The notes beneath the pieces are model-generated. The model saw only the letters and a list, made by a program, of their open reading frames with translations. It searched no databases and had not been told where the DNA came from. From Nitrospiraceae bacterium (GTDB lineage Bacteria; Nitrospirota; Nitrospiria; Nitrospirales; Nitrospiraceae): a stretch of 64,000 bases of DNA. Positions 1 through 64,000 of the stretch are shown here, piece by piece (position 1 is the first letter of the stretch; every line of letters starts with the position of its first letter). The position numbers were made by a program, and so were the translations under genes. The stretch lies in NCBI GenBank assembly GCA_919902665.1, contig CAKKRK010000064.1, positions 1 to 64,000 of the forward strand, given 5' to 3'.

Positions 1-1599
1 ATCGAAAAAAATGAACAGTTGCTGATGGTCTTGCCGCTGGCGATATTGGCCGTTGCGGCGGTGAAGGCGCTCTTCAGCTATGGCGTCGGGTACCTGATGG
101 CGTATGTGGGGAATCGAGTGGTGGCAGATATTCGGCAAGAGTTGTTTCAGCAGCTCATGCGCATGCCGATCGGATTTCACGACTCCAACACGTCGGGTCG
201 TTTGGTGTCGCGGATCGTGAACGATGTTGGGTTGATGGCGAATGCGGCGTCGAGTGTCGTCAAAGACATGTTTCAAAATGTCCTGACATTTCTGGCGATG
301 GTCGGCGTGATTCTCTATCAGGACTGGAAATTGGCGGGCATCTCGCTGGTCGTGATTCCGCTTGCGGGGCTGACGATGGTTCGAGTGGGGAAGCGGTTGA
401 AGAAATTGGCGGCAAGTGGACAAGCCCAGATGGGCGATATGTCTTCAACACTACAAGAAACGTTTGCCGGCATCAGGGTCGTGAAGGCCTTCGGTCGTGA
501 AGACGCAGAAGCCGGGCGATTTCAAGCGCGGAACCAGGCCTTTCTGGCCACTACCCTGAAAACGAATCAGGTCTGGTCGATCGGCCATTCGCATATGGAA
601 GTCATCGGCGTGATCAGTATCGCGGTTATTATTTGGTATGGCGGCTATCTCGTCATCAACGGGACGATGACGCCCGGCGCGTTCTTTTCGTTCATGGCTG
701 CCATGTTATTGGCCTATACCCCGGTTCGGAAGTTGTCTGGGGCCAACAATCTGATCCAACAAGCCCTGGCTGCGGCTGAACGCGTCTTTGATGTGTTGGA
801 CATGAAGACGGAACAGGCACAGACTCAGGGCATGGTCCCGTTGACTGGAATCCACCGTGCCATTGAATTCCAGGGTGTCTCGTTGCGATATGAGGGCCAG
901 AAGATTCCCGCGCTGACCAAGGTTGATCTCACCATCACGCCCGGGGAAGTGATTGCGCTTGTCGGGAGCAGTGGAAGTGGAAAGACCACGTTAGTCAGTT
1001 TGTTGCCGCGGTTCTATGAGCCGACCACAGGCCGTATTCTGATCGATGGCGTTTCGCTTGACTCGTATGAATTGCAGTCATTACGCGCTCATATCGGGAT
1101 CGTGTCGCAAGAGATTGTACTGTTCGATGATACCATCCGGAACAACATCGCCTTCGGACGAACAGGGGCCAGTCAGGCTGAGGTTGAACAGGCGGCGAAA
1201 CTGGCCTATGCGCATGACTTCATTCTTCGGATCCCAGACGGGTATGATGCCCTCATCGGAGAACGGGGGCTTAAGCTTTCGGGGGGCGAGCGCCAGCGTC
1301 TGGCCATCGCCCGTGCGCTGCTTCGCGACTCGCCATTGCTGATCCTGGATGAAGCGACGTCGGCGTTGGATACGGAGTCTGAACGGATTGTACAGTTGGC
1401 CTTGACGAACTTAATGAAGAATCGAACGACGCTGGTGATTGCTCATCGGCTGTCGACCATTCAAAATGCAGATCGCATTGTGGTGTTGGACGGTGGGACG
1501 ATCGTTGAAGTAGGCTCGCACGAGGATTTGCTTCGGCAGGGAGGAAGCTATCACCGTTTGCACACATTGCAGTTTCAATCCGAAGAATTGGCACATTGA
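1..1599 (+). CDS. msbA: Lipid A export ABC transporter MsbA (5' partial)
   Basis: This is a half-size ABC exporter of the MsbA type, which flips lipid A-core across the inner membrane. The frame is open to the left edge of the window, so the N-terminus (about 50 residues by comparison with typical MsbA length) is missing. The visible part has several membrane segments (for example around codons 10-30, 85-120 and 195-235). The ATPase domain follows, with Walker A GSSGSGKTT near codon 321, signature LSGGERQR near codon 426, Walker B LLILDEATSALD near codon 448 and the switch His in IAHRL. The gene is followed after 4 bases by an acyltransferase-like gene and then by waaA and lpxK, the usual lipid A/Kdo neighbourhood. 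This supports MsbA over a generic multidrug exporter. Confidence 0.9.
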   Translation: MEKNEQLLMVLPLAILAVAAVKALFSYGVGYLMAYVGNRVVADIRQELFQQLMRMPIGFHDSNTSGRLVSRIVNDVGLMANAASSVVKDMFQNVLTFLAMVGVILYQDWKLAGISLVVIPLAGLTMVRVGKRLKKLAASGQAQMGDMSSTLQETFAGIRVVKAFGREDAEAGRFQARNQAFLATTLKTNQVWSIGHSHMEVIGVISIAVIIWYGGYLVINGTMTPGAFFSFMAAMLLAYTPVRKLSGANNLIQQALAAAERVFDVLDMKTEQAQTQGMVPLTGIHRAIEFQGVSLRYEGQKIPALTKVDLTITPGEVIALVGSSGSGKTTLVSLLPRFYEPTTGRILIDGVSLDSYELQSLRAHIGIVSQEIVLFDDTIRNNIAFGRTGASQAEVEQAAKLAYAHDFILRIPDGYDALIGERGLKLSGGERQRLAIARALLRDSPLLILDEATSALDTESERIVQLALTNLMKNRTTLVIAHRLSTIQNADRIVVLDGGTIVEVGSHEDLLRQGGSYHRLHTLQFQSEELAH

Positions 1600-1603
1600 T
1601 TCT

Positions 1604-2280
1604 ATGAAGAAATCGTTCTTGGTCAGATGGCTGAAAATTTCTGTGCTGCCTCCGGTGGGCGCAGCACTGATTCGTGGTATTGCCCGCACGATGCGCTACG
1701 AGACTAGAGGACAGGAAGCGGTCGATGCCTTGTATCGTGAAGGAGGGCACGCCATTACCGCATTTTGGCATGCACAGCAATTGATGATTCCGTTTGGGTA
1801 CCGAGGACCGGGTGCCCATGTGTTGATCAGCCAGCATGGGGATGGAGAGATTATTGCGCGTATCATCGCGCGATTCGGTCATGGGGCCGTGCGTGGATCC
1901 AGTACGCGCGGCGGGGCCAATGCCCTACGCGCATTGATTAAATTAGCTCGATCCGGCCAAGATGTTGCGGTGACGCCGGATGGCCCAAAAGGGCCGCGTC
2001 ACGTTGCCAAGCTGGGGGTGATCCAGCTGGCGAAAGCCTCGGGACTTCCGATCGTGCCAATAGCCTTTGCCTGCTCAAAAAAAAACTCTTTGCGAGTTGG
2101 GATCGCTACATGGTCCCCTATCCGTTTTCGACGGGCCTCTTTTGCTACGGACGTCCGCTCTGGGTCTCACGTGAGGCCGATGAGACGGCGCTGGAAACAG
2201 CTCGGGTGGAACTTGAGACCGTGTTGAATCAGTTGACGGATCAGGCGAAAAAGGGCGTGGATGTAAATGGTAAGGCGTGA
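1604..2280 (+). CDS. DUF374 lysophospholipid acyltransferase-like protein with an apparent frameshift
   Basis: The first 160 or so residues match the DUF374 family, acyltransferase-like proteins often found beside waaA and lpxK. Typical stretches include the motif around FWHAQQ, then SQHGDGEIIARIIARFG, RGSSTRGG and TPDGPKGPRH. After CSKK the annotated frame turns into atypical sequence and ends at 2227. The +1-shifted frame gives a convincing family C-terminus (LFASWDRYMVPYPFSTG, then YGRPLWV and an acidic amphipathic tail) and stops at 2278-2280. The switch falls in a run of nine A at 2077-2085; ten would restore one frame of about 226 residues. It could be a sequencing indel, a real mutation, or transcriptional slippage on the A tract. 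The exact acyl substrate is unknown. Confidence 0.75.
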
Positions 2281-2347
2281 ACTGTAAGAGGCGTAGGTAT
2301 TAAACCGGGCGCCTCACCTTTTGCCTCGTGCGGTTCACGTCGTTCTC

Positions 2348-3685
2348 ATGTGGAAGCTGCTCTATAACATCGGTCTTCTTCTTGCCGCCCCAGTGGTTAT
2401 CGCTATGCTGCTGGCCAAACCTCGCTGCCGGCCTGGTTTTCTTCAGCGGATGGGTTGGCACATTCATCCTTCCGATCGCCAAACGACAGCCTCGCCGCTT
2501 GTGTGGATTCACGCGGTGTCACTCGGTGAGGTCGTCGCCGCGACGCCGTTGGTGAAGGCGCTGCACGAACGTCATCCCGAGTTTCGGTATATCGTCACGA
2601 CGGTGACTGAAACCGGCCGAGAGGCGGTAGAACAGCGCTTAGGCGGTATTGCCGAGCACCGGTATGCTCCGCTTGACTTTCCCTGGGCTGTGACTCGGAT
2701 GATTCGCAGTCTGCGGCCGGTGCTGTATGTGTTTGTCGAGACGGAATTATGGCCGAACTTATTGTGGGCGTTACGAGCACACGATGTGCCCTCTGTGTTG
2801 GTGAACGGGCGGTTGTCGTCGCGGTCATTTGGCCGTCAGGATTTGCCCGTGATTCGCTCTTTGTATCGATCTATACTTCAAACGCTCACACTCTGTCTCA
2901 TGCAATCTGATAGAGATCGACAGCGTATTGTTGCGTTAGGCGCTGAGCCGTCGCGCGTTCATGTGACCAGTAATATCAAGTTTGATCAGCCTCTCCCGGA
3001 CGTTCGCTCGCATGAGTCGCTCCGTCAGAACTTTGGGCTCGATGAGCATGAACAATTGATGCTCGCGGGTAGCACGCATGCTGGAGAAGAGGAACTGCTG
3101 GTTTCAGCCTACCGACACATTGTGAAGACCTATCCCAGAACCGTGTTGATGCTGGCGCCACGCCATATCGAGCGAGCGGATCGAGTCGAAGCCGTGCTGC
3201 GAGAAGCCGGATTTTCCGTGCAGCGGAGGAGTCGGATTCAGGGGAAGCAGTCTGGCCCGCGCGTGATCATTTTGGATACGAGAGGAGAGTTGTCTCGCGC
3301 ATATCGAGACGCTGTCGTGGCATTCGTCGGTGGGACTCTGGTTCCCGTGGGGGGGCACAATTTGTTGGAACCGGCTGTATGGGGTATCCCCGTCATGTTT
3401 GGGCCTCATACGGACCATTGCGCCGAGGTCGCGGCACTCCTATCAGAGGCTGGAGGAGGTCGCCGCGTGATGGGAGTGGAGGACATCGTTACCTCTCTTG
3501 AAGAATGGCTTGGTCAGCCTGAAACTCGACATCGGATGGGGCAGGCTGCAAGACAGGTGGTGTTGGACAATCAAGGCGCACTCACACGGAGTCTGGAGTT
3601 CATTGAGACGTGCCTCCGTGCGGCTCCGTCGTATTCCGACTCGTGTGTGGCAACGGGGCCTGGACCGCTTGTGGCCAAACACTGA
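2348..3685 (+). CDS. waaA: 3-deoxy-D-manno-octulosonic acid (Kdo) transferase
   Basis: WaaA/KdtA is a membrane-anchored GT30 enzyme that transfers Kdo from CMP-Kdo to the lipid A precursor. The protein starts with a hydrophobic anchor (MWKLLYNIGLLLAAP). It continues with the conserved HAVSLGEVVAATPL stretch holding the catalytic Glu, then ETELWPN, NGRLSSRSF and the donor-side GSTHAGEE and GGHNLLEPA motifs. I prefer ATG 2348 because the family normally begins close to the anchor; an in-frame TTG at 2321 would add nine residues. The stop is separated from the lpxK ATG by a single base, implying translational coupling. Confidence 0.93.
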   Translation: MWKLLYNIGLLLAAPVVIAMLLAKPRCRPGFLQRMGWHIHPSDRQTTASPLVWIHAVSLGEVVAATPLVKALHERHPEFRYIVTTVTETGREAVEQRLGGIAEHRYAPLDFPWAVTRMIRSLRPVLYVFVETELWPNLLWALRAHDVPSVLVNGRLSSRSFGRQDLPVIRSLYRSILQTLTLCLMQSDRDRQRIVALGAEPSRVHVTSNIKFDQPLPDVRSHESLRQNFGLDEHEQLMLAGSTHAGEEELLVSAYRHIVKTYPRTVLMLAPRHIERADRVEAVLREAGFSVQRRSRIQGKQSGPRVIILDTRGELSRAYRDAVVAFVGGTLVPVGGHNLLEPAVWGIPVMFGPHTDHCAEVAALLSEAGGGRRVMGVEDIVTSLEEWLGQPETRHRMGQAARQVVLDNQGALTRSLEFIETCLRAAPSYSDSCVATGPGPLVAKH

Positions 3686-3686
3686 C

Positions 3687-4778
3687 ATGGCGTTCTTGCT
3701 TCCTGGACAACCGGTTCGCAAAGGGCTGTACTGGGTTGCTGGGTTGTACGGCCTCATCATTCGGTGTCGGCTGTGGTGCTACCGCCAGGGTTGGCTCACG
3801 ACCACACGGCTACCCTGTCGGGTTGTGAGTGTCGGGAATCTGACAGTCGGGGGGACGGGAAAAACTCCGATCGTCATTCTCCTGACGGAATGGCTGGTGG
3901 CCAAGGGGAAACGGGTGGCGATCTTGAGCCGAGGGTACAAACGGACGAGCACGGTGCCCTATCTATTGGTGTCCGATGGATCTCGAATCTTGGCTGGCCC
4001 CTCGGAGGCCGGGGACGAACCGTTTCTCATGGCGCAGCGTTGTCCGCGCGCCGTTGTGGCTGTGGGGGCTGATCGGGTCGCGCTTGGTCGGTGGGTATTG
4101 GAACAGTATCCCGTCGACTACATCATGCTCGATGATGGCTTTCAGCATCGAGCCCTTCATCGCGATGTCGATCTAGTGTTGCTGGATGCCACTGATGCGG
4201 CAGGACTTGATGCGCTGCTTCCATCGGGAAGACTGCGGGAACCCTTAGAGGCGCTGGAACGAGCGAGTGCGGTGGTGATTACCCGGGCCGATTCGAGGCA
4301 AGATGTAGAAGCGGTTCAGCAGCGATTGCGTAAGATCGCGCGGCTGTCAGAGGACGTCATAGAGGTCGTATTTCGGCCGGAGTCTTTTCGCGCAATCGGT
4401 TCAGCGGGGCCGCAAGCTCTTGAGTGGGGGCAAGGTAAACGGGCCTGGCTGGTAAGCGGGATCGGCAATAGCCCATCGTTCCGCCGCTCGGTTGAATCCA
4501 TCGGGGTTGAGATTCTTGGAGAGACAGTGTTTGAAGATCATCATCGCTACTGTGACGAAGAGATCAGACAGATCCGCGCCACTGTGCAGGCCAATGGGAG
4601 CGAGATTGTCCTAACGACCGAGAAGGACGGCGGAAAACTGTCCCCCTTCCTCCGGCCCAATGATCCTTGGTGGATGCTTCGACTGGGGACGGAAGTCGTG
4701 CGCGGAGAAGCGCGGCTGTATGGATTGATCGATGGGCTATTAACCGATGAGACCGAACAGGTAGAAGTTCGTGCGTAG
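3687..4778 (+). CDS. lpxK: Tetraacyldisaccharide 4'-kinase
   Basis: LpxK phosphorylates the 4' position of the lipid A disaccharide at the inner membrane. The N-terminal hydrophobic anchor (residues about 10-35) is followed by the P-loop variant VGNLTVGGTGKTP. Further family motifs are SRGYKR, GDEP, the VGADR segment and the DDGFQHRALHRD motif. A longer open frame exists upstream, but ATG 3687, one base after the waaA stop, gives the normal length of about 363 residues and the normal N-terminus. The end overlaps the next gene by 8 bases. Confidence 0.93.
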   Translation: MAFLLPGQPVRKGLYWVAGLYGLIIRCRLWCYRQGWLTTTRLPCRVVSVGNLTVGGTGKTPIVILLTEWLVAKGKRVAILSRGYKRTSTVPYLLVSDGSRILAGPSEAGDEPFLMAQRCPRAVVAVGADRVALGRWVLEQYPVDYIMLDDGFQHRALHRDVDLVLLDATDAAGLDALLPSGRLREPLEALERASAVVITRADSRQDVEAVQQRLRKIARLSEDVIEVVFRPESFRAIGSAGPQALEWGQGKRAWLVSGIGNSPSFRRSVESIGVEILGETVFEDHHRYCDEEIRQIRATVQANGSEIVLTTEKDGGKLSPFLRPNDPWWMLRLGTEVVRGEARLYGLIDGLLTDETEQVEVRA

Positions 4779-6471
4779 AGATCTGCCTCGGAACATCTTG
4801 GTGCGGGCACCGAATTGGATCGGCGATGCCGTGATGTGCGAGCCGGCTATTCGCGGGCTGCGGTCACTGTTCCCGGAAGCGGAGATCACGATGCTTGCCA
4901 AGCGGGCCGTCGCCGAACTGTTTAGTGCGGCTCCAGAGCTGAGTCGAGTTGTGGTGTACGATGACAAGGGGCCTCATGCGGGGCTTTCTGGGAAATGGTC
5001 GCTGGCGGGTACGTTGCGGCGGCATGACTTCGATCTGGCAGTGCTTTTTCAGAACGCCTTCGAGGCGGCATTTCTCGCGTGGCTTGCGGGTATTCCGCAG
5101 CGATATGGCTATGCAACTGATGGACGAGTCTTTTTTCTGACCACGCCTGTTGCTGTGCCGAGTCGTAGTTGTGGGGTCCATCAAGTCGAGTACTATTGGA
5201 ACCTGTTGAAGCCTTTGGGGCTGTCTGGCGGGGCATCGTCGCCGACGCTGTGTGTAACAGCAGACGAGAGTCGTCAGTTGGATGTCAGGCTTGCTGGGGC
5301 CGAGGTCGGCTTGTCAGATATCGTAATTGGTATCAATCCAGGGTCGACCTACGGAAGTGCAAAACGTTGGTTACCTGAGCGATTCGCTGAAGTCGCGCAG
5401 CGACTTGCAGAACGCTTAGGCCAGGATGAGAATGCACAGGTGGTAGTGGTCATTCTGGGGGCACAGGGAGAGGAGTCCTTGGGAAGGGACATCGCCGCTC
5501 GAATCAATGGGCGATCAGTGGTGCTGTCGGGTGCCACGACCATTCGTGAGTTGATGGCGGTAGTCAAGCGATGCCGCCTGCTCATTACCAACGATACAGG
5601 GCCGATGCATATCGCTGCTGCGTGTAGCGTGCCGGTTGTGGCGGTGTTTGGTCCTACGGATTCACATACGACCGCACCCTATGGGCAAGAGCGGTCGATT
5701 GTGCGGGAAGCCGTAGACTGTGCGCCTTGCCTCCTTAGGGAATGCCCGATTGATCACCGCTGCATGACGCGCATCCCCGTTGACCGGGTGTATGAAGCGG
5801 CCGTGCAACAGCTGAGCGGTTTGTCTCGTGTATCTGGTCTCTCTCGTCTAGACAACACAGACCAGACGAACATTCTGTCCGGCTACACCATCTTTCTCGA
5901 TCGAGACGGAACACTCAATCCTGATCCCGGCTATATCAAGTCTCCGGATCAGTTTGAGTTATTTCCTGGGGTGTCCGAGGCGCTCGCGCGTCTGAAGCGG
6001 GCTGGCGCCCGATTGATCGTCGTCACCAATCAATCGGGAATTGCGCGAGGACTCTTGTCGCGAAAGGATCTCGATGCCGTGCACATGAAACTGAAGCGTC
6101 TGCTCGATGGCGCGGGTGTGACACTCGACGCGATCTATTTCTGTCCTCACCATCCTGACGACGGGTGCGAATGTCGAAAACCGAACCGTGGGATGATTGA
6201 CCAAGCGGTGCGAGAGTGCGGGGTGACTCTTGATCACTCTTATCTGATTGGCGATCACAGTCGGGACATCGAATTGGCACAGCGGGTCGGGGTGCGCAGT
6301 ATCTTAGTGACGACGGGTGTCGTGTCTCCGCAGGACGCAGAAAGACTCAAAGCCTCAGGGCCAGCTCCAACTTGGGTTGCATCCTCGCTGGCGGACGCTG
6401 CGGATTGGCTGCTCTCCGATGCAAGCAGGGCGCCCGTACAGATCCGTGGGCGTCAGGTTGCACATACGTGA
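4771..6471 (+). CDS. waaF: Fusion: WaaF-type heptosyltransferase + GmhB-type heptose bisphosphate phosphatase
   Basis: Residues 1 to about 350 form a GT9 heptosyltransferase II: RAPNWIGDAVMCEPAIR at the N-terminus, a NPGSTYGSAKRW donor-binding region, the TNDTGPMHIAAA motif and a Cys-rich tail. After a short Ser/Asn-rich linker, residues about 372-545 form a HAD phosphatase of the GmhB type. It has LDRDGTLN with both catalytic Asp, the zinc-knuckle-like CPHHPDDGCECRKP, and the GDHSRDIELAQRVG motif. GmhB removes the 7-phosphate of D-glycero-D-manno-heptose 1,7-bisphosphate, so one polypeptide carries both a precursor step and a heptose-transfer step. The start is GTG 4771, overlapping the lpxK stop. 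I see no frameshift between the two parts. Confidence 0.9.
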   Translation: MRRDLPRNILVRAPNWIGDAVMCEPAIRGLRSLFPEAEITMLAKRAVAELFSAAPELSRVVVYDDKGPHAGLSGKWSLAGTLRRHDFDLAVLFQNAFEAAFLAWLAGIPQRYGYATDGRVFFLTTPVAVPSRSCGVHQVEYYWNLLKPLGLSGGASSPTLCVTADESRQLDVRLAGAEVGLSDIVIGINPGSTYGSAKRWLPERFAEVAQRLAERLGQDENAQVVVVILGAQGEESLGRDIAARINGRSVVLSGATTIRELMAVVKRCRLLITNDTGPMHIAAACSVPVVAVFGPTDSHTTAPYGQERSIVREAVDCAPCLLRECPIDHRCMTRIPVDRVYEAAVQQLSGLSRVSGLSRLDNTDQTNILSGYTIFLDRDGTLNPDPGYIKSPDQFELFPGVSEALARLKRAGARLIVVTNQSGIARGLLSRKDLDAVHMKLKRLLDGAGVTLDAIYFCPHHPDDGCECRKPNRGMIDQAVRECGVTLDHSYLIGDHSRDIELAQRVGVRSILVTTGVVSPQDAERLKASGPAPTWVASSLADAADWLLSDASRAPVQIRGRQVAHT

Positions 6472-6588
6472 TGGAGTGGAGCGGCTGTGCTTGGCCCGAT
6501 CTTGTGTTGGTTGGCGAGCCGGCGTAAATTGTATCGGTAGCAGACGACGGGCAAGGGAGTCGGCTCTGTTGCGCAGCGGGAGAGGACG

Positions 6589-7590
6589 ATGGCAGCGAAC
6601 CAACCTGTGAACGTGTGTTCCGTTCCATGTAACCTTTGTGGTGGCACCCAGGTGTCGACTCTGTCGAACAAAAGTCGAAGTGGGAAACCATTGCGGACGG
6701 TCATTTGTCAAGCCTGCGGGCTTGTGTGGTCGGACCCACGCCCGCATGACGCCAGGCAGTTTTATGAGGAGGAGTACCGCCTCTCCTACAAACACACCTA
6801 CCACCCGAAGCCCAAACACGTCTTACGCGCGGGCCATGTAGCCTTGTCGCGATTCGAAAAGATCGAGCCGTTGCTGTCGAGTCGGAAAGCTGTTCTCGAT
6901 GTCGGTACTGGCGGAGGAGAGTTTGCCTATCTGCTGCAATCGTTGGGGCATGGCGTGAGCGGGATTGAACCGAATAGAGGGTATGCCGACTATTCCATAC
7001 AGGAATATGGGCTCACGGTTCAGGTCGGGTTCGTGCAAGATGCGGTGTTTCCACCTGAATCGTTCGATGTGGTGACGATCTGGCATGTACTTGAACACAC
7101 GGAAGATCCGGGTTGCATCCTAGCCCTGCTCCGATCCTGGCTGAAACCGGACGGCACGCTTGTGGTGGAGGTTCCCAATGTCGAGGCAACCTGTCAGGCT
7201 CCCAGCAGCACATTCCATGAAGCCCATCTCTATAACTTCAATGTGGTGTCATTACGCCGATTGGCCAAGAAACACGGGTTGTTCGAGACTAAGCATCTGA
7301 TCTCTCGCGATGGTGGGAATATCACGATGTTTCTGTCTCGCATGGAGCCGCTGGTCCAAGATCGTTACAACGCTTCGATTCCAGAAAACTGCGAATGGAT
7401 CTCGAGGATCGTGCGTCAGCACAGCAACGTGCGGCGCCACTTGATGCCGATACCGTACCTGCGGGCTTGGCAGCGTCTCTGCCGATCATTCAAAGAGAGG
7501 CGTGAAACGGCGGGCGCAAAGAGCGGTAAGGCATTGCTCGACACACTCTATTCGCCTCAGTGTCGCTCCCATTCTGTGGGACGTGGATGA
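6589..7590 (+). CDS. Class I SAM-dependent methyltransferase with N-terminal zinc-ribbon-like segment
   Basis: The N-terminus carries two CxxC pairs (CNLCGG near residue 12 and CQACGLVWSDPRP near residue 42), a pattern seen in sugar C-methyltransferase-like and related families. The Rossmann domain follows with motif I VLDVGTGGGEFAYLL, the acidic position in SGIEPN, and a WHVLEHTEDP post-motif. ATG 6589 sits behind a purine-rich GAGAGGAC ribosome site. It lies between heptosyltransferase-family genes, so it probably modifies an LPS sugar, but neither substrate nor methyl position can be read from the sequence. Confidence 0.8.
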   Translation: MAANQPVNVCSVPCNLCGGTQVSTLSNKSRSGKPLRTVICQACGLVWSDPRPHDARQFYEEEYRLSYKHTYHPKPKHVLRAGHVALSRFEKIEPLLSSRKAVLDVGTGGGEFAYLLQSLGHGVSGIEPNRGYADYSIQEYGLTVQVGFVQDAVFPPESFDVVTIWHVLEHTEDPGCILALLRSWLKPDGTLVVEVPNVEATCQAPSSTFHEAHLYNFNVVSLRRLAKKHGLFETKHLISRDGGNITMFLSRMEPLVQDRYNASIPENCEWISRIVRQHSNVRRHLMPIPYLRAWQRLCRSFKERRETAGAKSGKALLDTLYSPQCRSHSVGRG

Positions 7591-7678
7591 ACAGATTGTT
7601 GGATGATGTACGGATCATCACGCGTGGTCTTGCTTCATTCTAGGTATTGACGCGCAGTGTTCGCTGGAAGGTTCTCCG

Positions 7679-8752
7679 GTGTCATCTGTCAACCCTCTCG
7701 ATAGTCGCTTCTCATCGGTGTTGAACAATGCCCGCATCCTGTTGATCAAGCCCAGTTCTCTCGGGGATATCGTGCATGCATTGCCAGTCGTCTCAGCGAT
7801 CAAAGCACAATGGCCGAGATCACATCTCACGTGGATTGTGAAGCGCCAGTGGGCTGACCTTGTCGAACGGGCGGAGGGGGTTGACCGTGTTTGGCCGGTT
7901 GATATGACGGTGGGAAGTTGGATCAGGGAAGGCCGGGCACTGCGCGCACAGCGGTTCGACCTCGCCATCGATCTGCAAGGGCTGTTTCGTAGTGGCATTT
8001 TGGCGTGGCTCAGTGGTGCGCCGGCGCGTATTGGTTTTGCGAATGGAAGGGAAGGAAGTCCCTGGTTCTACTCCGACCGTGTTCCGGTTACCGATCCCGA
8101 TATCCATGCGGTCGATCGATATCTTTCCGTTGTCGCGGCGTTGGGGGCATCCCTGCCGGACAAAGCGCGATTTGGGTTTAGGCTACGAGAGGAGGACATG
8201 GCAACCGTTCAAGAGATTTGTCAACGGCGAGGCCTCACACTAGACAAGCCGTGGGTTGCCGTAAATATTGGAGCGCGGTGGCCGACCAAGCGCTGGCCGC
8301 TCGAGTCCTTCGCTGCCGTTGTAGATCAGCTGTACGAGGCACGTCGTGATCCGCTCGTGATGATAGGCGGATCCGAAGAGCGTGCATTGACGAAGAAGTT
8401 GAAAGCCTTGACGAAGTCTCCGTTCATCGACCTGTGCGGTGATATCCCATTGGGGTGCTTGCCGGCACTGCTTTCGACCTCGACTGCCATGATCACGAAT
8501 GATTCTGGGCCAATGCACATTGCTGCGGCACTTGGGATTCCGGTGATTGCGATGTTCGGACCAACCAGTGCGAGTCGGACTGGTCCGTATGGAGACGGTC
8601 ATCAGGTGCTGATCGGGCGAGTCCCCTGTAGCCCCTGTTTCAGTCGTATCTGCCGACACGATCCTGAATTGGAATGCCTTCATCTCATTCAGCCGACTCA
8701 CGTGGTTGATGTGATACGGCCCTTATTGACGGCTCACGTACCATGTCGATGA
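7679..8752 (+). CDS. waaC: GT9 glycosyltransferase, heptosyltransferase I-like
   Basis: A GT9 protein of 357 residues. The N-terminus ILLIKPSSLGDIVHALPV is characteristic of WaaC-type heptosyltransferases (ADP-heptose to Kdo). NIGARWPTKRWPLE and the C-terminal TNDSGPMHIAAALGIPVI motif that binds the nucleotide-sugar also fit. The start is read as GTG 7679, preceded by GGAAGG; a TTG at 7721 would remove a poorly conserved leader. The 3' end overlaps the next GT9 gene. The WaaC role rests on the N-terminal motif and on the waaA/waaF context; related GT9 enzymes use other heptoses, so the symbol is tentative. Confidence 0.78.
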   Translation: MSSVNPLDSRFSSVLNNARILLIKPSSLGDIVHALPVVSAIKAQWPRSHLTWIVKRQWADLVERAEGVDRVWPVDMTVGSWIREGRALRAQRFDLAIDLQGLFRSGILAWLSGAPARIGFANGREGSPWFYSDRVPVTDPDIHAVDRYLSVVAALGASLPDKARFGFRLREEDMATVQEICQRRGLTLDKPWVAVNIGARWPTKRWPLESFAAVVDQLYEARRDPLVMIGGSEERALTKKLKALTKSPFIDLCGDIPLGCLPALLSTSTAMITNDSGPMHIAAALGIPVIAMFGPTSASRTGPYGDGHQVLIGRVPCSPCFSRICRHDPELECLHLIQPTHVVDVIRPLLTAHVPCR

Positions 8753-9768
8753 ATGTCTTGATCGTTCGCCCGGACGGCATCGGCGATGTCTTACTCTCTC
8801 TTCCCGTGGCGACTCAACTCAGGCAGCTTGTGCCTGGGGTCCGAATTGGGTTTCTCACTAGTCCCACTGTGGCGCCTTTGCTTGAGTATCATCCCGATGT
8901 GGATTATGTGCGAACGATACGTTTCGCAGACCCGTTGAAGGAACTCCGTCTCGCCTTTTCGCAGGGAGTTGAGGCAGCAATTTTTTTGAAGCCGTTTCGC
9001 CGTCTGATGTGGGCCGCATGGGTGGCTGGTGTCCCGATTCGCGTTGCCACTGCCTACCGGTGGTATAGCCTATTGGCCAATCGCCGTATCTATGAACATC
9101 GCAGCGAGTTTGCAAAGCACGAATCAGAGTACAACGTCGATATGATCCAGGGGTTGGGGTTGCCTCCTCAGCCTGTAGGCCAACCAGTGCTGACCCTGAC
9201 CGAGGCCGAACGAGCAGCCGGGGCATCTCGGTGGTCGGGATTGCCGAGACCTCGCGTCGTGGTCCACCCAGGAGGAGTGTCCGCACGTCGCTGGCGGCTG
9301 GAGCAGTATCGTGACCTGGTCTCGACATTGACAGACAGAGGATATGGTGTGGTGTTGACCGGCAGCGATCAGGAACGAAAAGAGTTTGGGAAAGGTCTGT
9401 CGTTGCCTACGGCGTTTCCCTTAGGTGTAGTAGATCTTATGGGGAACCTGTCGCTGCGAGAACTGATGTCGGTGATCGCCAATGCGCATGTCGTCGTCTC
9501 AGGAGCGACAGGACCGGCTCATCTGGCGGCAGCTCTAGGTATTCCCACGGTGACCTTGTTCGATCCTCGACGAAACAATTTGCCGGTGCGGTGGAAACCA
9601 CTTGGGACGGGAGTCTTGTTGCGCCCTGATGTTCCTACTTGCGATAAATGTATCGGCGAGGTCTGTCCCTATTGGGATTGTCTTGATCGATTCACGGTTG
9701 CAACTGTCACGTCCGTCATCTCCAAAGTTTTAGAGGCCCCGTCAGCGCTTACCGTACTTCATCTATAA
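8743..9768 (+). CDS. GT9 family glycosyltransferase
   Basis: A second GT9 enzyme. Its N-terminus VLIVRPDGIGDVLLSLPV, the HPGGVSARRW segment and the SGATGPAHLAAALGIPTV motif place it in the heptosyltransferase superfamily. The acidic Asn-Asp of the usual TNDTGP motif is altered to SGATGP here. A Cys-rich tail (CDKCIGEVCPYWDC) resembles that of other GT9 proteins. ATG 8743 or the ATG at 8749, whose ATGA overlaps the upstream stop, could both be used; 8743 is given here. Its acceptor is unknown. Confidence 0.8.
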   Translation: MSMNVLIVRPDGIGDVLLSLPVATQLRQLVPGVRIGFLTSPTVAPLLEYHPDVDYVRTIRFADPLKELRLAFSQGVEAAIFLKPFRRLMWAAWVAGVPIRVATAYRWYSLLANRRIYEHRSEFAKHESEYNVDMIQGLGLPPQPVGQPVLTLTEAERAAGASRWSGLPRPRVVVHPGGVSARRWRLEQYRDLVSTLTDRGYGVVLTGSDQERKEFGKGLSLPTAFPLGVVDLMGNLSLRELMSVIANAHVVVSGATGPAHLAAALGIPTVTLFDPRRNNLPVRWKPLGTGVLLRPDVPTCDKCIGEVCPYWDCLDRFTVATVTSVISKVLEAPSALTVLHL

Positions 9769-9874
9769 GCCGGTCCATCAGCGGGGGAGGAAGAGTTGTT
9801 GCGAGGTGCTGCTCTTGACTCAACTGCGCTTCTATGTTCATATCCTGAACGTTAGAGGATGACACGCTAACTCT

Positions 9875-10133
9875 ATGATTTTCCAAGGGCAACGAGATCT
9901 TCTCTTGCTGGCTAACGTGGAGCGTGATGGTGCGGTCATAGGTTGGATTTGTCGATGATACCCAGCAGGAGTCGTTCTTGTCCTATCCGGTTTGGCCGCT
10001 GGAGTCGTTGAGCGGATGGGAGTTCGATGCGGTGGTATTGGCCAATTTCGAGCACACGGCGGGGCACCGTACGACACGTGGACAGTACCAGGTTCCGGAT
10101 AGCAAGGTCATCGCACTTACTCCCGTGATGTAA
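9875..10133 (+). pseudogene. Remnant of a PglD_N-like/Rossmann-type gene, frameshifted
   Basis: Inside the 416-base gap between the GT9 gene and the nusG-like gene, two partial frames join into one sensible protein. ATG 9875 encodes MIFQGQRDLLLLANVERDGA and runs to about 9941. A different frame then continues GFVDDTQQESFLSYPVWPLE and FDAVVLANFEH and ends with PDSKVIALTPVM at 10133. The pattern 'VIGFVDD...pVwpLesL...DAVVLA' resembles the nucleotide-binding N-terminal domain of PglD-like acetyltransferases and related sugar-modifying proteins. A stop at 9939-9941 in the second frame shows it is broken. The rest of the gap (9769-9874, 10134-10184) holds nothing I can name. The family assignment is tentative. 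Confidence 0.45.
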
Positions 10134-10184
10134 GCGCCGCTGCGCGACCGTTTTTCTATGCACTGTAAGTGAGAGGGCGAAGCT

Positions 10185-10721
10185 GTGTCCGATGACAACG
10201 TCTACAGTGACACGGAGCCTAGTCATACCAGCAGTCTTCACTGGTACGCCCTACGTACTAAGTCACGTCACGAAAAACTGGTGCGAGATCAGTTGGACAA
10301 GCAAGGAATCGAGCCGTTGCTCCCGACGGTCAAACGGCTGAGTCAGTGGAAGGACAGGAAAAAGGAAGTCGAGGTCCCGCTGTTCTCCGGGTATTGTTTC
10401 GTGCGGTTTTCTCAGCAGGAGAAGGCGCCGGTGCAAAAAACAACAGGCGTCGTGGAAATCGTCGGCAGCGGAAGCCGGCCTGAACCGATTCCAGAACAAG
10501 AAATCGACGCGCTCCGCCGTCTTATGACGAGCGTCCTTCCGTACGATCCACATCCCTATCTCCATGAAGGCATGAAGGTGGAAGTCGTTCGTGGCCCTCT
10601 GCAGGGGGTTCTCGGAATTCTGATGCGGAAAGAGAAACGACACCGCTTAGTGATCGGAGTGCACCTGATTCAACAAGCGGCGGCGGTCGAAATCGATGTG
10701 AATGATGTGGTGCCGGTGTAA
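10185..10721 (+). CDS. NusG/RfaH-family specialised transcription antiterminator
   Basis: A 178-residue NusG paralog. The N-terminal NGN domain shows HWYALRTKSRHEKLVRDQL and the PLFSGYCFVRF core (residues about 20-120). A C-terminal KOW domain is centred on EVVRGPLQGVLGILM. GTG 10185 follows GAGAGGG. Such paralogs (RfaH, UpxY, LoaP) keep RNA polymerase elongating through long polysaccharide operons. Its position as the first intact gene of the long + strand glycan locus fits that role. It is unlikely to be the housekeeping NusG because no secE or ribosomal protein genes flank it. No exact ops element was found upstream. Confidence 0.85.
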   Translation: MSDDNVYSDTEPSHTSSLHWYALRTKSRHEKLVRDQLDKQGIEPLLPTVKRLSQWKDRKKEVEVPLFSGYCFVRFSQQEKAPVQKTTGVVEIVGSGSRPEPIPEQEIDALRRLMTSVLPYDPHPYLHEGMKVEVVRGPLQGVLGILMRKEKRHRLVIGVHLIQQAAAVEIDVNDVVPV

Positions 10722-10833
10722 GGCCTAAGGCATTCTCCATGAAATCACCGATTCGTTTGCACGCCAAAGAGCACAAGCCGGGATCGACGGATGTCCGGTG
10801 GGGCTCCGCTGACTGCTTGGGTATGGTTGGCGC

Positions 10834-11799
10834 GTGAATCTCAACGTCGTGTCGTTTCTAGACCCGCAGGTGTATAACGGCGGCGGCGAGATGATCAGTC
10901 GCCGCCTGATCGACGTCGGAGTGGGGCGTGGGCATGACATCAGAGTGTCTTCTGTGCGTCCCAAGAAGAAGGCGCTCCACGCTTCGCCGAATCTTACGCT
11001 ATTGATTGATGTATTCAACTTTGCCCACAGCATCAAGTCGCTGGGGGCCTGGCGCGAATTCGAACCGAGGTTTCTGGAATCGATGATCGAGCGGGCTCCT
11101 TTTGTTCACCTCACCAACGCGTACGTCGATGTTTGCAACTTGCCCTACCTGCCGTGTTCAGGAGAGCGTCTTGATGGATGCCCGGTGAAACCGACGTTGA
11201 ACGTCGTCAAACGATTCATGATCCGTGACTGGAGCGACGACTGTTTTGCGCGACGAGCGTTCGTGCGTCGGCTCTATGAAGCGTCCGCACTCAATGTGTA
11301 CCTTTCACCGTTGCATCGTCGGGTTACGGAATCGCTGCTGGGCAGCAAGCAGCTGCCGCCAAGCTATCTGCTCAAGCCCATGATCGATACGAAAGTTTTT
11401 TCCAATGAACAGCGAGATCGGGATATCGACTATCTCTTTGTGGGCGTGATCGGTGAAGCCAAGGGGTTGGCGGCTATGCGGGAACGGTTCGGACAGACGG
11501 ATATTCATTTGATCGGCCGTTGCGCCCCCGGTATCAAGCCGGACTTTGGACGGCATCTCGGTCACGTATCATATGACGAAGTGCCGCGTTATATGAATCG
11601 GGCCAAGAACTTTGTCTTCTTGCCACGCTGGCCTGAGCCACAGGGGCGTGTGGTGGCGGAGGCGGCCTTGTGCGGTTGCCGGATTATCGGCAATGAGAAT
11701 GTCGGGGCGTTGTCGTTCGACATGGACCTTGCCGATTCTCGATCATATGAGGGGGTTGAGGATGAGTTTTGGACTAGGCTGGAGGAGCTAGCCTGGTGA
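10834..11799 (+). CDS. Glycosyltransferase-like protein (GT-B type)
   Basis: A 321-residue protein beginning NLNVVSFLDPQVYNGGGEM, which resembles the nucleotide-free N-terminal half of GT-B enzymes. The C-terminal half has FVFLPRWPEPQGRVVAEAAL followed by CGCRIIGNENVG, a typical donor-binding pattern of GT4-like transferases with the E-x7-E-like position. The GTG start is weakly supported by the upstream sequence. The 4-base overlap with the next GT2 gene indicates coupling. The transferred sugar cannot be deduced. Confidence 0.65.
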   Translation: MNLNVVSFLDPQVYNGGGEMISRRLIDVGVGRGHDIRVSSVRPKKKALHASPNLTLLIDVFNFAHSIKSLGAWREFEPRFLESMIERAPFVHLTNAYVDVCNLPYLPCSGERLDGCPVKPTLNVVKRFMIRDWSDDCFARRAFVRRLYEASALNVYLSPLHRRVTESLLGSKQLPPSYLLKPMIDTKVFSNEQRDRDIDYLFVGVIGEAKGLAAMRERFGQTDIHLIGRCAPGIKPDFGRHLGHVSYDEVPRYMNRAKNFVFLPRWPEPQGRVVAEAALCGCRIIGNENVGALSFDMDLADSRSYEGVEDEFWTRLEELAW

Positions 11800-12569
11800 G
11801 TGACACATATTCCGCGCCCCTGGTGAGCGTCATCATTCCGGTCCTCCATCTGACCCGCCCGATCAACGCCAAGCGCTTTTTCATGCCCCGGTATACGATT
11901 CGGGAGGTGTTGCGAGATTTGCGCGAGCACGTCACACTTCCGTTCGAGGTGATCGTGATCTGCAACGGCACTGATCCTGAGTTGATCGAGTTCGTGCGGA
12001 CACACGACGCTATCGATAAGTATTGCATCAACAGCGTGAACGCCGGCGTGGGCCGCTCATGGAACATGGGAGCCCAGTTGGCAGAGGCAGAGGTGCTGTG
12101 CTTTCTCAATGATGATGTGGCTGTTGGTCGAGGAGGGATGGAAGCGCTCTATCATGCTCTTCTCGGTTCGGCTGATGTCGGTGAAGTCGGGCCTGCCGGA
12201 TCTAGGTGGAAAGGTGCGCAGCACGAACGATATGCTGGAGAACAAGAGCCTGAAGATGCTGACGTCATTTCGGGGTTTTGCTTCCTGCTGAAGAGTGAGC
12301 TGTTTCATCAGCTGGGAGGTCTCGACATCGCATATACCCCTGCAGGATTCGAGGAGATTGATCTGTCCTTCGCAATTCGCAAAGCGGGATATCGCTGTCT
12401 GGTGATCCCCAAGTTGCCAATTCATCACTATCATCATCACGGAGTGAGCGCCTATCGCACTGAGATCAAGTACTTGAAGACCTCCATCGATACACACGTT
12501 CTTCATCAACGCAATAAGACCTACTTCATGAAAAAATGGGGAATTTCGGATGAAGGAGTCGGCGAGTGA
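11796..12569 (+). CDS. GT2 family glycosyltransferase
   Basis: A GT-A fold transferase of 257 residues: APLVSVIIPVL at the start, NAGVGRSWNMGAQLA, the metal-binding CFLNDDVAV (DxD-like) near residue 106, and the acceptor-side PAGFEEIDLSFAIRKAGYR near residue 185. The C-terminal His-rich HHYHHHG is unusual to the eye but lies in a surface-type loop. It starts at GTG 11796 inside the end of the upstream gene and overlaps the next gene through GTGA at 12566. It is probably cytoplasmic and elongates the glycan repeat. Confidence 0.85.
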   Translation: MSDTYSAPLVSVIIPVLHLTRPINAKRFFMPRYTIREVLRDLREHVTLPFEVIVICNGTDPELIEFVRTHDAIDKYCINSVNAGVGRSWNMGAQLAEAEVLCFLNDDVAVGRGGMEALYHALLGSADVGEVGPAGSRWKGAQHERYAGEQEPEDADVISGFCFLLKSELFHQLGGLDIAYTPAGFEEIDLSFAIRKAGYRCLVIPKLPIHHYHHHGVSAYRTEIKYLKTSIDTHVLHQRNKTYFMKKWGISDEGVGE

Positions 12570-13219
12570 ACCATGTTGAGGCAGGGGGAATGCCGGTAGA
12601 TTATTTCTATCTTAGCCGCAGCGATGTGGCGGCGCTTGTGCCGGCTGACTGTCGTACGATCTTGGAAATCGGGAGTGGATTTGGCGCATTGGGTCGGACG
12701 CTTGCGGCTCGGCAGCCTTGTACGGTCGACGGGGTGGAGATCAATCCGGCTGCCTCGAAGCATCTTGAGCGGCACTATCGGCGGTTTTGGATTGGCGATG
12801 TCGAGCGGATTGAACTTGAAGGGGCCATGCAAGAGTACGATTGTCTGCTGTTTCCTGATGTCTTGGAGCATCTCGTCGACCCCTGGACTGTCTTAGGCCG
12901 CTTCAGTAGATATGTGAAGGCCGGAGGCGTCGTAGTGGCCAGCATCCCCAATGTATGCAATCTCGCGTTGCTCTATCGTCTCATCTTCCAAGGGATGTGG
13001 CAGTACGAAGAGTCAGGGTTGCTAGATCGAGGACATCTCCGTTTTTTTACTCGTAGATCCATTGCCGAACTGTTTTCTTACAGCGGGTTGACGATCGAAA
13101 CTTGGCAGATGAATCGAGACCGGTATGTCGGCATTCGTCGCCTGGCTGCAATCGCAGCGAAGCTTGTGGTGCCTGAAATTGACGTATGCCAGTATTTGGT
13201 CAGAGCTCGCCGAGGATGA
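12566..13219 (+). CDS. Class I SAM-dependent methyltransferase
   Basis: A 217-residue methyltransferase with motif I ILEIGSGFGALGRTLA (residues about 32-47), the acidic GVEIN, and FPDVLEHLVDPW at the motif II/III position. A GGVVVASIPNV strand and the HLRFFTRRSI segment are typical of Methyltransf_23-type proteins found in glycan loci. It is coupled to both neighbours by GTGA and ATGA overlaps, so it is likely part of the same glycan pathway, either O-methylating a sugar or capping the chain. Confidence 0.82.
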   Translation: MNHVEAGGMPVDYFYLSRSDVAALVPADCRTILEIGSGFGALGRTLAARQPCTVDGVEINPAASKHLERHYRRFWIGDVERIELEGAMQEYDCLLFPDVLEHLVDPWTVLGRFSRYVKAGGVVVASIPNVCNLALLYRLIFQGMWQYEESGLLDRGHLRFFTRRSIAELFSYSGLTIETWQMNRDRYVGIRRLAAIAAKLVVPEIDVCQYLVRARRG

Positions 13220-14340
13220 GTGCCTTGGTGGGGCGGAAATTGCTGGTCGTTGCTTCTCTGACGCCTACATCTACGGCAAATTATCTTGTTCACGCATTCA
13301 GACAACTTGGCTGCGAAATCAGAGTGTGCTCCGATGTGGCAAGTGATCTTGCCGATGTGTGTGCTGCTGGAGCAGTGCATGTTTCGCGTGTGATTGCACA
13401 GGTAGGGTTCGAGCCGGATTATGTAGTTTTTGTCGAGGGCGGCAGTATGCGACTGTTGCCGGTTGGTTTGGAGTGTGTGGAGTGTCTGACTGCCTGGTAT
13501 GGCATCGACACCCATATGGACTACGCCAAACATCTTCGGATCGGACGGCTGTTTGACGTGACGTTCCTTGCGCAAAAGGAATATGTCGAGCGCATGCGTG
13601 CTGATGGCATACGTCAAGTTCACTGGCTTCCCCTTGGGTTTGCTGAGGAATTACTGCCGTCCCCGATGCCAGAACGAACAATCGATATCGCCTACGTTGG
13701 TTCGGAACAGGTGGCTGCTAATCCATTACGACACGCGTTGCTGGAGGCGTTGCGCCGTGAATTTTCCTCGACGCGGTTTGGGGCAGCCTCGCCGAATGAG
13801 ATGGGGCGCATCTATGCCGGCGCCAAGCTGGTGTTCAATAAGAGTGTCAACAATGACGTGAATATGCGCTTCTTCGAGGCGGCTGGTGCGGGAGCAGTCC
13901 TCGTGACGGACCGAATCAGCAACAACGGTGTAGAAGAGTTATTTGAGGAAGGGAAACACTACGTATCGTATCAGGACCACGATTCACTCATTCAGGTCAT
14001 GCGGGGCCTGCTGGCTGATCCTCAACGCTGTGCGGCAATCAGTAAAAGTGCCCACCACCATGTCTTGGAGCATCATACCTATCGGCATCGTGCACAGTCT
14101 CTCTTGGCCGTTGCCGGGCGGTGTGAAAAGCTGTCCCCTCCATGCCCTGAAGACTACTTTGCTGCCTGTCTCTCATTGAACTTGCTCAGTGACGCGCTCA
14201 GAATGGCGGCGAAAGCCATTACGGTGTCAACAGGGAGTTCCTATCGTAAGTATGTTGGCACTCTGCTGGTCCTTCTCTTAAATTGGACTGCGCACGTGTT
14301 GGGCTTCGTCGAACGCATGCGTTTCCGCAGAGCCGCATAA
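13216..14340 (+). CDS. CgeB-like glycosyltransferase (Glyco_trans_1_2 type)
   Basis: The start is taken at ATG 13216, whose ATGA overlaps the preceding stop; an in-frame start at 13186 would overlap more. The central VFNKSVNNDVNMRFFEAAGAG and VLVTD segment is typical of CgeB-type glycosyltransferases, which share the GT-B donor site of GT4 enzymes. An N-terminal Rossmann-like half reads KLLVVASLTPTSTANYLVHA. The C-terminus ends with a hydrophobic stretch (about residues 345-365, LLVLLLNWTAHVLGFV), possibly a membrane contact. This is the last gene before a 461-base gap. Confidence 0.75.
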   Translation: MSALVGRKLLVVASLTPTSTANYLVHAFRQLGCEIRVCSDVASDLADVCAAGAVHVSRVIAQVGFEPDYVVFVEGGSMRLLPVGLECVECLTAWYGIDTHMDYAKHLRIGRLFDVTFLAQKEYVERMRADGIRQVHWLPLGFAEELLPSPMPERTIDIAYVGSEQVAANPLRHALLEALRREFSSTRFGAASPNEMGRIYAGAKLVFNKSVNNDVNMRFFEAAGAGAVLVTDRISNNGVEELFEEGKHYVSYQDHDSLIQVMRGLLADPQRCAAISKSAHHHVLEHHTYRHRAQSLLAVAGRCEKLSPPCPEDYFAACLSLNLLSDALRMAAKAITVSTGSSYRKYVGTLLVLLLNWTAHVLGFVERMRFRRAA

Positions 14341-14801
14341 TTCTTATGGATCTTCCCAGATTTTTATCAGGGATGGTGGTCCAGATGCCTAGTATTTCCC
14401 CTCCCGTGACTCCCCGCTTGCAGTTACCTGGATGAGGTTCGGTTCTGGAACGAGCGATGCATCTTTGTAGGAGCGTTTCTAGTGCACAATCTGAACGAGC
14501 GTGTGCTCGCTGCGCTCAATTGCCTCAAACGCCAGAAGTGTAATGACCACAGGGTCGTATGGCTCTATCTGTCTGGCGCCTAAGAACCCTGCTTTTTCTA
14601 TTGCAGAGAGAGTAATACTGTCGGCACCGTGAGATGAATAGATGGTTGGTCAGTATTGTAGTAGTCGGGTGTGTGCACGGCATGTCGAATAATCGTAAGG
14701 GGTGTATCTCGGGCTCGCAAACCTTCAGTTGAGTTTCCTGTCAAGTTCATGTAGACGAATATGAATCAATCGAATGATGAGCTTTACGAAGTAGGAGACC
14801 A
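14341..14801 (+). other. 461-base intergenic region before the E1-alpha gene
   Basis: No gene can be supported here. A stop-free stretch of 58 codons (14410-14583) has no good start or recognisable family. A small palindrome CGAGC-GTGT-GCTCG lies near 14495 but lacks a following T tract, so I do not call it a terminator. The length and the position, just before the E1/PLP/heptose block, make this a reasonable place for an internal promoter. I could not find a convincing -35/-10 pair. Confidence 0.4.
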
Positions 14802-15767
14802 ATGGTGACGAAGAATTGTACGGAGTCTCAGCTGCTCAGTGAGCTGTATCGGGGGATGTACCGTATCCGTTTCGTCGAAGAACGAATCGTCAAGATCTAC
14901 CACACCGATAAAATTAAGAGCCCCGTGCATTTGTCGATCGGTCAGGAAGCGCCGTCGGTCGGCGTGTGCGCCGCACTGAGGCCGACGGACGTTGTCTTTG
15001 GAACGTATCGAGGGCATGCTTTGTATCTTGCAAAAGGCGGAGATCTGAACCGCATGGTCGCGGAGCTATATGGAAAGGCGTCCGGCGTGGCCAAGGGTAA
15101 GGCTGGCTCAATGCACCTGGCCGATGCGTCCGTGCTGATGATGGGGACGTCGGCGATTGTTGCTACGACTATTCCTCATGCTGTGGGGTATGCACTGGCT
15201 GAAAAGTTTCGTGGACGTGACACCGTCGTCGCCGTATTTTTCGGAGACGGTGCGTCAGAGGAGGGGGTACTTCATGAGAGTGCCAATTTTGCTGCACTGC
15301 ATATGTTGCCCGTGCTCTTCGTGTGTGAAAATAATTTTTATGCCATCCACACGCCGCTAAAAAGTCGCGTGCCTATGCCGAACTATTGCGCAAGGATGGA
15401 AGCCTACGGCATCCCTTCCAGGAAGATTTTACGAAACAATGTCCTAGAAACCGCGCAGACAGCGGGAGAAATGATCGGTCAAATGCGAGAAGGACGAATC
15501 GGTCCGGCATTTCTGGAGATTGAAACCTATCGCTGGCGTGAACATGTGGGGCCGGGTGAAGATTGGGCGCTGGGGTATCGGTCGCGCGAAGAGGCTGAAC
15601 CGTGGATCCGAGGAGATGAAGTCGAGCGCATTGGGTGCCAGCTGGACCTCGATGTGCGTACCTCTATAGATCATGCGGTTGAAATGGAAGTCGAGACTGC
15701 GTTCCGATTGGCCGAGGAAGCGGCATTTCCATCCGATGAGGAGTTACTCACCGATGTCTTTCAGTAA
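14802..15767 (+). CDS. Thiamine-diphosphate dehydrogenase E1 alpha-like subunit
   Basis: A 321-residue protein of the pyruvate/acetoin dehydrogenase E1-alpha family. The ThDP-binding GDG...NN motif is intact: GDGASEEGVLHESANFAAL, ending CENNFYAI near residue 180. The N-terminal HLSIGQEAPSVGV and the TYRGHALYLAKGG segment with its active-site His also match the family. No E2 lipoyl acyltransferase or E3 gene is present anywhere in the window, and the following genes make deoxy sugars, so a role in central metabolism is unlikely. I infer that it decarboxylates a 2-oxoacid such as pyruvate and, with the beta subunit, transfers the two-carbon unit onto a keto sugar. Confidence 0.85.
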   Translation: MVTKNCTESQLLSELYRGMYRIRFVEERIVKIYHTDKIKSPVHLSIGQEAPSVGVCAALRPTDVVFGTYRGHALYLAKGGDLNRMVAELYGKASGVAKGKAGSMHLADASVLMMGTSAIVATTIPHAVGYALAEKFRGRDTVVAVFFGDGASEEGVLHESANFAALHMLPVLFVCENNFYAIHTPLKSRVPMPNYCARMEAYGIPSRKILRNNVLETAQTAGEMIGQMREGRIGPAFLEIETYRWREHVGPGEDWALGYRSREEAEPWIRGDEVERIGCQLDLDVRTSIDHAVEMEVETAFRLAEEAAFPSDEELLTDVFQ

Positions 15768-16812
15768 CGCCGTGCGCGAGTTGAGTTATGCGGATGCTCT
15801 GTATGAAGCTACAGTTCAGGAGATGGAACGCGATGACAACGTCTTCGTGTTTGGTCTGGGCGTCGATGATCCGAAAGGCATGTATGGTACGACGAAAGAT
15901 CTTCATCATCGGTTTGGGGCCAAACGCAATTTCGATACGCCTCTCTCTGAAGATGCAATGACGGGGGTGGCAATTGGTGCGGCGCTCGCCGGTATGCGGC
16001 CGATCCACGTCCATCAGCGCATGGACTTCTTGCTGCTCTGCATGAACCAACTCATCAATGTGGCCGCGAAGTGGAGTTACATGTTCGGCGGAGCGTTCCG
16101 GGTGCCGCTCGTCGTGAGGGCGATTGTGGGGCGGAGTTGGGGGCAGGGGGCGCAGCACAGTCAATCGTTGCATGCCCATTTCATGCACGTGCCTGGGATC
16201 AAGGTCGTTGCGCCGACGACTCCGCATGATGCGAAAGGCTGTATGATCGCCGCCATTCGCGACAATAATCCGGTCATTGTCGTCGAACACCGCATGCTCT
16301 ACTCCAATCGAGGCATGGTCCCTTCCGAACCGTACACGGTGGAGTTCGGCAAGGCTCGTGTGCTGACTCAAGGTGGTGATCTGACGATTGTGGCCATTTC
16401 TCATATGGTGGTCGAAGCCGTGCGGGCCAGTCACCACTTGGCTGAAGTTGGGATCCATGCGGAAGTCATCGATCCGGTCAGCCTCAGCCCGCTGGATGCC
16501 CAGACGATTCAGACATCGGTACAGAAGACAAGACGTCTGCTCGTTGTCGATCATAGCTGGGTCGAGACGAGCGCCGCGTCAGAAATTGTGGCTCTTGTCG
16601 CGGAATCCTTGAATGGGGATCCAGGAGTGCGCTTCAAACGCATGGGCTTCGCGCCTGTGCCCTGTCCGACCACAAAGCCGCTCGAAAACCTGTTCTATCC
16701 CAACTCGCGAACCATTGCGCAGGCGGGATATCGGCTTGTGACGAATCGAGAGGATTGGGTGCCGGAGGGCAAGGAAGCGAACGAAATCGCCGAATTTAAA
16801 GGACCATTTTAA
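15754..16812 (+). CDS. Thiamine-diphosphate dehydrogenase E1 beta-like subunit
   Basis: The E1-beta partner, about 352 residues. ATG 15754 overlaps the end of the alpha gene by 14 bases. The transketolase-type pyrimidine domain shows TPLSEDAMTGVAIGAALAG, with the Glu that activates the cofactor, followed by RPIHVHQRMDFLLLCMNQ and RSWGQGAQHSQSLHA. The C-terminal domain ends with RMGFAPVPCPTTKPLENLF. Overlapping coding and matched families imply an alpha2beta2 enzyme. Its stop abuts the start of the PLP enzyme, tying it to sugar deoxygenation rather than to energy metabolism. Confidence 0.85.
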   Translation: MSFSNAVRELSYADALYEATVQEMERDDNVFVFGLGVDDPKGMYGTTKDLHHRFGAKRNFDTPLSEDAMTGVAIGAALAGMRPIHVHQRMDFLLLCMNQLINVAAKWSYMFGGAFRVPLVVRAIVGRSWGQGAQHSQSLHAHFMHVPGIKVVAPTTPHDAKGCMIAAIRDNNPVIVVEHRMLYSNRGMVPSEPYTVEFGKARVLTQGGDLTIVAISHMVVEAVRASHHLAEVGIHAEVIDPVSLSPLDAQTIQTSVQKTRRLLVVDHSWVETSAASEIVALVAESLNGDPGVRFKRMGFAPVPCPTTKPLENLFYPNSRTIAQAGYRLVTNREDWVPEGKEANEIAEFKGPF

Positions 16813-18144
16813 ATGGCTGACAATCTGTATTCGGCGCTTGCAGTGAGCCATGTCGACGGATGTGATGCGGTATGGCAGAACATACAGGAAGGCATTCTGG
16901 AGTATTGCCGGCAGCATCATAAGTTCGGGTTTGACCAGGCGAAACCCGCCGTCCGTCTTCATGAGCCAACGTTTAGCGCAGATGAAATCATCGCGGCTCT
17001 AGAGGTCTTGCTGAGCACACGAGTCACGATGGGGCCGAAGGTCAACGCCTTCGAGCGGCAATTCGCTCAATCCGGGGGATTCGCGCATGCAGTAAGCAAC
17101 AACTCAGGATCGTCCGCGAATCTCTTGGCGGTCGCCGCGTTGACGAATCCGGCGCGGGAGGGGCATCTCCGGCCGGGGGATGAAGTCATTGTGTCGGCTC
17201 TATCCTGGTCGACCACGATTTGGCCGTTGATCCAACATCAGCTTGTGCCCGTCATCGTCGATATCGATCCTGTGACCTGGAACATCGATCCGAATGAGGT
17301 TGAACGCGCCATCGGCCCGAGGACCAGAGCCGTCATGCCTGTGCATGTCTACGGCAATCCCTGCGACATGCGGGCATTGTCGGACATTTGTCGGCGACGA
17401 GGGTTGCTGCTCATCGAAGATTGTTGTGAGGCACTCGGTGCCTACTATGAGGGAATGCCAGTGGGGCGTTTCGGCAAGGTCGGCACCTTCAGTTTTTATT
17501 TCTCCCATCACATCACCACGCTCGAAGGAGGCATCTGCGTCACGGATGATTTCGAGCTGGTCGAGATGATGCGGATCCTTCGCGCGCACGGGTGGACTCG
17601 CGAACTTGAGGACCGCGACCGGTACGCGAAAAAGTACCCTGAAATCGATCCGCGCTTTCTGTTCGTCAATTTGGGGTATAACCTGCGCATGACCGAGTTG
17701 CAGGGCGTGATGGGAACGGTGCAGCTTCCCAAATTGGCCGGGTTCGTCGACCAGCGACGTGAGACCAGTGAGATATGGCAGAAGGAGTGGTCTGAATGGG
17801 GCAATGTCTTTCAGTTTCAGCAAGAAACCCCCGGTGGGCGAACTTCAGCGTTCGGGTTTCCCGTGCTGGTGAAGCCAACTGCTCCGTTCACGGTCGGAGA
17901 CATCGCCGTCGCTCTCAATGCCGCCGCCATCGAAACGAGGCCGATCATTTGTGGCAACATTGCGAAGCAACCGGCGATGCAGCTCTTCGATCATCGAGTT
18001 TCTGGGAGTTTGGCACATGCGACGCGAGTCATGGAGTCTGGTTTCTCCATTGGAAACCATCAGGCCGTGGATGCTGAGGCTCGTGCCTATGTGACCGGAA
18101 CGATCGCAAAATTTATGAGTCACCAGGGTAAGGTGAAGAAATAG
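16813..18144 (+). CDS. ColD/RfbH-like PLP-dependent sugar 3-dehydratase
   Basis: A DegT/DnrJ/EryC1-fold protein of 443 residues. Where the aminotransferases carry the Schiff-base Lys, this protein reads SFYFSHHITTLEGG, placing His232 at that position. The Lys-to-His change defines the 3-dehydratase branch (ColD, and RfbH/DdhC), which removes the C3 hydroxyl of a 4-keto-6-deoxy nucleotide sugar. The Cys cluster that binds [2Fe-2S] in RfbH is absent from the following region (RAHGWTRELEDRDRY), which favours the ColD-like, PMP/glutamate mechanism. The N-terminus is about 50 residues longer than in ColD. It directly follows the E1 pair and directly precedes a 4,6-dehydratase-like gene. Confidence 0.83.
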   Translation: MADNLYSALAVSHVDGCDAVWQNIQEGILEYCRQHHKFGFDQAKPAVRLHEPTFSADEIIAALEVLLSTRVTMGPKVNAFERQFAQSGGFAHAVSNNSGSSANLLAVAALTNPAREGHLRPGDEVIVSALSWSTTIWPLIQHQLVPVIVDIDPVTWNIDPNEVERAIGPRTRAVMPVHVYGNPCDMRALSDICRRRGLLLIEDCCEALGAYYEGMPVGRFGKVGTFSFYFSHHITTLEGGICVTDDFELVEMMRILRAHGWTRELEDRDRYAKKYPEIDPRFLFVNLGYNLRMTELQGVMGTVQLPKLAGFVDQRRETSEIWQKEWSEWGNVFQFQQETPGGRTSAFGFPVLVKPTAPFTVGDIAVALNAAAIETRPIICGNIAKQPAMQLFDHRVSGSLAHATRVMESGFSIGNHQAVDAEARAYVTGTIAKFMSHQGKVKK

Positions 18145-18146
18145 CG

Positions 18147-19166
18147 ATGGCACGTCCGCGCGCTCTAATCACCGGCATCACGGGGATGGTGGGGTCGCAT
18201 CTCGCCGAGTATTTACTGGCGCAGACGGATTGGGAGCTCTACGGCATGTGCCGGTGGAGGAGTTCGCTTTCCAACGTGGAAGCGATGATTCCACGCATCA
18301 ATGCAAAAGACCGGGTGATGCTGCTCTATGGAGATTTGCGCGATACGCTGTCGGTTCAGGAAGCCGTCAAGAAATCTGCGCCAGACTATGTGTTTCACTT
18401 GGCGGCACAGAGCTTTCCCCGGACCAGCTTCGATGCCCCCTTGGACACGCTCGATACCAACATTCAAGGAACCGCCCGCCTACTTGATGCGCTGCGTGCC
18501 ACAAGTCCTCAAGCGCTTGTGCATGTGTGCTCGTCCTCGGAGGTGTTCGGGCGAGTGCCGCAAGCAAAGCTGCCCATCAACGAAGAGTGTACCTTTCATC
18601 CGGCCTCTCCCTATGCGATTTCAAAAGTCGGGACAGATCTAATCGGTCGATTCTATGCCGAGGCCTACGGCATGACCGTCATGGTCACGCGGATGTTTAC
18701 GCATACGGGGCCTCGGCGTGGCGACGTCTTTGCCGAGTCTACGTTCGCCAAGCAAATCGCTATGATCGAGCAGGGCTTTATTCCTCCGGTCGTCAGAGTG
18801 GGCAATCTGAAATCGCTACGGACGGTCGCTGATGTGCGGGATGCCGTACGCGCCTACTACATGTTGCTCACCATCAATCCTATCGCCGGCGAATATTATA
18901 ACATCGGTGGCACCTGTACGGTGACGGTTGAGGAAATTCTGCGGACGCTTATCGAGTTGTCGACTTGTGCCGGCCGCATCTCCGTGGAAGTGGACCCGGA
19001 ACGATTGCGCCCGATCGATGCGGATCTCCAGGTGCCTGATATCTCGAAATTCAGTCGACATACGGGGTGGAAGCCGGAAATTCCCTTCACGCAAACGATG
19101 CAGGATTTGCTGGAGTACTGGAGAGGTCGCATCAAACGGGAAGGCAACGTTTTTCTTACACGATGA
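18147..19166 (+). CDS. GDP-mannose/GDP-heptose 4,6-dehydratase-like protein
   Basis: An extended SDR of 339 residues with TGITGMVGSHLAEYL (NADP site), the GMCRWRSSLSNVE segment similar to the nucleotide-binding region of Gmd, the SSSEVFG catalytic Ser-Glu pair and SPYAISKVGTD (YxxxK). RTVADVRDAVRAYY and GWKPEIPFTQTMQDLLEYWR complete the family pattern. Gmd relatives act on GDP-mannose, or on GDP-D-glycero-alpha-D-manno-heptose (DmhA-type). The HddC and HddA genes immediately downstream make the heptose substrate attractive. The product, a 4-keto-6-deoxy sugar, would feed the PLP 3-dehydratase. Confidence 0.82.
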   Translation: MARPRALITGITGMVGSHLAEYLLAQTDWELYGMCRWRSSLSNVEAMIPRINAKDRVMLLYGDLRDTLSVQEAVKKSAPDYVFHLAAQSFPRTSFDAPLDTLDTNIQGTARLLDALRATSPQALVHVCSSSEVFGRVPQAKLPINEECTFHPASPYAISKVGTDLIGRFYAEAYGMTVMVTRMFTHTGPRRGDVFAESTFAKQIAMIEQGFIPPVVRVGNLKSLRTVADVRDAVRAYYMLLTINPIAGEYYNIGGTCTVTVEEILRTLIELSTCAGRISVEVDPERLRPIDADLQVPDISKFSRHTGWKPEIPFTQTMQDLLEYWRGRIKREGNVFLTR

Positions 19167-19912
19167 ATGGGCCTGTTGCGAAACACTCGATTCCCGATTG
19201 CATCGTCCTGGCTGGAGGGGTAGGGTCTCGATTGAGAGGTGTGTTGCCGGAAGGAGTTCCTAAGATCCTTGCTCCCGTGGCCGGCAAACCGTTTGCATGG
19301 TGGTTGATTCAGCAGCTGTATCAACAGGGGGTTCGATATGTGGTATTGGCATTGGGGTACGGGGCTACTAGGGTACAGGAGAGCATTGCCGCAGAAGCGT
19401 GGCCGGGGGATCTGACCATTCAAACCGTGGTAGAGGAAAGTCCGTTAGGGACAGGGGGAGCGCTCAGGTGTGCGCTCGATTCGACACAGAGCGATCCGGT
19501 CCTGCTAGTCAATGGCGATACGTTAACGGATGTGGACCTTCATGAGCTTGTTGCTTGTCATGTCAGGAATCATGCCTCGGTGACCATGGCGCTTGCCGAC
19601 GTGCCGGATGCAAGCCGATACGGCGCAGTGGCCTGTCTGGCTAATGGTCTTGTCACAGGGTTTGAAGAGAAGTCACAGAAAACGGCTCTACCTCGGCTCA
19701 TTAATGCAGGCGTATATTGCCTTGCGCGTCGATGGGTGGCTGAGATTCCCGTAGAAAAGACGCTGTCGTTGGAACGCGAGTTACTTCCTCCCATGATCGG
19801 TCAAGGTTTTTTCGCTTGCCGGGTTGTGCATCGCTTCATAGATATCGGTACACCGTTGTCACTACGCGAGGCCGGAGAGTTCATCACTCAGCCAGTGGGG
19901 GGACAATTATGA
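19163..19912 (+). CDS. hddC: HddC-like heptose-1-phosphate guanylyltransferase
   Basis: A nucleotidyltransferase of about 249 residues starting at ATG 19163, inside the ATGA overlap with the upstream stop. The N-terminal VLAGGVGSRLRGVLPEGVPK has the GxGxRL and Lys signature of sugar-1-phosphate nucleotidyltransferases. It is followed by EESPLGTGGALR and VNGDTL (metal-binding Asp). Short length without an extra domain and pairing with a GHMP kinase fit HddC (GTP plus D-glycero-alpha-D-manno-heptose 1-phosphate to GDP-heptose). A hexose-1-phosphate substrate cannot be excluded. Confidence 0.78.
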   Translation: MNGPVAKHSIPDCIVLAGGVGSRLRGVLPEGVPKILAPVAGKPFAWWLIQQLYQQGVRYVVLALGYGATRVQESIAAEAWPGDLTIQTVVEESPLGTGGALRCALDSTQSDPVLLVNGDTLTDVDLHELVACHVRNHASVTMALADVPDASRYGAVACLANGLVTGFEEKSQKTALPRLINAGVYCLARRWVAEIPVEKTLSLERELLPPMIGQGFFACRVVHRFIDIGTPLSLREAGEFITQPVGGQL

Positions 19913-20949
19913 TCATTAGTCGGACGCCGTTTCGCGTCTCCTTTTTTGGAGGAGGAACTGATTATCCGACCTGGTTTTGTGATCATGGAGGCAAAGTACT
20001 GACCAGCACGATCAACCGGTATTGCTACATCACCGCGCGGTATCTGCCGCCGTTCTTCGACCAACGGAATCGAATTGTGTGGTCAAAGATCGAGACAGTC
20101 GATGCGACGGATGAGATCGAACATCCCGCAGTGAGGGCTGGTTTACAGTTCTTGGACGTTCGCGAGGGGGTGGAGATTCATCACGTCGGCGATCTCCCGG
20201 CTCGAAGTGGTCTTGGCTCCAGCTCGGCTTTTACGGTCGGCCTGCTCCATGCGTTGTATGCCTTGAAGGGTGTGATGGCGAACAAGCCTCGATTGGCGGA
20301 CGACGCCATTTATATCGAGCAGCAAATGCTCAAGGAGGCTGTCGGGATTCAGGATCAGGTTCAGGTGGCGCATGGCGGTATCAACCTCATCGAAATCCCA
20401 TGTGATGGTAAGTACCAAATTTCTCCGGTCATCATGCCGCTTGAGCGCACGCACGAATTTGAAAGCCGGTTGATGTTGTTTTTTACTGGGATCTCACGGT
20501 TTGCATCGGAAATCGCCGAGTCGCAGATCAAGGCAATTCCCAACAAAACCAGAGAGCTGGAAGCCATGAGGGCCATGGTAGACGAGGCGTTGCACGTGCT
20601 CGTAGGCAGAGGCAGCTTGGATGACTTCGGACGGCTGTTGCACGAATCCTGGCTGCTCAAGCGGAGTCTCACTTCCAGGATTTCCAGTCAAAAAGTCGAC
20701 GACATTTACGAAGAGGCTCGGCGGGCGGGAGCGATTGGCGGCAAGTTGCTGGGAGCCGGCGGGGGTGGGTTCATGCTGTTCTACGTGCCTCTTGCCCATC
20801 AGCAGCAGGTGCGTGATGCCCTCTCAAAATTGCTGGAGATCCCGTTTTGTTTTGAACATATGGGAACACAGATCATTTTCTGCGACCCCGGTACCCGAGG
20901 GGCTTCTTATAACTCCGGTTACCCGATGATGGCGAGTGTGGCCAGATGA
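19909..20949 (+). CDS. hddA: HddA-like D-glycero-alpha-D-manno-heptose 7-phosphate kinase (GHMP family)
   Basis: A GHMP kinase of about 346 residues. ATG 19909 overlaps the hddC stop. The N-terminus IISRTPFRVSFFGGGTDYP matches the HddA/fucokinase-type subgroup. The phosphate-binding loop is LPARSGLGSSSAFTVGLLHA near residue 100. GAIGGKLLGAGGGGFMLFY near the C-terminus is the third GHMP motif. HddA makes heptose 1,7-bisphosphate, which GmhB (fused to WaaF at 4771) would dephosphorylate before HddC acts. GmhA, the isomerase that starts the pathway, is not in this window. Confidence 0.85.
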   Translation: MIISRTPFRVSFFGGGTDYPTWFCDHGGKVLTSTINRYCYITARYLPPFFDQRNRIVWSKIETVDATDEIEHPAVRAGLQFLDVREGVEIHHVGDLPARSGLGSSSAFTVGLLHALYALKGVMANKPRLADDAIYIEQQMLKEAVGIQDQVQVAHGGINLIEIPCDGKYQISPVIMPLERTHEFESRLMLFFTGISRFASEIAESQIKAIPNKTRELEAMRAMVDEALHVLVGRGSLDDFGRLLHESWLLKRSLTSRISSQKVDDIYEEARRAGAIGGKLLGAGGGGFMLFYVPLAHQQQVRDALSKLLEIPFCFEHMGTQIIFCDPGTRGASYNSGYPMMASVAR

Positions 20950-20985
20950 TCGTTTATGCGAATAAAAAAGTCCTTCTCATCTGAG

Positions 20986-21047
20986 GCGCCGGTCTCATCG
21001 GCTGACTGCTGCCGGCGCTTGTAGTACCGGACTCCACAGGATCCGGT
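20986..21047 (+). promoter_or_regulatory. Two consecutive stem-loops in the gap before the radical SAM gene
   Basis: The 218-base gap 20950-21167 holds two inverted repeats. The first pairs GCGCCGG (20986-20992) with CCGGCGC (21012-21018) around a 19-base loop and can extend by an A-U and a G-U pair. The second pairs ACCGGA (21026-21031) with TCCGGT (21042-21047). Neither is followed by a T run, so they look less like intrinsic terminators than like folded leader RNA or an mRNA-stability element. I could not match the cobalamin riboswitch consensus, although the next gene is a B12-binding enzyme. Confidence 0.3.
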
Positions 21048-21167
21048 TGGTGTTATAGGAGGATTTCTCTCTCGTGTTCGTAGATGTAGATAGGCGATCC
21101 CCTGAACCGATCCATCAGTCGTGTATCATCTGAGGGATGGATCAACTTTCAAAGGTGAGACATCCAA

Positions 21168-23153
21168 ATGAATAGCTCTGGTAGTCCCATAAAAGTCGGT
21201 CTCGTGCAAATCAACAATAGTTTTTCCAATCAGAACTACCTGCCGCTCGCAGTTGGAATGCTGCAGGCATATGCCCAAGCTTTTTTGCAGCAACCAGAGA
21301 GGTTCGAGTTTCTGTTGCCGGTATATAAGAGAGTTCCTGTCCCCCACGCGGTGGAGAAGCTGTTGTGCGCGGATATCATACTGATGAGCGTGTACGTGTG
21401 GAACTTCAGGATATCCCTCAAAATCGCTGAAGAGCTGAAACGTCGCCGCCCTGAGGCGGTCATCGTGTTTGGCGGACCTCATGTGCCCGAGCGTGACGAC
21501 ATGTTCCTCAAACGCTATCCGTTTATTGATATCGCTTGTCATGGGGAGGGTGAGCAAGTCGCATTGGCGGTCCTGGAAAACTTTACCGTGAGAAATTGGT
21601 CTCAGGTTCCATCCATCAGCTATGTTGATCAGAGGGGTGCCGTTGTCAAGAATCCGCGTGTCGGGAGAGTCAAGGACCTTTCGGTATTTCCCTCTCCCTA
21701 TCTTGCCGGTGTATTTGAGCCTCTTATGGTTGCGAACCCATCCGAGCATTGGATCGCGCTCTGGGAAACGAATCGAGGGTGTCCCTTCGCCTGTACCTTT
21801 TGTGATTGGGGATCTGCGGTGGCGAGCAAGGTCTATGGCTTCGACCTTGAGCGTATCTATAAAGAGGTAGAGTGGTTTTCGAACCGGAAGATCGAGTTTG
21901 TCTTCTGCTGTGATGCAAACTTCGGCATCCTATCCCGTGACGTTGATATCGCGAGTTATGTCGCCGAATCAAAGAAGAAGACGGGGTTTCCGCAGGCCTT
22001 GTCGGTTCAAGCGACGAAGAATGCGACGGAGCGGGCGTATATGACTCAGAAAATCTTGGCCGATGCCGGTCTGAATAAGGGGGTAGATATCGCCCTCCAG
22101 TCGATGGATCCCGACACACTGAAAAGCATCAAGCGGGGCAATATTTCGACCGCGACGTACCAAGAACTGCAGAGAAGGTTTATTCAGGACAAAGTGGATA
22201 CCTATACGGATCTCATTCTCGGGCTACCCGGGGAAACATACGAAACGTTCTCCCGCGCGGTCACGACCATTATTGACAATGGGCAGCATAACCGAATTCA
22301 GTTCAATAATCTGTCTATTCTCCCGAATGCAGAGATGGGGGACCCGGAGTATCAAGAAAAGTATGGAATGGTGACGGTCGAGTCGAGAACGATCAATATC
22401 CACGGTTCCCTGGCAGAATCTCCTGACGAGGTATTTGAAACGCAGTTGCTTGTTGTCGGGACGAAGGCGATGCCAGAGCCGGAGTGGGTTCGCACACGGG
22501 CTTTTTCCTGGATGGCGGCGTTTCTCTATTTTGATAAAGTCTTGCAGATTCCCCTGACGCTCATCCATGGCCTGTGTCAGGTGAGTTACAAGGAGCTATT
22601 CGAGCTATTTTCTGAGGCAACCCATGAGGAATATCCGATTCTTGCGTCAGTGAGACAATTCTTTCTTGATAAAGCCAGGGAGATCCAGCAGGGAGGCCCT
22701 GAATATTGTCAGTCTTTTGAATGGCTGAATATCTGGTGGCCGGCTGACGAGTACATGCTGATCAAGCTGTGTTACGAGGATAAGCTGTCGGCTTTTTTTT
22801 CCGAGGCGGAGCAGATGTTGACTCAGGCGTTGGAGAAGCGGCAATTAGCGTTTCCCGCACAGCTGCTGCACGAATCCATGGAACTCAATCAAGGGCTCAT
22901 CAAGCGACCGTTTCAGATCGAGGATCTGGAGGTCGCAGTTTCTTGCAATATCTGGGAGTATTATCGGGCCGTCATTTCAGGGCAACAGATTCCGCTGGAG
23001 CCCAAGCTTCTCAAACACAATATTGACCGAACCAGCAAGATTTGGAGTTCGTGGGATCTTTGGTGCCAAGAAGTCATTTGGTACGGCAATAAGCGTGGAG
23101 CGTATCTGTATGGGAATAATATTGTAGAACCTCAGTTGTCTGGCCATTTCTGA
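21168..23153 (+). CDS. B12-binding domain radical SAM protein
   Basis: A 661-residue protein. The N-terminal region (about 1-140) resembles the cobalamin-binding fold with VFGGPHVPER and IACHGEGEQ. The radical SAM core begins at about residue 200 with NRGCPFACTFCDWG, the CxxxCxxC that holds the [4Fe-4S] cluster. LILGLPGET follows further on. The classical DxHxxG cobalamin-ligand motif is not evident. Members of this class often methylate unactivated carbon or phosphorus, and in a deoxy-sugar locus a C-methyl group on a sugar is a plausible product (inference). The C-terminal 200 residues are Trp/Tyr/Glu-rich and unassigned. Confidence 0.82.
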   Translation: MNSSGSPIKVGLVQINNSFSNQNYLPLAVGMLQAYAQAFLQQPERFEFLLPVYKRVPVPHAVEKLLCADIILMSVYVWNFRISLKIAEELKRRRPEAVIVFGGPHVPERDDMFLKRYPFIDIACHGEGEQVALAVLENFTVRNWSQVPSISYVDQRGAVVKNPRVGRVKDLSVFPSPYLAGVFEPLMVANPSEHWIALWETNRGCPFACTFCDWGSAVASKVYGFDLERIYKEVEWFSNRKIEFVFCCDANFGILSRDVDIASYVAESKKKTGFPQALSVQATKNATERAYMTQKILADAGLNKGVDIALQSMDPDTLKSIKRGNISTATYQELQRRFIQDKVDTYTDLILGLPGETYETFSRAVTTIIDNGQHNRIQFNNLSILPNAEMGDPEYQEKYGMVTVESRTINIHGSLAESPDEVFETQLLVVGTKAMPEPEWVRTRAFSWMAAFLYFDKVLQIPLTLIHGLCQVSYKELFELFSEATHEEYPILASVRQFFLDKAREIQQGGPEYCQSFEWLNIWWPADEYMLIKLCYEDKLSAFFSEAEQMLTQALEKRQLAFPAQLLHESMELNQGLIKRPFQIEDLEVAVSCNIWEYYRAVISGQQIPLEPKLLKHNIDRTSKIWSSWDLWCQEVIWYGNKRGAYLYGNNIVEPQLSGHF

Positions 23154-23286
23154 TCTCCGGTCTCGCCGTCTAGAGAGTCAGAGTCGGATGCGCGGAATTA
23201 TCTGGTCCCGTTCCATACTGAGTTCGAGCTTCAGGTGTTCTCGTCTTCATCCTCCCATTACATAGGGTAAAGCGCGGCTTTCACCA

Positions 23287-24249
23287 ATGAATTATCGTCA
23301 GCTTGGCCGGACCGGCATCCAGGTGTCAGAAATTGGTTTCGGAGCATGGGGGATCGGGGGGGCCATACGCGGCTCGATCTCCTATGGCCCTACAGACGAC
23401 CAGGAAAGTCGAGAGGCACTCAAACGAGCCTTTGAAAAGGGCATCACGTTTTACGATACCGCTGATTTATATGGGTATGGGCATAGTGAGCGATTGATCG
23501 GAGAGACGTTTCAGTCGAAACGTGATCAGGTGGTTATTGCATCAAAGGTAGGAAGGCTCGATCAGGATGGGGCTCAAGACTTTTCACCGGTTCATATCCG
23601 CAGGTCACTTGATGAGAGCTTGAAGCGATTGAAGACGGACTACCTCGATTTGTACCAATTGCATGATCCTCCGATGAAACTTCTTGAGGATGCTCCGGAG
23701 ATTTGCGAGACGCTGAGGTCATTGAAGCAGACAGGGGCGATTCGTGCATGGGGGATTTCGCTCAAGGAGCCTGCTGATGGCGTGGCGGCCATCACGAAAT
23801 TTCGGTGTGATGCCGTGCAGGTCAATTTCAATATGATCGACCAGCGCATCATTGCGATGGGCCTCCTCCAGTGTTGTCGTGAGGAAGGAGTTGGGCTGGT
23901 CTCCAGGACGCCCCTCTGCTTCGGCTTTCTAACAGGCGAATATTCTGCGGCCATGCAATTTGATGCACACGACCATCGTGGTCGGTGGTCGACGGCTCAA
24001 CGAGAACTCTGGGCCAATGCAAACCAAGCTTTTGCTGAGTTGAAGCGAAGAGAGAAGGAGAGCCTTGCGCAGCAAGCCTTGAGATATTGTCTTTCTTACG
24101 CAGAGGTTTCAACAGTGATCCCAGGCATGCTCCGAGCCAAAGAAGTAGATGACAATATTGACGCAAGCCGATTGGGGCCTTTGGAAGACCATGAGCGGGA
24201 CACGATTGAGTCGATATACAAGAGCGCCACGTTTTTTGTGAAGAAATAA
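23287..24249 (+). CDS. Aldo/keto reductase
   Basis: A TIM-barrel NADPH reductase of 320 residues. The catalytic tetrad is visible: Asp and Tyr in TFYDTADLYGYG, Lys in VVIASKVG, and His in LYQLHDP. The start RQLGRTGIQVSEIGFGAWG is typical of the family. It follows the radical SAM gene after 133 bases in which I see no feature. Because it sits with another SDR and an Fcl-like reductase, it is a candidate for reducing the keto group of the modified sugar or its two-carbon branch. The physiological substrate is unknown. Confidence 0.88.
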   Translation: MNYRQLGRTGIQVSEIGFGAWGIGGAIRGSISYGPTDDQESREALKRAFEKGITFYDTADLYGYGHSERLIGETFQSKRDQVVIASKVGRLDQDGAQDFSPVHIRRSLDESLKRLKTDYLDLYQLHDPPMKLLEDAPEICETLRSLKQTGAIRAWGISLKEPADGVAAITKFRCDAVQVNFNMIDQRIIAMGLLQCCREEGVGLVSRTPLCFGFLTGEYSAAMQFDAHDHRGRWSTAQRELWANANQAFAELKRREKESLAQQALRYCLSYAEVSTVIPGMLRAKEVDDNIDASRLGPLEDHERDTIESIYKSATFFVKK

Positions 24250-24295
24250 CGGCATTGATCGGCCTGACGGTCGAGCACAACGCTCTCCAGTAATC

Positions 24296-25054
24296 ATGAT
24301 AAATCCAGTCGGTCAGAGGCCCATACTTGTTGTGACGGGTGCAAGTGGGGGGATCGGTTCTGCGACAGTGGCGTTAGCCGCGAGTAGGGGGTTTGCCGTC
24401 GTGCTGGGCTATCATGCTCATGAAGATCGGGCACGAATGCTCGAAGAGACAATTCGGAAGTCAGGAGGCCATGCGCAGGCAATGCCCGTAGATGTGGCAG
24501 ATCCTGAGTCTGTGCAAACATTCTTTGCTCGGATCGATCGGGATGTTGGACGTCTCGCTGGGGTTGTGTTGGCGGCGGGGATGAGCGGAGGCGTCTCACG
24601 GCTCAGCGACCTGAGGCCAGAGGATATTGCGCGGGTGGTGAACGTGAATTTTCTTGGCGTGCTCTATTGCGCTCGTGAAGCTGCCACGTGGATGGCGCGG
24701 TCGCGGGGCGGCCATGGCGGTAGTATTGTCAGCCTGTCGTCGGAAGCCGCCAAATTTGGAGGAAACAAGCTTGTGCCGTATGCCGCGGCCAAAGCCGGCG
24801 TGAGCACAATGACCATTGGGCTCGCACGAGAGTTGGCGTCCGAAGGCATACGGGTGAATGCGGTAAGTCCAGGGATTATCGATACGGAACAACATGGGCG
24901 AATGGATACGGATCGACGAGCCGGGCTGGTCAATAGTATCCCAATGGGACGCATGGGGCGATCGGAGGAGGTTGCGGAATGTGTCTTGTGGCTTCTTTCC
25001 GACAGCGCAAGCTATGTGACCGGCGCAATTTTGTCGGTCCACGGTGGGCGTTAG
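24296..25054 (+). CDS. Short-chain dehydrogenase/reductase (FabG-like)
   Basis: A classical SDR of 252 residues: TGASGGIGSATVALA for cofactor binding, the Ser in IVSLSSEAAKFGG, and YAAAKAGVST (YxxxK). A C-terminal SDSASYVTGAILSVHGG is typical of FabG-type enzymes. In a fatty-acid context it would be called a 3-oxoacyl reductase. Here it stands between an aldo/keto reductase and an Fcl-like SDR, so reduction of a sugar ketone is equally possible. Confidence 0.85.
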   Translation: MINPVGQRPILVVTGASGGIGSATVALAASRGFAVVLGYHAHEDRARMLEETIRKSGGHAQAMPVDVADPESVQTFFARIDRDVGRLAGVVLAAGMSGGVSRLSDLRPEDIARVVNVNFLGVLYCAREAATWMARSRGGHGGSIVSLSSEAAKFGGNKLVPYAAAKAGVSTMTIGLARELASEGIRVNAVSPGIIDTEQHGRMDTDRRAGLVNSIPMGRMGRSEEVAECVLWLLSDSASYVTGAILSVHGGR

Positions 25055-25070
25055 AGGGATTGCACGATCC

Positions 25071-26036
25071 ATGAAGCGGAAACGGCTGTTGATTTGCGGA
25101 GCGACGGGATTCATCGGGCGTAACCTGGCGGAGTTTTTCTCACGGCAGGAGGAGTTTCAGGTAATAGGAGTCTGCCATCTGAAGCCGCCGTTTGAGTACC
25201 CGGGGCTGGAGTGGATTCAGGCCGACTTGACCAGCTCAACGGATGTCGAGCGAGCCCTTACGGGAATCGATGTGATCATTCAGGCGGCCGCAACCACGTC
25301 TGGGGCCAAAGATATCGTGACCCGTCCCCACATTCATGTCGCGGACAATGCCGTGATGAACTCTCTGCTGTTCCGCGCGGCCTTCGATAAGAAGGTGGGA
25401 CATGTCGTGTTCTTCAGTTGTACGGTCATGCTGCAAACGAGCGAACGAGCGCAAACGGAAGAGGACTTCGACGCCAATGTGCCTATCCATCCGCGCTATT
25501 TTGGAGCGGGATGGACCAAGGTGTATCTGGAAAAGATGAGCGAGTTCTACTCCCGCATCGGCTCCACTCGCTACACCGTGATTCGTCACAGCAATGTTTA
25601 TGGACCCCATGATAAGTTCGACTTGGAGCGTAGCCACGTATTTGGCGCCACGGTGACGAAGGTGATGACCGCTCGCGATGGACGGATCGTCATCTGGGGA
25701 AGTGGTGAGGAGGGCAGAGACCTGCTATATGTCGATGATCTGGCCGATTGTGTCGATCGTGCGATCCGTTCCCAGACCAGCCCATTTGCTATTTATAATT
25801 GTGGTTATGGGGAAGCGATCATAGTCAAGCACCTGGTGGAGAAGATCATCGAAAAGTCAGGACGTTCACTGCGTGTCGAATACGACCTTTCACAGCCGTC
25901 GATCAAGACCAGCGTATTCCTAGACTGTGGAAAGGCCAAACGTGAGCTTGGATGGGTACGGGCTACGTCGCTCGATCGGGGAATCGATCAGACGCTTGCC
26001 TGGTGGCGTGCGCATATCGCATCATCCTGCTCATGA
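25071..26036 (+). CDS. Fcl/ColC-like NAD-dependent epimerase/reductase with atypical active site
   Basis: An extended SDR of about 321 residues. ATG 25071 is preferred, preceded by AGAGGG; a GTG at 25044 is an alternative. CGATGFIGRNLAEF binds the cofactor, and the C-terminal half with NVYGPHDKFDLERSHV and GSGEEGRDLLYVDDL closely follows GDP-fucose synthase. The usual YxxxK is not present: the equivalent segment is YFGAGWTKVYLEK, where Tyr and Lys are seven positions apart. It could be the ColC-type partner of the ColD-like enzyme, producing the reduced GDP-sugar, but the unusual catalytic spacing makes this uncertain. Confidence 0.75.
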   Translation: MKRKRLLICGATGFIGRNLAEFFSRQEEFQVIGVCHLKPPFEYPGLEWIQADLTSSTDVERALTGIDVIIQAAATTSGAKDIVTRPHIHVADNAVMNSLLFRAAFDKKVGHVVFFSCTVMLQTSERAQTEEDFDANVPIHPRYFGAGWTKVYLEKMSEFYSRIGSTRYTVIRHSNVYGPHDKFDLERSHVFGATVTKVMTARDGRIVIWGSGEEGRDLLYVDDLADCVDRAIRSQTSPFAIYNCGYGEAIIVKHLVEKIIEKSGRSLRVEYDLSQPSIKTSVFLDCGKAKRELGWVRATSLDRGIDQTLAWWRAHIASSCS

Positions 26037-26611
26037 GCCAAGACAAGGTAGGCCGATACGAGTGGTTGAACCGGAGGAGTGCATGCCGCAATCAGCGTCT
26101 TGAAGTGTTTTTCGACACTGTCCGCACAGGGGATGGTGTGACTGTGTCGGACTTCATGGTCGTGCGGCCTCTCATCCGCACAACTGGCAATGTCTGCGGC
26201 GTTTGCATCCTTCCGGAAGTTGACGGAAAAATCGGGCTCATGCGGGTGTACCGGCATCAGCTTAATGAGGAAGTCTGGCAGGCACCGGCAGGATTCGTCG
26301 AGGTGAATGAAGCGCCGGCGGACACCGCTTTGCGTGAATTGCAGGAAGAGACTCCAGTGAGGTGCATGCCTGATCGAGTGGAGTCATTGGGCCTCTATCT
26401 TCCCGACGCAGGTTTGATCGATGGATATGTAGCATTGTTTGTCGCTCGTGAAAGTGTTCTGTCAAGCGATCACTCTGGAACCGACAGAGAGATCGGGGTC
26501 GGTGGGCTTCATTTCTTCGACCGAACCGCGCTCAAGAGATTGGTGATGTCCTCGTCCGATGTGGGCGGAAGTACATTAGTTGCCTGCCTCCGGGTGCTTT
26601 CGGGGCCATGA
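26033..26611 (+). CDS. Nudix hydrolase
   Basis: A 192-residue Nudix protein beginning at ATG 26033 in an ATGA overlap. The Nudix box reads GFVEVNEAPADTALRELQEE followed by TPV, so the catalytic RE..EE residues are present while the usual Gly near the end of the box is Pro. VWQAPAGF before the box resembles the ADP-ribose/ADP-sugar pyrophosphatase branch. In a nucleotide-sugar locus it could cleave a nucleotide-sugar side product or a GDP-sugar. Substrate unknown. Confidence 0.83.
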   Translation: MSQDKVGRYEWLNRRSACRNQRLEVFFDTVRTGDGVTVSDFMVVRPLIRTTGNVCGVCILPEVDGKIGLMRVYRHQLNEEVWQAPAGFVEVNEAPADTALRELQEETPVRCMPDRVESLGLYLPDAGLIDGYVALFVARESVLSSDHSGTDREIGVGGLHFFDRTALKRLVMSSSDVGGSTLVACLRVLSGP

Positions 26612-26701
26612 CGTCTTCTCGATAGAGCGCAAGCGCACGGCGTTCATTTTTCATGATTGACCAGTGGGAGGCGTAGTGGTCGAGAAACGGCTGGATTAAG
26701 T

Positions 26702-27577
26702 ATGGACGGGATAAGCTGGATTGACGAGAGGGCGGATCGGATGACGGAGGTATTTTCCCGTACACCCTTGGCCGTTGACTTCCCTCTTCTTAAGGGTGTG
26801 TCGATTCCCTCCACCACGCTGCATAGCTTGCAAGACGCGGCTCTCAACTTTCTCCAGAGTTCAGTAGTTGCATTTATTCCTGGCAAAAGCTTGGACTGTC
26901 TGCCGTGGGGCCTGAAGGAGAATCGCCACGATCTGGAAGCTCTGCCGAATAAGACCCCAAATGGCGTGATTCGGCCCTATCTGGAGAACGTGAAGGCCTT
27001 TAAGCAATTCTCCGATGTCCTCTACTCCTTCTTAGTCAATGATAAGTTGTCAGAGGGGTTGTCACACCTCCAGGTGCCTCCTAACCTTCGTCTTGTCACG
27101 GGGACCAATCCAGGGGCGCATGGTAAACGTCCGTACGCGACCGATAAGCTTCACACAGATGTATGGGCTGGTGAGCCGCAGTTCAGCCTCAACATTCTTA
27201 TCCCAATTCTCGGAGACATTGAAGCCGTCAATGTACGCTTTTGCCAGCCTAGCGCCGTGCCACCTGACCTCAGGCGCCCGCTTACAGATTATAGCGCTGC
27301 AAAACCTGACGCATTAGGCTTAACGGAATATGACCTTTCGTTGAGATGTGGTATCGCATATTTCTTCGACACCTTTTTGTTTCATCAGACCATTCGTCAG
27401 GGTGAAGGCCTTCGCCTTTCGGTGGATTTAAGAGGGTTATTCAAGGTTCAAGTCATGGGAGAAGAGAGTCCTTGGGAGTATCCATCCCGCTTTATGACAC
27501 TGGGGCAAGTAGCTGCTGGAGTTTCTACCGAATACCTTGCCGCCAGCAGTATTGCCGATACGCCGTATCATCGCTAG
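26702..27577 (+). CDS. Fe(II)/2-oxoglutarate-dependent oxygenase-like protein
   Basis: A 291-residue protein that I recognise only by its metal site. His151 and Asp153 form an HxD motif in KLHTDVWAG. The distal His228 lies in FLFHQTIRQG, and Arg238, exactly ten residues later in EGLRLSVDLRG, is where the 2-oxoglutarate carboxylate is normally bound. Together these give the facial triad and co-substrate Arg of the dioxygenase family. Overall similarity is not to a named enzyme. Hydroxylation or desaturation of a sugar or its substituent is inferred from context. ATG 26702 is chosen over an upstream start at 26657. Confidence 0.6.
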   Translation: MDGISWIDERADRMTEVFSRTPLAVDFPLLKGVSIPSTTLHSLQDAALNFLQSSVVAFIPGKSLDCLPWGLKENRHDLEALPNKTPNGVIRPYLENVKAFKQFSDVLYSFLVNDKLSEGLSHLQVPPNLRLVTGTNPGAHGKRPYATDKLHTDVWAGEPQFSLNILIPILGDIEAVNVRFCQPSAVPPDLRRPLTDYSAAKPDALGLTEYDLSLRCGIAYFFDTFLFHQTIRQGEGLRLSVDLRGLFKVQVMGEESPWEYPSRFMTLGQVAAGVSTEYLAASSIADTPYHR

Positions 27578-27620
27578 CAAGATCAGCCGTCCCACGATCT
27601 ATCGCTAAAATGTAGATAGC

Positions 27621-28571
27621 ATGCCCCTGGAGAATATTCGTATGGCAAATCCCCGTCGGTTTACGGTGGGTGACTTGAAAGAATTGGCCGGAATGCCTGA
27701 TCTAGAGAGTCCCAAACAGTGGCGCGATTCTCTCACCTACCTGGTTCTCGATCCAGACGAGCAATCTGTGATCGAATCATCGGTGCGAGAGGAAATCATG
27801 ACCCGGGCCTGGAGAGTATCAGGCGACAATGACTCAGCCGTGTGGGAGCGGGGATGGGGCGAGGTTGCACTCAGAGTCGAGACACTGGACAAGATTGACC
27901 CATTCGCCCTGTCTCCGAATTACTTTCGAGGAGAGAAAATCTTTCGTTTAAATGGTCGATATGTGCGGGCGGTCAGTGATGATGCTGAGTTTTTGATTGG
28001 ATTGATGATCCGAGAGGCGATTCTTGCTCATTGGCTTGCGCCGTATTCTGAAGTGATCGAATTTGGATGCGGGACAGGATTAAATCTATTTTTGCTCGCG
28101 AATCGCTTTCCGGAGAAGCGATATCTTGGTTGCGACTGGGCTAAGCCCGTTGGATCGATTCTTGATCGAATAGCTCGCGCAACTGCCACCCGGGTCGAGT
28201 TTTGCCAATACAATATGCTCACGGGCAGCGGGCTGAATGGTAAAGAATTCAAGCCGGGCACGGCAATTTGTACCGTGCATGCGATGGAGCAATTGCATAC
28301 GATGTGGGAACCCTTTATTAAGGATGTTATGAGGTGCCGTCCAGCGGTATGTGTGCATCTTGAGCCATTTGTCGAATTGTATTCGGCTGAGAATCGATTC
28401 GATGAGCTGGCCAGTATGTTCCATCAGAAAAGGAAGTATTTGGTCGGATTTATCCCGGCTCTGAGGGAGATGCATGAACGTGGGGAGGTGGAACTCCTCG
28501 AGTGCCGACGTGTGTCGTTTGGGGGGAAATTTCATGAGGCGTATTCAATCGCTGTTTGGAAGCCACTCTAG
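27621..28571 (+). CDS. SAM-dependent methyltransferase
   Basis: A 316-residue protein. The N-terminal third is an unrecognised helical region. The Rossmann domain begins near residue 135 with SEVIEFGCGTGLNLFLLANR (motif I), then YLGCDWAK and an internal HAMEQLHTMWEPF stretch at the motif II/III position. ATG 27621 and ATG 27642 are both possible starts. Low similarity to standard families suggests a locus-specific enzyme. Its neighbours (2-oxoglutarate oxygenase-like protein and GT2-GT41 fusion) point to sugar or glycan modification. Confidence 0.72.
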   Translation: MPLENIRMANPRRFTVGDLKELAGMPDLESPKQWRDSLTYLVLDPDEQSVIESSVREEIMTRAWRVSGDNDSAVWERGWGEVALRVETLDKIDPFALSPNYFRGEKIFRLNGRYVRAVSDDAEFLIGLMIREAILAHWLAPYSEVIEFGCGTGLNLFLLANRFPEKRYLGCDWAKPVGSILDRIARATATRVEFCQYNMLTGSGLNGKEFKPGTAICTVHAMEQLHTMWEPFIKDVMRCRPAVCVHLEPFVELYSAENRFDELASMFHQKRKYLVGFIPALREMHERGEVELLECRRVSFGGKFHEAYSIAVWKPL

Positions 28572-28619
28572 GATTGTTCAGCCACCCTGGTGCACGATTG
28601 GCTGAGGCGAAGGAGGAAA

Positions 28620-31061
28620 ATGATTTCTGAACACCCACTCGTATCGATTATGTGTGTCGCGAGAAATTCTGAGGCGATGATCGAGCGTTGCGTGCAAAGT
28701 GTGTTGGCGCAGACGTATCAAAATATCCAATTTGTCGTACAAGATGGGTTATCGACAGATGGCACGCTCAAGATCCTTGAAAAATTTCGCCATCGACTTG
28801 ATCTAGTTTCGGAGCGAGATGCCGGTATGGCTGATGGCTTTTTTAAAGCCGTAAATCGATGTAAGGGTGAGATCGTCGGGAGTTGCTGGGCGGATGAGGA
28901 ACTCCTACCGACTGCAGTTGCGGATGCAGTGGAGCAGTTTCGATTGCACCCGTATGCAGGGGCAGTCATTGGTGCAGCGAGAAATGTTTGTCAGATGACC
29001 ATGAGCCATTCCGATATATTCCCGGAACAGTTTGATCTTGCCAAGTACCTGACTCGTACGTACGTACCGCATTTCGTCGCGAGTTTTTTTAAGCGAAGCG
29101 CTTTGAAGGAAATCGGCCTCTATACGGATATATTCAGCCGCGAAGCTTTTGAGATGGAAATCTGGGCTAGGCTTGGCCTGGCATACGAGATCCGAACGTT
29201 TCCGGCGCTTGTGGCAAAATATACGATTCATACCGAACAGCTTAGCCATCAGCCTATACGAATGCTCGCGACTCTCAAAGCAAGGCTAGCGGTGCTGGAC
29301 CAGATTTTTGGTGAAGGGGGCTCTCTCGAAGGCATGGGGCCATTTTTGTCTTGGCTCCATGCCAAACATATTAGTGATGACCTGAATCATCTGAAGGGCT
29401 TTGTTGCAAAGCTGCCTGAGAAAAATCGGCCAGGCCTGCAAGATGTGCAGCTAGAATTAGAGGTGATGCTAGAGCGCAAACTGCAAGCTCTTAAGGCTAC
29501 TTCGCCGCATCTACTCCTTGCCAGCGGAGCCTCACCTTGGCCAATCCAGGCATACAGGCGTCTAGCTTGGGCCACCCCATCATGGGTTAGGCAGAAGATT
29601 CCTGCGAACATAAAGACCTGGGTAAGAGGGCAAGTCGAAAGTCTTGGGCTTCAGCCTGGCAGCATGCAGATGGAGAAGAGCGAGGGGATAATGGGAGCAT
29701 TTGCCTCCAATGTTGCGGTGAGGCTTCAGCGGCGTGGTGATGGTGATGCGGCTCTATCCATTTTTAGAGGGCTTCAATATTTAGGCAATAAGGATTTTGA
29801 TAGTGAAGTGATGCAGCTGGCGATCAAATCTCCTTCGCTCGGCAACCAGGAATTGCTTGATGTTGCCATGGGCTGGGCTCACCGGCATGCCAATCTTCCA
29901 TGGATTCGCATTGAGAGACACGAGCCTGTTTCTAACAGAAAGATACGAATTGGGTACAGTGGAGCCTTCTGGAGCGCCGAGTATATGCGATATCAGCTCA
30001 TGCCAATTCTTCGCGCGCATGATCGGCAACGAGTCGAGCTGATAGGAATCAGTTATTCAGGAAACCCTGCAGATGCAGTCTGTCCAGATAGTAAGGTCTT
30101 TGACTCCTGGGTTGATGCGTCGGCTTTGATGGGGGTGGAGTATGTTAATCATATCCGATCACTCAAATTGGACATTCTAGTGGATACCACCGGATTTTCT
30201 CCCACACACCGTTTCGCCGAACTCGCCCATAGGTGTGCGCCGGTTCAGGTGTCGTACATCAACCATAATAGTACCTCTGGGACTCCGAACGTTGACTACC
30301 TATTGGCAGATTGGAATGCAGCACCTGAAGGAATTGATCGATTTTTTTCGGAGAGGATATGGCGCCTGCCGATGTCATTTTTCTGCTTTAACTACGAAGG
30401 TACGCCTGCTCCTCCAATCGTCGATCCTCCAATGCTTCGTACAGGGCATCCTACCTTTGGCTATTTCGGCAGTGGTGGCAAGCTCAATCTCCGCATGATT
30501 GAGCTGTGGGCTAGGTTGCTCAAAATGGTGCCCAACTCGATCCTCTATGTGAGGAACGGAGAACTCTCCATTCCGGATAATCGAGAGTATCTCGCCAAAC
30601 GATTCGCGCGATTTGGAATTGGGCGGGATCGGCTTCGGTTGGAGAAAGGGTTGCCATGGGAGTTGCTCCGGAAGGAATACGATCAGGTGGATATCAGTCT
30701 GGATACCTGGCCGTATAACGGAGGCAACACGATTTCGGAAGCGTTGTGGCAAGGCGTCCCAGTGATCTCTTTGCGAGGGAATACGATGTCGTCCAGGTAT
30801 GGGTCTTCTATGCTGCTTGACTTAGGATGGGATGGGCTAGTCGCAGACACGGAAGAGCAATATGTGGAGTGTGCGATTCGCCTGGCGAAGGATCCCGAGT
30901 CGCTTCGAACAATGCGCTATGACTTGCGTCGGGCCAGTTGCGAAGGTGGGTTCCGAGACACGAAGCGATTTGCCCAGGCACTTGAAACAGCCTATTGTGG
31001 GATGCTCGATCAAATACATGACATGAAGGAAGTAACTTCTTTAGTCAGCGCGAGAGGGTGA
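28620..31061 (+). CDS. Two-domain glycosyltransferase: GT2 N-terminus + GT41 (OGT/SPINDLY-like) C-terminus
   Basis: ATG 28620 follows a perfect AGGAGG. Residues about 8-220 are a GT2 domain (PLVSIMCVARNSEAMIERCV, QDGLSTDGT, SERDAGMADGFFKA). Residues about 440-790 are a GT41 catalytic domain related to O-GlcNAc transferase: RIGYSGAFWS, DILVDTTGFSPTHRFAELAH, APVQVSYINHNSTSGTPNVD, LADWNAAP and NTISEALWQGVPVISL. The linking region has little tetratricopeptide signal. Such bacterial GT41 proteins usually glycosylate proteins or lipids in the cytoplasm; here one chain may add two successive sugars. The 813-residue length and one continuous frame support a true fusion. Confidence 0.85.
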   Translation: MISEHPLVSIMCVARNSEAMIERCVQSVLAQTYQNIQFVVQDGLSTDGTLKILEKFRHRLDLVSERDAGMADGFFKAVNRCKGEIVGSCWADEELLPTAVADAVEQFRLHPYAGAVIGAARNVCQMTMSHSDIFPEQFDLAKYLTRTYVPHFVASFFKRSALKEIGLYTDIFSREAFEMEIWARLGLAYEIRTFPALVAKYTIHTEQLSHQPIRMLATLKARLAVLDQIFGEGGSLEGMGPFLSWLHAKHISDDLNHLKGFVAKLPEKNRPGLQDVQLELEVMLERKLQALKATSPHLLLASGASPWPIQAYRRLAWATPSWVRQKIPANIKTWVRGQVESLGLQPGSMQMEKSEGIMGAFASNVAVRLQRRGDGDAALSIFRGLQYLGNKDFDSEVMQLAIKSPSLGNQELLDVAMGWAHRHANLPWIRIERHEPVSNRKIRIGYSGAFWSAEYMRYQLMPILRAHDRQRVELIGISYSGNPADAVCPDSKVFDSWVDASALMGVEYVNHIRSLKLDILVDTTGFSPTHRFAELAHRCAPVQVSYINHNSTSGTPNVDYLLADWNAAPEGIDRFFSERIWRLPMSFFCFNYEGTPAPPIVDPPMLRTGHPTFGYFGSGGKLNLRMIELWARLLKMVPNSILYVRNGELSIPDNREYLAKRFARFGIGRDRLRLEKGLPWELLRKEYDQVDISLDTWPYNGGNTISEALWQGVPVISLRGNTMSSRYGSSMLLDLGWDGLVADTEEQYVECAIRLAKDPESLRTMRYDLRRASCEGGFRDTKRFAQALETAYCGMLDQIHDMKEVTSLVSARG

Positions 31062-31062
31062 C

Positions 31063-32310
31063 ATGGCACTAGTTTACCCGTCTATGTCTCTATTTCGGAA
31101 TCTGAATCGGCTACTCGAACAGTGGGCTAGAAAGTTCAGTTTTTTCACTGAGGACTCATGGCCAGCGGTCACGGGGTTTCACGGTCTGAGAGACAATGAA
31201 GATCTCACGGATAAAGAGTTTCAAGAATGTGTCGGTATCGTGCAGCGTGTGGAAGCGTTGCATAGTCGGTGGGTGCCTTATACCGAATCGAAGGGATTGG
31301 CCAAGGAGGTATTTTTCCCAGCGAACGAATGGCAGGATATTGTTGACCCAAAAGGGCCTTTTAAATGGCGACAGGACTATGTGAGTGTGAATCATCTTCG
31401 GCTACACTGTCCATTTACGGGGTACTGGCTGCTTCTCCTGGATCGAATAGATCGGTTTAGGAAATTCCCGGATGACTGGTCGGTGCCATATGCGCTCAAG
31501 ATCGTCGGGGAGCCCATCTCTGTCGATATTCTTGACGGGCTACATGCTCGGTTCAATCCGCTCGAAAGAGTCGAACATTCTATTGAGGACTTTAAGGCTC
31601 ATGCATTGACGGTCCCATCCGAATTGAGGTTTCGCGCCCCAAAGTTCTTTGGCGAAATGGGAGCGATATGCGGGGACTATGTGGTCAATGACGACATCGT
31701 TATTGTCCAGGCCAGGATAAACGCCATGTTTGCCCTTGGAGTGATCGACAAGCTGCAACAAGATGTGCGTAAGAAGGGTTTTTGCCGTGTGATCGAGATT
31801 GGAGCAGGCATCGGGCAGCAGGCGGCTGCACTCAAGCAGATCTTTGGGGATGCGCTTCAATATATCGTGATCGACCTGCCCCCTATTCTTGTCGCAAGTG
31901 CTCTTTACCTAAGCCGGTTAGCAAAATTTAGGCGGTCCTATGTCTTGGAGGAGTCGGATTCCTGGCCAGAGTCATTCGAATTCGTATTTTTGGCAAATTA
32001 TCTCACCGAACAGTTCAGGGGGCATCTGGGCCCTGCGGATCTCGTTATGAATACGATGTCGTTCGGTGAAATGTCGGGAGAACAGATCCGCTATTATGGT
32101 GAATTGGCGAGTGAGTTAGTTGGAACTGATGGTTTCCTCTACGAGGAAAATTGTCAGGTGTTGTCACACCATGTTTCAGTCCTCGATATTTTAGGAGAGA
32201 GTTTCCGAGAGCGGACTGATCTTGCTTCGCCGAAAGTGCTTGTGCGCCATGGATGTCACCGCCTATGGAGCAATCAGAATCAGCATATGGGCGCGCAAGA
32301 GGTTGCCTAA
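31063..32310 (+). CDS. Putative sugar O-methyltransferase
   Basis: A 415-residue protein with a long N-terminal region and a SAM-binding domain starting near residue 240: RVIEIGAGIGQQAAALKQIF, then YIVIDLPPILVASALYLS and the LVMNTMSFGEMS strand. This arrangement matches the family annotated as putative sugar O-methyltransferase. ATG 31063 lies one base after the preceding stop behind GAGAGGG. The stop overlaps the Wzm start (TAATG). In ABC-exporter O-antigen systems a methyl cap on the non-reducing end can stop chain growth, which this gene's position next to wzm/wzt would suit. Confidence 0.75.
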   Translation: MALVYPSMSLFRNLNRLLEQWARKFSFFTEDSWPAVTGFHGLRDNEDLTDKEFQECVGIVQRVEALHSRWVPYTESKGLAKEVFFPANEWQDIVDPKGPFKWRQDYVSVNHLRLHCPFTGYWLLLLDRIDRFRKFPDDWSVPYALKIVGEPISVDILDGLHARFNPLERVEHSIEDFKAHALTVPSELRFRAPKFFGEMGAICGDYVVNDDIVIVQARINAMFALGVIDKLQQDVRKKGFCRVIEIGAGIGQQAAALKQIFGDALQYIVIDLPPILVASALYLSRLAKFRRSYVLEESDSWPESFEFVFLANYLTEQFRGHLGPADLVMNTMSFGEMSGEQIRYYGELASELVGTDGFLYEENCQVLSHHVSVLDILGESFRERTDLASPKVLVRHGCHRLWSNQNQHMGAQEVA

Positions 32311-33143
32311 TGGATAGTGTTGTTGCATCGCAACGCCATATCTCTCCTGATGCGCCAGATTGGTTATCGATGGCTGCCGAGATGTGGAGCTTTCGGTATG
32401 TATTTCTTGTTTTCGTATGGCGCTCTCTCAAGATTCGCTATAAGCAGACGGCCATTGGTGTGGCCTGGGCCTTGCTCCAGCCGCTCACGATGACCTTTAT
32501 TTTCACCTTCATCTTTGGACGTCTGGCTGGGATGCCAACCAACGGCGTGCCCTACCCCCTTTTTGTCGTCAGTGGGCTGATTGTCTGGCAGCTCGTGGCG
32601 CAGTCATTTCAAAGTGCGACAGGAAGCATTGTGACAAACGCAGGCCTTGTCACGCGAATATACTTTCCTCGCATATTCCTTCCGCTCGCCGCTATTACCG
32701 CTGCCCTGTTTGATTTCATGTGTGCCTTCGCATTGTTGATTCTCTTAATGGCATGGTACGGCATTGCGCCGACCATCGGTGTGCTTGCGTTCATCCCTGT
32801 GCTCGGCCTCGCCGTTGTTACCGTACTTGGCTTGTCATTATGGTTTGGGACTCTGTATGTGCCCTATCGTGATGTCGGGCATCTCTTACCCTTTCTTACT
32901 CAGATCTGGATGTTTGCCTCACCGGTGATCTATCCCACGAGCCTGTTACCGCCGAAATACCATTTCCTTTATTCATTGAATCCGATTGTTACAGTCATTG
33001 ACGTCAGTCGTTGGGCGTTCTGTGGAACGAATCCTCCCAATCTCGGCGGGGTTATTGTCTCTACGGTGGTAGCCGTCGGACTTTGTGTGAGCGGGTTGTG
33101 GTTTTTTAGGCGGCATGAGCGAAACTTTTCGGATGTTGTGTAG
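32310..33143 (+). CDS. wzm: ABC-2 type polysaccharide exporter, permease (Wzm)
   Basis: A 277-residue inner-membrane permease with about six hydrophobic segments. SLKIRYKQTAIGVAWALLQP and the FVVSGLIVWQL core are the signature of the polysaccharide ABC-2 permeases. SPVIYPTSLLPPKY and LNPIVTVIDVSRWAF near the C-terminus are also characteristic. ATG 32310 shares its A with the preceding TAA. It is followed after 7 bases by the ATPase gene. It would carry undecaprenyl-linked glycan across the inner membrane. Confidence 0.92.
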   Translation: MDSVVASQRHISPDAPDWLSMAAEMWSFRYVFLVFVWRSLKIRYKQTAIGVAWALLQPLTMTFIFTFIFGRLAGMPTNGVPYPLFVVSGLIVWQLVAQSFQSATGSIVTNAGLVTRIYFPRIFLPLAAITAALFDFMCAFALLILLMAWYGIAPTIGVLAFIPVLGLAVVTVLGLSLWFGTLYVPYRDVGHLLPFLTQIWMFASPVIYPTSLLPPKYHFLYSLNPIVTVIDVSRWAFCGTNPPNLGGVIVSTVVAVGLCVSGLWFFRRHERNFSDVV

Positions 33144-33150
33144 ATAAGAA

Positions 33151-33930
33151 ATGCCTTCCTGTGCGATCAGCGCTAAGAATCTTGGTAAGTGGTATAGGAT
33201 CAACGAAATCCGATATGGTTCGATGTTGTCGCATCGGCTTGGATCGATGCTGAAGTCAATCTGGGCTTCTTCTCCCTCTATTGAGACCCCTGCCACAAAT
33301 GGTCATCATGCAATCTGGGCTTTGCGTGGTGTGACATTTGAGGTTCCCAAAGGATATGTAATGGGAGTTATTGGGAAAAATGGGTCTGGCAAAAGTACAC
33401 TGCTGAAAATTCTGGCCAGAATTACGAGCCCCACAGAGGGCTGTGCCATGCTCTCAGGCCGTGTAGGGGCGTTGTTGGAAGTAGGAACGGGATTTCATCC
33501 CGACTTGAGCGGGCGGGAAAATATCATACTTAACGGCTCAATTCTTGGTATGTCCCCTAAGGAGATCAGGCAATCTGAGAGCGCGATCATTGAGTTTTCA
33601 GGAGTCAGAGAGTTTATTGATACTCCGGTGAAGCACTACTCGAGCGGGATGTTTATGAGGCTGGCGTTTTCGGTCGCTGCACATCTGGATGCCGAGATTA
33701 TGATCGTGGACGAAGTACTCGCGGTCGGTGACGCTGCTTTTCAGGACAAGTGCAAGCGCAAGATTCGTGAAATTTCGCAAAGTGGCCGGACAGTGCTTTT
33801 TACCAGTCATGATATGGAGGCGGTGCGTCGCCTTTGCCATGAATGTATCGTGCTCGATCACGGATCCCTTGTGCATGCCGGTGATACGGAGACCGGGATC
33901 CGCTGCTATTTAGAGTACACAGCGTCTTGA
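33151..33930 (+). CDS. wzt: ABC-2 type polysaccharide exporter, ATP-binding protein (Wzt, short form)
   Basis: A 259-residue ATPase: Walker A GKNGSGKSTLLKIL near residue 75, the family-specific EVGTGFHPDLSGRENI, signature YSSGMFMRLAFSVA, Walker B IMIVDEVLAVGDAAFQ and switch His in FTSHD. It ends right after the ATPase domain, so the C-terminal sugar-binding domain that some Wzt proteins use to recognise a capped O-antigen is absent. Export would therefore not depend on that type of cap recognition unless another protein supplies it. Confidence 0.92.
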   Translation: MPSCAISAKNLGKWYRINEIRYGSMLSHRLGSMLKSIWASSPSIETPATNGHHAIWALRGVTFEVPKGYVMGVIGKNGSGKSTLLKILARITSPTEGCAMLSGRVGALLEVGTGFHPDLSGRENIILNGSILGMSPKEIRQSESAIIEFSGVREFIDTPVKHYSSGMFMRLAFSVAAHLDAEIMIVDEVLAVGDAAFQDKCKRKIREISQSGRTVLFTSHDMEAVRRLCHECIVLDHGSLVHAGDTETGIRCYLEYTAS

Positions 33931-33997
33931 GTACTCGCTGTCTTTCCTGGTTGATACCTCGTCGTTTCCCTCTTGTGAACCCCTTGATCTGTAAGGC

Positions 33998-35776
33998 ATG
34001 GGTAAACGGATGGCTATTGTGCGGGGCGAATCGGTGATGCCGCTCTATTCTCTTGTAGTGTTTGGGCGCAATGACAACTACAATCCTGATTTTCTCTATC
34101 GCCTGCAAACTACGTTGAATTTTAATGCCAGGGCGTTACAGAACGTTGGGCTCCTCAGGGACGTAGAGTTTGTTGTGGTTGATTGCGGAAGTGCTGTTCC
34201 CTTGAGAGAAGTACTTGTTCTCGATGAAGCCGTGGCGTCTTCCACCACTTTCCTGGAACTCTCGCCTCACGAGGCTGGACAGTTTGCTGGCCAGAGCGGT
34301 ATCCATGTTTCAAGAGCTGCCAATGTGGGAATTCGACGCGCGAATGGTCGTTTCGTGGGTATGCAGGGAGCCGACTTACTCATGTCGAGTGCAAGTTGGC
34401 AATCTCTACTTTCAGTTTTGGAAGCTCAACACCATAACCTTCTGGACCTATCTAAGGCCTGCCTACTGGTTCCCCGTCGTCAAATTCCGTGGTCGTTCGT
34501 GGCTCGGCAGCCTGCTCTCGACACATGGGAACGGAAGCTTTTGACCTGTGATAAGGCGACTGCGGAGCATGAGGGATCATCTCCGTCAATCGCGGGAGGG
34601 ATGGGTGTCGTGGTTCTGCATAGAGACATATGGAAAGAAGCGAAAGGGTTGGATGAGTCATTTGATGGGTATGGGTATAGCGACATTGATCTTGGGTTCA
34701 GAGTAGGGGGGTACTATCCTTGGATTGATGCCGCCTCCTACGGCGTGGTTTGCTACAAGATGCAACATGATCCGGAGGGCCGCCGAGGTCGTCTTTTGAG
34801 GGACGGTACGATCCAAATTAACACTCCTTGGGTAACGCCAGGCATCAGCAGTCGGCAGGAGGATTGGGGCCTTCCCCATGTGACGATTGCGCCAAAGAAA
34901 GCAAAGCCGAAGATCGAACAGCAGGATAGCCATTCTGCAAGTCGATGGTCCGGCCGTTTCTCCGACATCACTCCGTCCGATCCTGTCTTGTTTGCCCAGC
35001 CAGATGTTCTGAAGCACGCCAGTGCTGCATTGGGCATGATGCAAGACTTCGATGAGAAACATTGGGAACTGCTTACGGTGCTGTCGTGGTTTGCGCTGCG
35101 CAGGTTTCCGATGAACTATCTGGAAGTCGGGCCGACTCATGGCCGGTACGTACAGGCTGTTTCAACGGCAAGCCCTAGTGTGGACATCTATGTATTGGAG
35201 TCTGTACGAGAGGACTCCATTGGCCATGCGCCATTTAGTACTAAGGTCGCCATGAGTTTGTTATGGCAGTGGGGGCACAAAGGGTATTTTCGACCACTCA
35301 TCGGGGAGCCGGCGGTCACACTGGAACAGTTGGCCAAGTCCTTTATAGGTCCATTTGAAATCGAATTGGCCGTGCTCAATCTGCATAGCGATCGTGAGAT
35401 CGAAGTATTGCCTCATCTCCTCTCACTCGTAGTTCCTGGAGGCCTTCTTGCGATTTGGTCGGAGCGAGTCGAATTGTTAACGGCAGCCTTAGAGATTTCC
35501 GGGCCGCTCATCAAGGGCAACTCATCCATTTACGTTGGGTGTTCACGTTGTACGGCCTTCATATTTGTCCAGGATAGGAAAGCCGAGTCCACTCAATCAA
35601 TCGCAAGCAATGCCGCGCACCGGCGTCTTCCTTCCACAGGCCTACTCACAATGCTTCGCTTGCGGACGACGGTGTTTTTGAGGCAGCTTCAGTTAGCCGC
35701 TATTCGCTTGGGCCACATATCGCGATGGCGGGCATATATTCGTACCATTGCGGCTAGAATGTCGTTGGGGCGATGA
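33998..35776 (+). CDS. GT-A glycosyltransferase-like protein with C-terminal methyltransferase-like domain
   Basis: A 592-residue protein. Residues about 10-265 look like a GT-A transferase: [12 protein letters not shown] near the start, [18 protein letters not shown] (metal site) and the acceptor-side [19 protein letters not shown]. Residues about 360-500 resemble a small Rossmann methyltransferase: [22 protein letters not shown] and [20 protein letters not shown]. The C-terminus is Arg-rich with short hydrophobic segments. ATG 33998 is given, but ATG 34037 fits the domain start equally well. Both activities are inferred; the second domain lacks a clear glycine-rich motif I. Confidence 0.6.
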
Positions 35777-36756
35777 CACCGTCTCCTGTCAATCAGCGAA
35801 TCTATGTGGCAGGCCACATGGGCATGGTGGGCAGTGCCATTATGCGTTGCCTGCAGGACCGCGGTGGGGTACAGCTTGTGACACGTACGCATGCCGACTT
35901 GGATCTGGTCCAACAGGCTGCCGTGCGCGACTTTATGCAGAAGGAAAAACCTGATCAGATCTATCTTGCCGCGGCCGTTGTCGGAGGAATTCTGGCGAAC
36001 GACACGTATCCCGCCCAATTTCTGTACGACAATCTGATGATTCAGGCCAACGTGCTTCATGAAGCATGGCAGGCAGGCGTTTCTCGGGTGATGGTGCTGG
36101 CTTCCAGTTGCATTTATCCCAAGCTGGCGCCGCAACCGATGAATGAAGGTGCGGTGCTCACGGGAAAACTGGAGCCGACGAACGAACCCTATGCCATCGC
36201 AAAGATCGCCGCGATCAAGCTCTGTGAAAGCTACAACCGCCAGTACGGTGCGGATTTCCGTTGCGTGGCCCCGGCCAATCTCTATGGACCGGGAGATGAC
36301 TATCACCCTGAGAATAGTCACGTGATTCCGGCGCTCATTCGCCGGTTCCATGAGGCCACGGTGAACCGCCGTCCGAAAGTCGTGCTCTGGGGAAGCGGTA
36401 CGCCGCAGCGGGAATTTCTCTATGTGGACGATATGGCGGTTGGGTGCGTGCATGTCATGAATCTTGAGAGAGCCGTCTACGAGGCGCATACGAGGCCGAT
36501 GCAAGGTCACATCAATATCGGAAGTGGGAAAGAAATCACCATTCGGCAGCTCGCCGGCGCTATTGCACGAGTAGTCGGCTATGAAGGCGAGATTGATTTT
36601 GACTCGACCAAGCCGGACGGAGCGCCTCGCAAGTGCTTGGACAGTTCCATGATCACTACGCTAGGTTGGCGGGCGAGGGTTCCTCTCGAGGAGGGGCTGC
36701 GCCGCGCCTATTCAGACTTTCTCCAGTCTGATGTCTGTGAACTGCGTGGCCGCTGA
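35773..36756 (+). CDS. fcl: GDP-L-fucose synthase
   Basis: A canonical Fcl/WcaG epimerase-reductase of 327 residues: [13 protein letters not shown] (NADP site), [11 protein letters not shown], the active-site [13 protein letters not shown], and [15 protein letters not shown] with an intact YxxxK. It converts GDP-4-keto-6-deoxy-D-mannose to GDP-L-fucose. The only 4,6-dehydratase of the GDP type in this window is the gene at 18147, and ManC (57500) makes GDP-mannose. ATG 35773 overlaps the preceding stop through ATGA. Confidence 0.93.
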
Positions 36757-36872
36757 ATTGTGGATGCTATAAACGTTCGCCCGCGGCATTCTTGTATCGC
36801 GCATAGTCTCACCGTCCCGACCGTGTGCGCCTCGACTTTGCAACAGCCCCACATCCTCTCGCTGAACACGTC

Positions 36873-38366
36873 ATGGTGAAATTTGCTCACCGCTTTAGCC
36901 TCTTGGTGGGTCTCTCTGCCGCTGGCTATGTGCTGAGTTTTTGCAGTCAGCTCGTCATTTCGTATTACTTTGGAACGTCTTCAGAGTTGGATGCGTATTG
37001 GGCTGGGCTTGCCATGGTCAATGTTCTATGCTTTTACCTGTACCCATTACGTGAATCGTTAGTGCCGGCGTTGCATCGTGCCAGGCAAGTGAGTCTATTG
37101 CAGGCAGGGCGCCTATTTTCTGCTGGTCTTTCTCTGCTTGCTCTCCTAGTAGTCGTGTCCTCACTATTTTTATGGGAATTCTCGTCAACGTTTGCCTTAT
37201 GGGTTGGGCAAACCAGTGATCCTCGCATGGCGAATGAGATCGTCCGCCTGATTCCATGGCTTATTCCTTATATGGGATTGTTTGTGTTGTCGGAGACTAT
37301 GACTGCCGTGTTGCTCAGTCTAGACCGGTCCGTATTCCACGCTGTGGTACGGATAGTTGGTTCTGCTGTGCTGCTTACGATGTTGGTAGGTTTTGGGGCC
37401 CGATTGGGTATCCCAGCATTAGTGTTGGCGCAGGTAGCTAGTATGGCAACACTTGTGGTGATGTACTGTGTTGTCTTGCGTATGTTGAGGCTACGGTTAG
37501 TTAGCGGTTTTGTTCAATTGTTGCGCGAGGGTGGAGTCTTTCCACTCTTTCTTTCTCTGTTGGGCAGTTATCTTCTTTCTCAGCTTTATGTGTTGGGTGA
37601 ACGTGCAGCCATGATGCATCTCTCTGGAGGCCTCGTTTCGGCGTTTCAATACAGTGTTTCATTGGTCAATGTAATGCTGAGCATTGTGGCCATTCCGCTT
37701 GCGAATCTGCTCTGGCCACGATTTCTTGCCAATGTCGAAATGCAGGATGTCTCGCTCAATATTGAGTTAGCGGCACGAGCAGCGGGCTGGCTTTTTATGA
37801 CGTTGACAGTGGTCTGCGCATTTGTCTGGGTACATGCTGAAGAGATTGTGTTTGTGTTGTTCAGCCGTGGGGCGTTCGATGCTGTATCAAGTGAGCGGAC
37901 GGTAGGGGCGCTTCGCGCGACAATATTTGCAGCCGTGCCGATCGGAGTGATGACTATCTTTGGACGATTGCTGATGTCGCAGGAGAATGGCTATTCCCAG
38001 ATCGCCATTGGAATTGCCACGACAGTTGTGGGCTTGACGGTAATCGGTGTGGCGGTCTTATGGGAAAGCGTGGTGCTTGTTCAATGGCACTGGTTTGCGG
38101 CAAACACTGCTGGTCTTATCGTTTCTCTGGTTGCAAGTGTACGGCGATACAGTCTCTCACCTGCGGTCCTACTTCGATGTGGAAGGTGGGTGATGTTCGT
38201 GGTGGGGGCTGTGTGGTGTGCTGTCGCCCTGACGCCGTCTATTGAGATAGGGGATAGTAAGCTTCTCTATGCCACTGCGCTGGGAATCCAGGGAGTGATT
38301 TATCTTGCCATTGCTGCAGGCATTGCTTGGGCTTTTGGAGTCCTGCGTTCGTTACAGGCTGCGTGA
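36873..38366 (+). CDS. MviN/MurJ-like membrane flippase
   Basis: A protein of about 497 residues with some twelve to fourteen hydrophobic segments. The family's LFSRGAFDAVSSERTVGAL is near residue 330, and FPLFLSLLGSYLLSQLYVLGERA occupies the middle. These match the MOP/MurJ superfamily. Sequence divergence and the glycan-locus setting argue against housekeeping MurJ; it more likely flips a glycolipid intermediate. ATG 36873 is chosen over an in-frame GTG at 36825 because the hydrophobic domain starts just after it. The preceding 116 bases hold no clear promoter. Confidence 0.78.
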   Translation: MVKFAHRFSLLVGLSAAGYVLSFCSQLVISYYFGTSSELDAYWAGLAMVNVLCFYLYPLRESLVPALHRARQVSLLQAGRLFSAGLSLLALLVVVSSLFLWEFSSTFALWVGQTSDPRMANEIVRLIPWLIPYMGLFVLSETMTAVLLSLDRSVFHAVVRIVGSAVLLTMLVGFGARLGIPALVLAQVASMATLVVMYCVVLRMLRLRLVSGFVQLLREGGVFPLFLSLLGSYLLSQLYVLGERAAMMHLSGGLVSAFQYSVSLVNVMLSIVAIPLANLLWPRFLANVEMQDVSLNIELAARAAGWLFMTLTVVCAFVWVHAEEIVFVLFSRGAFDAVSSERTVGALRATIFAAVPIGVMTIFGRLLMSQENGYSQIAIGIATTVVGLTVIGVAVLWESVVLVQWHWFAANTAGLIVSLVASVRRYSLSPAVLLRCGRWVMFVVGAVWCAVALTPSIEIGDSKLLYATALGIQGVIYLAIAAGIAWAFGVLRSLQAA

Positions 38367-38379
38367 GAAAGTCTTCTAT

Positions 38380-39537
38380 ATGAAGCGTAGAGTGCTATTC
38401 ATCGTCCCAAGATTTGGCTCGATTTTTCGAGGAGTGGAATCTTTTACCCGTGAACTTGCGTCGCGTCTTGATCAACACCGATTCGACGTCACCATATTAT
38501 CCGGTCCACATTCTGACGCCCTGTCTGGAATAACTTTTCAGCGAGGGCAATTGTTCCGCCGAGAGAACATGGCGTGGCTGGATCGTATGCCATGGATCGG
38601 GCAACTATTGAGCCCGCTGGGATTTGGTACTGCTTCCGACATTGAATCATTGTCGCTCCTTTCCCATTTTCATGGGCATTGGCCGCCTGATGCCTTCGAT
38701 ATCGTGGTGCCTTTAGGGGGGTCGTGGTCATATCGCTTTGCGTATAGAAATTTCCCCTCTGCAAAGGTCGTGAGTATTGGCCAAGCTGGACCAGTAGCAA
38801 GAGATTTGCTTTTAAGTCACGTCTTCGTGGCCCTCACTCCGTATGATGAGGAACGTGCACGATCAATGTGTCCGGGGCTTGTCACGAAAATTATCCCCAA
38901 TGGAGTTGATGTGACACGGTTTAGCCCATCAGGTGAGCAACGGAGTGCATCTCAGCCGATGCGTACAATTCTGTGTGTTGCTGCTCTTGTTCCTGATAAG
39001 AGACACGATCTGTTGTTTGATGCGGTTCTTTGCTTGCCATCCAATGTTCGAGTGGTGTGTGTCGGGGCTGGACCTCAGCAAGCTATCTTGAATCGTCATC
39101 CACTCTCACAAGCAGGTCGTGTGGAGTGGCGCACATGTTCTTTTAGTGAGATGCCAGAGGTGTATGGTCTGGGAGACGTATTTTCTCTGGCCTCGCCTGA
39201 GGAAGCATTCGGGATTGTGTTCATAGAGGCAATGGCGTCTGGACTTCCAGTCGTGGCACATGATGGTCCACGCCAACGGTTTGTGATTGGTGAGGGAGGG
39301 GTGTTTTGCAACGTGTTCGACGGTGCTGCCTATGCCAAGGCCCTGGAAATTGCGTTAGATGTGTCGTTGACGGTTCAAGCTCGTGAACAGGCTTTGGGAT
39401 TTGACTGGTCTAGATTAGTGCATGAATATGCCGATCTTTTCGAGTGGCTTTGTTCGGATGGTCGAGTTGAGCAAGGATCGATCAACCTTATGGCTCAGGC
39501 TATGAAGAAAAACCTCATTCCCAACAGAGTCTGTTAG
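38380..39537 (+). CDS. GT4 family glycosyltransferase
   Basis: A GT-B transferase of 385 residues. The N-terminal domain begins RRVLFIVPRFGSIFRGVESF. The C-terminal domain begins near the PNGVDVTRFSP linker and carries VAALVPDKRHDLLFDAV. The donor site SPEEAFGIVFIEAMASGLPV supplies the E-x7-E pattern. An in-frame ATG at 38305 lies inside the flippase gene, so ATG 38380 is preferred. It probably adds one sugar of the repeat on the cytoplasmic face. Donor unknown. Confidence 0.85.
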   Translation: MKRRVLFIVPRFGSIFRGVESFTRELASRLDQHRFDVTILSGPHSDALSGITFQRGQLFRRENMAWLDRMPWIGQLLSPLGFGTASDIESLSLLSHFHGHWPPDAFDIVVPLGGSWSYRFAYRNFPSAKVVSIGQAGPVARDLLLSHVFVALTPYDEERARSMCPGLVTKIIPNGVDVTRFSPSGEQRSASQPMRTILCVAALVPDKRHDLLFDAVLCLPSNVRVVCVGAGPQQAILNRHPLSQAGRVEWRTCSFSEMPEVYGLGDVFSLASPEEAFGIVFIEAMASGLPVVAHDGPRQRFVIGEGGVFCNVFDGAAYAKALEIALDVSLTVQAREQALGFDWSRLVHEYADLFEWLCSDGRVEQGSINLMAQAMKKNLIPNRVC

Positions 39538-39542
39538 TCGCG

Positions 39543-40286
39543 ATGCCGATATTGGATCGTTTATCATGGCTAGTTGACTTTGTCTCAAAGAGGGTAAGGG
39601 TAGGGGCTACTCTTCGTGGGGTCACGGAAAAAATATTGAAGGAGGCCTACGGCACAGGGCGCATTCGTACGGTATATGACATCGGTGCTCACAAAGGACG
39701 ATGGGCGAGGCAGATGCAACGGCTGATGCCTAATGCTCGCCTGATCCTCTTTGAGGCAAATCCTCAGCATAAGGCGGATCTGGTTGAAACGGGATTCGAA
39801 CATTATATTGGAGTTCTCGGCCGGTCCAACGGCATGGACGTATCTTTTTTTTCTCGTCAGGACGATGCCGGATCCACGGGAGGGTCAACATATAAAGAGA
39901 AGACACCACAATATGTGGATATCACGCCTGTGCGCTGGCCTACGCATACCCTGGCTTCGCTCGTTGCCGAGAAAGGTTTGCCGGCTCCAGATTTAGTGAA
40001 GCTGGATACGCAGGGGTCAGAGATTGATGTGATTGCCGGTGGGCGCGAGCTCATCGCACAAGGAAACTACGTACTGATAGAACTTCCCGTGGTCGAATAC
40101 AATAGTGGTGCACCAAGCTTTGATTCCTATATGTCGGTGATGAAAGAGCTAGAATTTTACCCGGTGGCGGTATCTGAAATACATCGGTATGGGGCGATTG
40201 TTATTCAGCTAGACTTTTTATTTGTTTCGCGGCGATTGCTTGATGAGGGAGACCTGTCTGGCTTGCAATTATGCTATCCCAGTTAG
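39543..40286 (+). CDS. FkbM family methyltransferase
   Basis: A 247-residue protein with the FkbM layout: VYDIGAHKGRWARQMQRL (motif I), LILFEANPQHKADL, and PDLVKLDTQGSEIDVIAGG, the LKIDxxGxExxxL-type motif in which Asp-Gly-Glu positions are retained. FkbM enzymes O-methylate sugars and other hydroxyls. It lies six bases after the preceding GT4 gene and 19 bases before another GT4 gene, so it is probably one of several enzymes that decorate the surface glycan. Confidence 0.88.
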   Translation: MPILDRLSWLVDFVSKRVRVGATLRGVTEKILKEAYGTGRIRTVYDIGAHKGRWARQMQRLMPNARLILFEANPQHKADLVETGFEHYIGVLGRSNGMDVSFFSRQDDAGSTGGSTYKEKTPQYVDITPVRWPTHTLASLVAEKGLPAPDLVKLDTQGSEIDVIAGGRELIAQGNYVLIELPVVEYNSGAPSFDSYMSVMKELEFYPVAVSEIHRYGAIVIQLDFLFVSRRLLDEGDLSGLQLCYPS

Positions 40287-40304
40287 GAACTGGATGATTG
40301 AGGT

Positions 40305-41435
40305 ATGACGCGATGGCAGGTTGTGCTCGACACGAAGAACTTAGCCCTTTATACGGGAGGTATCGCAGCATTTATTCGACCTCTTTTACGATCATGGGTA
40401 ATGTCTCGTCCAGATATCCATTTTATACTAGTTGGGCCGCGGTGGGATTCACGCTCGCTGACAGGTTTTCCGAACTGTGAACATCACATCGTAGACTGGC
40501 CTGAAACGTTGCCGCGGTCATTGCGTCATCCTTTTTACGACAATGTGTTATTCCCCCGTGCGATCCGTCAAGTACGGCCGGATTTCGTGTTCTCTCCCTA
40601 TCATGATGTGCGGCTGCCCCACGGCATTCCCTCGACCATGATGGTTCACGATACCTGCCTCTCGGATATGGGGCACCTGTATCCTTGGCAGATACGGGCC
40701 TACTATCGAGCGATGTTGAACGTCAATCTTGGTCGTGCCCGGCATGTGTTGACTGTGTCCGAATCGAGCCGCGCCTGCATTCTGGCGCGCTTTGCGTTCC
40801 CTGCCGAGCGTGTCAAGGTGGTTCCGAATACGCTGGAGCCTGATTTTCTGGAGGCCCCGGATGATCCTACCCACATTGCCGCGATTCGCGCGCATCAGAC
40901 AGCAGGCCTGCGGTTGCTCTACCCCAGCGGAGCGGAGTATCGAAAGAATGTTCCCCGGCTTTTGAAAGCTCTTGAGTTGCTCGTTGGGCGGGGATTGGAG
41001 CCCCATCTTTGGGTAACCGGTATGCGAGATGCCGGTTGGGAGCGAGCTCTGGCGAGCTGTTCGCAGTCGCTTCACGCCAGGCTGCATTTCCTGGGCCGGT
41101 TGAGCTTGGCCGACTTGCGCACGCACTACCTGGCCGCGGATTCCGTAGTCTACCCTTCCCTCTGTGAAGGGTTCGGGCGGGTCTGTCTGGAGGCCATGGA
41201 GCTGGGTGTTCCGATTGCCTGCTCGGATCTTCCGGTGTTGCGAGAAGTGGCGGGGGAGTACCCTCTCTACTTTAGCCCGCGTGACGTCGATCAGATGGCC
41301 GACAGCATTGCCGCCAGCGCCGCGCAGGGGCGACGAGAACCACTCCATGAGCCGCGTTTCCATCGTGCGGCTGTGGCACAGCTGTTTGTGCATACGATGG
41401 ACAGGATCATCTCCGCCGAATGCGGGCATGTCTGA
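40305..41435 (+). CDS. GT4 family glycosyltransferase
   Basis: A 376-residue GT-B enzyme: VVLDTKNLALYTGGIAAFIR at the N-terminus, an MVHDTCL segment after the first sheet, TVSESSRACILARF, the linker PNTLEPDF, and the donor site YPSLCEGFGRVCLEAMELG with ACSDLPVLREVAG. This last pattern is typical of mannosyl- and rhamnosyltransferase-like GT4 enzymes such as WbpY/MtfB, but the sugar cannot be fixed. A TGAGGT precedes ATG 40305. Confidence 0.87.
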   Translation: MTRWQVVLDTKNLALYTGGIAAFIRPLLRSWVMSRPDIHFILVGPRWDSRSLTGFPNCEHHIVDWPETLPRSLRHPFYDNVLFPRAIRQVRPDFVFSPYHDVRLPHGIPSTMMVHDTCLSDMGHLYPWQIRAYYRAMLNVNLGRARHVLTVSESSRACILARFAFPAERVKVVPNTLEPDFLEAPDDPTHIAAIRAHQTAGLRLLYPSGAEYRKNVPRLLKALELLVGRGLEPHLWVTGMRDAGWERALASCSQSLHARLHFLGRLSLADLRTHYLAADSVVYPSLCEGFGRVCLEAMELGVPIACSDLPVLREVAGEYPLYFSPRDVDQMADSIAASAAQGRREPLHEPRFHRAAVAQLFVHTMDRIISAECGHV

Positions 41436-42219
41436 GTCGGCTCCGGTCAGCGTCGTCGTGCCCTGTTGGCGATGTCGTGACACCATTGCCAGGGCTGTGG
41501 AGTCCATTGCTGCGCAGACCAGGTTGCCGCATGAGGTGATTCTGGTCGACGATGCGAGCGGTGACGGCACGGCTGGTGCGCTCCATGCCCTTGCCGGTCG
41601 CTATCCGAAAGATTGGATTACAGTCATTGAGCAGCGCGACAACGGCGGGGCCGGCGTCGCGCGTAACGCGGGTTGGGAGACGGCATCGTCGCCGTACATT
41701 GCATTTCTAGATGCGGATGATGCCTGGCATCCGAAGAAGCTTGAGATCCAGGTAGCGTGGATGGAGGCCCATCCGGAAGCGGTCCTGACAGGGACACGCA
41801 CTGTTGTCAGGGACACGCTGGATCATCTTCCAACGATGCCGGACTCTTTCACAGTGATTCCCGTCACCTTTCACCGCGCGTTATTTGCCAGCTTGCTGCA
41901 CACACGCTCAGTAATGATTCGGGCATGTGTACCGAACCGGTTCGTCCCAGGGAAACGGTACAGCGAAGATTATTTGCTCTGGCTGTCCCTTCTTGCAGAG
42001 GGATGTCCGGCATTCGTGATCGATCTTCCTCTTGCCTACTCGTTCAAGGCCGAGTTCGGTGAGGCTGGCCTTAGTTCTCACCTGTGGCGGATGCACTGCG
42101 AAGTCCTCGATACGTACCGCCAACTTCGGCGAGCGGGTCATCTTGGCAGGGCTCTGCATATGGTGCTCGTTCTCTATGCGCTGCTGAGGTTCGGTCGCAG
42201 AGTGGTTCTCAGTTCCTAG
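41428..42219 (+). CDS. GT2 family glycosyltransferase
   Basis: A 263-residue GT-A transferase starting at ATG 41428, eight bases inside the end of the preceding gene. APVSVVVPCWRCRDTIARAV, VILVDDASGDGTAGAL and IAFLDADDAWHPKKLEIQ give the nucleotide-binding and DxD metal positions. The remainder is the short variable acceptor domain (KRYSEDYLLWLSLLAEG). The following 41 bases separate it from asnB. It probably extends the same glycan chain. Confidence 0.9.
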   Translation: MSESAPVSVVVPCWRCRDTIARAVESIAAQTRLPHEVILVDDASGDGTAGALHALAGRYPKDWITVIEQRDNGGAGVARNAGWETASSPYIAFLDADDAWHPKKLEIQVAWMEAHPEAVLTGTRTVVRDTLDHLPTMPDSFTVIPVTFHRALFASLLHTRSVMIRACVPNRFVPGKRYSEDYLLWLSLLAEGCPAFVIDLPLAYSFKAEFGEAGLSSHLWRMHCEVLDTYRQLRRAGHLGRALHMVLVLYALLRFGRRVVLSS

Positions 42220-42260
42220 GCGCTTCCGTTACCTTTCTGCATACAGGCTAGTTGCGTTCT

Positions 42261-44231
42261 ATGTGTGGGATTGCCGGCATATTGAATTCAGGAACCGCTG
42301 AGCCGGCACGTCTTGTCTCCGACATGATCGAGACGATGCGGTATCGCGGCCCGGACGATTCAGGGACGTGGGCCGAGGCCGCCGCTGGGTTGGGGCTCGG
42401 CCATGCTCGCTTGTCGATTCTCGATGTGTCTTCCGAAGGACATCAGCCGATGGTCTCGACCGGCGGGCGCTATGTCATCACGTTCAACGGGGAGGTGTAC
42501 AATTTTTTGGAACTCCGACGCCTGTTGGAGGATCAAGGAGATCGATTCCACGGGCATTCCGACACGGAGGTGATGCTGGCGGCGATCGAACGGTGGGGGC
42601 TGCAGGAGGCGGTATCTCGATTCGTCGGCATGTTCGCCTTCGGCTTGTGGGATCGTGAAACGAAGCGGCTGAGTCTGGTGCGCGATCGTCTCGGGATCAA
42701 GCCGCTGTATTTCGGCTGGGCCGGTCGGGCGTTCGTCTTTGCCTCTGAGTTAAAGGGGATTCGATGCGTCAAAGCATTTGACCCTCGACTGAATCGCGGA
42801 GCGCTGGCTCTTTTCCTGCGTCTAGCCTATGTGCCTGCTCCCCTTTCGATATTCGAGCATGCCTACAAGTTGATGCCTGGCTGTATTCTCACGGTGACGC
42901 CGGAGTTGGTGAGATCGAGGGAAGGGTTTTCCCCTTCTCCGGACGATGCGCAGGCGCAATGGAAGCCCACCCGCTATTGGTCGGCGCGTGAGGCGGCGGA
43001 GCGGGGAATAGCGTTCCCGTTTCAAGGAACGGAGGCCGAAGCGGAAGAGCAGCTCGATGCGTTGCTGCGCCAGGCGATCCGGCTCAGGATGATTGCGGAT
43101 GTTCCCCTCGGGGCGTTTTTGTCGGGAGGGATCGATTCGTCCCTGGTTGTAGCTCTGATGCAGGTTCAAAGTTCGGCGCCGGTGAAGACCTTCTCGATCG
43201 GATTTCAGGAAGCGGGCTATAACGAAGCAGGGGATGCCAAGCGAGTCGCGGAACATCTTGGGACCGATCATACGGAACTCTATGTGATGCCAGAGGAGGC
43301 CCGCGCGGTGATTCCCAAGCTGCCGGCGATGTACGATGAGCCGTTCGGAGATTCTTCACAGATCCCTATGTTTTTGGTGTCCCAGTTAGCCCGGAAACAT
43401 GTGACTGTGGCCCTGTCGGGCGACGGTGGAGACGAATTGTTCGGCGGGTACAACCGGTATGTGTGGGGGCGCCGACTGTGGCCTCGGCTCGCGCCGATTC
43501 CTCAGCCGATCCGGGCCGGTTTCGGGTCGATGATTCGGTCGGTGACTCCCGATATGTGGAGCCGCCTCTATCGAGGGCTTTCCTTCTTGTTGCCGGAGGT
43601 ACAGCGTCCGGGAGAACAGATTCACAAACTGGCCGGCTTGCTTGGGGCGCAGGATCCGGATGTGATGTACCAGACCATGGTCTCTCTCTGGGACCGGCCG
43701 GGAGAAACCGTTATCGGTGCAACGGAGCCTCGAACAACGTTGAACGACCGGGCGTCATGGCTGAGGGGTACCGAATGGTCGCTGCGCATGATGTACCTTG
43801 ATTTGGTGACCTATTTGCCGGACGATATTTTGACGAAGGTGGATCGCGCGAGCATGGCGGTCAGTCTTGAAGCGCGGGTGCCGTTTCTGGATCATCGCGT
43901 GGTGGAGTTTGCGTGGACCGTACCGCTCTCAATGAAAATGAAGACCGAGGGCAAAGGGAAATGGTTGGTGCGCCGAGTGCTCGATCGGTATGTGCCTCAG
44001 GAATTGATCGAGCGGCCCAAGATGGGCTTTGGGATTCCGTTGGACTCGTGGCTCAGGAACGGCTTGAGAGACTGGGCCGAGGCGTTATTGGATGAGTCGC
44101 GGCTCCGACGCGAAGGGTATTTTGACCCGACTCCGATTCGAGAGAAATGGCGGGAACATCTCTCGGGTCAGCGCAATTGGCAGTTTGCACTTTGGAACGT
44201 GCTGATGTTTCAAGCGTGGAGTCAGCGGTGA
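42261..44231 (+). CDS. asnB: Asparagine synthase-like glutamine amidotransferase (AsnB family)
   Basis: A 656-residue protein. The start must be ATG 42261, because the next codon is Cys2, the glutaminase nucleophile (MCGIAGIL). The class II amidotransferase domain (residues about 1-210, with RYRGPDDSG and ITFNGEVYN) precedes a synthetase domain with the PP-loop LSGGIDSSLVVAL and GDGGDELFGGYNRY. Within polysaccharide loci AsnB paralogs are often thought to amidate uronic acids rather than make asparagine (inference). The 3' end overlaps the next GT4 gene through GTGA. Confidence 0.88.
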   Translation: MCGIAGILNSGTAEPARLVSDMIETMRYRGPDDSGTWAEAAAGLGLGHARLSILDVSSEGHQPMVSTGGRYVITFNGEVYNFLELRRLLEDQGDRFHGHSDTEVMLAAIERWGLQEAVSRFVGMFAFGLWDRETKRLSLVRDRLGIKPLYFGWAGRAFVFASELKGIRCVKAFDPRLNRGALALFLRLAYVPAPLSIFEHAYKLMPGCILTVTPELVRSREGFSPSPDDAQAQWKPTRYWSAREAAERGIAFPFQGTEAEAEEQLDALLRQAIRLRMIADVPLGAFLSGGIDSSLVVALMQVQSSAPVKTFSIGFQEAGYNEAGDAKRVAEHLGTDHTELYVMPEEARAVIPKLPAMYDEPFGDSSQIPMFLVSQLARKHVTVALSGDGGDELFGGYNRYVWGRRLWPRLAPIPQPIRAGFGSMIRSVTPDMWSRLYRGLSFLLPEVQRPGEQIHKLAGLLGAQDPDVMYQTMVSLWDRPGETVIGATEPRTTLNDRASWLRGTEWSLRMMYLDLVTYLPDDILTKVDRASMAVSLEARVPFLDHRVVEFAWTVPLSMKMKTEGKGKWLVRRVLDRYVPQELIERPKMGFGIPLDSWLRNGLRDWAEALLDESRLRREGYFDPTPIREKWREHLSGQRNWQFALWNVLMFQAWSQR

Positions 44232-45382
44232 TATGGCCGCGGCTCGTCTATGTGGTGACGGAAGACTGGTACTTCTGGTCGCATCGTCTCGATCTAGCGC
44301 GGGCGGCACGGGAAGCGGGCTATGAGGTCATCGTGGCGACTCGCGTGACCGATCACGGAGAACGAATCCGAGACGAAGGGTTTCAGCTCGAGCCGCTGGA
44401 GATGGTCCGTCGGAGCCGCAATCCGTTTCGCGAGGTGATGGCCATCGCCGAACTCGTGCGGCTGTACCGGCGCGTCAGACCCGATGTGGTCCACCATGTG
44501 GCCATGAAGCCGATTCTGTACGGATCCCTGGCGGCGTGGTGTACCAGAGTTCCGGCGGTCATCAACGCATTCGCTGGTCTTGGGTATGCCTTCATGAACG
44601 AACGGAATGGGCTGGTGCGCTGGTGCGTGAAGACGGCGTTACGAATCGTACTCCGTTTGGGCCATTCAGTCGTACTGGTTCAAAATCGTGATGATCAGGA
44701 CCGGCTCGTCGGAGAGGGGGTGGTTCCTGCTTCTCGAACGAGGCTTATCGCAGGGTCGGGCATTGATGTCGCTCTGTACTCCTTACAGCCCCAGCCGTCC
44801 GGTATCTCGGTAGTTGTTCTGCCTGCACGTATGCTCTGGGACAAAGGCGTTGGGGAATTTGTCGAGGCTGCCAGATGGTTGAAGCAAAAAGGCGTCCATG
44901 CCCGGTTCATTCTCGTGGGTCGACGGGATGAACATAACCCAGCGGCTATTCCTGAAATCCGCCTAAAGGAGTGGGTGCAGGAAGGGGTGGTTGAGTGGTG
45001 GGGACATCGAGAGGATATGCTGGCTGTCTATGCAGCAGCCATGCTCGTCGTGCTGCCGTCGTATCGAGAGGGGCTTCCCAAAGTGTTGTTGGAAGCGGCA
45101 GCCTGTGGCAAGGCCATAGTGGCCACGGATGTTCCCGGTTGTCGGGAGATCGTACGGGATCGGTTTAATGGGTTGCTGGTTGCCTCAAAGGACTCCGCGG
45201 CGTTGGCGGCGGCCATTGAAGAACTGCTATCCAACCAGGCGTTGCGAGAGGTTATGGGACAGCGAAGCCGGACCCGTGTTCTGGCGGAATGGTCCAGCCC
45301 ACGGATCACCGAACAGGTACTAGGCCTCTACCGTGACATGGTGACGGCCTCGGCGATTGATCGTTCTCATGGATATGCATGA
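44228..45382 (+). CDS. GT4 family glycosyltransferase
   Basis: A GT-B transferase of 384 residues starting at GTG 44228. RLVYVVTEDWYFWSHRLDLA and VVHHVAMKPILYGSLAA with INAFAGLGYAF are characteristic of the WbpL-associated GT4 group that adds the second sugar to an undecaprenyl-linked FucNAc or QuiNAc. VVLPARMLWDKGVGEFVEAA and LPSYREGLPKVLLEAAACGK form the donor domain. The adjacent epimerase and the initiating transferase at 46578 fit that assignment. The exact sugars remain inferred. Confidence 0.87.
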   Translation: MIWPRLVYVVTEDWYFWSHRLDLARAAREAGYEVIVATRVTDHGERIRDEGFQLEPLEMVRRSRNPFREVMAIAELVRLYRRVRPDVVHHVAMKPILYGSLAAWCTRVPAVINAFAGLGYAFMNERNGLVRWCVKTALRIVLRLGHSVVLVQNRDDQDRLVGEGVVPASRTRLIAGSGIDVALYSLQPQPSGISVVVLPARMLWDKGVGEFVEAARWLKQKGVHARFILVGRRDEHNPAAIPEIRLKEWVQEGVVEWWGHREDMLAVYAAAMLVVLPSYREGLPKVLLEAAACGKAIVATDVPGCREIVRDRFNGLLVASKDSAALAAAIEELLSNQALREVMGQRSRTRVLAEWSSPRITEQVLGLYRDMVTASAIDRSHGYA

Positions 45383-46374
45383 GCAAAGTGCTGGTCACAG
45401 GTGCTGCAGGGTTTCTGGGAACATCGCTCGTCGAAAAGCTCTGCCGATCGGGCTATCACGTGCGGGTTGTTCTTCGTGATTCGTCGCATCCCATCTCACA
45501 ATTGGGAAATGTCGAGACGGTGGTCGCCGACATCCGCGATGCGAAGAATGTGCAGGCCTTAGCGAGTGGCTGCGGAGCCATCGTGCATCTGGCGGCCAAG
45601 GTTCATGCGCTCGATGATTTCAGAGAAGAGCAGGACTATGAAGCCGTCAATATCGACGGGACGAAACACATCCTGGATGCAGCCGTGAGGTCCGGGGTAA
45701 ATCGTATCGTGTTTGCCAGTTCGGTCAAAGTCTTCGGCGAAGAGACGATCGGATGTGTCGATGAAACACAGGTTCCCGATCCCAAGACTGCCTATGGCCG
45801 GTCAAAATGGCTGGCGGAGCAACTTGTCTCGGAGTATGCAGTGCGATATGGTCTCACTGCTGTCTCGCTTCGTCTACCGATGGTCTATGGTCCGACAAAG
45901 AAAGGTAACCTGTATCGGATGATCGAGGCGATCGATCATGGGCGGTTTCCGATTTTGCCTCGTCTCTCGGCGGTCCGAAGCCTCTTACACGTGGAGAATT
46001 TTGTACAGGCCGTATTGCTGTGTCTTCGTGCGCCACGTTTTCAACAAGAGGCGTATATCGTGACCGATACTGCCCCCTATTGCGTGACCGACCTCTACGA
46101 CTGGTTGCGAGCCGGATTAGGGAAAGCACTTCCGAGATGGCGAGTGCCGCTCTGGATGCTCAAAAGCGGCGCGCGATGCGGCGATGTGCTCCAGGCTATC
46201 AGTGGGAGCCCTGCTCCCTTGACGACACAGCAACTGACCAAGCTCATCGGCTGTGCCTGGTACAGCTCAACGGCCATCACGCATGAATTGGGATATCAAG
46301 CCGCGTATTCTTTCGAGAAAGCGGTCCCCGATCTGATCGCGTTTTATCGTGATGTGGGACGACCAGGCTGTTGA
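45379..46374 (+). CDS. NAD-dependent epimerase/dehydratase, UDP-QuiNAc/FucNAc reductase-like
   Basis: An extended SDR of 331 residues coupled to the upstream GT4 gene by ATGA. VLVTGAAGFLGTSLVEKL, a HLAAKVHALDD segment, the FASSVKVFG Ser region and TAYGRSKWLAEQL (YxxxK) follow the WbpV/WbpK style of 4-keto-6-deoxy-HexNAc reductases. Two partners of that pathway are present: a WbpM-type 4,6-dehydratase at 51839 and a WbpL-type initiating transferase at 46578. UDP-glucose 4-epimerase activity is a weaker alternative. Confidence 0.8.
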   Translation: MSKVLVTGAAGFLGTSLVEKLCRSGYHVRVVLRDSSHPISQLGNVETVVADIRDAKNVQALASGCGAIVHLAAKVHALDDFREEQDYEAVNIDGTKHILDAAVRSGVNRIVFASSVKVFGEETIGCVDETQVPDPKTAYGRSKWLAEQLVSEYAVRYGLTAVSLRLPMVYGPTKKGNLYRMIEAIDHGRFPILPRLSAVRSLLHVENFVQAVLLCLRAPRFQQEAYIVTDTAPYCVTDLYDWLRAGLGKALPRWRVPLWMLKSGARCGDVLQAISGSPAPLTTQQLTKLIGCAWYSSTAITHELGYQAAYSFEKAVPDLIAFYRDVGRPGC

Positions 46375-46577
46375 GACGATCTCATCGGCTGGATTCTTGT
46401 GTCGCCTACGTCCGAGTAGACAGAGTGACACCCTCGGTATATCCAGGTTCGAAGGCTCGTGCGTCTTGATTTCAATGTAAAAATGAGTCATAGAGCTTGC
46501 CCAAGTCAGCGAGGTCCTTCTGGTTTAGAGGCAGGACGTTTTTTAGAGTTCCAACCTAACAAGGCAGCACTGTCAAC
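46375..46577 (+). other. Gap between the epimerase and the initiating transferase gene
   Basis: No gene or terminator is evident in these 203 bases. A TTGATT at about 46468 and CATAGA 17 bases downstream form at best a weak sigma-70-like pair. It is nevertheless the longest break since 20950-21167, so the initiating transferase may have its own promoter here. Confidence 0.3.
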
Positions 46578-47738
46578 ATGTCGATCATGATGATCGCCTT
46601 CCCAGGATTGTTTGCATTTGTACTGGCCTGGTGGTTCACCAACCGGTTATGTTTGCCTGGATCATTCCTCTCCATCCTTGCGCATCCCAACGAACGCACA
46701 TTGCATTCCATGCCGACTCCTCAGACAGGAGGGTTAGCCGTCATTGGCAGTGTGGTGATCAGTCTCATTCTGGCTGCCAGTGTATTGGCGATTGCTCAAC
46801 CCTCGAAGGCGGTGTTGCCGAAAGGCGTGGCGTCAGGGAGTCTCTGGATCGTGGTGTCGATGCTTCTCATTTTTGTCGTGTCCTTCATCGATGACTGTGT
46901 CGGTCTTCCTGCTGTTCTCCGATTGGGTGTCCAAGCCGTCTCTGCGTTCATCATTATCGGGGGTGTGGGCTTAACCTTATCGTCTATCCCAATACCGGGG
47001 GGACCGAACATCCTGCTTGGAATAGCCACAATTCCTGTGAGCGTCCTTGTCCTCTTGTGGATGGCGAACCTCTATAACTTCATGGACGGTATGGACGGCT
47101 TTGCGGGCGGAATGACGTTTTTTGGGTTTGGATTCCTCGCATATTTTGGGTGGCAAGCCCACTTCCCGGTCATGCTCATCATCGCCGTGTTCGTGGCGAT
47201 GGCCGCTCTGGGATTTCTTACCCATAATTTCCCACCCGCGCGTATCTTCATGGGCGATGCAGGGAGCATCACGGTTGGGTTCTTGGCGGGGACATTGATG
47301 ATTCTTGGCGTTCGCGACGGGATATTCGAGCTATGGGTTCCGATCATGATCTTCTCCCCGTTCATCGTGGATGCAACGATCACTTTGATCTGGCGGATGC
47401 TCCGTCGCAAAAAGATTTGGCAAGCTCACCGTGAACACTATTATCAACGGTTGGTTTTGAGCGGATGGACCCATCGTCGAACTGTGCTCGCGGAGTATGG
47501 AGTCATGGTGCTGTGCGGAGGACTGGCCGTTCTGTATCATCACTCGACGGACAGCTGGAGGCTCGTGATTCTTGGCGTGTGGGTGGGTGTCTTTCTCGTT
47601 CTCGGGAGACTGGTATATAAATTGGAACAGCGACGAACCGCTTCCGGAACGCCTCACAGTCTTGCTGCGACTCGTGTCAGCACTCCTGTACCCGTTGTAG
47701 CGCCCCAAGACTCTCCACGAGTCACCGTCAAAGTGTAG
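46578..47738 (+). CDS. Undecaprenyl-phosphate HexNAc-1-phosphate transferase (WecA/WbpL family)
   Basis: A polytopic membrane enzyme of 386 residues with about ten hydrophobic segments. The MraY/WecA family motifs are present: HPNERTLHSMPTPQTGGLAV, VSFIDDCVGLP (the DD pair), NLYNFMDGMDGFAGG, FMGDAGSITVGFL, and the cytoplasmic HREHYYQRL histidine loop. It starts glycan synthesis by moving a sugar-1-phosphate onto undecaprenyl phosphate. With the neighbouring WbpV-like reductase and the WbpM-like enzyme, QuiNAc-1-P or FucNAc-1-P is the likely sugar. The C-terminal tail after residue 350 is disordered and Pro/Ser/Thr-rich. Confidence 0.9.
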   Translation: MSIMMIAFPGLFAFVLAWWFTNRLCLPGSFLSILAHPNERTLHSMPTPQTGGLAVIGSVVISLILAASVLAIAQPSKAVLPKGVASGSLWIVVSMLLIFVVSFIDDCVGLPAVLRLGVQAVSAFIIIGGVGLTLSSIPIPGGPNILLGIATIPVSVLVLLWMANLYNFMDGMDGFAGGMTFFGFGFLAYFGWQAHFPVMLIIAVFVAMAALGFLTHNFPPARIFMGDAGSITVGFLAGTLMILGVRDGIFELWVPIMIFSPFIVDATITLIWRMLRRKKIWQAHREHYYQRLVLSGWTHRRTVLAEYGVMVLCGGLAVLYHHSTDSWRLVILGVWVGVFLVLGRLVYKLEQRRTASGTPHSLAATRVSTPVPVVAPQDSPRVTVKV

Positions 47739-47798
47739 CTTGATCTTGCCTGAACATGACAGCACTCTATTTTGTCGAACATCTGTGATTGTTTTCGC

Positions 47799-49076
47799 AT
47801 GCAAGAAATGAGTTGGGGCCTTGACCGCTTGCAAAGAGAAGCGAGACGAGCGGCAGGCTGGTTGGCCACGGCTTTGGGATTCACGATTCCCATTTGGGTT
47901 GTAGCGGACAGTATTCTTGTCATCCTACTTGTCGCCTGCTGGGGTGTCAGTGGAAAGTGGCGGGAACGAGGTCGTCGAGTTATTTCTAACCCCGTGGGGT
48001 TGAGCGCCTTGTTACTCTTTGGCTGGTTGCTCGTGGGAACTCTATGGGGGATGGGTTCGCTAGGGGAAAGAATGCTCGCGGTGAAGAAGTACGCTGATCT
48101 CCTACTCATTCCGCTGTTGGCTTCGATGGCGATTGATGCCCAAGAGCGTCATCGCGCGATTCTTGCTTTGGCGGCCTCGTTGATCGTGACATTGATGCTG
48201 TCTCTTGCCTTCAGTGGGGGGGGGCTTCCAGCCGGCTGGGTTATCAATTGTGATTCGTCCACCCCCTGTGCATTTCCCAAACCCACTACCTGTGATTCGT
48301 CCAACCCCTGTATATTTAAAAAGCACACTACACACAACATACTCATGGCATTCGGGGTGCTATTGTTCGGGGTGTTGGCCTGGAAATCCTCACGCCGATG
48401 GGTCCGATGGGGGTGGGCGGGGGCGTCATGCCTGGCGGCGGGCAATGTCTTATTGATGGTACAAGGCCGAACAGGGTATGTGGTGTTGGCCGGGCTTGCC
48501 ATGGTGGCGTTCCATATGTATTTCGGGTGGCGAGGTATGGTGGCGGCGGTCGTCGCCATCAGTGTGACATTTTCGGCTGCCTATCAAGTCTCGACATCGT
48601 TCCATGATCGCGTCGACCTTGTCGCCACCGGTGTCGCGCAATGGAATCCCCAGACGGCTACGTACGATGGGGTTACCGAGCGAATGGAATTTTTTCATTA
48701 CACCGTCGAGATCATTCAGGATCATCCGCTGATGGGCGTCGGTACCGGAGGGTTTACGCAAGCCTACGCTCTACATGTGCAAAAACTTGGCCTGCCTGTC
48801 CCAACTCATCCGCACAATCAATATCTCCTGGTTATGGTGCAAGTCGGCATTGTCGGGTTCGGTCTGCTGTTTTGGCTCTTTGTCCAACAATGGCGATCGG
48901 CATTCCTTGTCGGGGATGCCAGCTACGGACTGCTTGCCAGAGGGTTGGTGGTCACGATCGCGATCGGCTGTCTTTTTCAACCCGCGCTCAATGACCATAC
49001 CGAGAAACTGTTTTACTGCTTGTTTTCCGGTCTCATGTATTCCGGGACTGATCCGCAACCGGATGGCAGGACATGA
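47799..49076 (+). CDS. waaL: O-antigen ligase / polymerase-type membrane protein
   Basis: A polytopic protein of about 425 residues. The C-terminal Wzy_C/ligase region contains ERMEFFHYTVEIIQDHPLMG, GVGTGGFTQAY and PTHPHNQYLLVMVQVGIVG, with the His-containing periplasmic motif of the O-antigen ligase family. A predicted loop near residue 150 carries an unusual 14-residue tandem repeat with four Cys (48249-48332). ATG 47799 is chosen; an in-frame start at 47772 is possible. Its genomic place beside LPS-core genes favours ligase over polymerase, but the two cannot be separated by sequence alone. Confidence 0.82.
   Translation: MQEMSWGLDRLQREARRAAGWLATALGFTIPIWVVADSILVILLVACWGVSGKWRERGRRVISNPVGLSALLLFGWLLVGTLWGMGSLGERMLAVKKYADLLLIPLLASMAIDAQERHRAILALAASLIVTLMLSLAFSGGGLPAGWVINCDSSTPCAFPKPTTCDSSNPCIFKKHTTHNILMAFGVLLFGVLAWKSSRRWVRWGWAGASCLAAGNVLLMVQGRTGYVVLAGLAMVAFHMYFGWRGMVAAVVAISVTFSAAYQVSTSFHDRVDLVATGVAQWNPQTATYDGVTERMEFFHYTVEIIQDHPLMGVGTGGFTQAYALHVQKLGLPVPTHPHNQYLLVMVQVGIVGFGLLFWLFVQQWRSAFLVGDASYGLLARGLVVTIAIGCLFQPALNDHTEKLFYCLFSGLMYSGTDPQPDGRT
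48249..48332 (+). repeat. Two tandem 42-base units inside the ligase gene
   Basis: Two adjacent, imperfect 42-base units (48249-48290 and 48291-48332) encode CDSSTPCAFPKPTT and CDSSNPCIFKKHTT. Each unit keeps Cys-Asp-Ser-Ser-x-Pro-Cys and ends in Thr-Thr. The units preserve the reading frame and are inserted between two hydrophobic segments. Confidence 0.85.
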
Positions 49077-49873
49077 GTATTTCGGTTTATATCATCGCCT
49101 ATAACGAAGCGAAGAAGATCGCCGATACCATTAACAGTGTGCTGTGGGCCGACGAAATCATCGTGGCCGATTCTGCCAGCACCGACGAGACGGTGCGGAT
49201 TGCACAGGACTTGGGAGCCCGCGTGGTCCAGGTTCCGTTTCATGGATTTGGCCATCTTCGAAATCAAGCCATTAAATCCTGTACGCATGAATGGATTTTC
49301 AGTCTCGATACGGATGAACAGTGCACGCCGGAGGTCCGTGACGAAGTTCTCATGATCCTTTCCGGAACTCCCGCGCACGACGCCTACCTTGTACCGAGGC
49401 GGAATTATTTCATGGGTCGCTGGATCAAGCATTCCGGCTGGTATCCGAATTTCCGGCAACCTCAATTATTCAGGAAAGGGTCGATGAAATACGTGGAGTC
49501 TCCCGTCCACGAGGGGTACGAATTACTGACTGCCAAACCGGTTGGTCGGTTGGGACATGCCATTTGGCAGATCCCGTTCAGGGATTTTGAGGAGGTTGTC
49601 AAGAAGGCCAATCGGTATTCGTCGCTTGGGGTCCTGAAGCTCGCTGATCAACGAGTGTCGATGGGGACCGCGTTGTTTCATGGCATCTGGTCGTTCCTCA
49701 AGCATTATGTCGCGAAGCGGGGGTTTCTGGACGGCTGGCCAGGCTTTGTCATTGCCTTCGGAAATTTTGAAGGAACGTTTTATCGGTATGCCAAGCGGTT
49801 CGAGCAACAAGAGAAGTGGGCGCTTCCCAAACAAGCGCCTCTTCACCGCCGCGTCGACTCACCATCGAAATGA
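49073..49873 (+). CDS. GT2 family glycosyltransferase, WaaE/KdtX-like
   Basis: A 266-residue GT-A enzyme: ISVYIIAYNEAKKIADTINS, DEIIVADSASTDETVRIAQ, the conserved RNQAIKSCTHEWIFSLDTDE (metal site) and SGWYPNFRQPQLFRKG followed by ESPVHEG. These are the hallmarks of the WaaE group that adds glucose to heptose I of the LPS core. ATG 49073 overlaps the ligase stop, and the 3' end overlaps the next GT2 gene through ATGA. The glucose specificity is by family analogy only. Confidence 0.87.
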   Translation: MSISVYIIAYNEAKKIADTINSVLWADEIIVADSASTDETVRIAQDLGARVVQVPFHGFGHLRNQAIKSCTHEWIFSLDTDEQCTPEVRDEVLMILSGTPAHDAYLVPRRNYFMGRWIKHSGWYPNFRQPQLFRKGSMKYVESPVHEGYELLTAKPVGRLGHAIWQIPFRDFEEVVKKANRYSSLGVLKLADQRVSMGTALFHGIWSFLKHYVAKRGFLDGWPGFVIAFGNFEGTFYRYAKRFEQQEKWALPKQAPLHRRVDSPSK

Positions 49874-50685
49874 AAACAACGGTGATTGTGACGACGTACA
49901 ATCGTCCTGATGCGCTGGCGGTTGTATTGGAAGGCTACTGTGGCCAAAGCGATCAAGCGTTTGGGCTTGTAGTTGCAGATGACGGATCGAAAGAGGAGAC
50001 CGCTGAGGTCGTGCGGCAATTTGTGCGGCGCGCACCATTCCCGCTGACGCATGTCTGGCACGAAGACCGCGGATTTCGGGCCGCCGCCATCCGCAATCGC
50101 GCCGTCGCATCGACGGACGCCGACTATGTGGTGTTCACAGATGGTGACTGTGTCCCTTCGCGCCATTTCGTGCGTGTCCATAAGCAACTGGCTGAGCCAG
50201 GGTACTTCCTCGGATCGAATCGTGTGTTGCTCTCGGCTGGGTTGACGAGCCGTGTCCTGAACCAGCGGTTGCCGATTCATGCGTGGAGAGGAGTCGATTG
50301 GATACAGTCCTGGTTTCGGCGCGAAGTCAATCGCGTACTTCCGCTGATACAACTGCCCGATGGTCCGTTTCGAAAATGGACACCGGATCGTTGGGAAGGC
50401 ATCAAGACGTGCAACTTTTCTGCTTGGCGGGCCGACCTCATTCGTGTGAATGGATTGGACGAATCGTACGAAGGGTGGGGGTTAGAGGATTCCGACTTGG
50501 TCATTCGACTGCTCCATGCCGGAGTGAAGCATAAGAGCGCGCGCTTCGCCTCGACGGCGTTTCATTTATGGCATCCCGAGCAGGATCGCATGAAACTACC
50601 AGCTAATCAGAAACGGTTGGAGGATCTGTTGCGGTCGACAACCGTGAGAGCCACCATTGGCCTAGATCAGGGTGGTGGTCTCTGA
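49870..50685 (+). CDS. GT2 family glycosyltransferase with galactosyltransferase-like C-terminus
   Basis: A 271-residue transferase starting at ATG 49870. TTVIVTTYNRPDALAVVLEG, LVVADDGSKEETAEVV and YVVFTDGDCVPSRHFVRVH form the nucleotide and metal site. NFSAWRADLIRVNGLDESYE followed by GWGLEDSDLVIRLLHAG is the Glyco_transf_7C-type acceptor motif seen in galactosyl/N-acetylgalactosaminyl transferases. Being coupled to a WaaE-like gene and a GT9 gene, it probably works on the LPS core. Confidence 0.87.
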   Translation: MKTTVIVTTYNRPDALAVVLEGYCGQSDQAFGLVVADDGSKEETAEVVRQFVRRAPFPLTHVWHEDRGFRAAAIRNRAVASTDADYVVFTDGDCVPSRHFVRVHKQLAEPGYFLGSNRVLLSAGLTSRVLNQRLPIHAWRGVDWIQSWFRREVNRVLPLIQLPDGPFRKWTPDRWEGIKTCNFSAWRADLIRVNGLDESYEGWGLEDSDLVIRLLHAGVKHKSARFASTAFHLWHPEQDRMKLPANQKRLEDLLRSTTVRATIGLDQGGGL

Positions 50686-51842
50686 TGTCGACCGACGAGG
50701 TGCTCTGTGATGAGAGTGCTGGTTATGAGATGAAGCGGGATATACGAAGCGTGCTGGTTGTGTGTACGCGTCGGATCGGAGATGTCCTGTTGGCGACGCC
50801 GGTCGTGCGATCCCTCAAGCGTGCGTATCCCGAGGCAACCATCGACATGCTCGTGTTTGAAGGAACACAGGATGTGGTGGCCGCGAATCCCGACGTCCAC
50901 CGAACTTTGGTGATTGCTGAACGTCCGCCGATTGGCCCTCATCTGGCACTGCTTTGTTCTCTCTGGCGTCGATACGACCTCGCCCTGTCGGTCTTGGCTG
51001 GTGACCGTCCGACGTTTCATGCCTGGGCCGCGGGACGATATCGTATGGGCACGCTATTGGACGATAGGAAATCGTGGTGGAAACGAAGGCTGCTCCATGA
51101 ATGGGTTCCTTTTGACAATCTCCATACCCATACCGTCGCCATGAATCTCCGGTTACTTGCGCCATTGCAGATCAAACCGTTTGGAACACCAGTCGTGAGT
51201 TGGACCCACGGGCACGAAGAATCCGTTCATCGCCTGTTTTCTCGAATACGCACTTCTCAGCGATACGCGGTGTTCCATGTCTCGCCCAAGTTTGCCTATA
51301 AGACCTGGACCGCCGAGGGGTGGGTGGCGCTTGGGCGGTGGTTGATCGACCAGGGGATGGCGGTGGTTGTGACAGGCATGGAATCAGCCGAGCAGAGGTA
51401 TTGTGAACAGGTCCTCCACGGGTTGCCTGATGCGGTGAATCTCGTCGGTTTTCTGACGTTACCGGCGCTCGGCTATCTCCTCAGCCGAGCGGTCCTTTAT
51501 GTTGGAACGGATACGGCCGTCAGTCATATGGCAGCTGCGGTCGGTGTGCCGGCCGTGGTGCTGTTCGGACCGTCAAATCCGGTGAAGTGGGGACCCTGGC
51601 CAAAGGACTTCCCGGCAACAGCGCACAGTCCATGGCGCAAGCAGGGATCTCAGCGACAGGGGAATGTGTTTCTGATTCAAGGAGAAGGCGATTGCGTGCC
51701 GTGCCTTGCTGAAGGCTGCGATCGCCACGTCAACAGTTTGAGTGACTGTCTCCAGCGAATGTCTGTGCATCGGGTCATCGAGGCCGTTGAAGCCATGCTC
51801 CGGGAGCGGGAGATCAACGCCGGAGTACCAACCGGCGTATGA
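50685..51842 (+). CDS. GT9 family glycosyltransferase (heptosyltransferase-like)
   Basis: A 385-residue GT9 protein with SVLVVCTRRIGDVLLATPVVR, the VSPKFAYKTWTAEGW segment and GTDTAVSHMAAAVGVPAVVL. The last corresponds to the TNDTGPMHIAAA motif with Ser-His in place of Met-His. This variation resembles the WaaQ/heptosyltransferase III-like branch. It is the fourth GT9 domain in the window and sits with core-type GT2 genes, so it may add an outer-core heptose. TGATG joins it to the previous gene. Confidence 0.82.
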   Translation: MSTDEVLCDESAGYEMKRDIRSVLVVCTRRIGDVLLATPVVRSLKRAYPEATIDMLVFEGTQDVVAANPDVHRTLVIAERPPIGPHLALLCSLWRRYDLALSVLAGDRPTFHAWAAGRYRMGTLLDDRKSWWKRRLLHEWVPFDNLHTHTVAMNLRLLAPLQIKPFGTPVVSWTHGHEESVHRLFSRIRTSQRYAVFHVSPKFAYKTWTAEGWVALGRWLIDQGMAVVVTGMESAEQRYCEQVLHGLPDAVNLVGFLTLPALGYLLSRAVLYVGTDTAVSHMAAAVGVPAVVLFGPSNPVKWGPWPKDFPATAHSPWRKQGSQRQGNVFLIQGEGDCVPCLAEGCDRHVNSLSDCLQRMSVHRVIEAVEAMLREREINAGVPTGV

Positions 51843-53737
51843 AACAGTCAGCCACGAAACTCTTCCATTCCCTCTCGAGTCGATTTGGAGATCGAGTACT
51901 CAGGTACCGGTCGATTCTCGTTATTGGTGTGGAACTGCTATTGATTTTCGCAGCGAACCTGACTGCCTTTGCGTTGCGATTCGATGCGGATGCTCCTCCC
52001 GAGTATCGGAGGATCATGTGGGATTTTATGCCTGCCGTGCTGCTGATGTACGGTGCCGGTTTGTGGGTGTTTGGGATTCAGCGAGGGCTCTGGAGATATG
52101 TCGATCTTCGCGATCTCTGGAGAATTCTACTAGCCGCATCGAGCAGCTCCGCGGTGTTTTATGGGGTGATCCATCAACTTGGCGGCGTGACGCAGTATCC
52201 TCGATCCTTGATCATCCTGACGGGGCTGTTGACGGCGCTGTATTTAGCAGGGATCCGATTGGCTGTGCGGGGATTCCGCGAGTGGATTCAGATATTTGAT
52301 CCGGCCGCGCGCCGGGTTTTGATCGTCGGCGCAGGACATGCGGGTGAGCTGTTAGTCAGGGACATGTTGTACGACGCGAATTATCGCTGCTGCCCTGTGG
52401 GGTTCGTTGATGATGATCCGATCAAGCGCAAGATGAACATTCATGGGATTCCTATTGTGGGAGTCATTTCTGATATCAAGAAGGCTGCCGAACGGCTGAA
52501 CGTCGACGAGATCATTGTGGCCATTCCTTCCGGTTCCACAACCGTGAAGCAAAAGATTCTGGCTGCGTCAGAAGGTTGTTCAGTGCCGATCAAGACGTTA
52601 CCCGATGTCAAGCAATTACTCGGTGATCCTGTCTCTCTTCAGCACGTGCGGCCGATGAGTCTGGAAGATTTGCTGCAGCGTGAGCCGATCCAGACGGATC
52701 GCCAAGAACTATATCCTCTCATATCTGGGAAGACGTTGCTCGTCACTGGAGCGGGAGGTTCGATCGGATCGGAATTGTGCCGGCAGATCGCGCAGTACAA
52801 TCCTCAGTCACTCGTCTTGTTCGAACGGTATGAAAATGCGCTTCATTCGCTCATGCTGGAGTTGAAGGCAGCGTTCCCAGCCGTGAAGATCCTCCCAGTT
52901 ATCGGAGATGTCACGGTTCCCGACCGCGTGTCGGAGGTGTTCCAACAGGCCGGACCGGATATCGTGTTTCATGCTGCCGCACATAAGCATGTTCCACTGA
53001 TGGAGCTGAATCCGAAGGAGGCGATTCGCAACAATGTTCTCGGGACCCGTGTGGTCGCTGAAGCTGCTCTGAAAGCAGGTGTGGATCGATTCGTCTTGAT
53101 ATCCACCGATAAGGCCGTGAATCCATCGAGCGTTATGGGAGCGACCAAGCGGATTGCCGAGCATGTGATGCAGGAGTTTCAGCGAACAGGCTTGACCAAG
53201 TTTACGGTTGTGCGGTTCGGCAATGTATTGGGGAGCAACGGGAGTGTGGTGCCGCTGTTTTCTGAGCAAATCCGGAAGGGCGGTCCGGTGACCGTGACTC
53301 ATCCGGAGATCAAGCGATTTTTCATGACCATTCCGGAGGCGGTGCAGTTGGTGTTGCAGGCGAGTGTGATGGGGCAGGGTGGAGAGGTGTTCGTTCTTGA
53401 TATGGGGGAACAAATCAAAGTCGTCGATCTGGCGAGAAATATGATCGTGCTGGCCGGTCTGGTCCCGGATAAGGATATTCAGATAGTATTTGCCGGTTTG
53501 CGGCCAGGAGAAAAGTTGTACGAAGAACTATTTGAGGACAGTGTGCAAGTCGAGTCCACGACCCATCCCAAGATCCATCGAGCTGTGGGGACCCCGGTTC
53601 CTGTGGGCGAGCTGAGCGAATGGGTGGAGTCGTTGCCGACGATGCTCCCGAAAAGCGACGAAGAAGAACTGCTTCAAGATCTCAAGCGGCTTGTGCCGAG
53701 TTTTCAGTCGGTCTCGGCTCAACAGGTGTCCCGATAG
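51839..53737 (+). CDS. WbpM/CapD-type membrane-bound UDP-GlcNAc 4,6-dehydratase
   Basis: A long (632-residue) polysaccharide-locus SDR. Four hydrophobic segments (residues about 25-145) precede a CoA-binding-like Rossmann domain (RRVLIVGAGHAGELLVRDML, GFVDDDP) and the catalytic SDR domain from about residue 290: LVTGAGGSIGSELCRQIAQY and VFHAAAHKHVPLME. In ISTDKAVNPSSVMGATK the usual Tyr is Met, as in WbpM. It would make UDP-4-keto-6-deoxy-GlcNAc for the reductase at 45379. The start overlaps the preceding stop through ATGA. Confidence 0.9.
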   Translation: MKQSATKLFHSLSSRFGDRVLRYRSILVIGVELLLIFAANLTAFALRFDADAPPEYRRIMWDFMPAVLLMYGAGLWVFGIQRGLWRYVDLRDLWRILLAASSSSAVFYGVIHQLGGVTQYPRSLIILTGLLTALYLAGIRLAVRGFREWIQIFDPAARRVLIVGAGHAGELLVRDMLYDANYRCCPVGFVDDDPIKRKMNIHGIPIVGVISDIKKAAERLNVDEIIVAIPSGSTTVKQKILAASEGCSVPIKTLPDVKQLLGDPVSLQHVRPMSLEDLLQREPIQTDRQELYPLISGKTLLVTGAGGSIGSELCRQIAQYNPQSLVLFERYENALHSLMLELKAAFPAVKILPVIGDVTVPDRVSEVFQQAGPDIVFHAAAHKHVPLMELNPKEAIRNNVLGTRVVAEAALKAGVDRFVLISTDKAVNPSSVMGATKRIAEHVMQEFQRTGLTKFTVVRFGNVLGSNGSVVPLFSEQIRKGGPVTVTHPEIKRFFMTIPEAVQLVLQASVMGQGGEVFVLDMGEQIKVVDLARNMIVLAGLVPDKDIQIVFAGLRPGEKLYEELFEDSVQVESTTHPKIHRAVGTPVPVGELSEWVESLPTMLPKSDEEELLQDLKRLVPSFQSVSAQQVSR

Positions 53738-53806
53738 GTGCTGCTACCATTGATCGACGTCATTCACGCCTCGTCCGATTGCGGCGCATAAGCTCATAAG
53801 AGGAAG

Positions 53807-54880
53807 ATGAGTATCCTGGTCACCGGCGGAGCCGGATTTATCGGCGCCAACTTCGTTCTCGACTGGCTGGCACAACACGATGAGCTCATCATCAATCTTG
53901 ATAAGCTCACCTATGCAGGGAATCTGGAGAATCTTGCCAGCGTGGACGGAGATGCACGGCATATCTTTGTGCGAGGCGATATCGGTGACACGGCACGTGT
54001 CGACCGACTGTTACACGAGCATCGACCTCGTGCCGTCATCAATTTTGCCGCTGAAAGCCATGTCGATCGCTCCATCCACGGCCCTGGAGAATTCATTCAA
54101 ACGAATATTGTGGGCACGTTTCACCTGCTTGAATCTGTGCATGCCTATTGGGATGCACTGGAAGGTGAATCCAAAGCGTACTTCCGTTTTCTACATGTGT
54201 CCACCGACGAAGTGTACGGCTCGTTAACAAAAGATGCGCCGGCCTTTAACGAAACGAGTCGTTACGAGCCCAACAGCCCCTATTCGGCCAGCAAGGCGTC
54301 GAGTGATCATCTCGTGCGCGCGTACCATCACACCTACGGGCTGCCGGTACTCACAACCAACTGCTCCAATAACTACGGCCCGTACCATTTCCCCGAAAAA
54401 CTCATCCCGCTGGTTATCCACAATGCGCTGGCTGGCAAAGCCTTGCCTCTTTACGGTGACGGCCAACAAATCCGTGACTGGCTCTATGTCAAAGACCACT
54501 GCAGCGCCATACGCCGGGTGCTCGAAGCGGGACGTGTGGGTGAAACCTATAACGTCGGTGGCATGAATGAAAAAGCTAATCTCGAGGTTGTTCATGCTCT
54601 CTGCGACATTCTGGATGAACTTGCTCCACCAGCGACAAGCCACTTATCCCTGACCAGTTACCGATCCCTGATCACCTTCGTGAAAGATCGTCCCGGTCAC
54701 GATCGCCGCTATGCGATGGACACGAGCAAGCTTGAACGCGAACTGGGCTGGAGGCCTCGAGAGACGTTTGACACTGGCATCCGTAAGACGGTCGTGTGGT
54801 ATCTGGCGAATCAGCGCTGGGTGACCAACGTGACGAGTGGTGCATACCGCGAGTGGGTCAGTCGACACTATGGTGCCTGA
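53807..54880 (+). CDS. rfbB: dTDP-glucose 4,6-dehydratase
   Basis: RmlB of 357 residues. Cofactor motif [16 protein letters not shown], the characteristic [23 protein letters not shown], and the active-site STDEVYGSL with [14 protein letters not shown] (YxxxK) are all present, as is [14 protein letters not shown] clear GAGGAAG precedes ATG 53807. It converts dTDP-glucose to dTDP-4-keto-6-deoxyglucose, the second step of dTDP-L-rhamnose synthesis, and is followed directly by rfbD and rfbA. Confidence 0.96.
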
Positions 54881-54885
54881 ATAGG

Positions 54886-55782
54886 ATGAGGATCCTCGTA
54901 ACTGGCAAACATGGTCAGGTTGGTTTTGAATTGCAGCGAGCCCTAGCTCCCGTCGGTGAAGTCTGTGCTGTGGATCAGCTGGAATGTGATTTGTCTGATG
55001 CCGCGGCGCTTCGTGCATTAGTGCGGTCGTTCAAACCTCACGTGATCGTCAATCCGGCAGCATATACTGCAGTGGACAAAGCAGAATCAGAGCCTGAGCT
55101 TGCCCATGCCATCAATGCTGTCGCTCCTGGAGTGATGGGAGAAGAAGCAGCCAAAGGGAATGCATGGGTTGTCCATTATTCGACCGACTACGTCTTCGAT
55201 GGCACCAAGTTGGGTGCCTATGCTGAAGAGGATCTGACGAACCCCCTCAGTATCTATGGGCGAACCAAACGTGATGGCGAGATCGCGCTCCAAGCAAGTG
55301 GTGCTCGACACGTGATCTTTCGAACAAGCTGGGTGGTTGGGGCGCACGGCAGCAATTTTGCTAAAACTATTCTGCGATTGGCTGTGGAACGAGAAAGCTT
55401 GAATGTGGTGGCTGATCAACATGGTGCGCCAACGTCTGCCGCTTTATTAGCTGATGTGACGGCTCATTTGATTCGGCAAGGGCAGCATGAGGGAGACGAA
55501 GACTTTCCCTTTGGTTTGTATCATCTTGTGGCTAGCGGGGAGACGAACTGGTGTGACTATGCTCGGTTTGTCGTGTCGGAGGCCCTCGCCCTCGGTAAGT
55601 CGCTCAAGCTCTCGCCGGATTCCATCCGTGCGATTCCTTCATCGGACTATCCTACTGCCGCCACACGTCCTTCTAATTCACGAATGGATACTGGCAAGTT
55701 GCGTAGGACCTTTGGTTTTGAGTTGCCTGATTGGCAAAGTGGTATTCGACACATTCTTCAACAAGTTGTGGTGAAACCATGA
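54886..55782 (+). CDS. rfbD: dTDP-4-dehydrorhamnose reductase
   Basis: RmlD of 298 residues: [19 protein letters not shown], the [20 protein letters not shown] stretch, [10 protein letters not shown] and [14 protein letters not shown] (YxxxK), and [19 protein letters not shown]. It reduces dTDP-4-keto-L-rhamnose. ATG 54886 is five bases after the rfbB stop and has AGG just upstream; an in-frame ATG at 54796 lies deep in rfbB and is unlikely. The 3' end overlaps rfbA by ATGA. Confidence 0.95.
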
Positions 55783-56666
55783 TCGCACGCAAAGGCATCA
55801 TCCTCGCTGGTGGAACAGGGAGCCGCTTGCATCCGGCCACACTCGCGATCAGCAAACAATTGTTGCCGGTGTTTGACAAGCCGATGATCTATTACCCGCT
55901 CAGCACGCTCATGCTGGCCGGGATTCGGGACATCCTCATTATCTCCACGCCCCAGGATACCCCTCGGTTTGAACAGCTTCTGGGAAGCGGGAACCAGTGG
56001 GGGTTGAATATTCACTATGCTGTACAGCCATCTCCCGATGGTCTTGCGCAAGCGTTCATCATCGGAGAATCCTTCATCGGAGATGATCTTTCAGCCCTGG
56101 TATTGGGCGATAACATCTTTTATGGCCATGATTTTCATCGATTGCTGGACAATGCGATGATCCGCACCGAAGGCGCGAGCGTGTTTGCGTACCATGTGCA
56201 GGATCCGGAGCGCTACGGGGTTGTCGATTTCGATTTAGGAGGAAAGGTCCGTTCACTGGAAGAAAAACCCAAACAACCGAAATCCAACTATGCCGTAACC
56301 GGTCTCTACTTCTACGATCAACAGGTGGTTGACCTGGCCAAAAGCCTGAGACCTTCCCTACGAGGTGAATTGGAGATTACGGACCTGAACCGCATTTACC
56401 TGGAACAAGGACAGCTGAATGTCGAAGTCATGGGCCGAGGCTATGCTTGGCTGGATACTGGGACCCATGAATCGCTGCTCGACGCCAGCCAGTTTATTGC
56501 CACACTGGAAAACCGGCAAGGCTTAAAGGTGGCGTGTCCGGAAGAAATCGCCTACAGGCAACAGTGGATTAACGCTGCCCAATTGATAGCACTCGCGCAG
56601 CCATTGGCTAAGAATGGCTACGGGCAATACCTGCTGCGGGTGCTTGAAGAAAAGCTGTTTTCTTGA
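55779..56666 (+). CDS. rfbA: Glucose-1-phosphate thymidylyltransferase
   Basis: RmlA of 295 residues. [20 protein letters not shown] carries the GxGxRL signature, followed by [33 protein letters not shown] (metal site), [20 protein letters not shown] and the [18 protein letters not shown] segment. It makes dTDP-glucose. The order rfbB-rfbD-rfbA is complete, but no rfbC (RmlC, 3,5-epimerase) follows. The next gene begins some 270 bases later on an unrelated pathway. Confidence 0.96.
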
Positions 56667-56869
56667 TGCAATCAACTTGATGAAGCACCCATAAAGTGTG
56701 ACTCCCCGAACCCGAAGTTTGTGGTGGAGATCGCTGGTGTTTCTTCAAGAGTATCAATCTGCAAATTAGAAGGGCCAGGGGGACTGTAGATTTTGTGCGG
56801 TGTAACCACCCTGTTCGGTCAATAACGTGATGCTTGTCTCGCTGTGGACCGGCTGGTCATGTTTTTATT

Positions 56870-56897
56870 TTGCAATGTCCTGCCTGTCGGGTATGAT
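56870..56897 (+). promoter_or_regulatory. Sigma-70-like promoter for kdsC
   Basis: TTGCAA (56870-56875) and TATGAT (56892-56897) are separated by 16 bases, with four of six and five of six consensus matches. They lie at the end of a 269-base gap (56667-56935) that is otherwise without recognisable features, just before the kdsC-manC genes. The transcript would begin near 56904, which argues against a kdsC start at 56903. Confidence 0.5.
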
Positions 56898-56935
56898 AGG
56901 TTTTGTCGAAGCTTCTCTGTGTAGGTCTCTTAGTC

Positions 56936-57490
56936 TTGGCGATTAAACCCACAACACGAAACTCCGCAAGCCGGTGGCCGTCCCGCACTCTACTCAAAGG
57001 GATCCGTCTATTTGCCACGGATGTGGACGGAGTGCTTACCGATGCCGGCATGTACTATTCCGAATCGGGCGATGAATGGAAAAAGTTCAACACCCGAGAT
57101 GGAATGGGGATCAAACTGCTGCAGAGGGCCGGCCTCATTACGGCAATTGTGACGCAAGAACGAACCAGGCTGGTTGCTCGACGGGCGGAAAAACTTGCCA
57201 TCCCTGAGTTGCATCAAGGAGTCATGGACAAGTTGTCGGTGATTCGTGATATGGCCACGCGACATGGCCTCTCTCTCAGGGAAGTCGCGTATATTGGTGA
57301 TGATGTCAACGACATTGAGGCATTGCAGGCAGTGGGATTCTCAGCAGCTCCGGCGGATGGGCTTCCACAAGTCTTGAAGGTCGTCGACTACGTATGTCGA
57401 CAGAAGGGTGGGGAGGGGGCGGTGAGGGAACTCGCAGAAATGATACTCCTTTCTCATCCTGGGTCGAAGAACACGAACAAGTGGCGTTGA
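56936..57490 (+). CDS. kdsC: Kdo-8-phosphate phosphatase (KdsC, HAD family)
   Basis: A HAD phosphatase of about 184 residues. FATDVDGVLTDAGMYY holds both catalytic Asp, FNTRDGMGIKLLQRAGL is the KdsC-specific segment, and YIGDDVNDIEALQAVG is motif IV. It removes phosphate from Kdo-8-P to give Kdo for WaaA. The start is uncertain: TTG 56936 fits the promoter position, while TTG 56903 would overlap the predicted transcription start. The C-terminus GGEGAVRELAEMIL is standard for the family. It lies 10 bases before manC. Confidence 0.88.
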   Translation: MAIKPTTRNSASRWPSRTLLKGIRLFATDVDGVLTDAGMYYSESGDEWKKFNTRDGMGIKLLQRAGLITAIVTQERTRLVARRAEKLAIPELHQGVMDKLSVIRDMATRHGLSLREVAYIGDDVNDIEALQAVGFSAAPADGLPQVLKVVDYVCRQKGGEGAVRELAEMILLSHPGSKNTNKWR

Positions 57491-57499
57491 GAGGGAGGC

Positions 57500-58948
57500 A
57501 TGGCTCGTACATACCCACTATATCCGGTGATCATGGCGGGGGGGAGCGGGACTCGATTTTGGCCCTTAAGCCGTCATCTATTTCCGAAGCAACTCTTACG
57601 GATCGGTGGCGAGCACACGTTGATTCAGCAGACAATGCGACGTGTCCTCGGTTGCGCGCCAGCCGCCAACGTGCTTATTTCAACGAATGCGGCGCAAGCT
57701 GATCTCATTCGAACGCAACTGATTGACTGGAAAGAGGACCTCACGAACGGATTTCTCCTCGAACCAGAAGGTCGCAACACGGCACCTGCGATCGCGCTTG
57801 CCGCTCTTGAAGTGTCGGCACGCGACCCGGATGGTCTCATGCTGGTAGTTCCCGCCGATCATGTGGTGACGGGGCAGCGTGACTTCGAAGCAGCGGTTCA
57901 ATTGGCCGCACAATTAGCTGCGGAAGGCTACCTGGTGACGTTTGGGATCAAGCCGATTCGACCGGAAACCGGGTATGGCTATATCAAACCGAAAAACAAG
58001 GCTCTGTTGGGTGTGCGGGGTAAATTGCGAGGGTATCGCGTCCAAAAGTTCGTGGAGAAGCCCAATGCGACGAAGGCCGCTAAGTACCTGAAGGCGGGTG
58101 ACTATTTTTGGAATAGCGGCATGTTTGTCTGGCGTGCCGCGACGATTGTGGAAGAGATCCGCCGGCATCAGCCGGCCATTGCGACCGCGATGGATCGAAT
58201 CAGGGAGCTGAAAGTGAGCGGGGCATCCACGCAGGTGATTGATGACGTTTATCGCGCGATCAAGCCGGTTTCAATCGACAACGGTGTCATGGAGCAGTCC
58301 TCGAAGGCGGCCGTGGTGCCAGTGATGTTTAAGTGGTCCGATGTCGGGAGTTGGGGCAGTCTGGACGAAGTGGCGGAGAAGAATAAGGCCGGCAATGTGG
58401 TGATCGGACGAGTGGTCGATCTGGAGAGTACGCGCTCGATCGTCTATGCGGATCGGCGTGTCGTCGCAACGATCGGGTTACAAGATATGGTGGTGGTAGA
58501 TACCCCCGATGCGACGTTGGTGTGCCCCAAAGCGCGGGCGCAGGATGTGAAGAAGATCGTCGATATTCTGAAGCAGCAGCAAGCCCCTGAACATTTGGAA
58601 CACCTGACGGTTCAGCGGCCGTGGGGATCGTACACCGTGTTGGAAGAGGGGCCTGGGTTCAAAGTGAAACGCGTCACGGTAAGTCCCGGAGGCCGTCTTT
58701 CGCTCCAACTCCATCGCCAACGCAGTGAGCACTGGGTTGTGATAGCTGGGACAGCGCGTGTCACGAGAGGAGAAGAAATCTTTGATTTGCAGGTCGGACA
58801 AAGTACGGCGATTCCGATGAAGACACAGCATCGACTAGAAAATCCAGGGAAAGAGATCGTGCATATCATCGAAGTACAGAACGGACCGTATCTTGGTGAG
58901 GATGATATTGTGCGGTTTAAGGATGATTACGGACGTGCGAAAAACTGA
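57500..58948 (+). CDS. manC: Mannose-1-phosphate guanylyltransferase / mannose-6-phosphate isomerase
   Basis: A bifunctional type II enzyme of 482 residues. The N-terminal pyrophosphorylase shows IMAGGSGTRFWPLSR and the conserved FVEKPNATKAAKYL. The C-terminal cupin isomerase (residues about 360-475) shows RPWGSYTVLEEGPGFKVKR and LSLQLHRQRSEHWVVIAGTA, with the metal-binding His retained. It makes GDP-mannose, the precursor for the fcl branch and perhaps for the 4,6-dehydratase at 18147. ATG 57500 follows GAGGGAGG. Confidence 0.95.
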   Translation: MARTYPLYPVIMAGGSGTRFWPLSRHLFPKQLLRIGGEHTLIQQTMRRVLGCAPAANVLISTNAAQADLIRTQLIDWKEDLTNGFLLEPEGRNTAPAIALAALEVSARDPDGLMLVVPADHVVTGQRDFEAAVQLAAQLAAEGYLVTFGIKPIRPETGYGYIKPKNKALLGVRGKLRGYRVQKFVEKPNATKAAKYLKAGDYFWNSGMFVWRAATIVEEIRRHQPAIATAMDRIRELKVSGASTQVIDDVYRAIKPVSIDNGVMEQSSKAAVVPVMFKWSDVGSWGSLDEVAEKNKAGNVVIGRVVDLESTRSIVYADRRVVATIGLQDMVVVDTPDATLVCPKARAQDVKKIVDILKQQQAPEHLEHLTVQRPWGSYTVLEEGPGFKVKRVTVSPGGRLSLQLHRQRSEHWVVIAGTARVTRGEEIFDLQVGQSTAIPMKTQHRLENPGKEIVHIIEVQNGPYLGEDDIVRFKDDYGRAKN

Positions 58949-59041
58949 ACGGAAAAAGTCATACAGTCACTCCCACTAGGCTTTCAACTTTACGACTTTC
59001 AGACTTGAAGACTGTGCAACAAGAGGACTGAACGAGGAACT

Positions 59042-60442
59042 ATGGGTTTGTTTCGCGAATACGATCTGAGAGGAATTGTCGGCAGCGAATTGACCGGAGA
59101 TCTGGCTGAGCGGGTGGGCCGTGCTTACGCCACGTACGGGGTGAAGCGTGGAGTGAAGACGATCAGCCTGGGGCGTGACGGGCGGCTCAGTTCTCCGTCC
59201 TTGCACAAGGCGCTGCTCAAGGGACTGCTCGCGGGCGGACTCGATGTGATCGATATCGGGATTTGCACCTCACCACTCGTGTATTTTTCTTTGTTCACGC
59301 TGCCGGTCGGCGGCGGTATCATGATTACCGGAAGCCACAATGCGGCGGAATATAACGGCTTTAAGATCTGTGTCGGTCAGTCAGCTATTTATGGAAATGA
59401 AATTCAGGAACTTCGAAGGGTGATGGAAGCAGGGGAATTCGTATCGGGGAACGGTCGTCTCTCCGAGCATCCAATTATTCCTGACTATCTGGCGTACCTC
59501 CAGAAAAGCTTCTCTCATGTCGACGCAAACCGGCTGCATGTCGTGATCGATAGTGGAAACGGCGCAGCGTCTCTGATTGCCAAACAAGCTCTTGAATTGC
59601 TGGGTTGTAAAGTGACCGGGTTGTATTGCGATCTTGACGGACGCTTTCCTAACCATCATCCGGATCCTACGGTGCTTGAAAATCTCGCTGACCTCATGCA
59701 GGCCGTGAAAAGTCACCGAGCTGACGTAGGGATCGGATATGACGGGGATGCGGACCGAATCGGGGCGATTGATGAGCAAGGGGAGGTGCTGTGGGGTGAC
59801 CGTTTGTTAGTCATCTATTCGCGGGAGATCCTGGCCGCAAAACCAGGCAGTACGATTATTTCTGAAGTCAAGGCGTCGCAAAGTCTCTATGACGATATTG
59901 CCAAGCGAGGCGGACGTGGGATCATGTGGAAGACTGGCCATTCGCTGATCAAGGCAAAGATGAAAGAGGAATCGGCGGTATTGGCCGGTGAAATGTCCGG
60001 ACACATGTTCTTTGCGGATCGATATTTTGGGTACGACGATGCGGTCTATGCGTCTTGTCGCCTTGTTGAAATCCTGGCGAAGACCCAACATCCGCTTTCC
60101 ACGTTAGTCGCCGACTTACCCAAAACGGTGGTGACTCCAGAGATACGGGTGGACCTTCCTGATACGGTCAAATTCAACGTCGTGGAGCGGGTTCGCCTGA
60201 GATTCTCGGAGTATTTGCAGAGCAAGCAAGGCCTTGGGCCGAGCAAACTGGTGCTGCGAGACCTCATTACGATCGACGGTGTCCGTGGGATATTTGATGA
60301 TGGATGGGGGCTCATCCGTGCCTCCAACACGCAACCAGCCTTGGTGCTCAGATTTGAGGCGACGTCCTCTGCACAGCTGAACCTCATTCGAGCGATCGTC
60401 GAGGAGGAACTCCTGGAGGCGAAACGAGCGGTCGGGTGTTAG
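59042..60442 (+). CDS. Phosphomannomutase/phosphoglucomutase (AlgC/ManB family)
   Basis: A 466-residue hexose phosphate mutase with FREYDLRGIVG at the start. The phosphoserine loop is MITGSHNAAEYNGFK, where Ala stands for the usual Pro after Asn. The Mg-binding IGYDGDADRIGAID, the sugar-binding GEMSGHMFF and the phosphate-binding RASNTQPALVLRFEA complete it. It interconverts mannose-6- and mannose-1-phosphate for ManC and possibly the glucose phosphates for RfbA. The 93 bases before it carry only a ribosome site (ACGAGGAACT). Confidence 0.92.
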   Translation: MGLFREYDLRGIVGSELTGDLAERVGRAYATYGVKRGVKTISLGRDGRLSSPSLHKALLKGLLAGGLDVIDIGICTSPLVYFSLFTLPVGGGIMITGSHNAAEYNGFKICVGQSAIYGNEIQELRRVMEAGEFVSGNGRLSEHPIIPDYLAYLQKSFSHVDANRLHVVIDSGNGAASLIAKQALELLGCKVTGLYCDLDGRFPNHHPDPTVLENLADLMQAVKSHRADVGIGYDGDADRIGAIDEQGEVLWGDRLLVIYSREILAAKPGSTIISEVKASQSLYDDIAKRGGRGIMWKTGHSLIKAKMKEESAVLAGEMSGHMFFADRYFGYDDAVYASCRLVEILAKTQHPLSTLVADLPKTVVTPEIRVDLPDTVKFNVVERVRLRFSEYLQSKQGLGPSKLVLRDLITIDGVRGIFDDGWGLIRASNTQPALVLRFEATSSAQLNLIRAIVEEELLEAKRAVGC

Positions 60443-60486
60443 TGGCTGCCATGGTCTGGCCCGATCGAATTCCCGATGTCTCCCGC

Positions 60487-61272
60487 ATGTGCCGCTCTGC
60501 TTTGATTGTAGTTGCCGTGTTGCTCCTGCTCTTATCTACTGGTTCAATTGAAGCTCACGCTCAAAGTGAACTCAAGCGTCCTTTTCAGGTTGGTGAACGG
60601 CTGACCTATGAGGTGTCCTGGCTCAATATGACAGCTGCGATTGCTGTGATGGAAGTGGCTCAGATGGCGGGCCCGAACGATCGATCGGTTGCCAAGTTGG
60701 TGGGAACGGCGCATTCGACACCGATCATCACGAAGTTCTTTCCGGTGGATAATCGAGTTGAGTCGGAGCTGGATCTGGAGTCACTGGCTCCGGATCATAT
60801 GACCTTTCGTCGGCGCGAAGGGAGAAAGAAAGAAGATATCGAGTATGTCTTCCATCAAAAAGAAGGCATGGTCACGGCTGTCAGAGGAGGTGCGACGGAG
60901 TCGCTTCCTATCCCAGCCGGGACACAGGACATCATCTCATGCTTGTACTATACGCGGACAGTCTTGCCACCGAATCCGGGGACTTCACTGAAAATGAACG
61001 TGTACCACGATAAGAAGAATCGCCCGGTCGAAGTTCTTGTCGAGGCGATCGAGACCATTGAAGGGGCCTGGGGAAAGGCAGAGACGGTTCGGGTATTGGT
61101 GATCATGCCGTTCCATGGGCTGTTCATGAATCAGGGGAACATCCGCGTGTGGGTTACCAACGATGACAGGAAGACTCCTCTTCGGATGAAGGCGAAGGTC
61201 GTGCTTGGGTCCATTGTCGCTGATTTGGTGGACGGCTTTCCGGAAACCGCTTCTCCAAAGCAAGAGTATTGA
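60487..61272 (+). CDS. DUF3108 domain-containing envelope protein
   Basis: A protein of about 261 residues in the DUF3108 family (function unknown). ATG 60487 gives a clean signal peptide (RSALIVVAVLLLLLSTG, then a likely cleavage after EAHAQ); GTG 60436 is an alternative in frame and overlaps the mutase stop. The mature part starts PFQVGERLTYEVSWLNMTAA, the family signature, and has YYTRTVLPPNPGTSLKMNVY and RVWVTNDDRKTPLRMKAK. It is exported to the periplasm. The link to the neighbouring sugar-phosphate enzymes is only positional. Confidence 0.83.
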   Translation: MCRSALIVVAVLLLLLSTGSIEAHAQSELKRPFQVGERLTYEVSWLNMTAAIAVMEVAQMAGPNDRSVAKLVGTAHSTPIITKFFPVDNRVESELDLESLAPDHMTFRRREGRKKEDIEYVFHQKEGMVTAVRGGATESLPIPAGTQDIISCLYYTRTVLPPNPGTSLKMNVYHDKKNRPVEVLVEAIETIEGAWGKAETVRVLVIMPFHGLFMNQGNIRVWVTNDDRKTPLRMKAKVVLGSIVADLVDGFPETASPKQEY

Positions 61273-61282
61273 ACATCGATTG

Positions 61283-61311
61283 TTGTTCGCACGGGTCAAA
61301 CCCGCTATACT
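61283..61311 (+). promoter_or_regulatory. Candidate promoter for fbp with an inverted repeat in the spacer
   Basis: TTGTTC (61283-61288) and TATACT (61306-61311) are 17 bases apart. The spacer contains the perfect inverted repeat CGGGT-CAA-ACCCG (61292-61304), a plausible operator. The predicted transcript start is only a few bases before the fbp ATG at 61322, so the mRNA would be almost leaderless. Confidence 0.35.
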
Positions 61312-61321
61312 GATCGTCATT

Positions 61322-62326
61322 ATGCGAGAATTTCCCCTTACCTTAAGCCGCTTTATCATTCAGAATCAGGCCTCGCATCAAGATGCGACTGAGGAATTTT
61401 CCAGTCTGTTGACCCAGATCGGTCTTGTCGGCAAGCTCATTTCTGAAGATCTGCGGCGCGCCGGGCTGATCAACATCCTTGGAACGACCGGCGATACGAA
61501 CGTGCAGGGAGAAACGGTCAAGAAACTGGACGCCATCGCCAACGATGACTTCGTCAAGGTCTTTCAACACAGCGGGTATGTCTGCGCATTGGCTTCAGAA
61601 GAAATGGAAAAGCCGATCTCAATGCCAGGCAATTGGCCGCAGGGGAAGTATATGCTGCTGTTCGATCCTCTTGATGGCTCCTCCAATACGGACAACAATA
61701 TGCCTCTCGGGGCCATTTTTTCTGTGCTCAAGTATGATCGGGCTGACCGTTTGCCCACCGAAGGCGATATGATCCGTCGGGGAACCGACCAAGTTGCGGC
61801 CGGTTACTTGCTGTACGGATCGAGCACGATGCTGGTGTACACTGTCGGGCAGGGCGTGTATGGATTCACGCTTGAATCCGGCATCGGAGAATATCTTCTG
61901 TCCCACGCACAGGTCAGAATTCCTGACAAGGGCAAGGTCTACGCTGCCAATGAAGGGAACTATAACAAGTGGTCGGAGGGAACGAGGAAGTATGTGGATT
62001 CGCTCAAGGTCAGCGATAAGGCAACCGGTCGTCCGTACAGCGCTCGGTATTCGGGCTGTTTGGTGGCCGATGTGCATCGCCTGTTGCTCGGAGGCGGGAT
62101 CTATCTCTATCCGGGCGAAGCCGACAAGCCAGAAGGGAAGCTTCGGCTGCTCTACGAGGCGAATCCACTGGCCTTTGTCGTCGAGCAGGCTGGCGGGAAA
62201 GCCTCGACAGGTACAGCGAGAATTCTGGACGTGGAAGCTAAAAAATTGCATCAGCGTGTGCCATTGATCATTGGGAGCCGTCTGGATGTTGAGCAGGCGG
62301 AAGCGTACATTCAGGGGAGAGCGTAA
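61322..62326 (+). CDS. fbp: Class I fructose-1,6-bisphosphatase
   Basis: A 334-residue FBPase: LSRFIIQNQASHQDATEEFS at the N-terminus, LFDPLDGSSNTDNN (the metal-binding DPLDGSS motif) near residue 118, and PEGKLRLLYEANPLAFVVEQ with the substrate-binding region near the end. It hydrolyses fructose-1,6-bisphosphate to fructose-6-phosphate, feeding gluconeogenesis and the mannose and heptose precursors made by neighbouring genes. ATG 61322 matches the family N-terminus. A longer in-frame extension to 61205 overlaps the DUF3108 gene and is rejected. Confidence 0.95.
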   Translation: MREFPLTLSRFIIQNQASHQDATEEFSSLLTQIGLVGKLISEDLRRAGLINILGTTGDTNVQGETVKKLDAIANDDFVKVFQHSGYVCALASEEMEKPISMPGNWPQGKYMLLFDPLDGSSNTDNNMPLGAIFSVLKYDRADRLPTEGDMIRRGTDQVAAGYLLYGSSTMLVYTVGQGVYGFTLESGIGEYLLSHAQVRIPDKGKVYAANEGNYNKWSEGTRKYVDSLKVSDKATGRPYSARYSGCLVADVHRLLLGGGIYLYPGEADKPEGKLRLLYEANPLAFVVEQAGGKASTGTARILDVEAKKLHQRVPLIIGSRLDVEQAEAYIQGRA

Positions 62327-62369
62327 TTACTCACGTCGTGTGACACTGGGACGTTCTCGGGAGGGAATC

Positions 62370-63293
62370 ATGGGAGATCGGGTTCAAGAGATCCTCAGTT
62401 GGTACGGGAGTGACAATGCCGGGACGAAGACGAACATTGCGCGCATGTTGCGCTCCGGCAAGTTGGCGGGGACCGGCAAGTTGGTCATTTTACCGGTGGA
62501 TCAAGGATTCGAGCATGGGCCGGCGAGGAGTTTTGCGCCGAATCCGTCCGGCTATAATCCGCACTATCACTTTCAACTTGCGATTGATGCCGGATGTAAT
62601 GCCTATGCCGCCCCACTGGGTTTTCTGGAAGCCGGGGTCAATGAGTTTGCGGGCCAGATTCCCCTCATTCTCAAACTCAATAATCACGATGTGTTGCATG
62701 ATGAGAAGGATCCGTTGCCCTCAGTAACCGGCAGTGTGAGGGATGCTCTTCGGTTGGGTTGTTCGGCCGTTGGATTCACGATCTATCCCGGTTCTTCCCA
62801 TTGCAACGCCATGTATGAGCAATTGCAAGCGATTGCTGAGGAAGCGAAAGACAGTGGCCTTGCGGTGGTCGTGTGGTCCTATCCGCGAGGGTCGGTGTTG
62901 AGTAAAGAAGGTGAGACGGCTATGGATGTAGTCGCGTATGCAGCACAGATTGCGGCTCAATTGGGCGCCCACATTATCAAGGTGAAATTGCCGACAGCGC
63001 ATTTGGAACAGGCTGCGGCCAAAAAGGTGTATGAATCGACGCAAATTCCAATCAAGACTCTGGCGGAGCGAGTGAAGCATGTCGTCCAGAGCTCGTTCGA
63101 TGGTCGTCGGATCGTCATCTTTTCGGGCGGGGCCAAGAGCGAAGATAAAAACGTATTCGAAGAAGCTCGAGCCATTCGGGATGGTGGAGGCTTTGGCTCG
63201 ATCATCGGGCGGAATTCATTCCAGCGTCCAAAGGCGGAGGCGACCAAGTTTCTGCAGACGATCATGGGGATTTACAGCGGCGAGATTCAGTGA
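62370..63293 (+). CDS. Class I fructose-bisphosphate aldolase (DhnA type)
   Basis: A 307-residue aldolase of the DhnA/FbaB family. GTGKLVILPVDQGFEHGPAR is characteristic, and the Schiff-base Lys is in HIIKVKLPTAHLEQAA. A phosphate-binding IFSGGAKSEDKNVFEEARAI and GGGFGSIIGRNSFQRP follow. ATG 62370 sits behind GGGAGGGAATC. The protein acts next to fbp in converting triose phosphates to fructose-6-phosphate. No regulation beyond a likely shared transcript is visible. Confidence 0.93.
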   Translation: MGDRVQEILSWYGSDNAGTKTNIARMLRSGKLAGTGKLVILPVDQGFEHGPARSFAPNPSGYNPHYHFQLAIDAGCNAYAAPLGFLEAGVNEFAGQIPLILKLNNHDVLHDEKDPLPSVTGSVRDALRLGCSAVGFTIYPGSSHCNAMYEQLQAIAEEAKDSGLAVVVWSYPRGSVLSKEGETAMDVVAYAAQIAAQLGAHIIKVKLPTAHLEQAAAKKVYESTQIPIKTLAERVKHVVQSSFDGRRIVIFSGGAKSEDKNVFEEARAIRDGGGFGSIIGRNSFQRPKAEATKFLQTIMGIYSGEIQ

Positions 63294-63329
63294 TCTCCCA
63301 TGCAGTAGTGGTACGAGCGAAATGACACC

Positions 63330-64000
63330 ATGAATCAAGTGGATTTTGAACGCAAACCGCCTCGCGGAATGAGAAGGTGGATGGTTGCCGCAACCTTGTT
63401 AACGGTTGGGATCGTCATAGGCTTTGTGGTTGCTTCGGACCTCGGCTGGTTGCCTGCTGGACATGCGGTTCCCGATGCATCTTCCATCGCCCCAACGCTC
63501 CCCATCGCCAGACCCGTGTCGACGGCTCCCCAGCCAGTTTTGGGCTGGGGCAGTCAAACATTTGTCGATATTGCCAAGTCGGTGAAACCAGCGGTGGTCA
63601 ATATCTACGCGACCAAGAGCGGACGTTCTGAAGGTTCCGGGACAGCGCCGTTTGATGACCCATTGTTTAGAAAGTTTTTTGGCGACGAGTTTTTCAAAAA
63701 GTATGAACACCCGAAAGAACGAAAAGAGCGGGGGTTGGGGTCCGGCGTGATCGTTGAATCAAACGGACTCATCATCACCAACAATCATGTGGTCGGCAAG
63801 GCGGATGAGATTCGCGTCACGCTGTCAGATAAGCGCGAATTTAAGGCGAAGCTGATCGGGACTGATCCGAAGACCGATGTGGCCGTTGTGAAGATCGAGG
63901 CGACTGGGCTTCCGACCGTCGCGTGGGCCGATTCAGATAAGCTGGAAGTCGGGGAGTTTGTCCTGGCCGTCGGGAATCCGTTCGGACTGACACAGACCGT
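63330..64000 (+). CDS. HtrA/DegP-like serine protease (3' partial)
   Basis: The gene starts at ATG 63330 and runs off the right edge. A membrane-spanning signal segment (residues about 17-37) is followed by a Pro-rich linker. The trypsin-like domain then begins FVDIAKSVKPAVVNIYATKS. The catalytic His is visible in LIITNNHVVG and the Asp in GTDPKTDVAVVKI. The Ser and any PDZ domains lie outside the window. LGSGVIVESNG and AVGNPFGL are typical of the family. It would act on misfolded proteins in the periplasm. Confidence 0.9.
   Translation, partial: MNQVDFERKPPRGMRRWMVAATLLTVGIVIGFVVASDLGWLPAGHAVPDASSIAPTLPIARPVSTAPQPVLGWGSQTFVDIAKSVKPAVVNIYATKSGRSEGSGTAPFDDPLFRKFFGDEFFKKYEHPKERKERGLGSGVIVESNGLIITNNHVVGKADEIRVTLSDKREFKAKLIGTDPKTDVAVVKIEATGLPTVAWADSDKLEVGEFVLAVGNPFGLTQT

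Follow-up and report, generated by a model that had tools for sequence, protein, structure and literature searches.

A conserved 25-nt element on the start codon of a Nitrospiraceae upxY gene, predicted to be a pause and loading site for its NusG paralog

A conserved 25-nt element, CTGTAAGTGAGAGGGCGAAGCTGTG, lies at positions 10163..10187 on the + strand of the window (the whole 64,000-nt stretch of Nitrospiraceae DNA analyzed here) and sits on the start codon of upxY, a gene for a NusG paralog that heads a long run of glycan genes. From its conservation in relatives, the element is predicted to be an RNA polymerase pause and UpxY loading site, i.e., the equivalent of ops; we give a probability of about 0.8 to this reading, which comprises pausing, a non-template hairpin, reading by the NGN domain, antitermination, and feedback, and which is drawn from sequence comparisons. 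The original prediction had noted that no exact ops sequence was visible and had supposed a loading signal of another kind. The former was correct, since the six best sites in a scan of the window have two mismatches each; the latter is not supported, as an ops-type element on the start codon is conserved among relatives. The conserved sequence that the prediction had proposed seeking in relatives between 9769 and 10840 is this element.

The upxY ORF (10185..10721, + strand; GTG start, 178 aa) scored 127.1 bits against the NCBIfam UpxY model NF033644, above the cut-off of 100, and 83 bits against Pfam NusG PF02357 (cut-off 22.2), in agreement with the earlier description of a stand-alone NusG-family protein. 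It remained below the curated cut-offs of the RfaH model TIGR01955 (88.3 of 144.5 bits) and the LoaP model NF033641 (65.5 of 125 bits), and is an ordinary member of the UpxY family. The genome to which the window belongs (3.56 Mb in 240 contigs, 99.86% complete) contains one UpxY gene over the cut-off. A gene on another of its contigs (G000:C232), with 92.3 bits for PF02357 and only 43.2 for the UpxY model, is presumably the housekeeping NusG, and the window gene would thus be a second, specialized copy. A third NusG paralog is present in this genome as a decayed fragment with stops at a contig end (G000:C130:139-309; L003, L037). The AF2 model of the window protein (pLDDT 89.8, pTM 0.80) consists of an NGN domain and a KOW domain of beta strands, with the proviso that AF2 may miss an alternative fold in which KOW is alpha-helical and autoinhibiting; a Foldseek search with the model returned RfaH and NusG (e.g., 8pen, TM-score 0.87 by target length). 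Family membership, position, and the single matching element in the whole genome support the view that this NusG paralog is dedicated to the operon; it may also be the single switch of the surface polysaccharide that the original prediction supposed.

Lipid A and core genes lie 5' of upxY on the same strand and are followed by a 416-nt gap (9769-10184), the sole content of which is a decayed ORF split over two frames (9875..10133, + strand), as judged by three-frame translation of the window and of loci L010, L013, and L031; upxY is the first intact gene after it. The latter three loci have an intact ORF in this place, directly before the element, and by eye its start resembles a helix-turn-helix and its end a nucleotide-binding protein, so that it is perhaps a regulator. 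Downstream of upxY, ORF tiling and Pfam matches define a set of co-directional, mainly glycan genes (10834..63998, + strand) that is the presumed target of antitermination. Large + strand ORFs tile to the end of the window and then on to ~69,119 of contig C64 (beyond the window, ORF sizes only were used), and the run stops before two - strand ORFs at 69,137-71,249 of the contig. Its length of ~59 kb exceeds the 36 kb that had been predicted as a minimum, and the placement of upxY as the first intact gene before co-directional glycan genes likewise stands. The Pfam scan was confined to 31 downstream ORFs; by our reading, 21 of the 31 are glycosyltransferases, nucleotide-sugar enzymes, flippase-like, or Wzy/ligase-like proteins, seven are other or general enzymes, and three have no match at threshold. 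By its position and the Pfam content of these 31 ORFs, upxY heads a polysaccharide operon, which is presumed to be a single transcript. The next ORF (10834-11799) has a weak Pfam glycosyltransferase match and gave no NCBIfam match, UpxZ-like or other. Six scans for promoter-like and terminator-like sites over 6.4-64 kb gave counts of 11, 5, and 10 versus shuffle values of 10.0, 14.4, and 11.4, and 15, 20, and 21 versus 14.8, 20.4, and 18.0, none of them exceeding its shuffle value by more than one standard deviation. There is thus no hint of the several strong internal promoters that had been named as the observation to speak against a single switch, such scans of course being weak evidence.

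Several parts can be recognized within the element. The upstream box TGTAAGTGA (10164..10172, + strand), a predicted upstream duplex contact at the pause, is strongly conserved in class I, though mostly within the search pattern; class II loci have TGGGACT.A-type boxes in its place at unchanged spacing. GAGAGGG (10171..10177, + strand) reads as a probable Shine-Dalgarno sequence overlapping the element. GCGAAGC (10177..10183, + strand; element positions 13-19) is predicted to form a mini-hairpin in non-template DNA with a GC stem and a GNA loop. The middle base of this loop is A in 72% and G in 28% of 39 non-redundant family sites (mismatches allowed), with no others. The predicted pause position (-1/+1) is occupied by T/G (10186..10187, + strand); among 83 non-redundant cross-phylum sites, which were chosen on positions 1-19 only, 96% have T at position 22, 89% have a purine at 23, and 98% have T before the search pattern. 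The consensus pause pattern has G at -10, a pyrimidine at -1, and G at +1, and the element has G10177, T10186, and G10187 at these positions. In place of the ops core GGCGGTAGC, 10163-10187 contains GGCGAAGC. Exact ops (GGCGGTAGCGTG) is absent from the window, and the six sites with two mismatches were dismissed as being at the shuffle level (mean, 5.08). A search of the operon for further sites with a 15-nt core and up to three mismatches gave three matches, the element and two others at three mismatches, versus a shuffle mean of 2.38, and these were likewise discarded. Ungapped alignment of the element with the E. coli rfb ops element gave 14/25 identity, a value reached by 114 of 127,950 25-mers of the window, and sequence alone is thus not decisive for homology.

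The 23-mer GTAAGTGAGAGGGCGAAGCTGTG (10165-10187), which overlaps the GTG, has only one site in its own genome at up to three mismatches. With up to five mismatches it is found upstream of upxY in 29 of the family's 30 best UpxY loci, and the one without it, L004, belongs to a different genus and carries a related core. Allowing up to three mismatches, 83 of 147 family genomes contain a total of 91 sites (reversed control, 0/147), and a looser pattern matched in 91 of 295 phylum genomes (reversed control, four genomes). Conservation drops outside about -3 to +27 in the family sites and 0 to +23 in the cross-phylum sites. An over-cut-off UpxY gene lies within 5 kb on the same contig in 81 of the 91 family sites, always on the same strand (81 versus 0 opposite), and 80 of these 81 sites are upstream of upxY; the remaining 10 have no over-cut-off UpxY gene within 5 kb on their contig. 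Counted by genome, 81 have both element and UpxY, 21 UpxY only, two the element only, and 43 neither (Fisher value 9e-19, which, like the other co-occurrence statistics, ignores relatedness). The distance from the element to the NGN match is 47-218 nt in 45 of the 81 linked sites, 521-703 nt in 29, and other in seven. Five of the longer-spaced loci were translated (L006, L009, L022, L025, and L032), and each has an ORF between the element and upxY. By eye, this ORF resembles the four-helix-bundle 23S rRNA intervening-sequence proteins.

Nineteen of the 21 genomes with UpxY only (all but G086 and G116) contributed a total of 20 loci. In all 20 regions, upxY is preceded by a variant form of the element with the core GGGCG[AG]AGC, and 13 have the class II box TGGGACTCA; class II elements were also found in many of 40 further loci, mostly those of second and third paralogs. 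A third class is formed by ten lower-scoring paralogs from another clade in the same genus; in these, the ops core GGCGGTAGC is located at -74 to -94 relative to the NGN start. Most of the ten, including L230, L236, and L242, have a CCGGT..ACCGG-type inverted repeat just before GGCGGTAGC, possibly a pause hairpin. In a family set assembled blind to the motif (89 ORFs: 29 + 21 + 39, with L027 and L254 dropped as identical proteins and L214 providing two ORFs), the interval from -1300 nt to 700 nt after the ORF contains an exact core on the same strand in 81/89 and on the opposite strand in 4/89, the latter count being a control for chance and not for relatedness. The eight ORFs lacking an exact core are those of L212, L219, L222, L238, L248, L252, L255, and L256. 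A one-mismatch core is present in L219, L222, L248, and L252, whereas L212 contains GGGCGAAGC but lacks the T position, and L255 and L256 (genomes G001 and G023) have a site 21-25 kb downstream. In genus g18 (L200-L216), upxY is often followed by an ORF that by eye resembles an IS3 OrfA-type helix-turn-helix protein.

The element classes follow the paralog clades. Arginine at the position corresponding to RfaH residue 73 is found in all ten class III proteins, in none of 38 class II proteins, and in 7 of 78 class I proteins (7/116 for classes I and II); it is thus not exclusive to class III, and it also occurs in 1 of 12 proteins from loci without a classified element (11 none, one unclear). 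In a reduced tree of 82 rows, a branch with 99/97 support separates seven class III proteins and E. coli RfaH from the GNA-type proteins; RfaH is a long branch, and the root was placed at the midpoint.

A scan of genome contigs for GTAACTGARAGGGCGRAGC yielded 89 stretches, which belong to Nitrospirota, Desulfobacterota, Bacteroidota, Acidobacteriota, Spirochaetota, Planctomycetota, Nitrospinota, and others; UpxY genes were sought with a profile built from 30 family UpxY proteins. One lies beside the site on the same strand in 30 of 81 cases and on the opposite strand in none, and in 27 of the 30 the site comes after upxY. Cross-phylum sites with no linked UpxY may be distant targets, may reflect missed UpxY genes, or may be chance matches. 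A UpxY gene over the cut-off is present in 46 of the 49 genomes with cross-phylum sites, and these 49 have 1-7 sites each at up to two mismatches, with one match in all for the reversed control. Among the best-scoring over-cut-off UpxY loci taken without regard to the element, it was found on the same strand in 6/30 from Bacteroidota, 12/20 from Desulfobacterota, 6/20 from Acidobacteriota, and 18/30 from Thermodesulfovibrionia, and on the opposite strand in one, zero, one, and zero, respectively. This gives 42/100 loci outside the family, versus 2/100 for the opposite strand; seven of the 100 are from genomes first reached via the element (six positive), and 36/93 remain without them. UpxY loci below the cut-off had any core in 3/20 and 0/20 on the opposite strand. 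Outside the family, the element is therefore common but far from universal, and most of the Bacteroidota loci examined are without it. An ORF of at least 120 aa starts within 900 nt of the site in 62 of 90 cases (the longest was taken) and is absent in 28. The commonest Pfam assignments of the 62 proteins, as raw counts, are polysaccharide export (six), GDP-mannose dehydratase/epimerase (five), and phosphomannomutase (five). At L079 and two other loci (3/62 proteins) the element is followed by a phage-integrase family ORF and not by a glycan gene.

We propose that RNA polymerase entering the operon would pause at 10163-10187, the RNA then ending at T10186, and that a small hairpin, GC-GNA-GC in analogy to the GC-GGTA-GC of ops, could form in the non-template strand of the bubble. 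The loop and the upstream duplex box would be read by the NGN domain of UpxY, which would bind the polymerase; UpxY would then exclude the housekeeping NusG and travel with the enzyme through the long glycan operon. Reading of the upstream box by the NGN domain and its hairpin loop is suggested by analogy with RfaH, which touches the upstream duplex there (PMC11001881, partial text). Because the element both precedes and overlaps upxY, loading would also favor the upxY transcript, a positive feedback, and because the element precedes upxY in the family and often follows it elsewhere, this feedback may differ between lineages. For the hairpin, the core GGCG-N-AGC-NN-TG allows an ops-type stem with a loop one base shorter and retains the 12-nt GG-to-TG spacing. 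With the DNA parameters of ViennaRNA, the GNA-core hairpin had an MFE of 0, whereas ops cores do fold; covariation lent no support in the family sites, where all stem bases are invariant but for one position at 97%. A 9-mer, CGCGAAGCG, that contains the core heptamer is described as an extraordinarily stable DNA hairpin (PMC10527192, in part), which speaks for plausibility only. A second hairpin, CACT-GTA-AGTG in the upstream box, was considered and rejected by eye, as GTAACTG sites mostly have no complementary base before GTA.

The element might instead be conserved merely as a translation start for upxY expression, consisting of Shine-Dalgarno sequence and GTG. GAGAGGG does lie 7 nt before GTG 10185 in the window, and in many family loci translation could begin at the GTG of the element. 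However, 29 of the 81 linked family sites are 521-703 nt before the NGN match, with another ORF between in the five such loci translated, so the element is not merely a ribosome site; nor is it tied to the start codon, as its distance from upxY varies and in other phyla most linked sites follow the gene. Moreover, the GTG is replaced by GTA, GTC, CTA, and others, yet T22 and the upstream box are kept. The distant sites thus largely refute this explanation, and we consider it very improbable. We think equally little of the possibility that the element is a promoter or the DNA site of another regulator and accompanies upxY by chance. Its strong conservation, mostly non-coding location, and placement before operons would suit such a site, but the element overlaps the start codon or follows upxY, has upxY on the opposite strand in 0/81 linked family sites and 0/81 cross-phylum sites, and exists in variants that track the paralog subclade.

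Somewhat less remote, but still unlikely, is an action of the element as RNA, with UpxY or another factor binding a hairpin of the nascent transcript. LoaP provides a precedent (PMC12691694, partial text); leaders carry the element on their sense strand, and class III loci have their inverted repeat just upstream. The constant 12 nt from GG to TG despite the difference in loop length, and the link between R73 and the ops core, both fit reading of non-template DNA better, and loading of UpxY through a paused non-template hairpin is the explanation we prefer.

Among known systems, RfaH/ops of E. coli is similar in that both proteins are NGN-KOW paralogs of NusG and both are accompanied by a 12-nt GG...TG pause-type element on the sense strand of a leader. 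They differ in the loop (GNA versus GGTA in ops), in the location of the window upxY gene within its own operon, in the KOW domain, which is predicted as beta strands with no alpha hairpin, and in the residue at RfaH position 73, which is T and not R in the window protein. PMC5995543 and PMC11001881 describe pairing of G2:C9, C3:G8, and G4.A7 in the ops hairpin, and reading of G5 and T6 by RfaH. Residue R73 of RfaH lines the T6 pocket. Stem pairs G2:C and C3:G, and G4.A, are possible in both elements (PMC11001881). LoaP of Bacillus is also a specialized NusG paralog of a long operon, but it uses an RNA hairpin (PMC12691694), and the window protein falls short of the LoaP cut-off.

Bacteroides UpxY is of the same protein family and is likewise at the head of long polysaccharide operons, where the partner gene upxZ follows upxY. 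UpxY recruitment reportedly also proceeds via non-template DNA in the study of Saba et al. 2024, and its recruitment through upstream duplex DNA is taken from the same study as cited in PMC12691694. UpxY is reported to prevent premature termination within the 5' leaders that precede upxY (PMC7819879). In contrast to the Bacteroides arrangement, the gene after the window upxY has no UpxZ-like match, the window genome has one over-cut-off UpxY with one element, and only 6/30 of the Bacteroidota UpxY loci examined have the element. The accessible part of PMC7593976 places upxZ after upxY in Bacteroides and notes two UpxY proteins without UpxZ, so membership in the family does not call for UpxZ.

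What is new here, as far as the open-licence literature extends, is the element (of which we found no published description there), along with where it occurs and how it covaries with the paralog clade; reading of DNA by UpxY has already been reported for Bacteroides by Saba et al. 2024, which lies outside that literature. We lean slightly toward the broader view that a single bipartite loading element of ancient origin, consisting of an upstream box and a GC-GNA-GC pause hairpin, is common to the UpxY-type paralogs of Nitrospirota, Desulfobacterota, Acidobacteriota, Spirochaetota, Planctomycetota, and part of Bacteroidota. In this view it is a sister form of ops, and the loop and box sequences co-evolve with NGN, such that different operons would be addressed by different paralogs of the same genome. 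The recruitment of operon-encoded NusG paralogs was called unknown in 2020 (PMC7593976, in part), and PMC11001881 raises the question of whether different factors are recruited by non-template hairpins that differ in their loop bases. The present data link a conserved element with a different loop to a different paralog clade across phyla, while in sister paralogs from the same genus the true ops core and R73 again go together; the reading code is therefore directly testable in vitro. The element also provides a search string for the regulons of a UpxY-type factor in uncultured bacteria.
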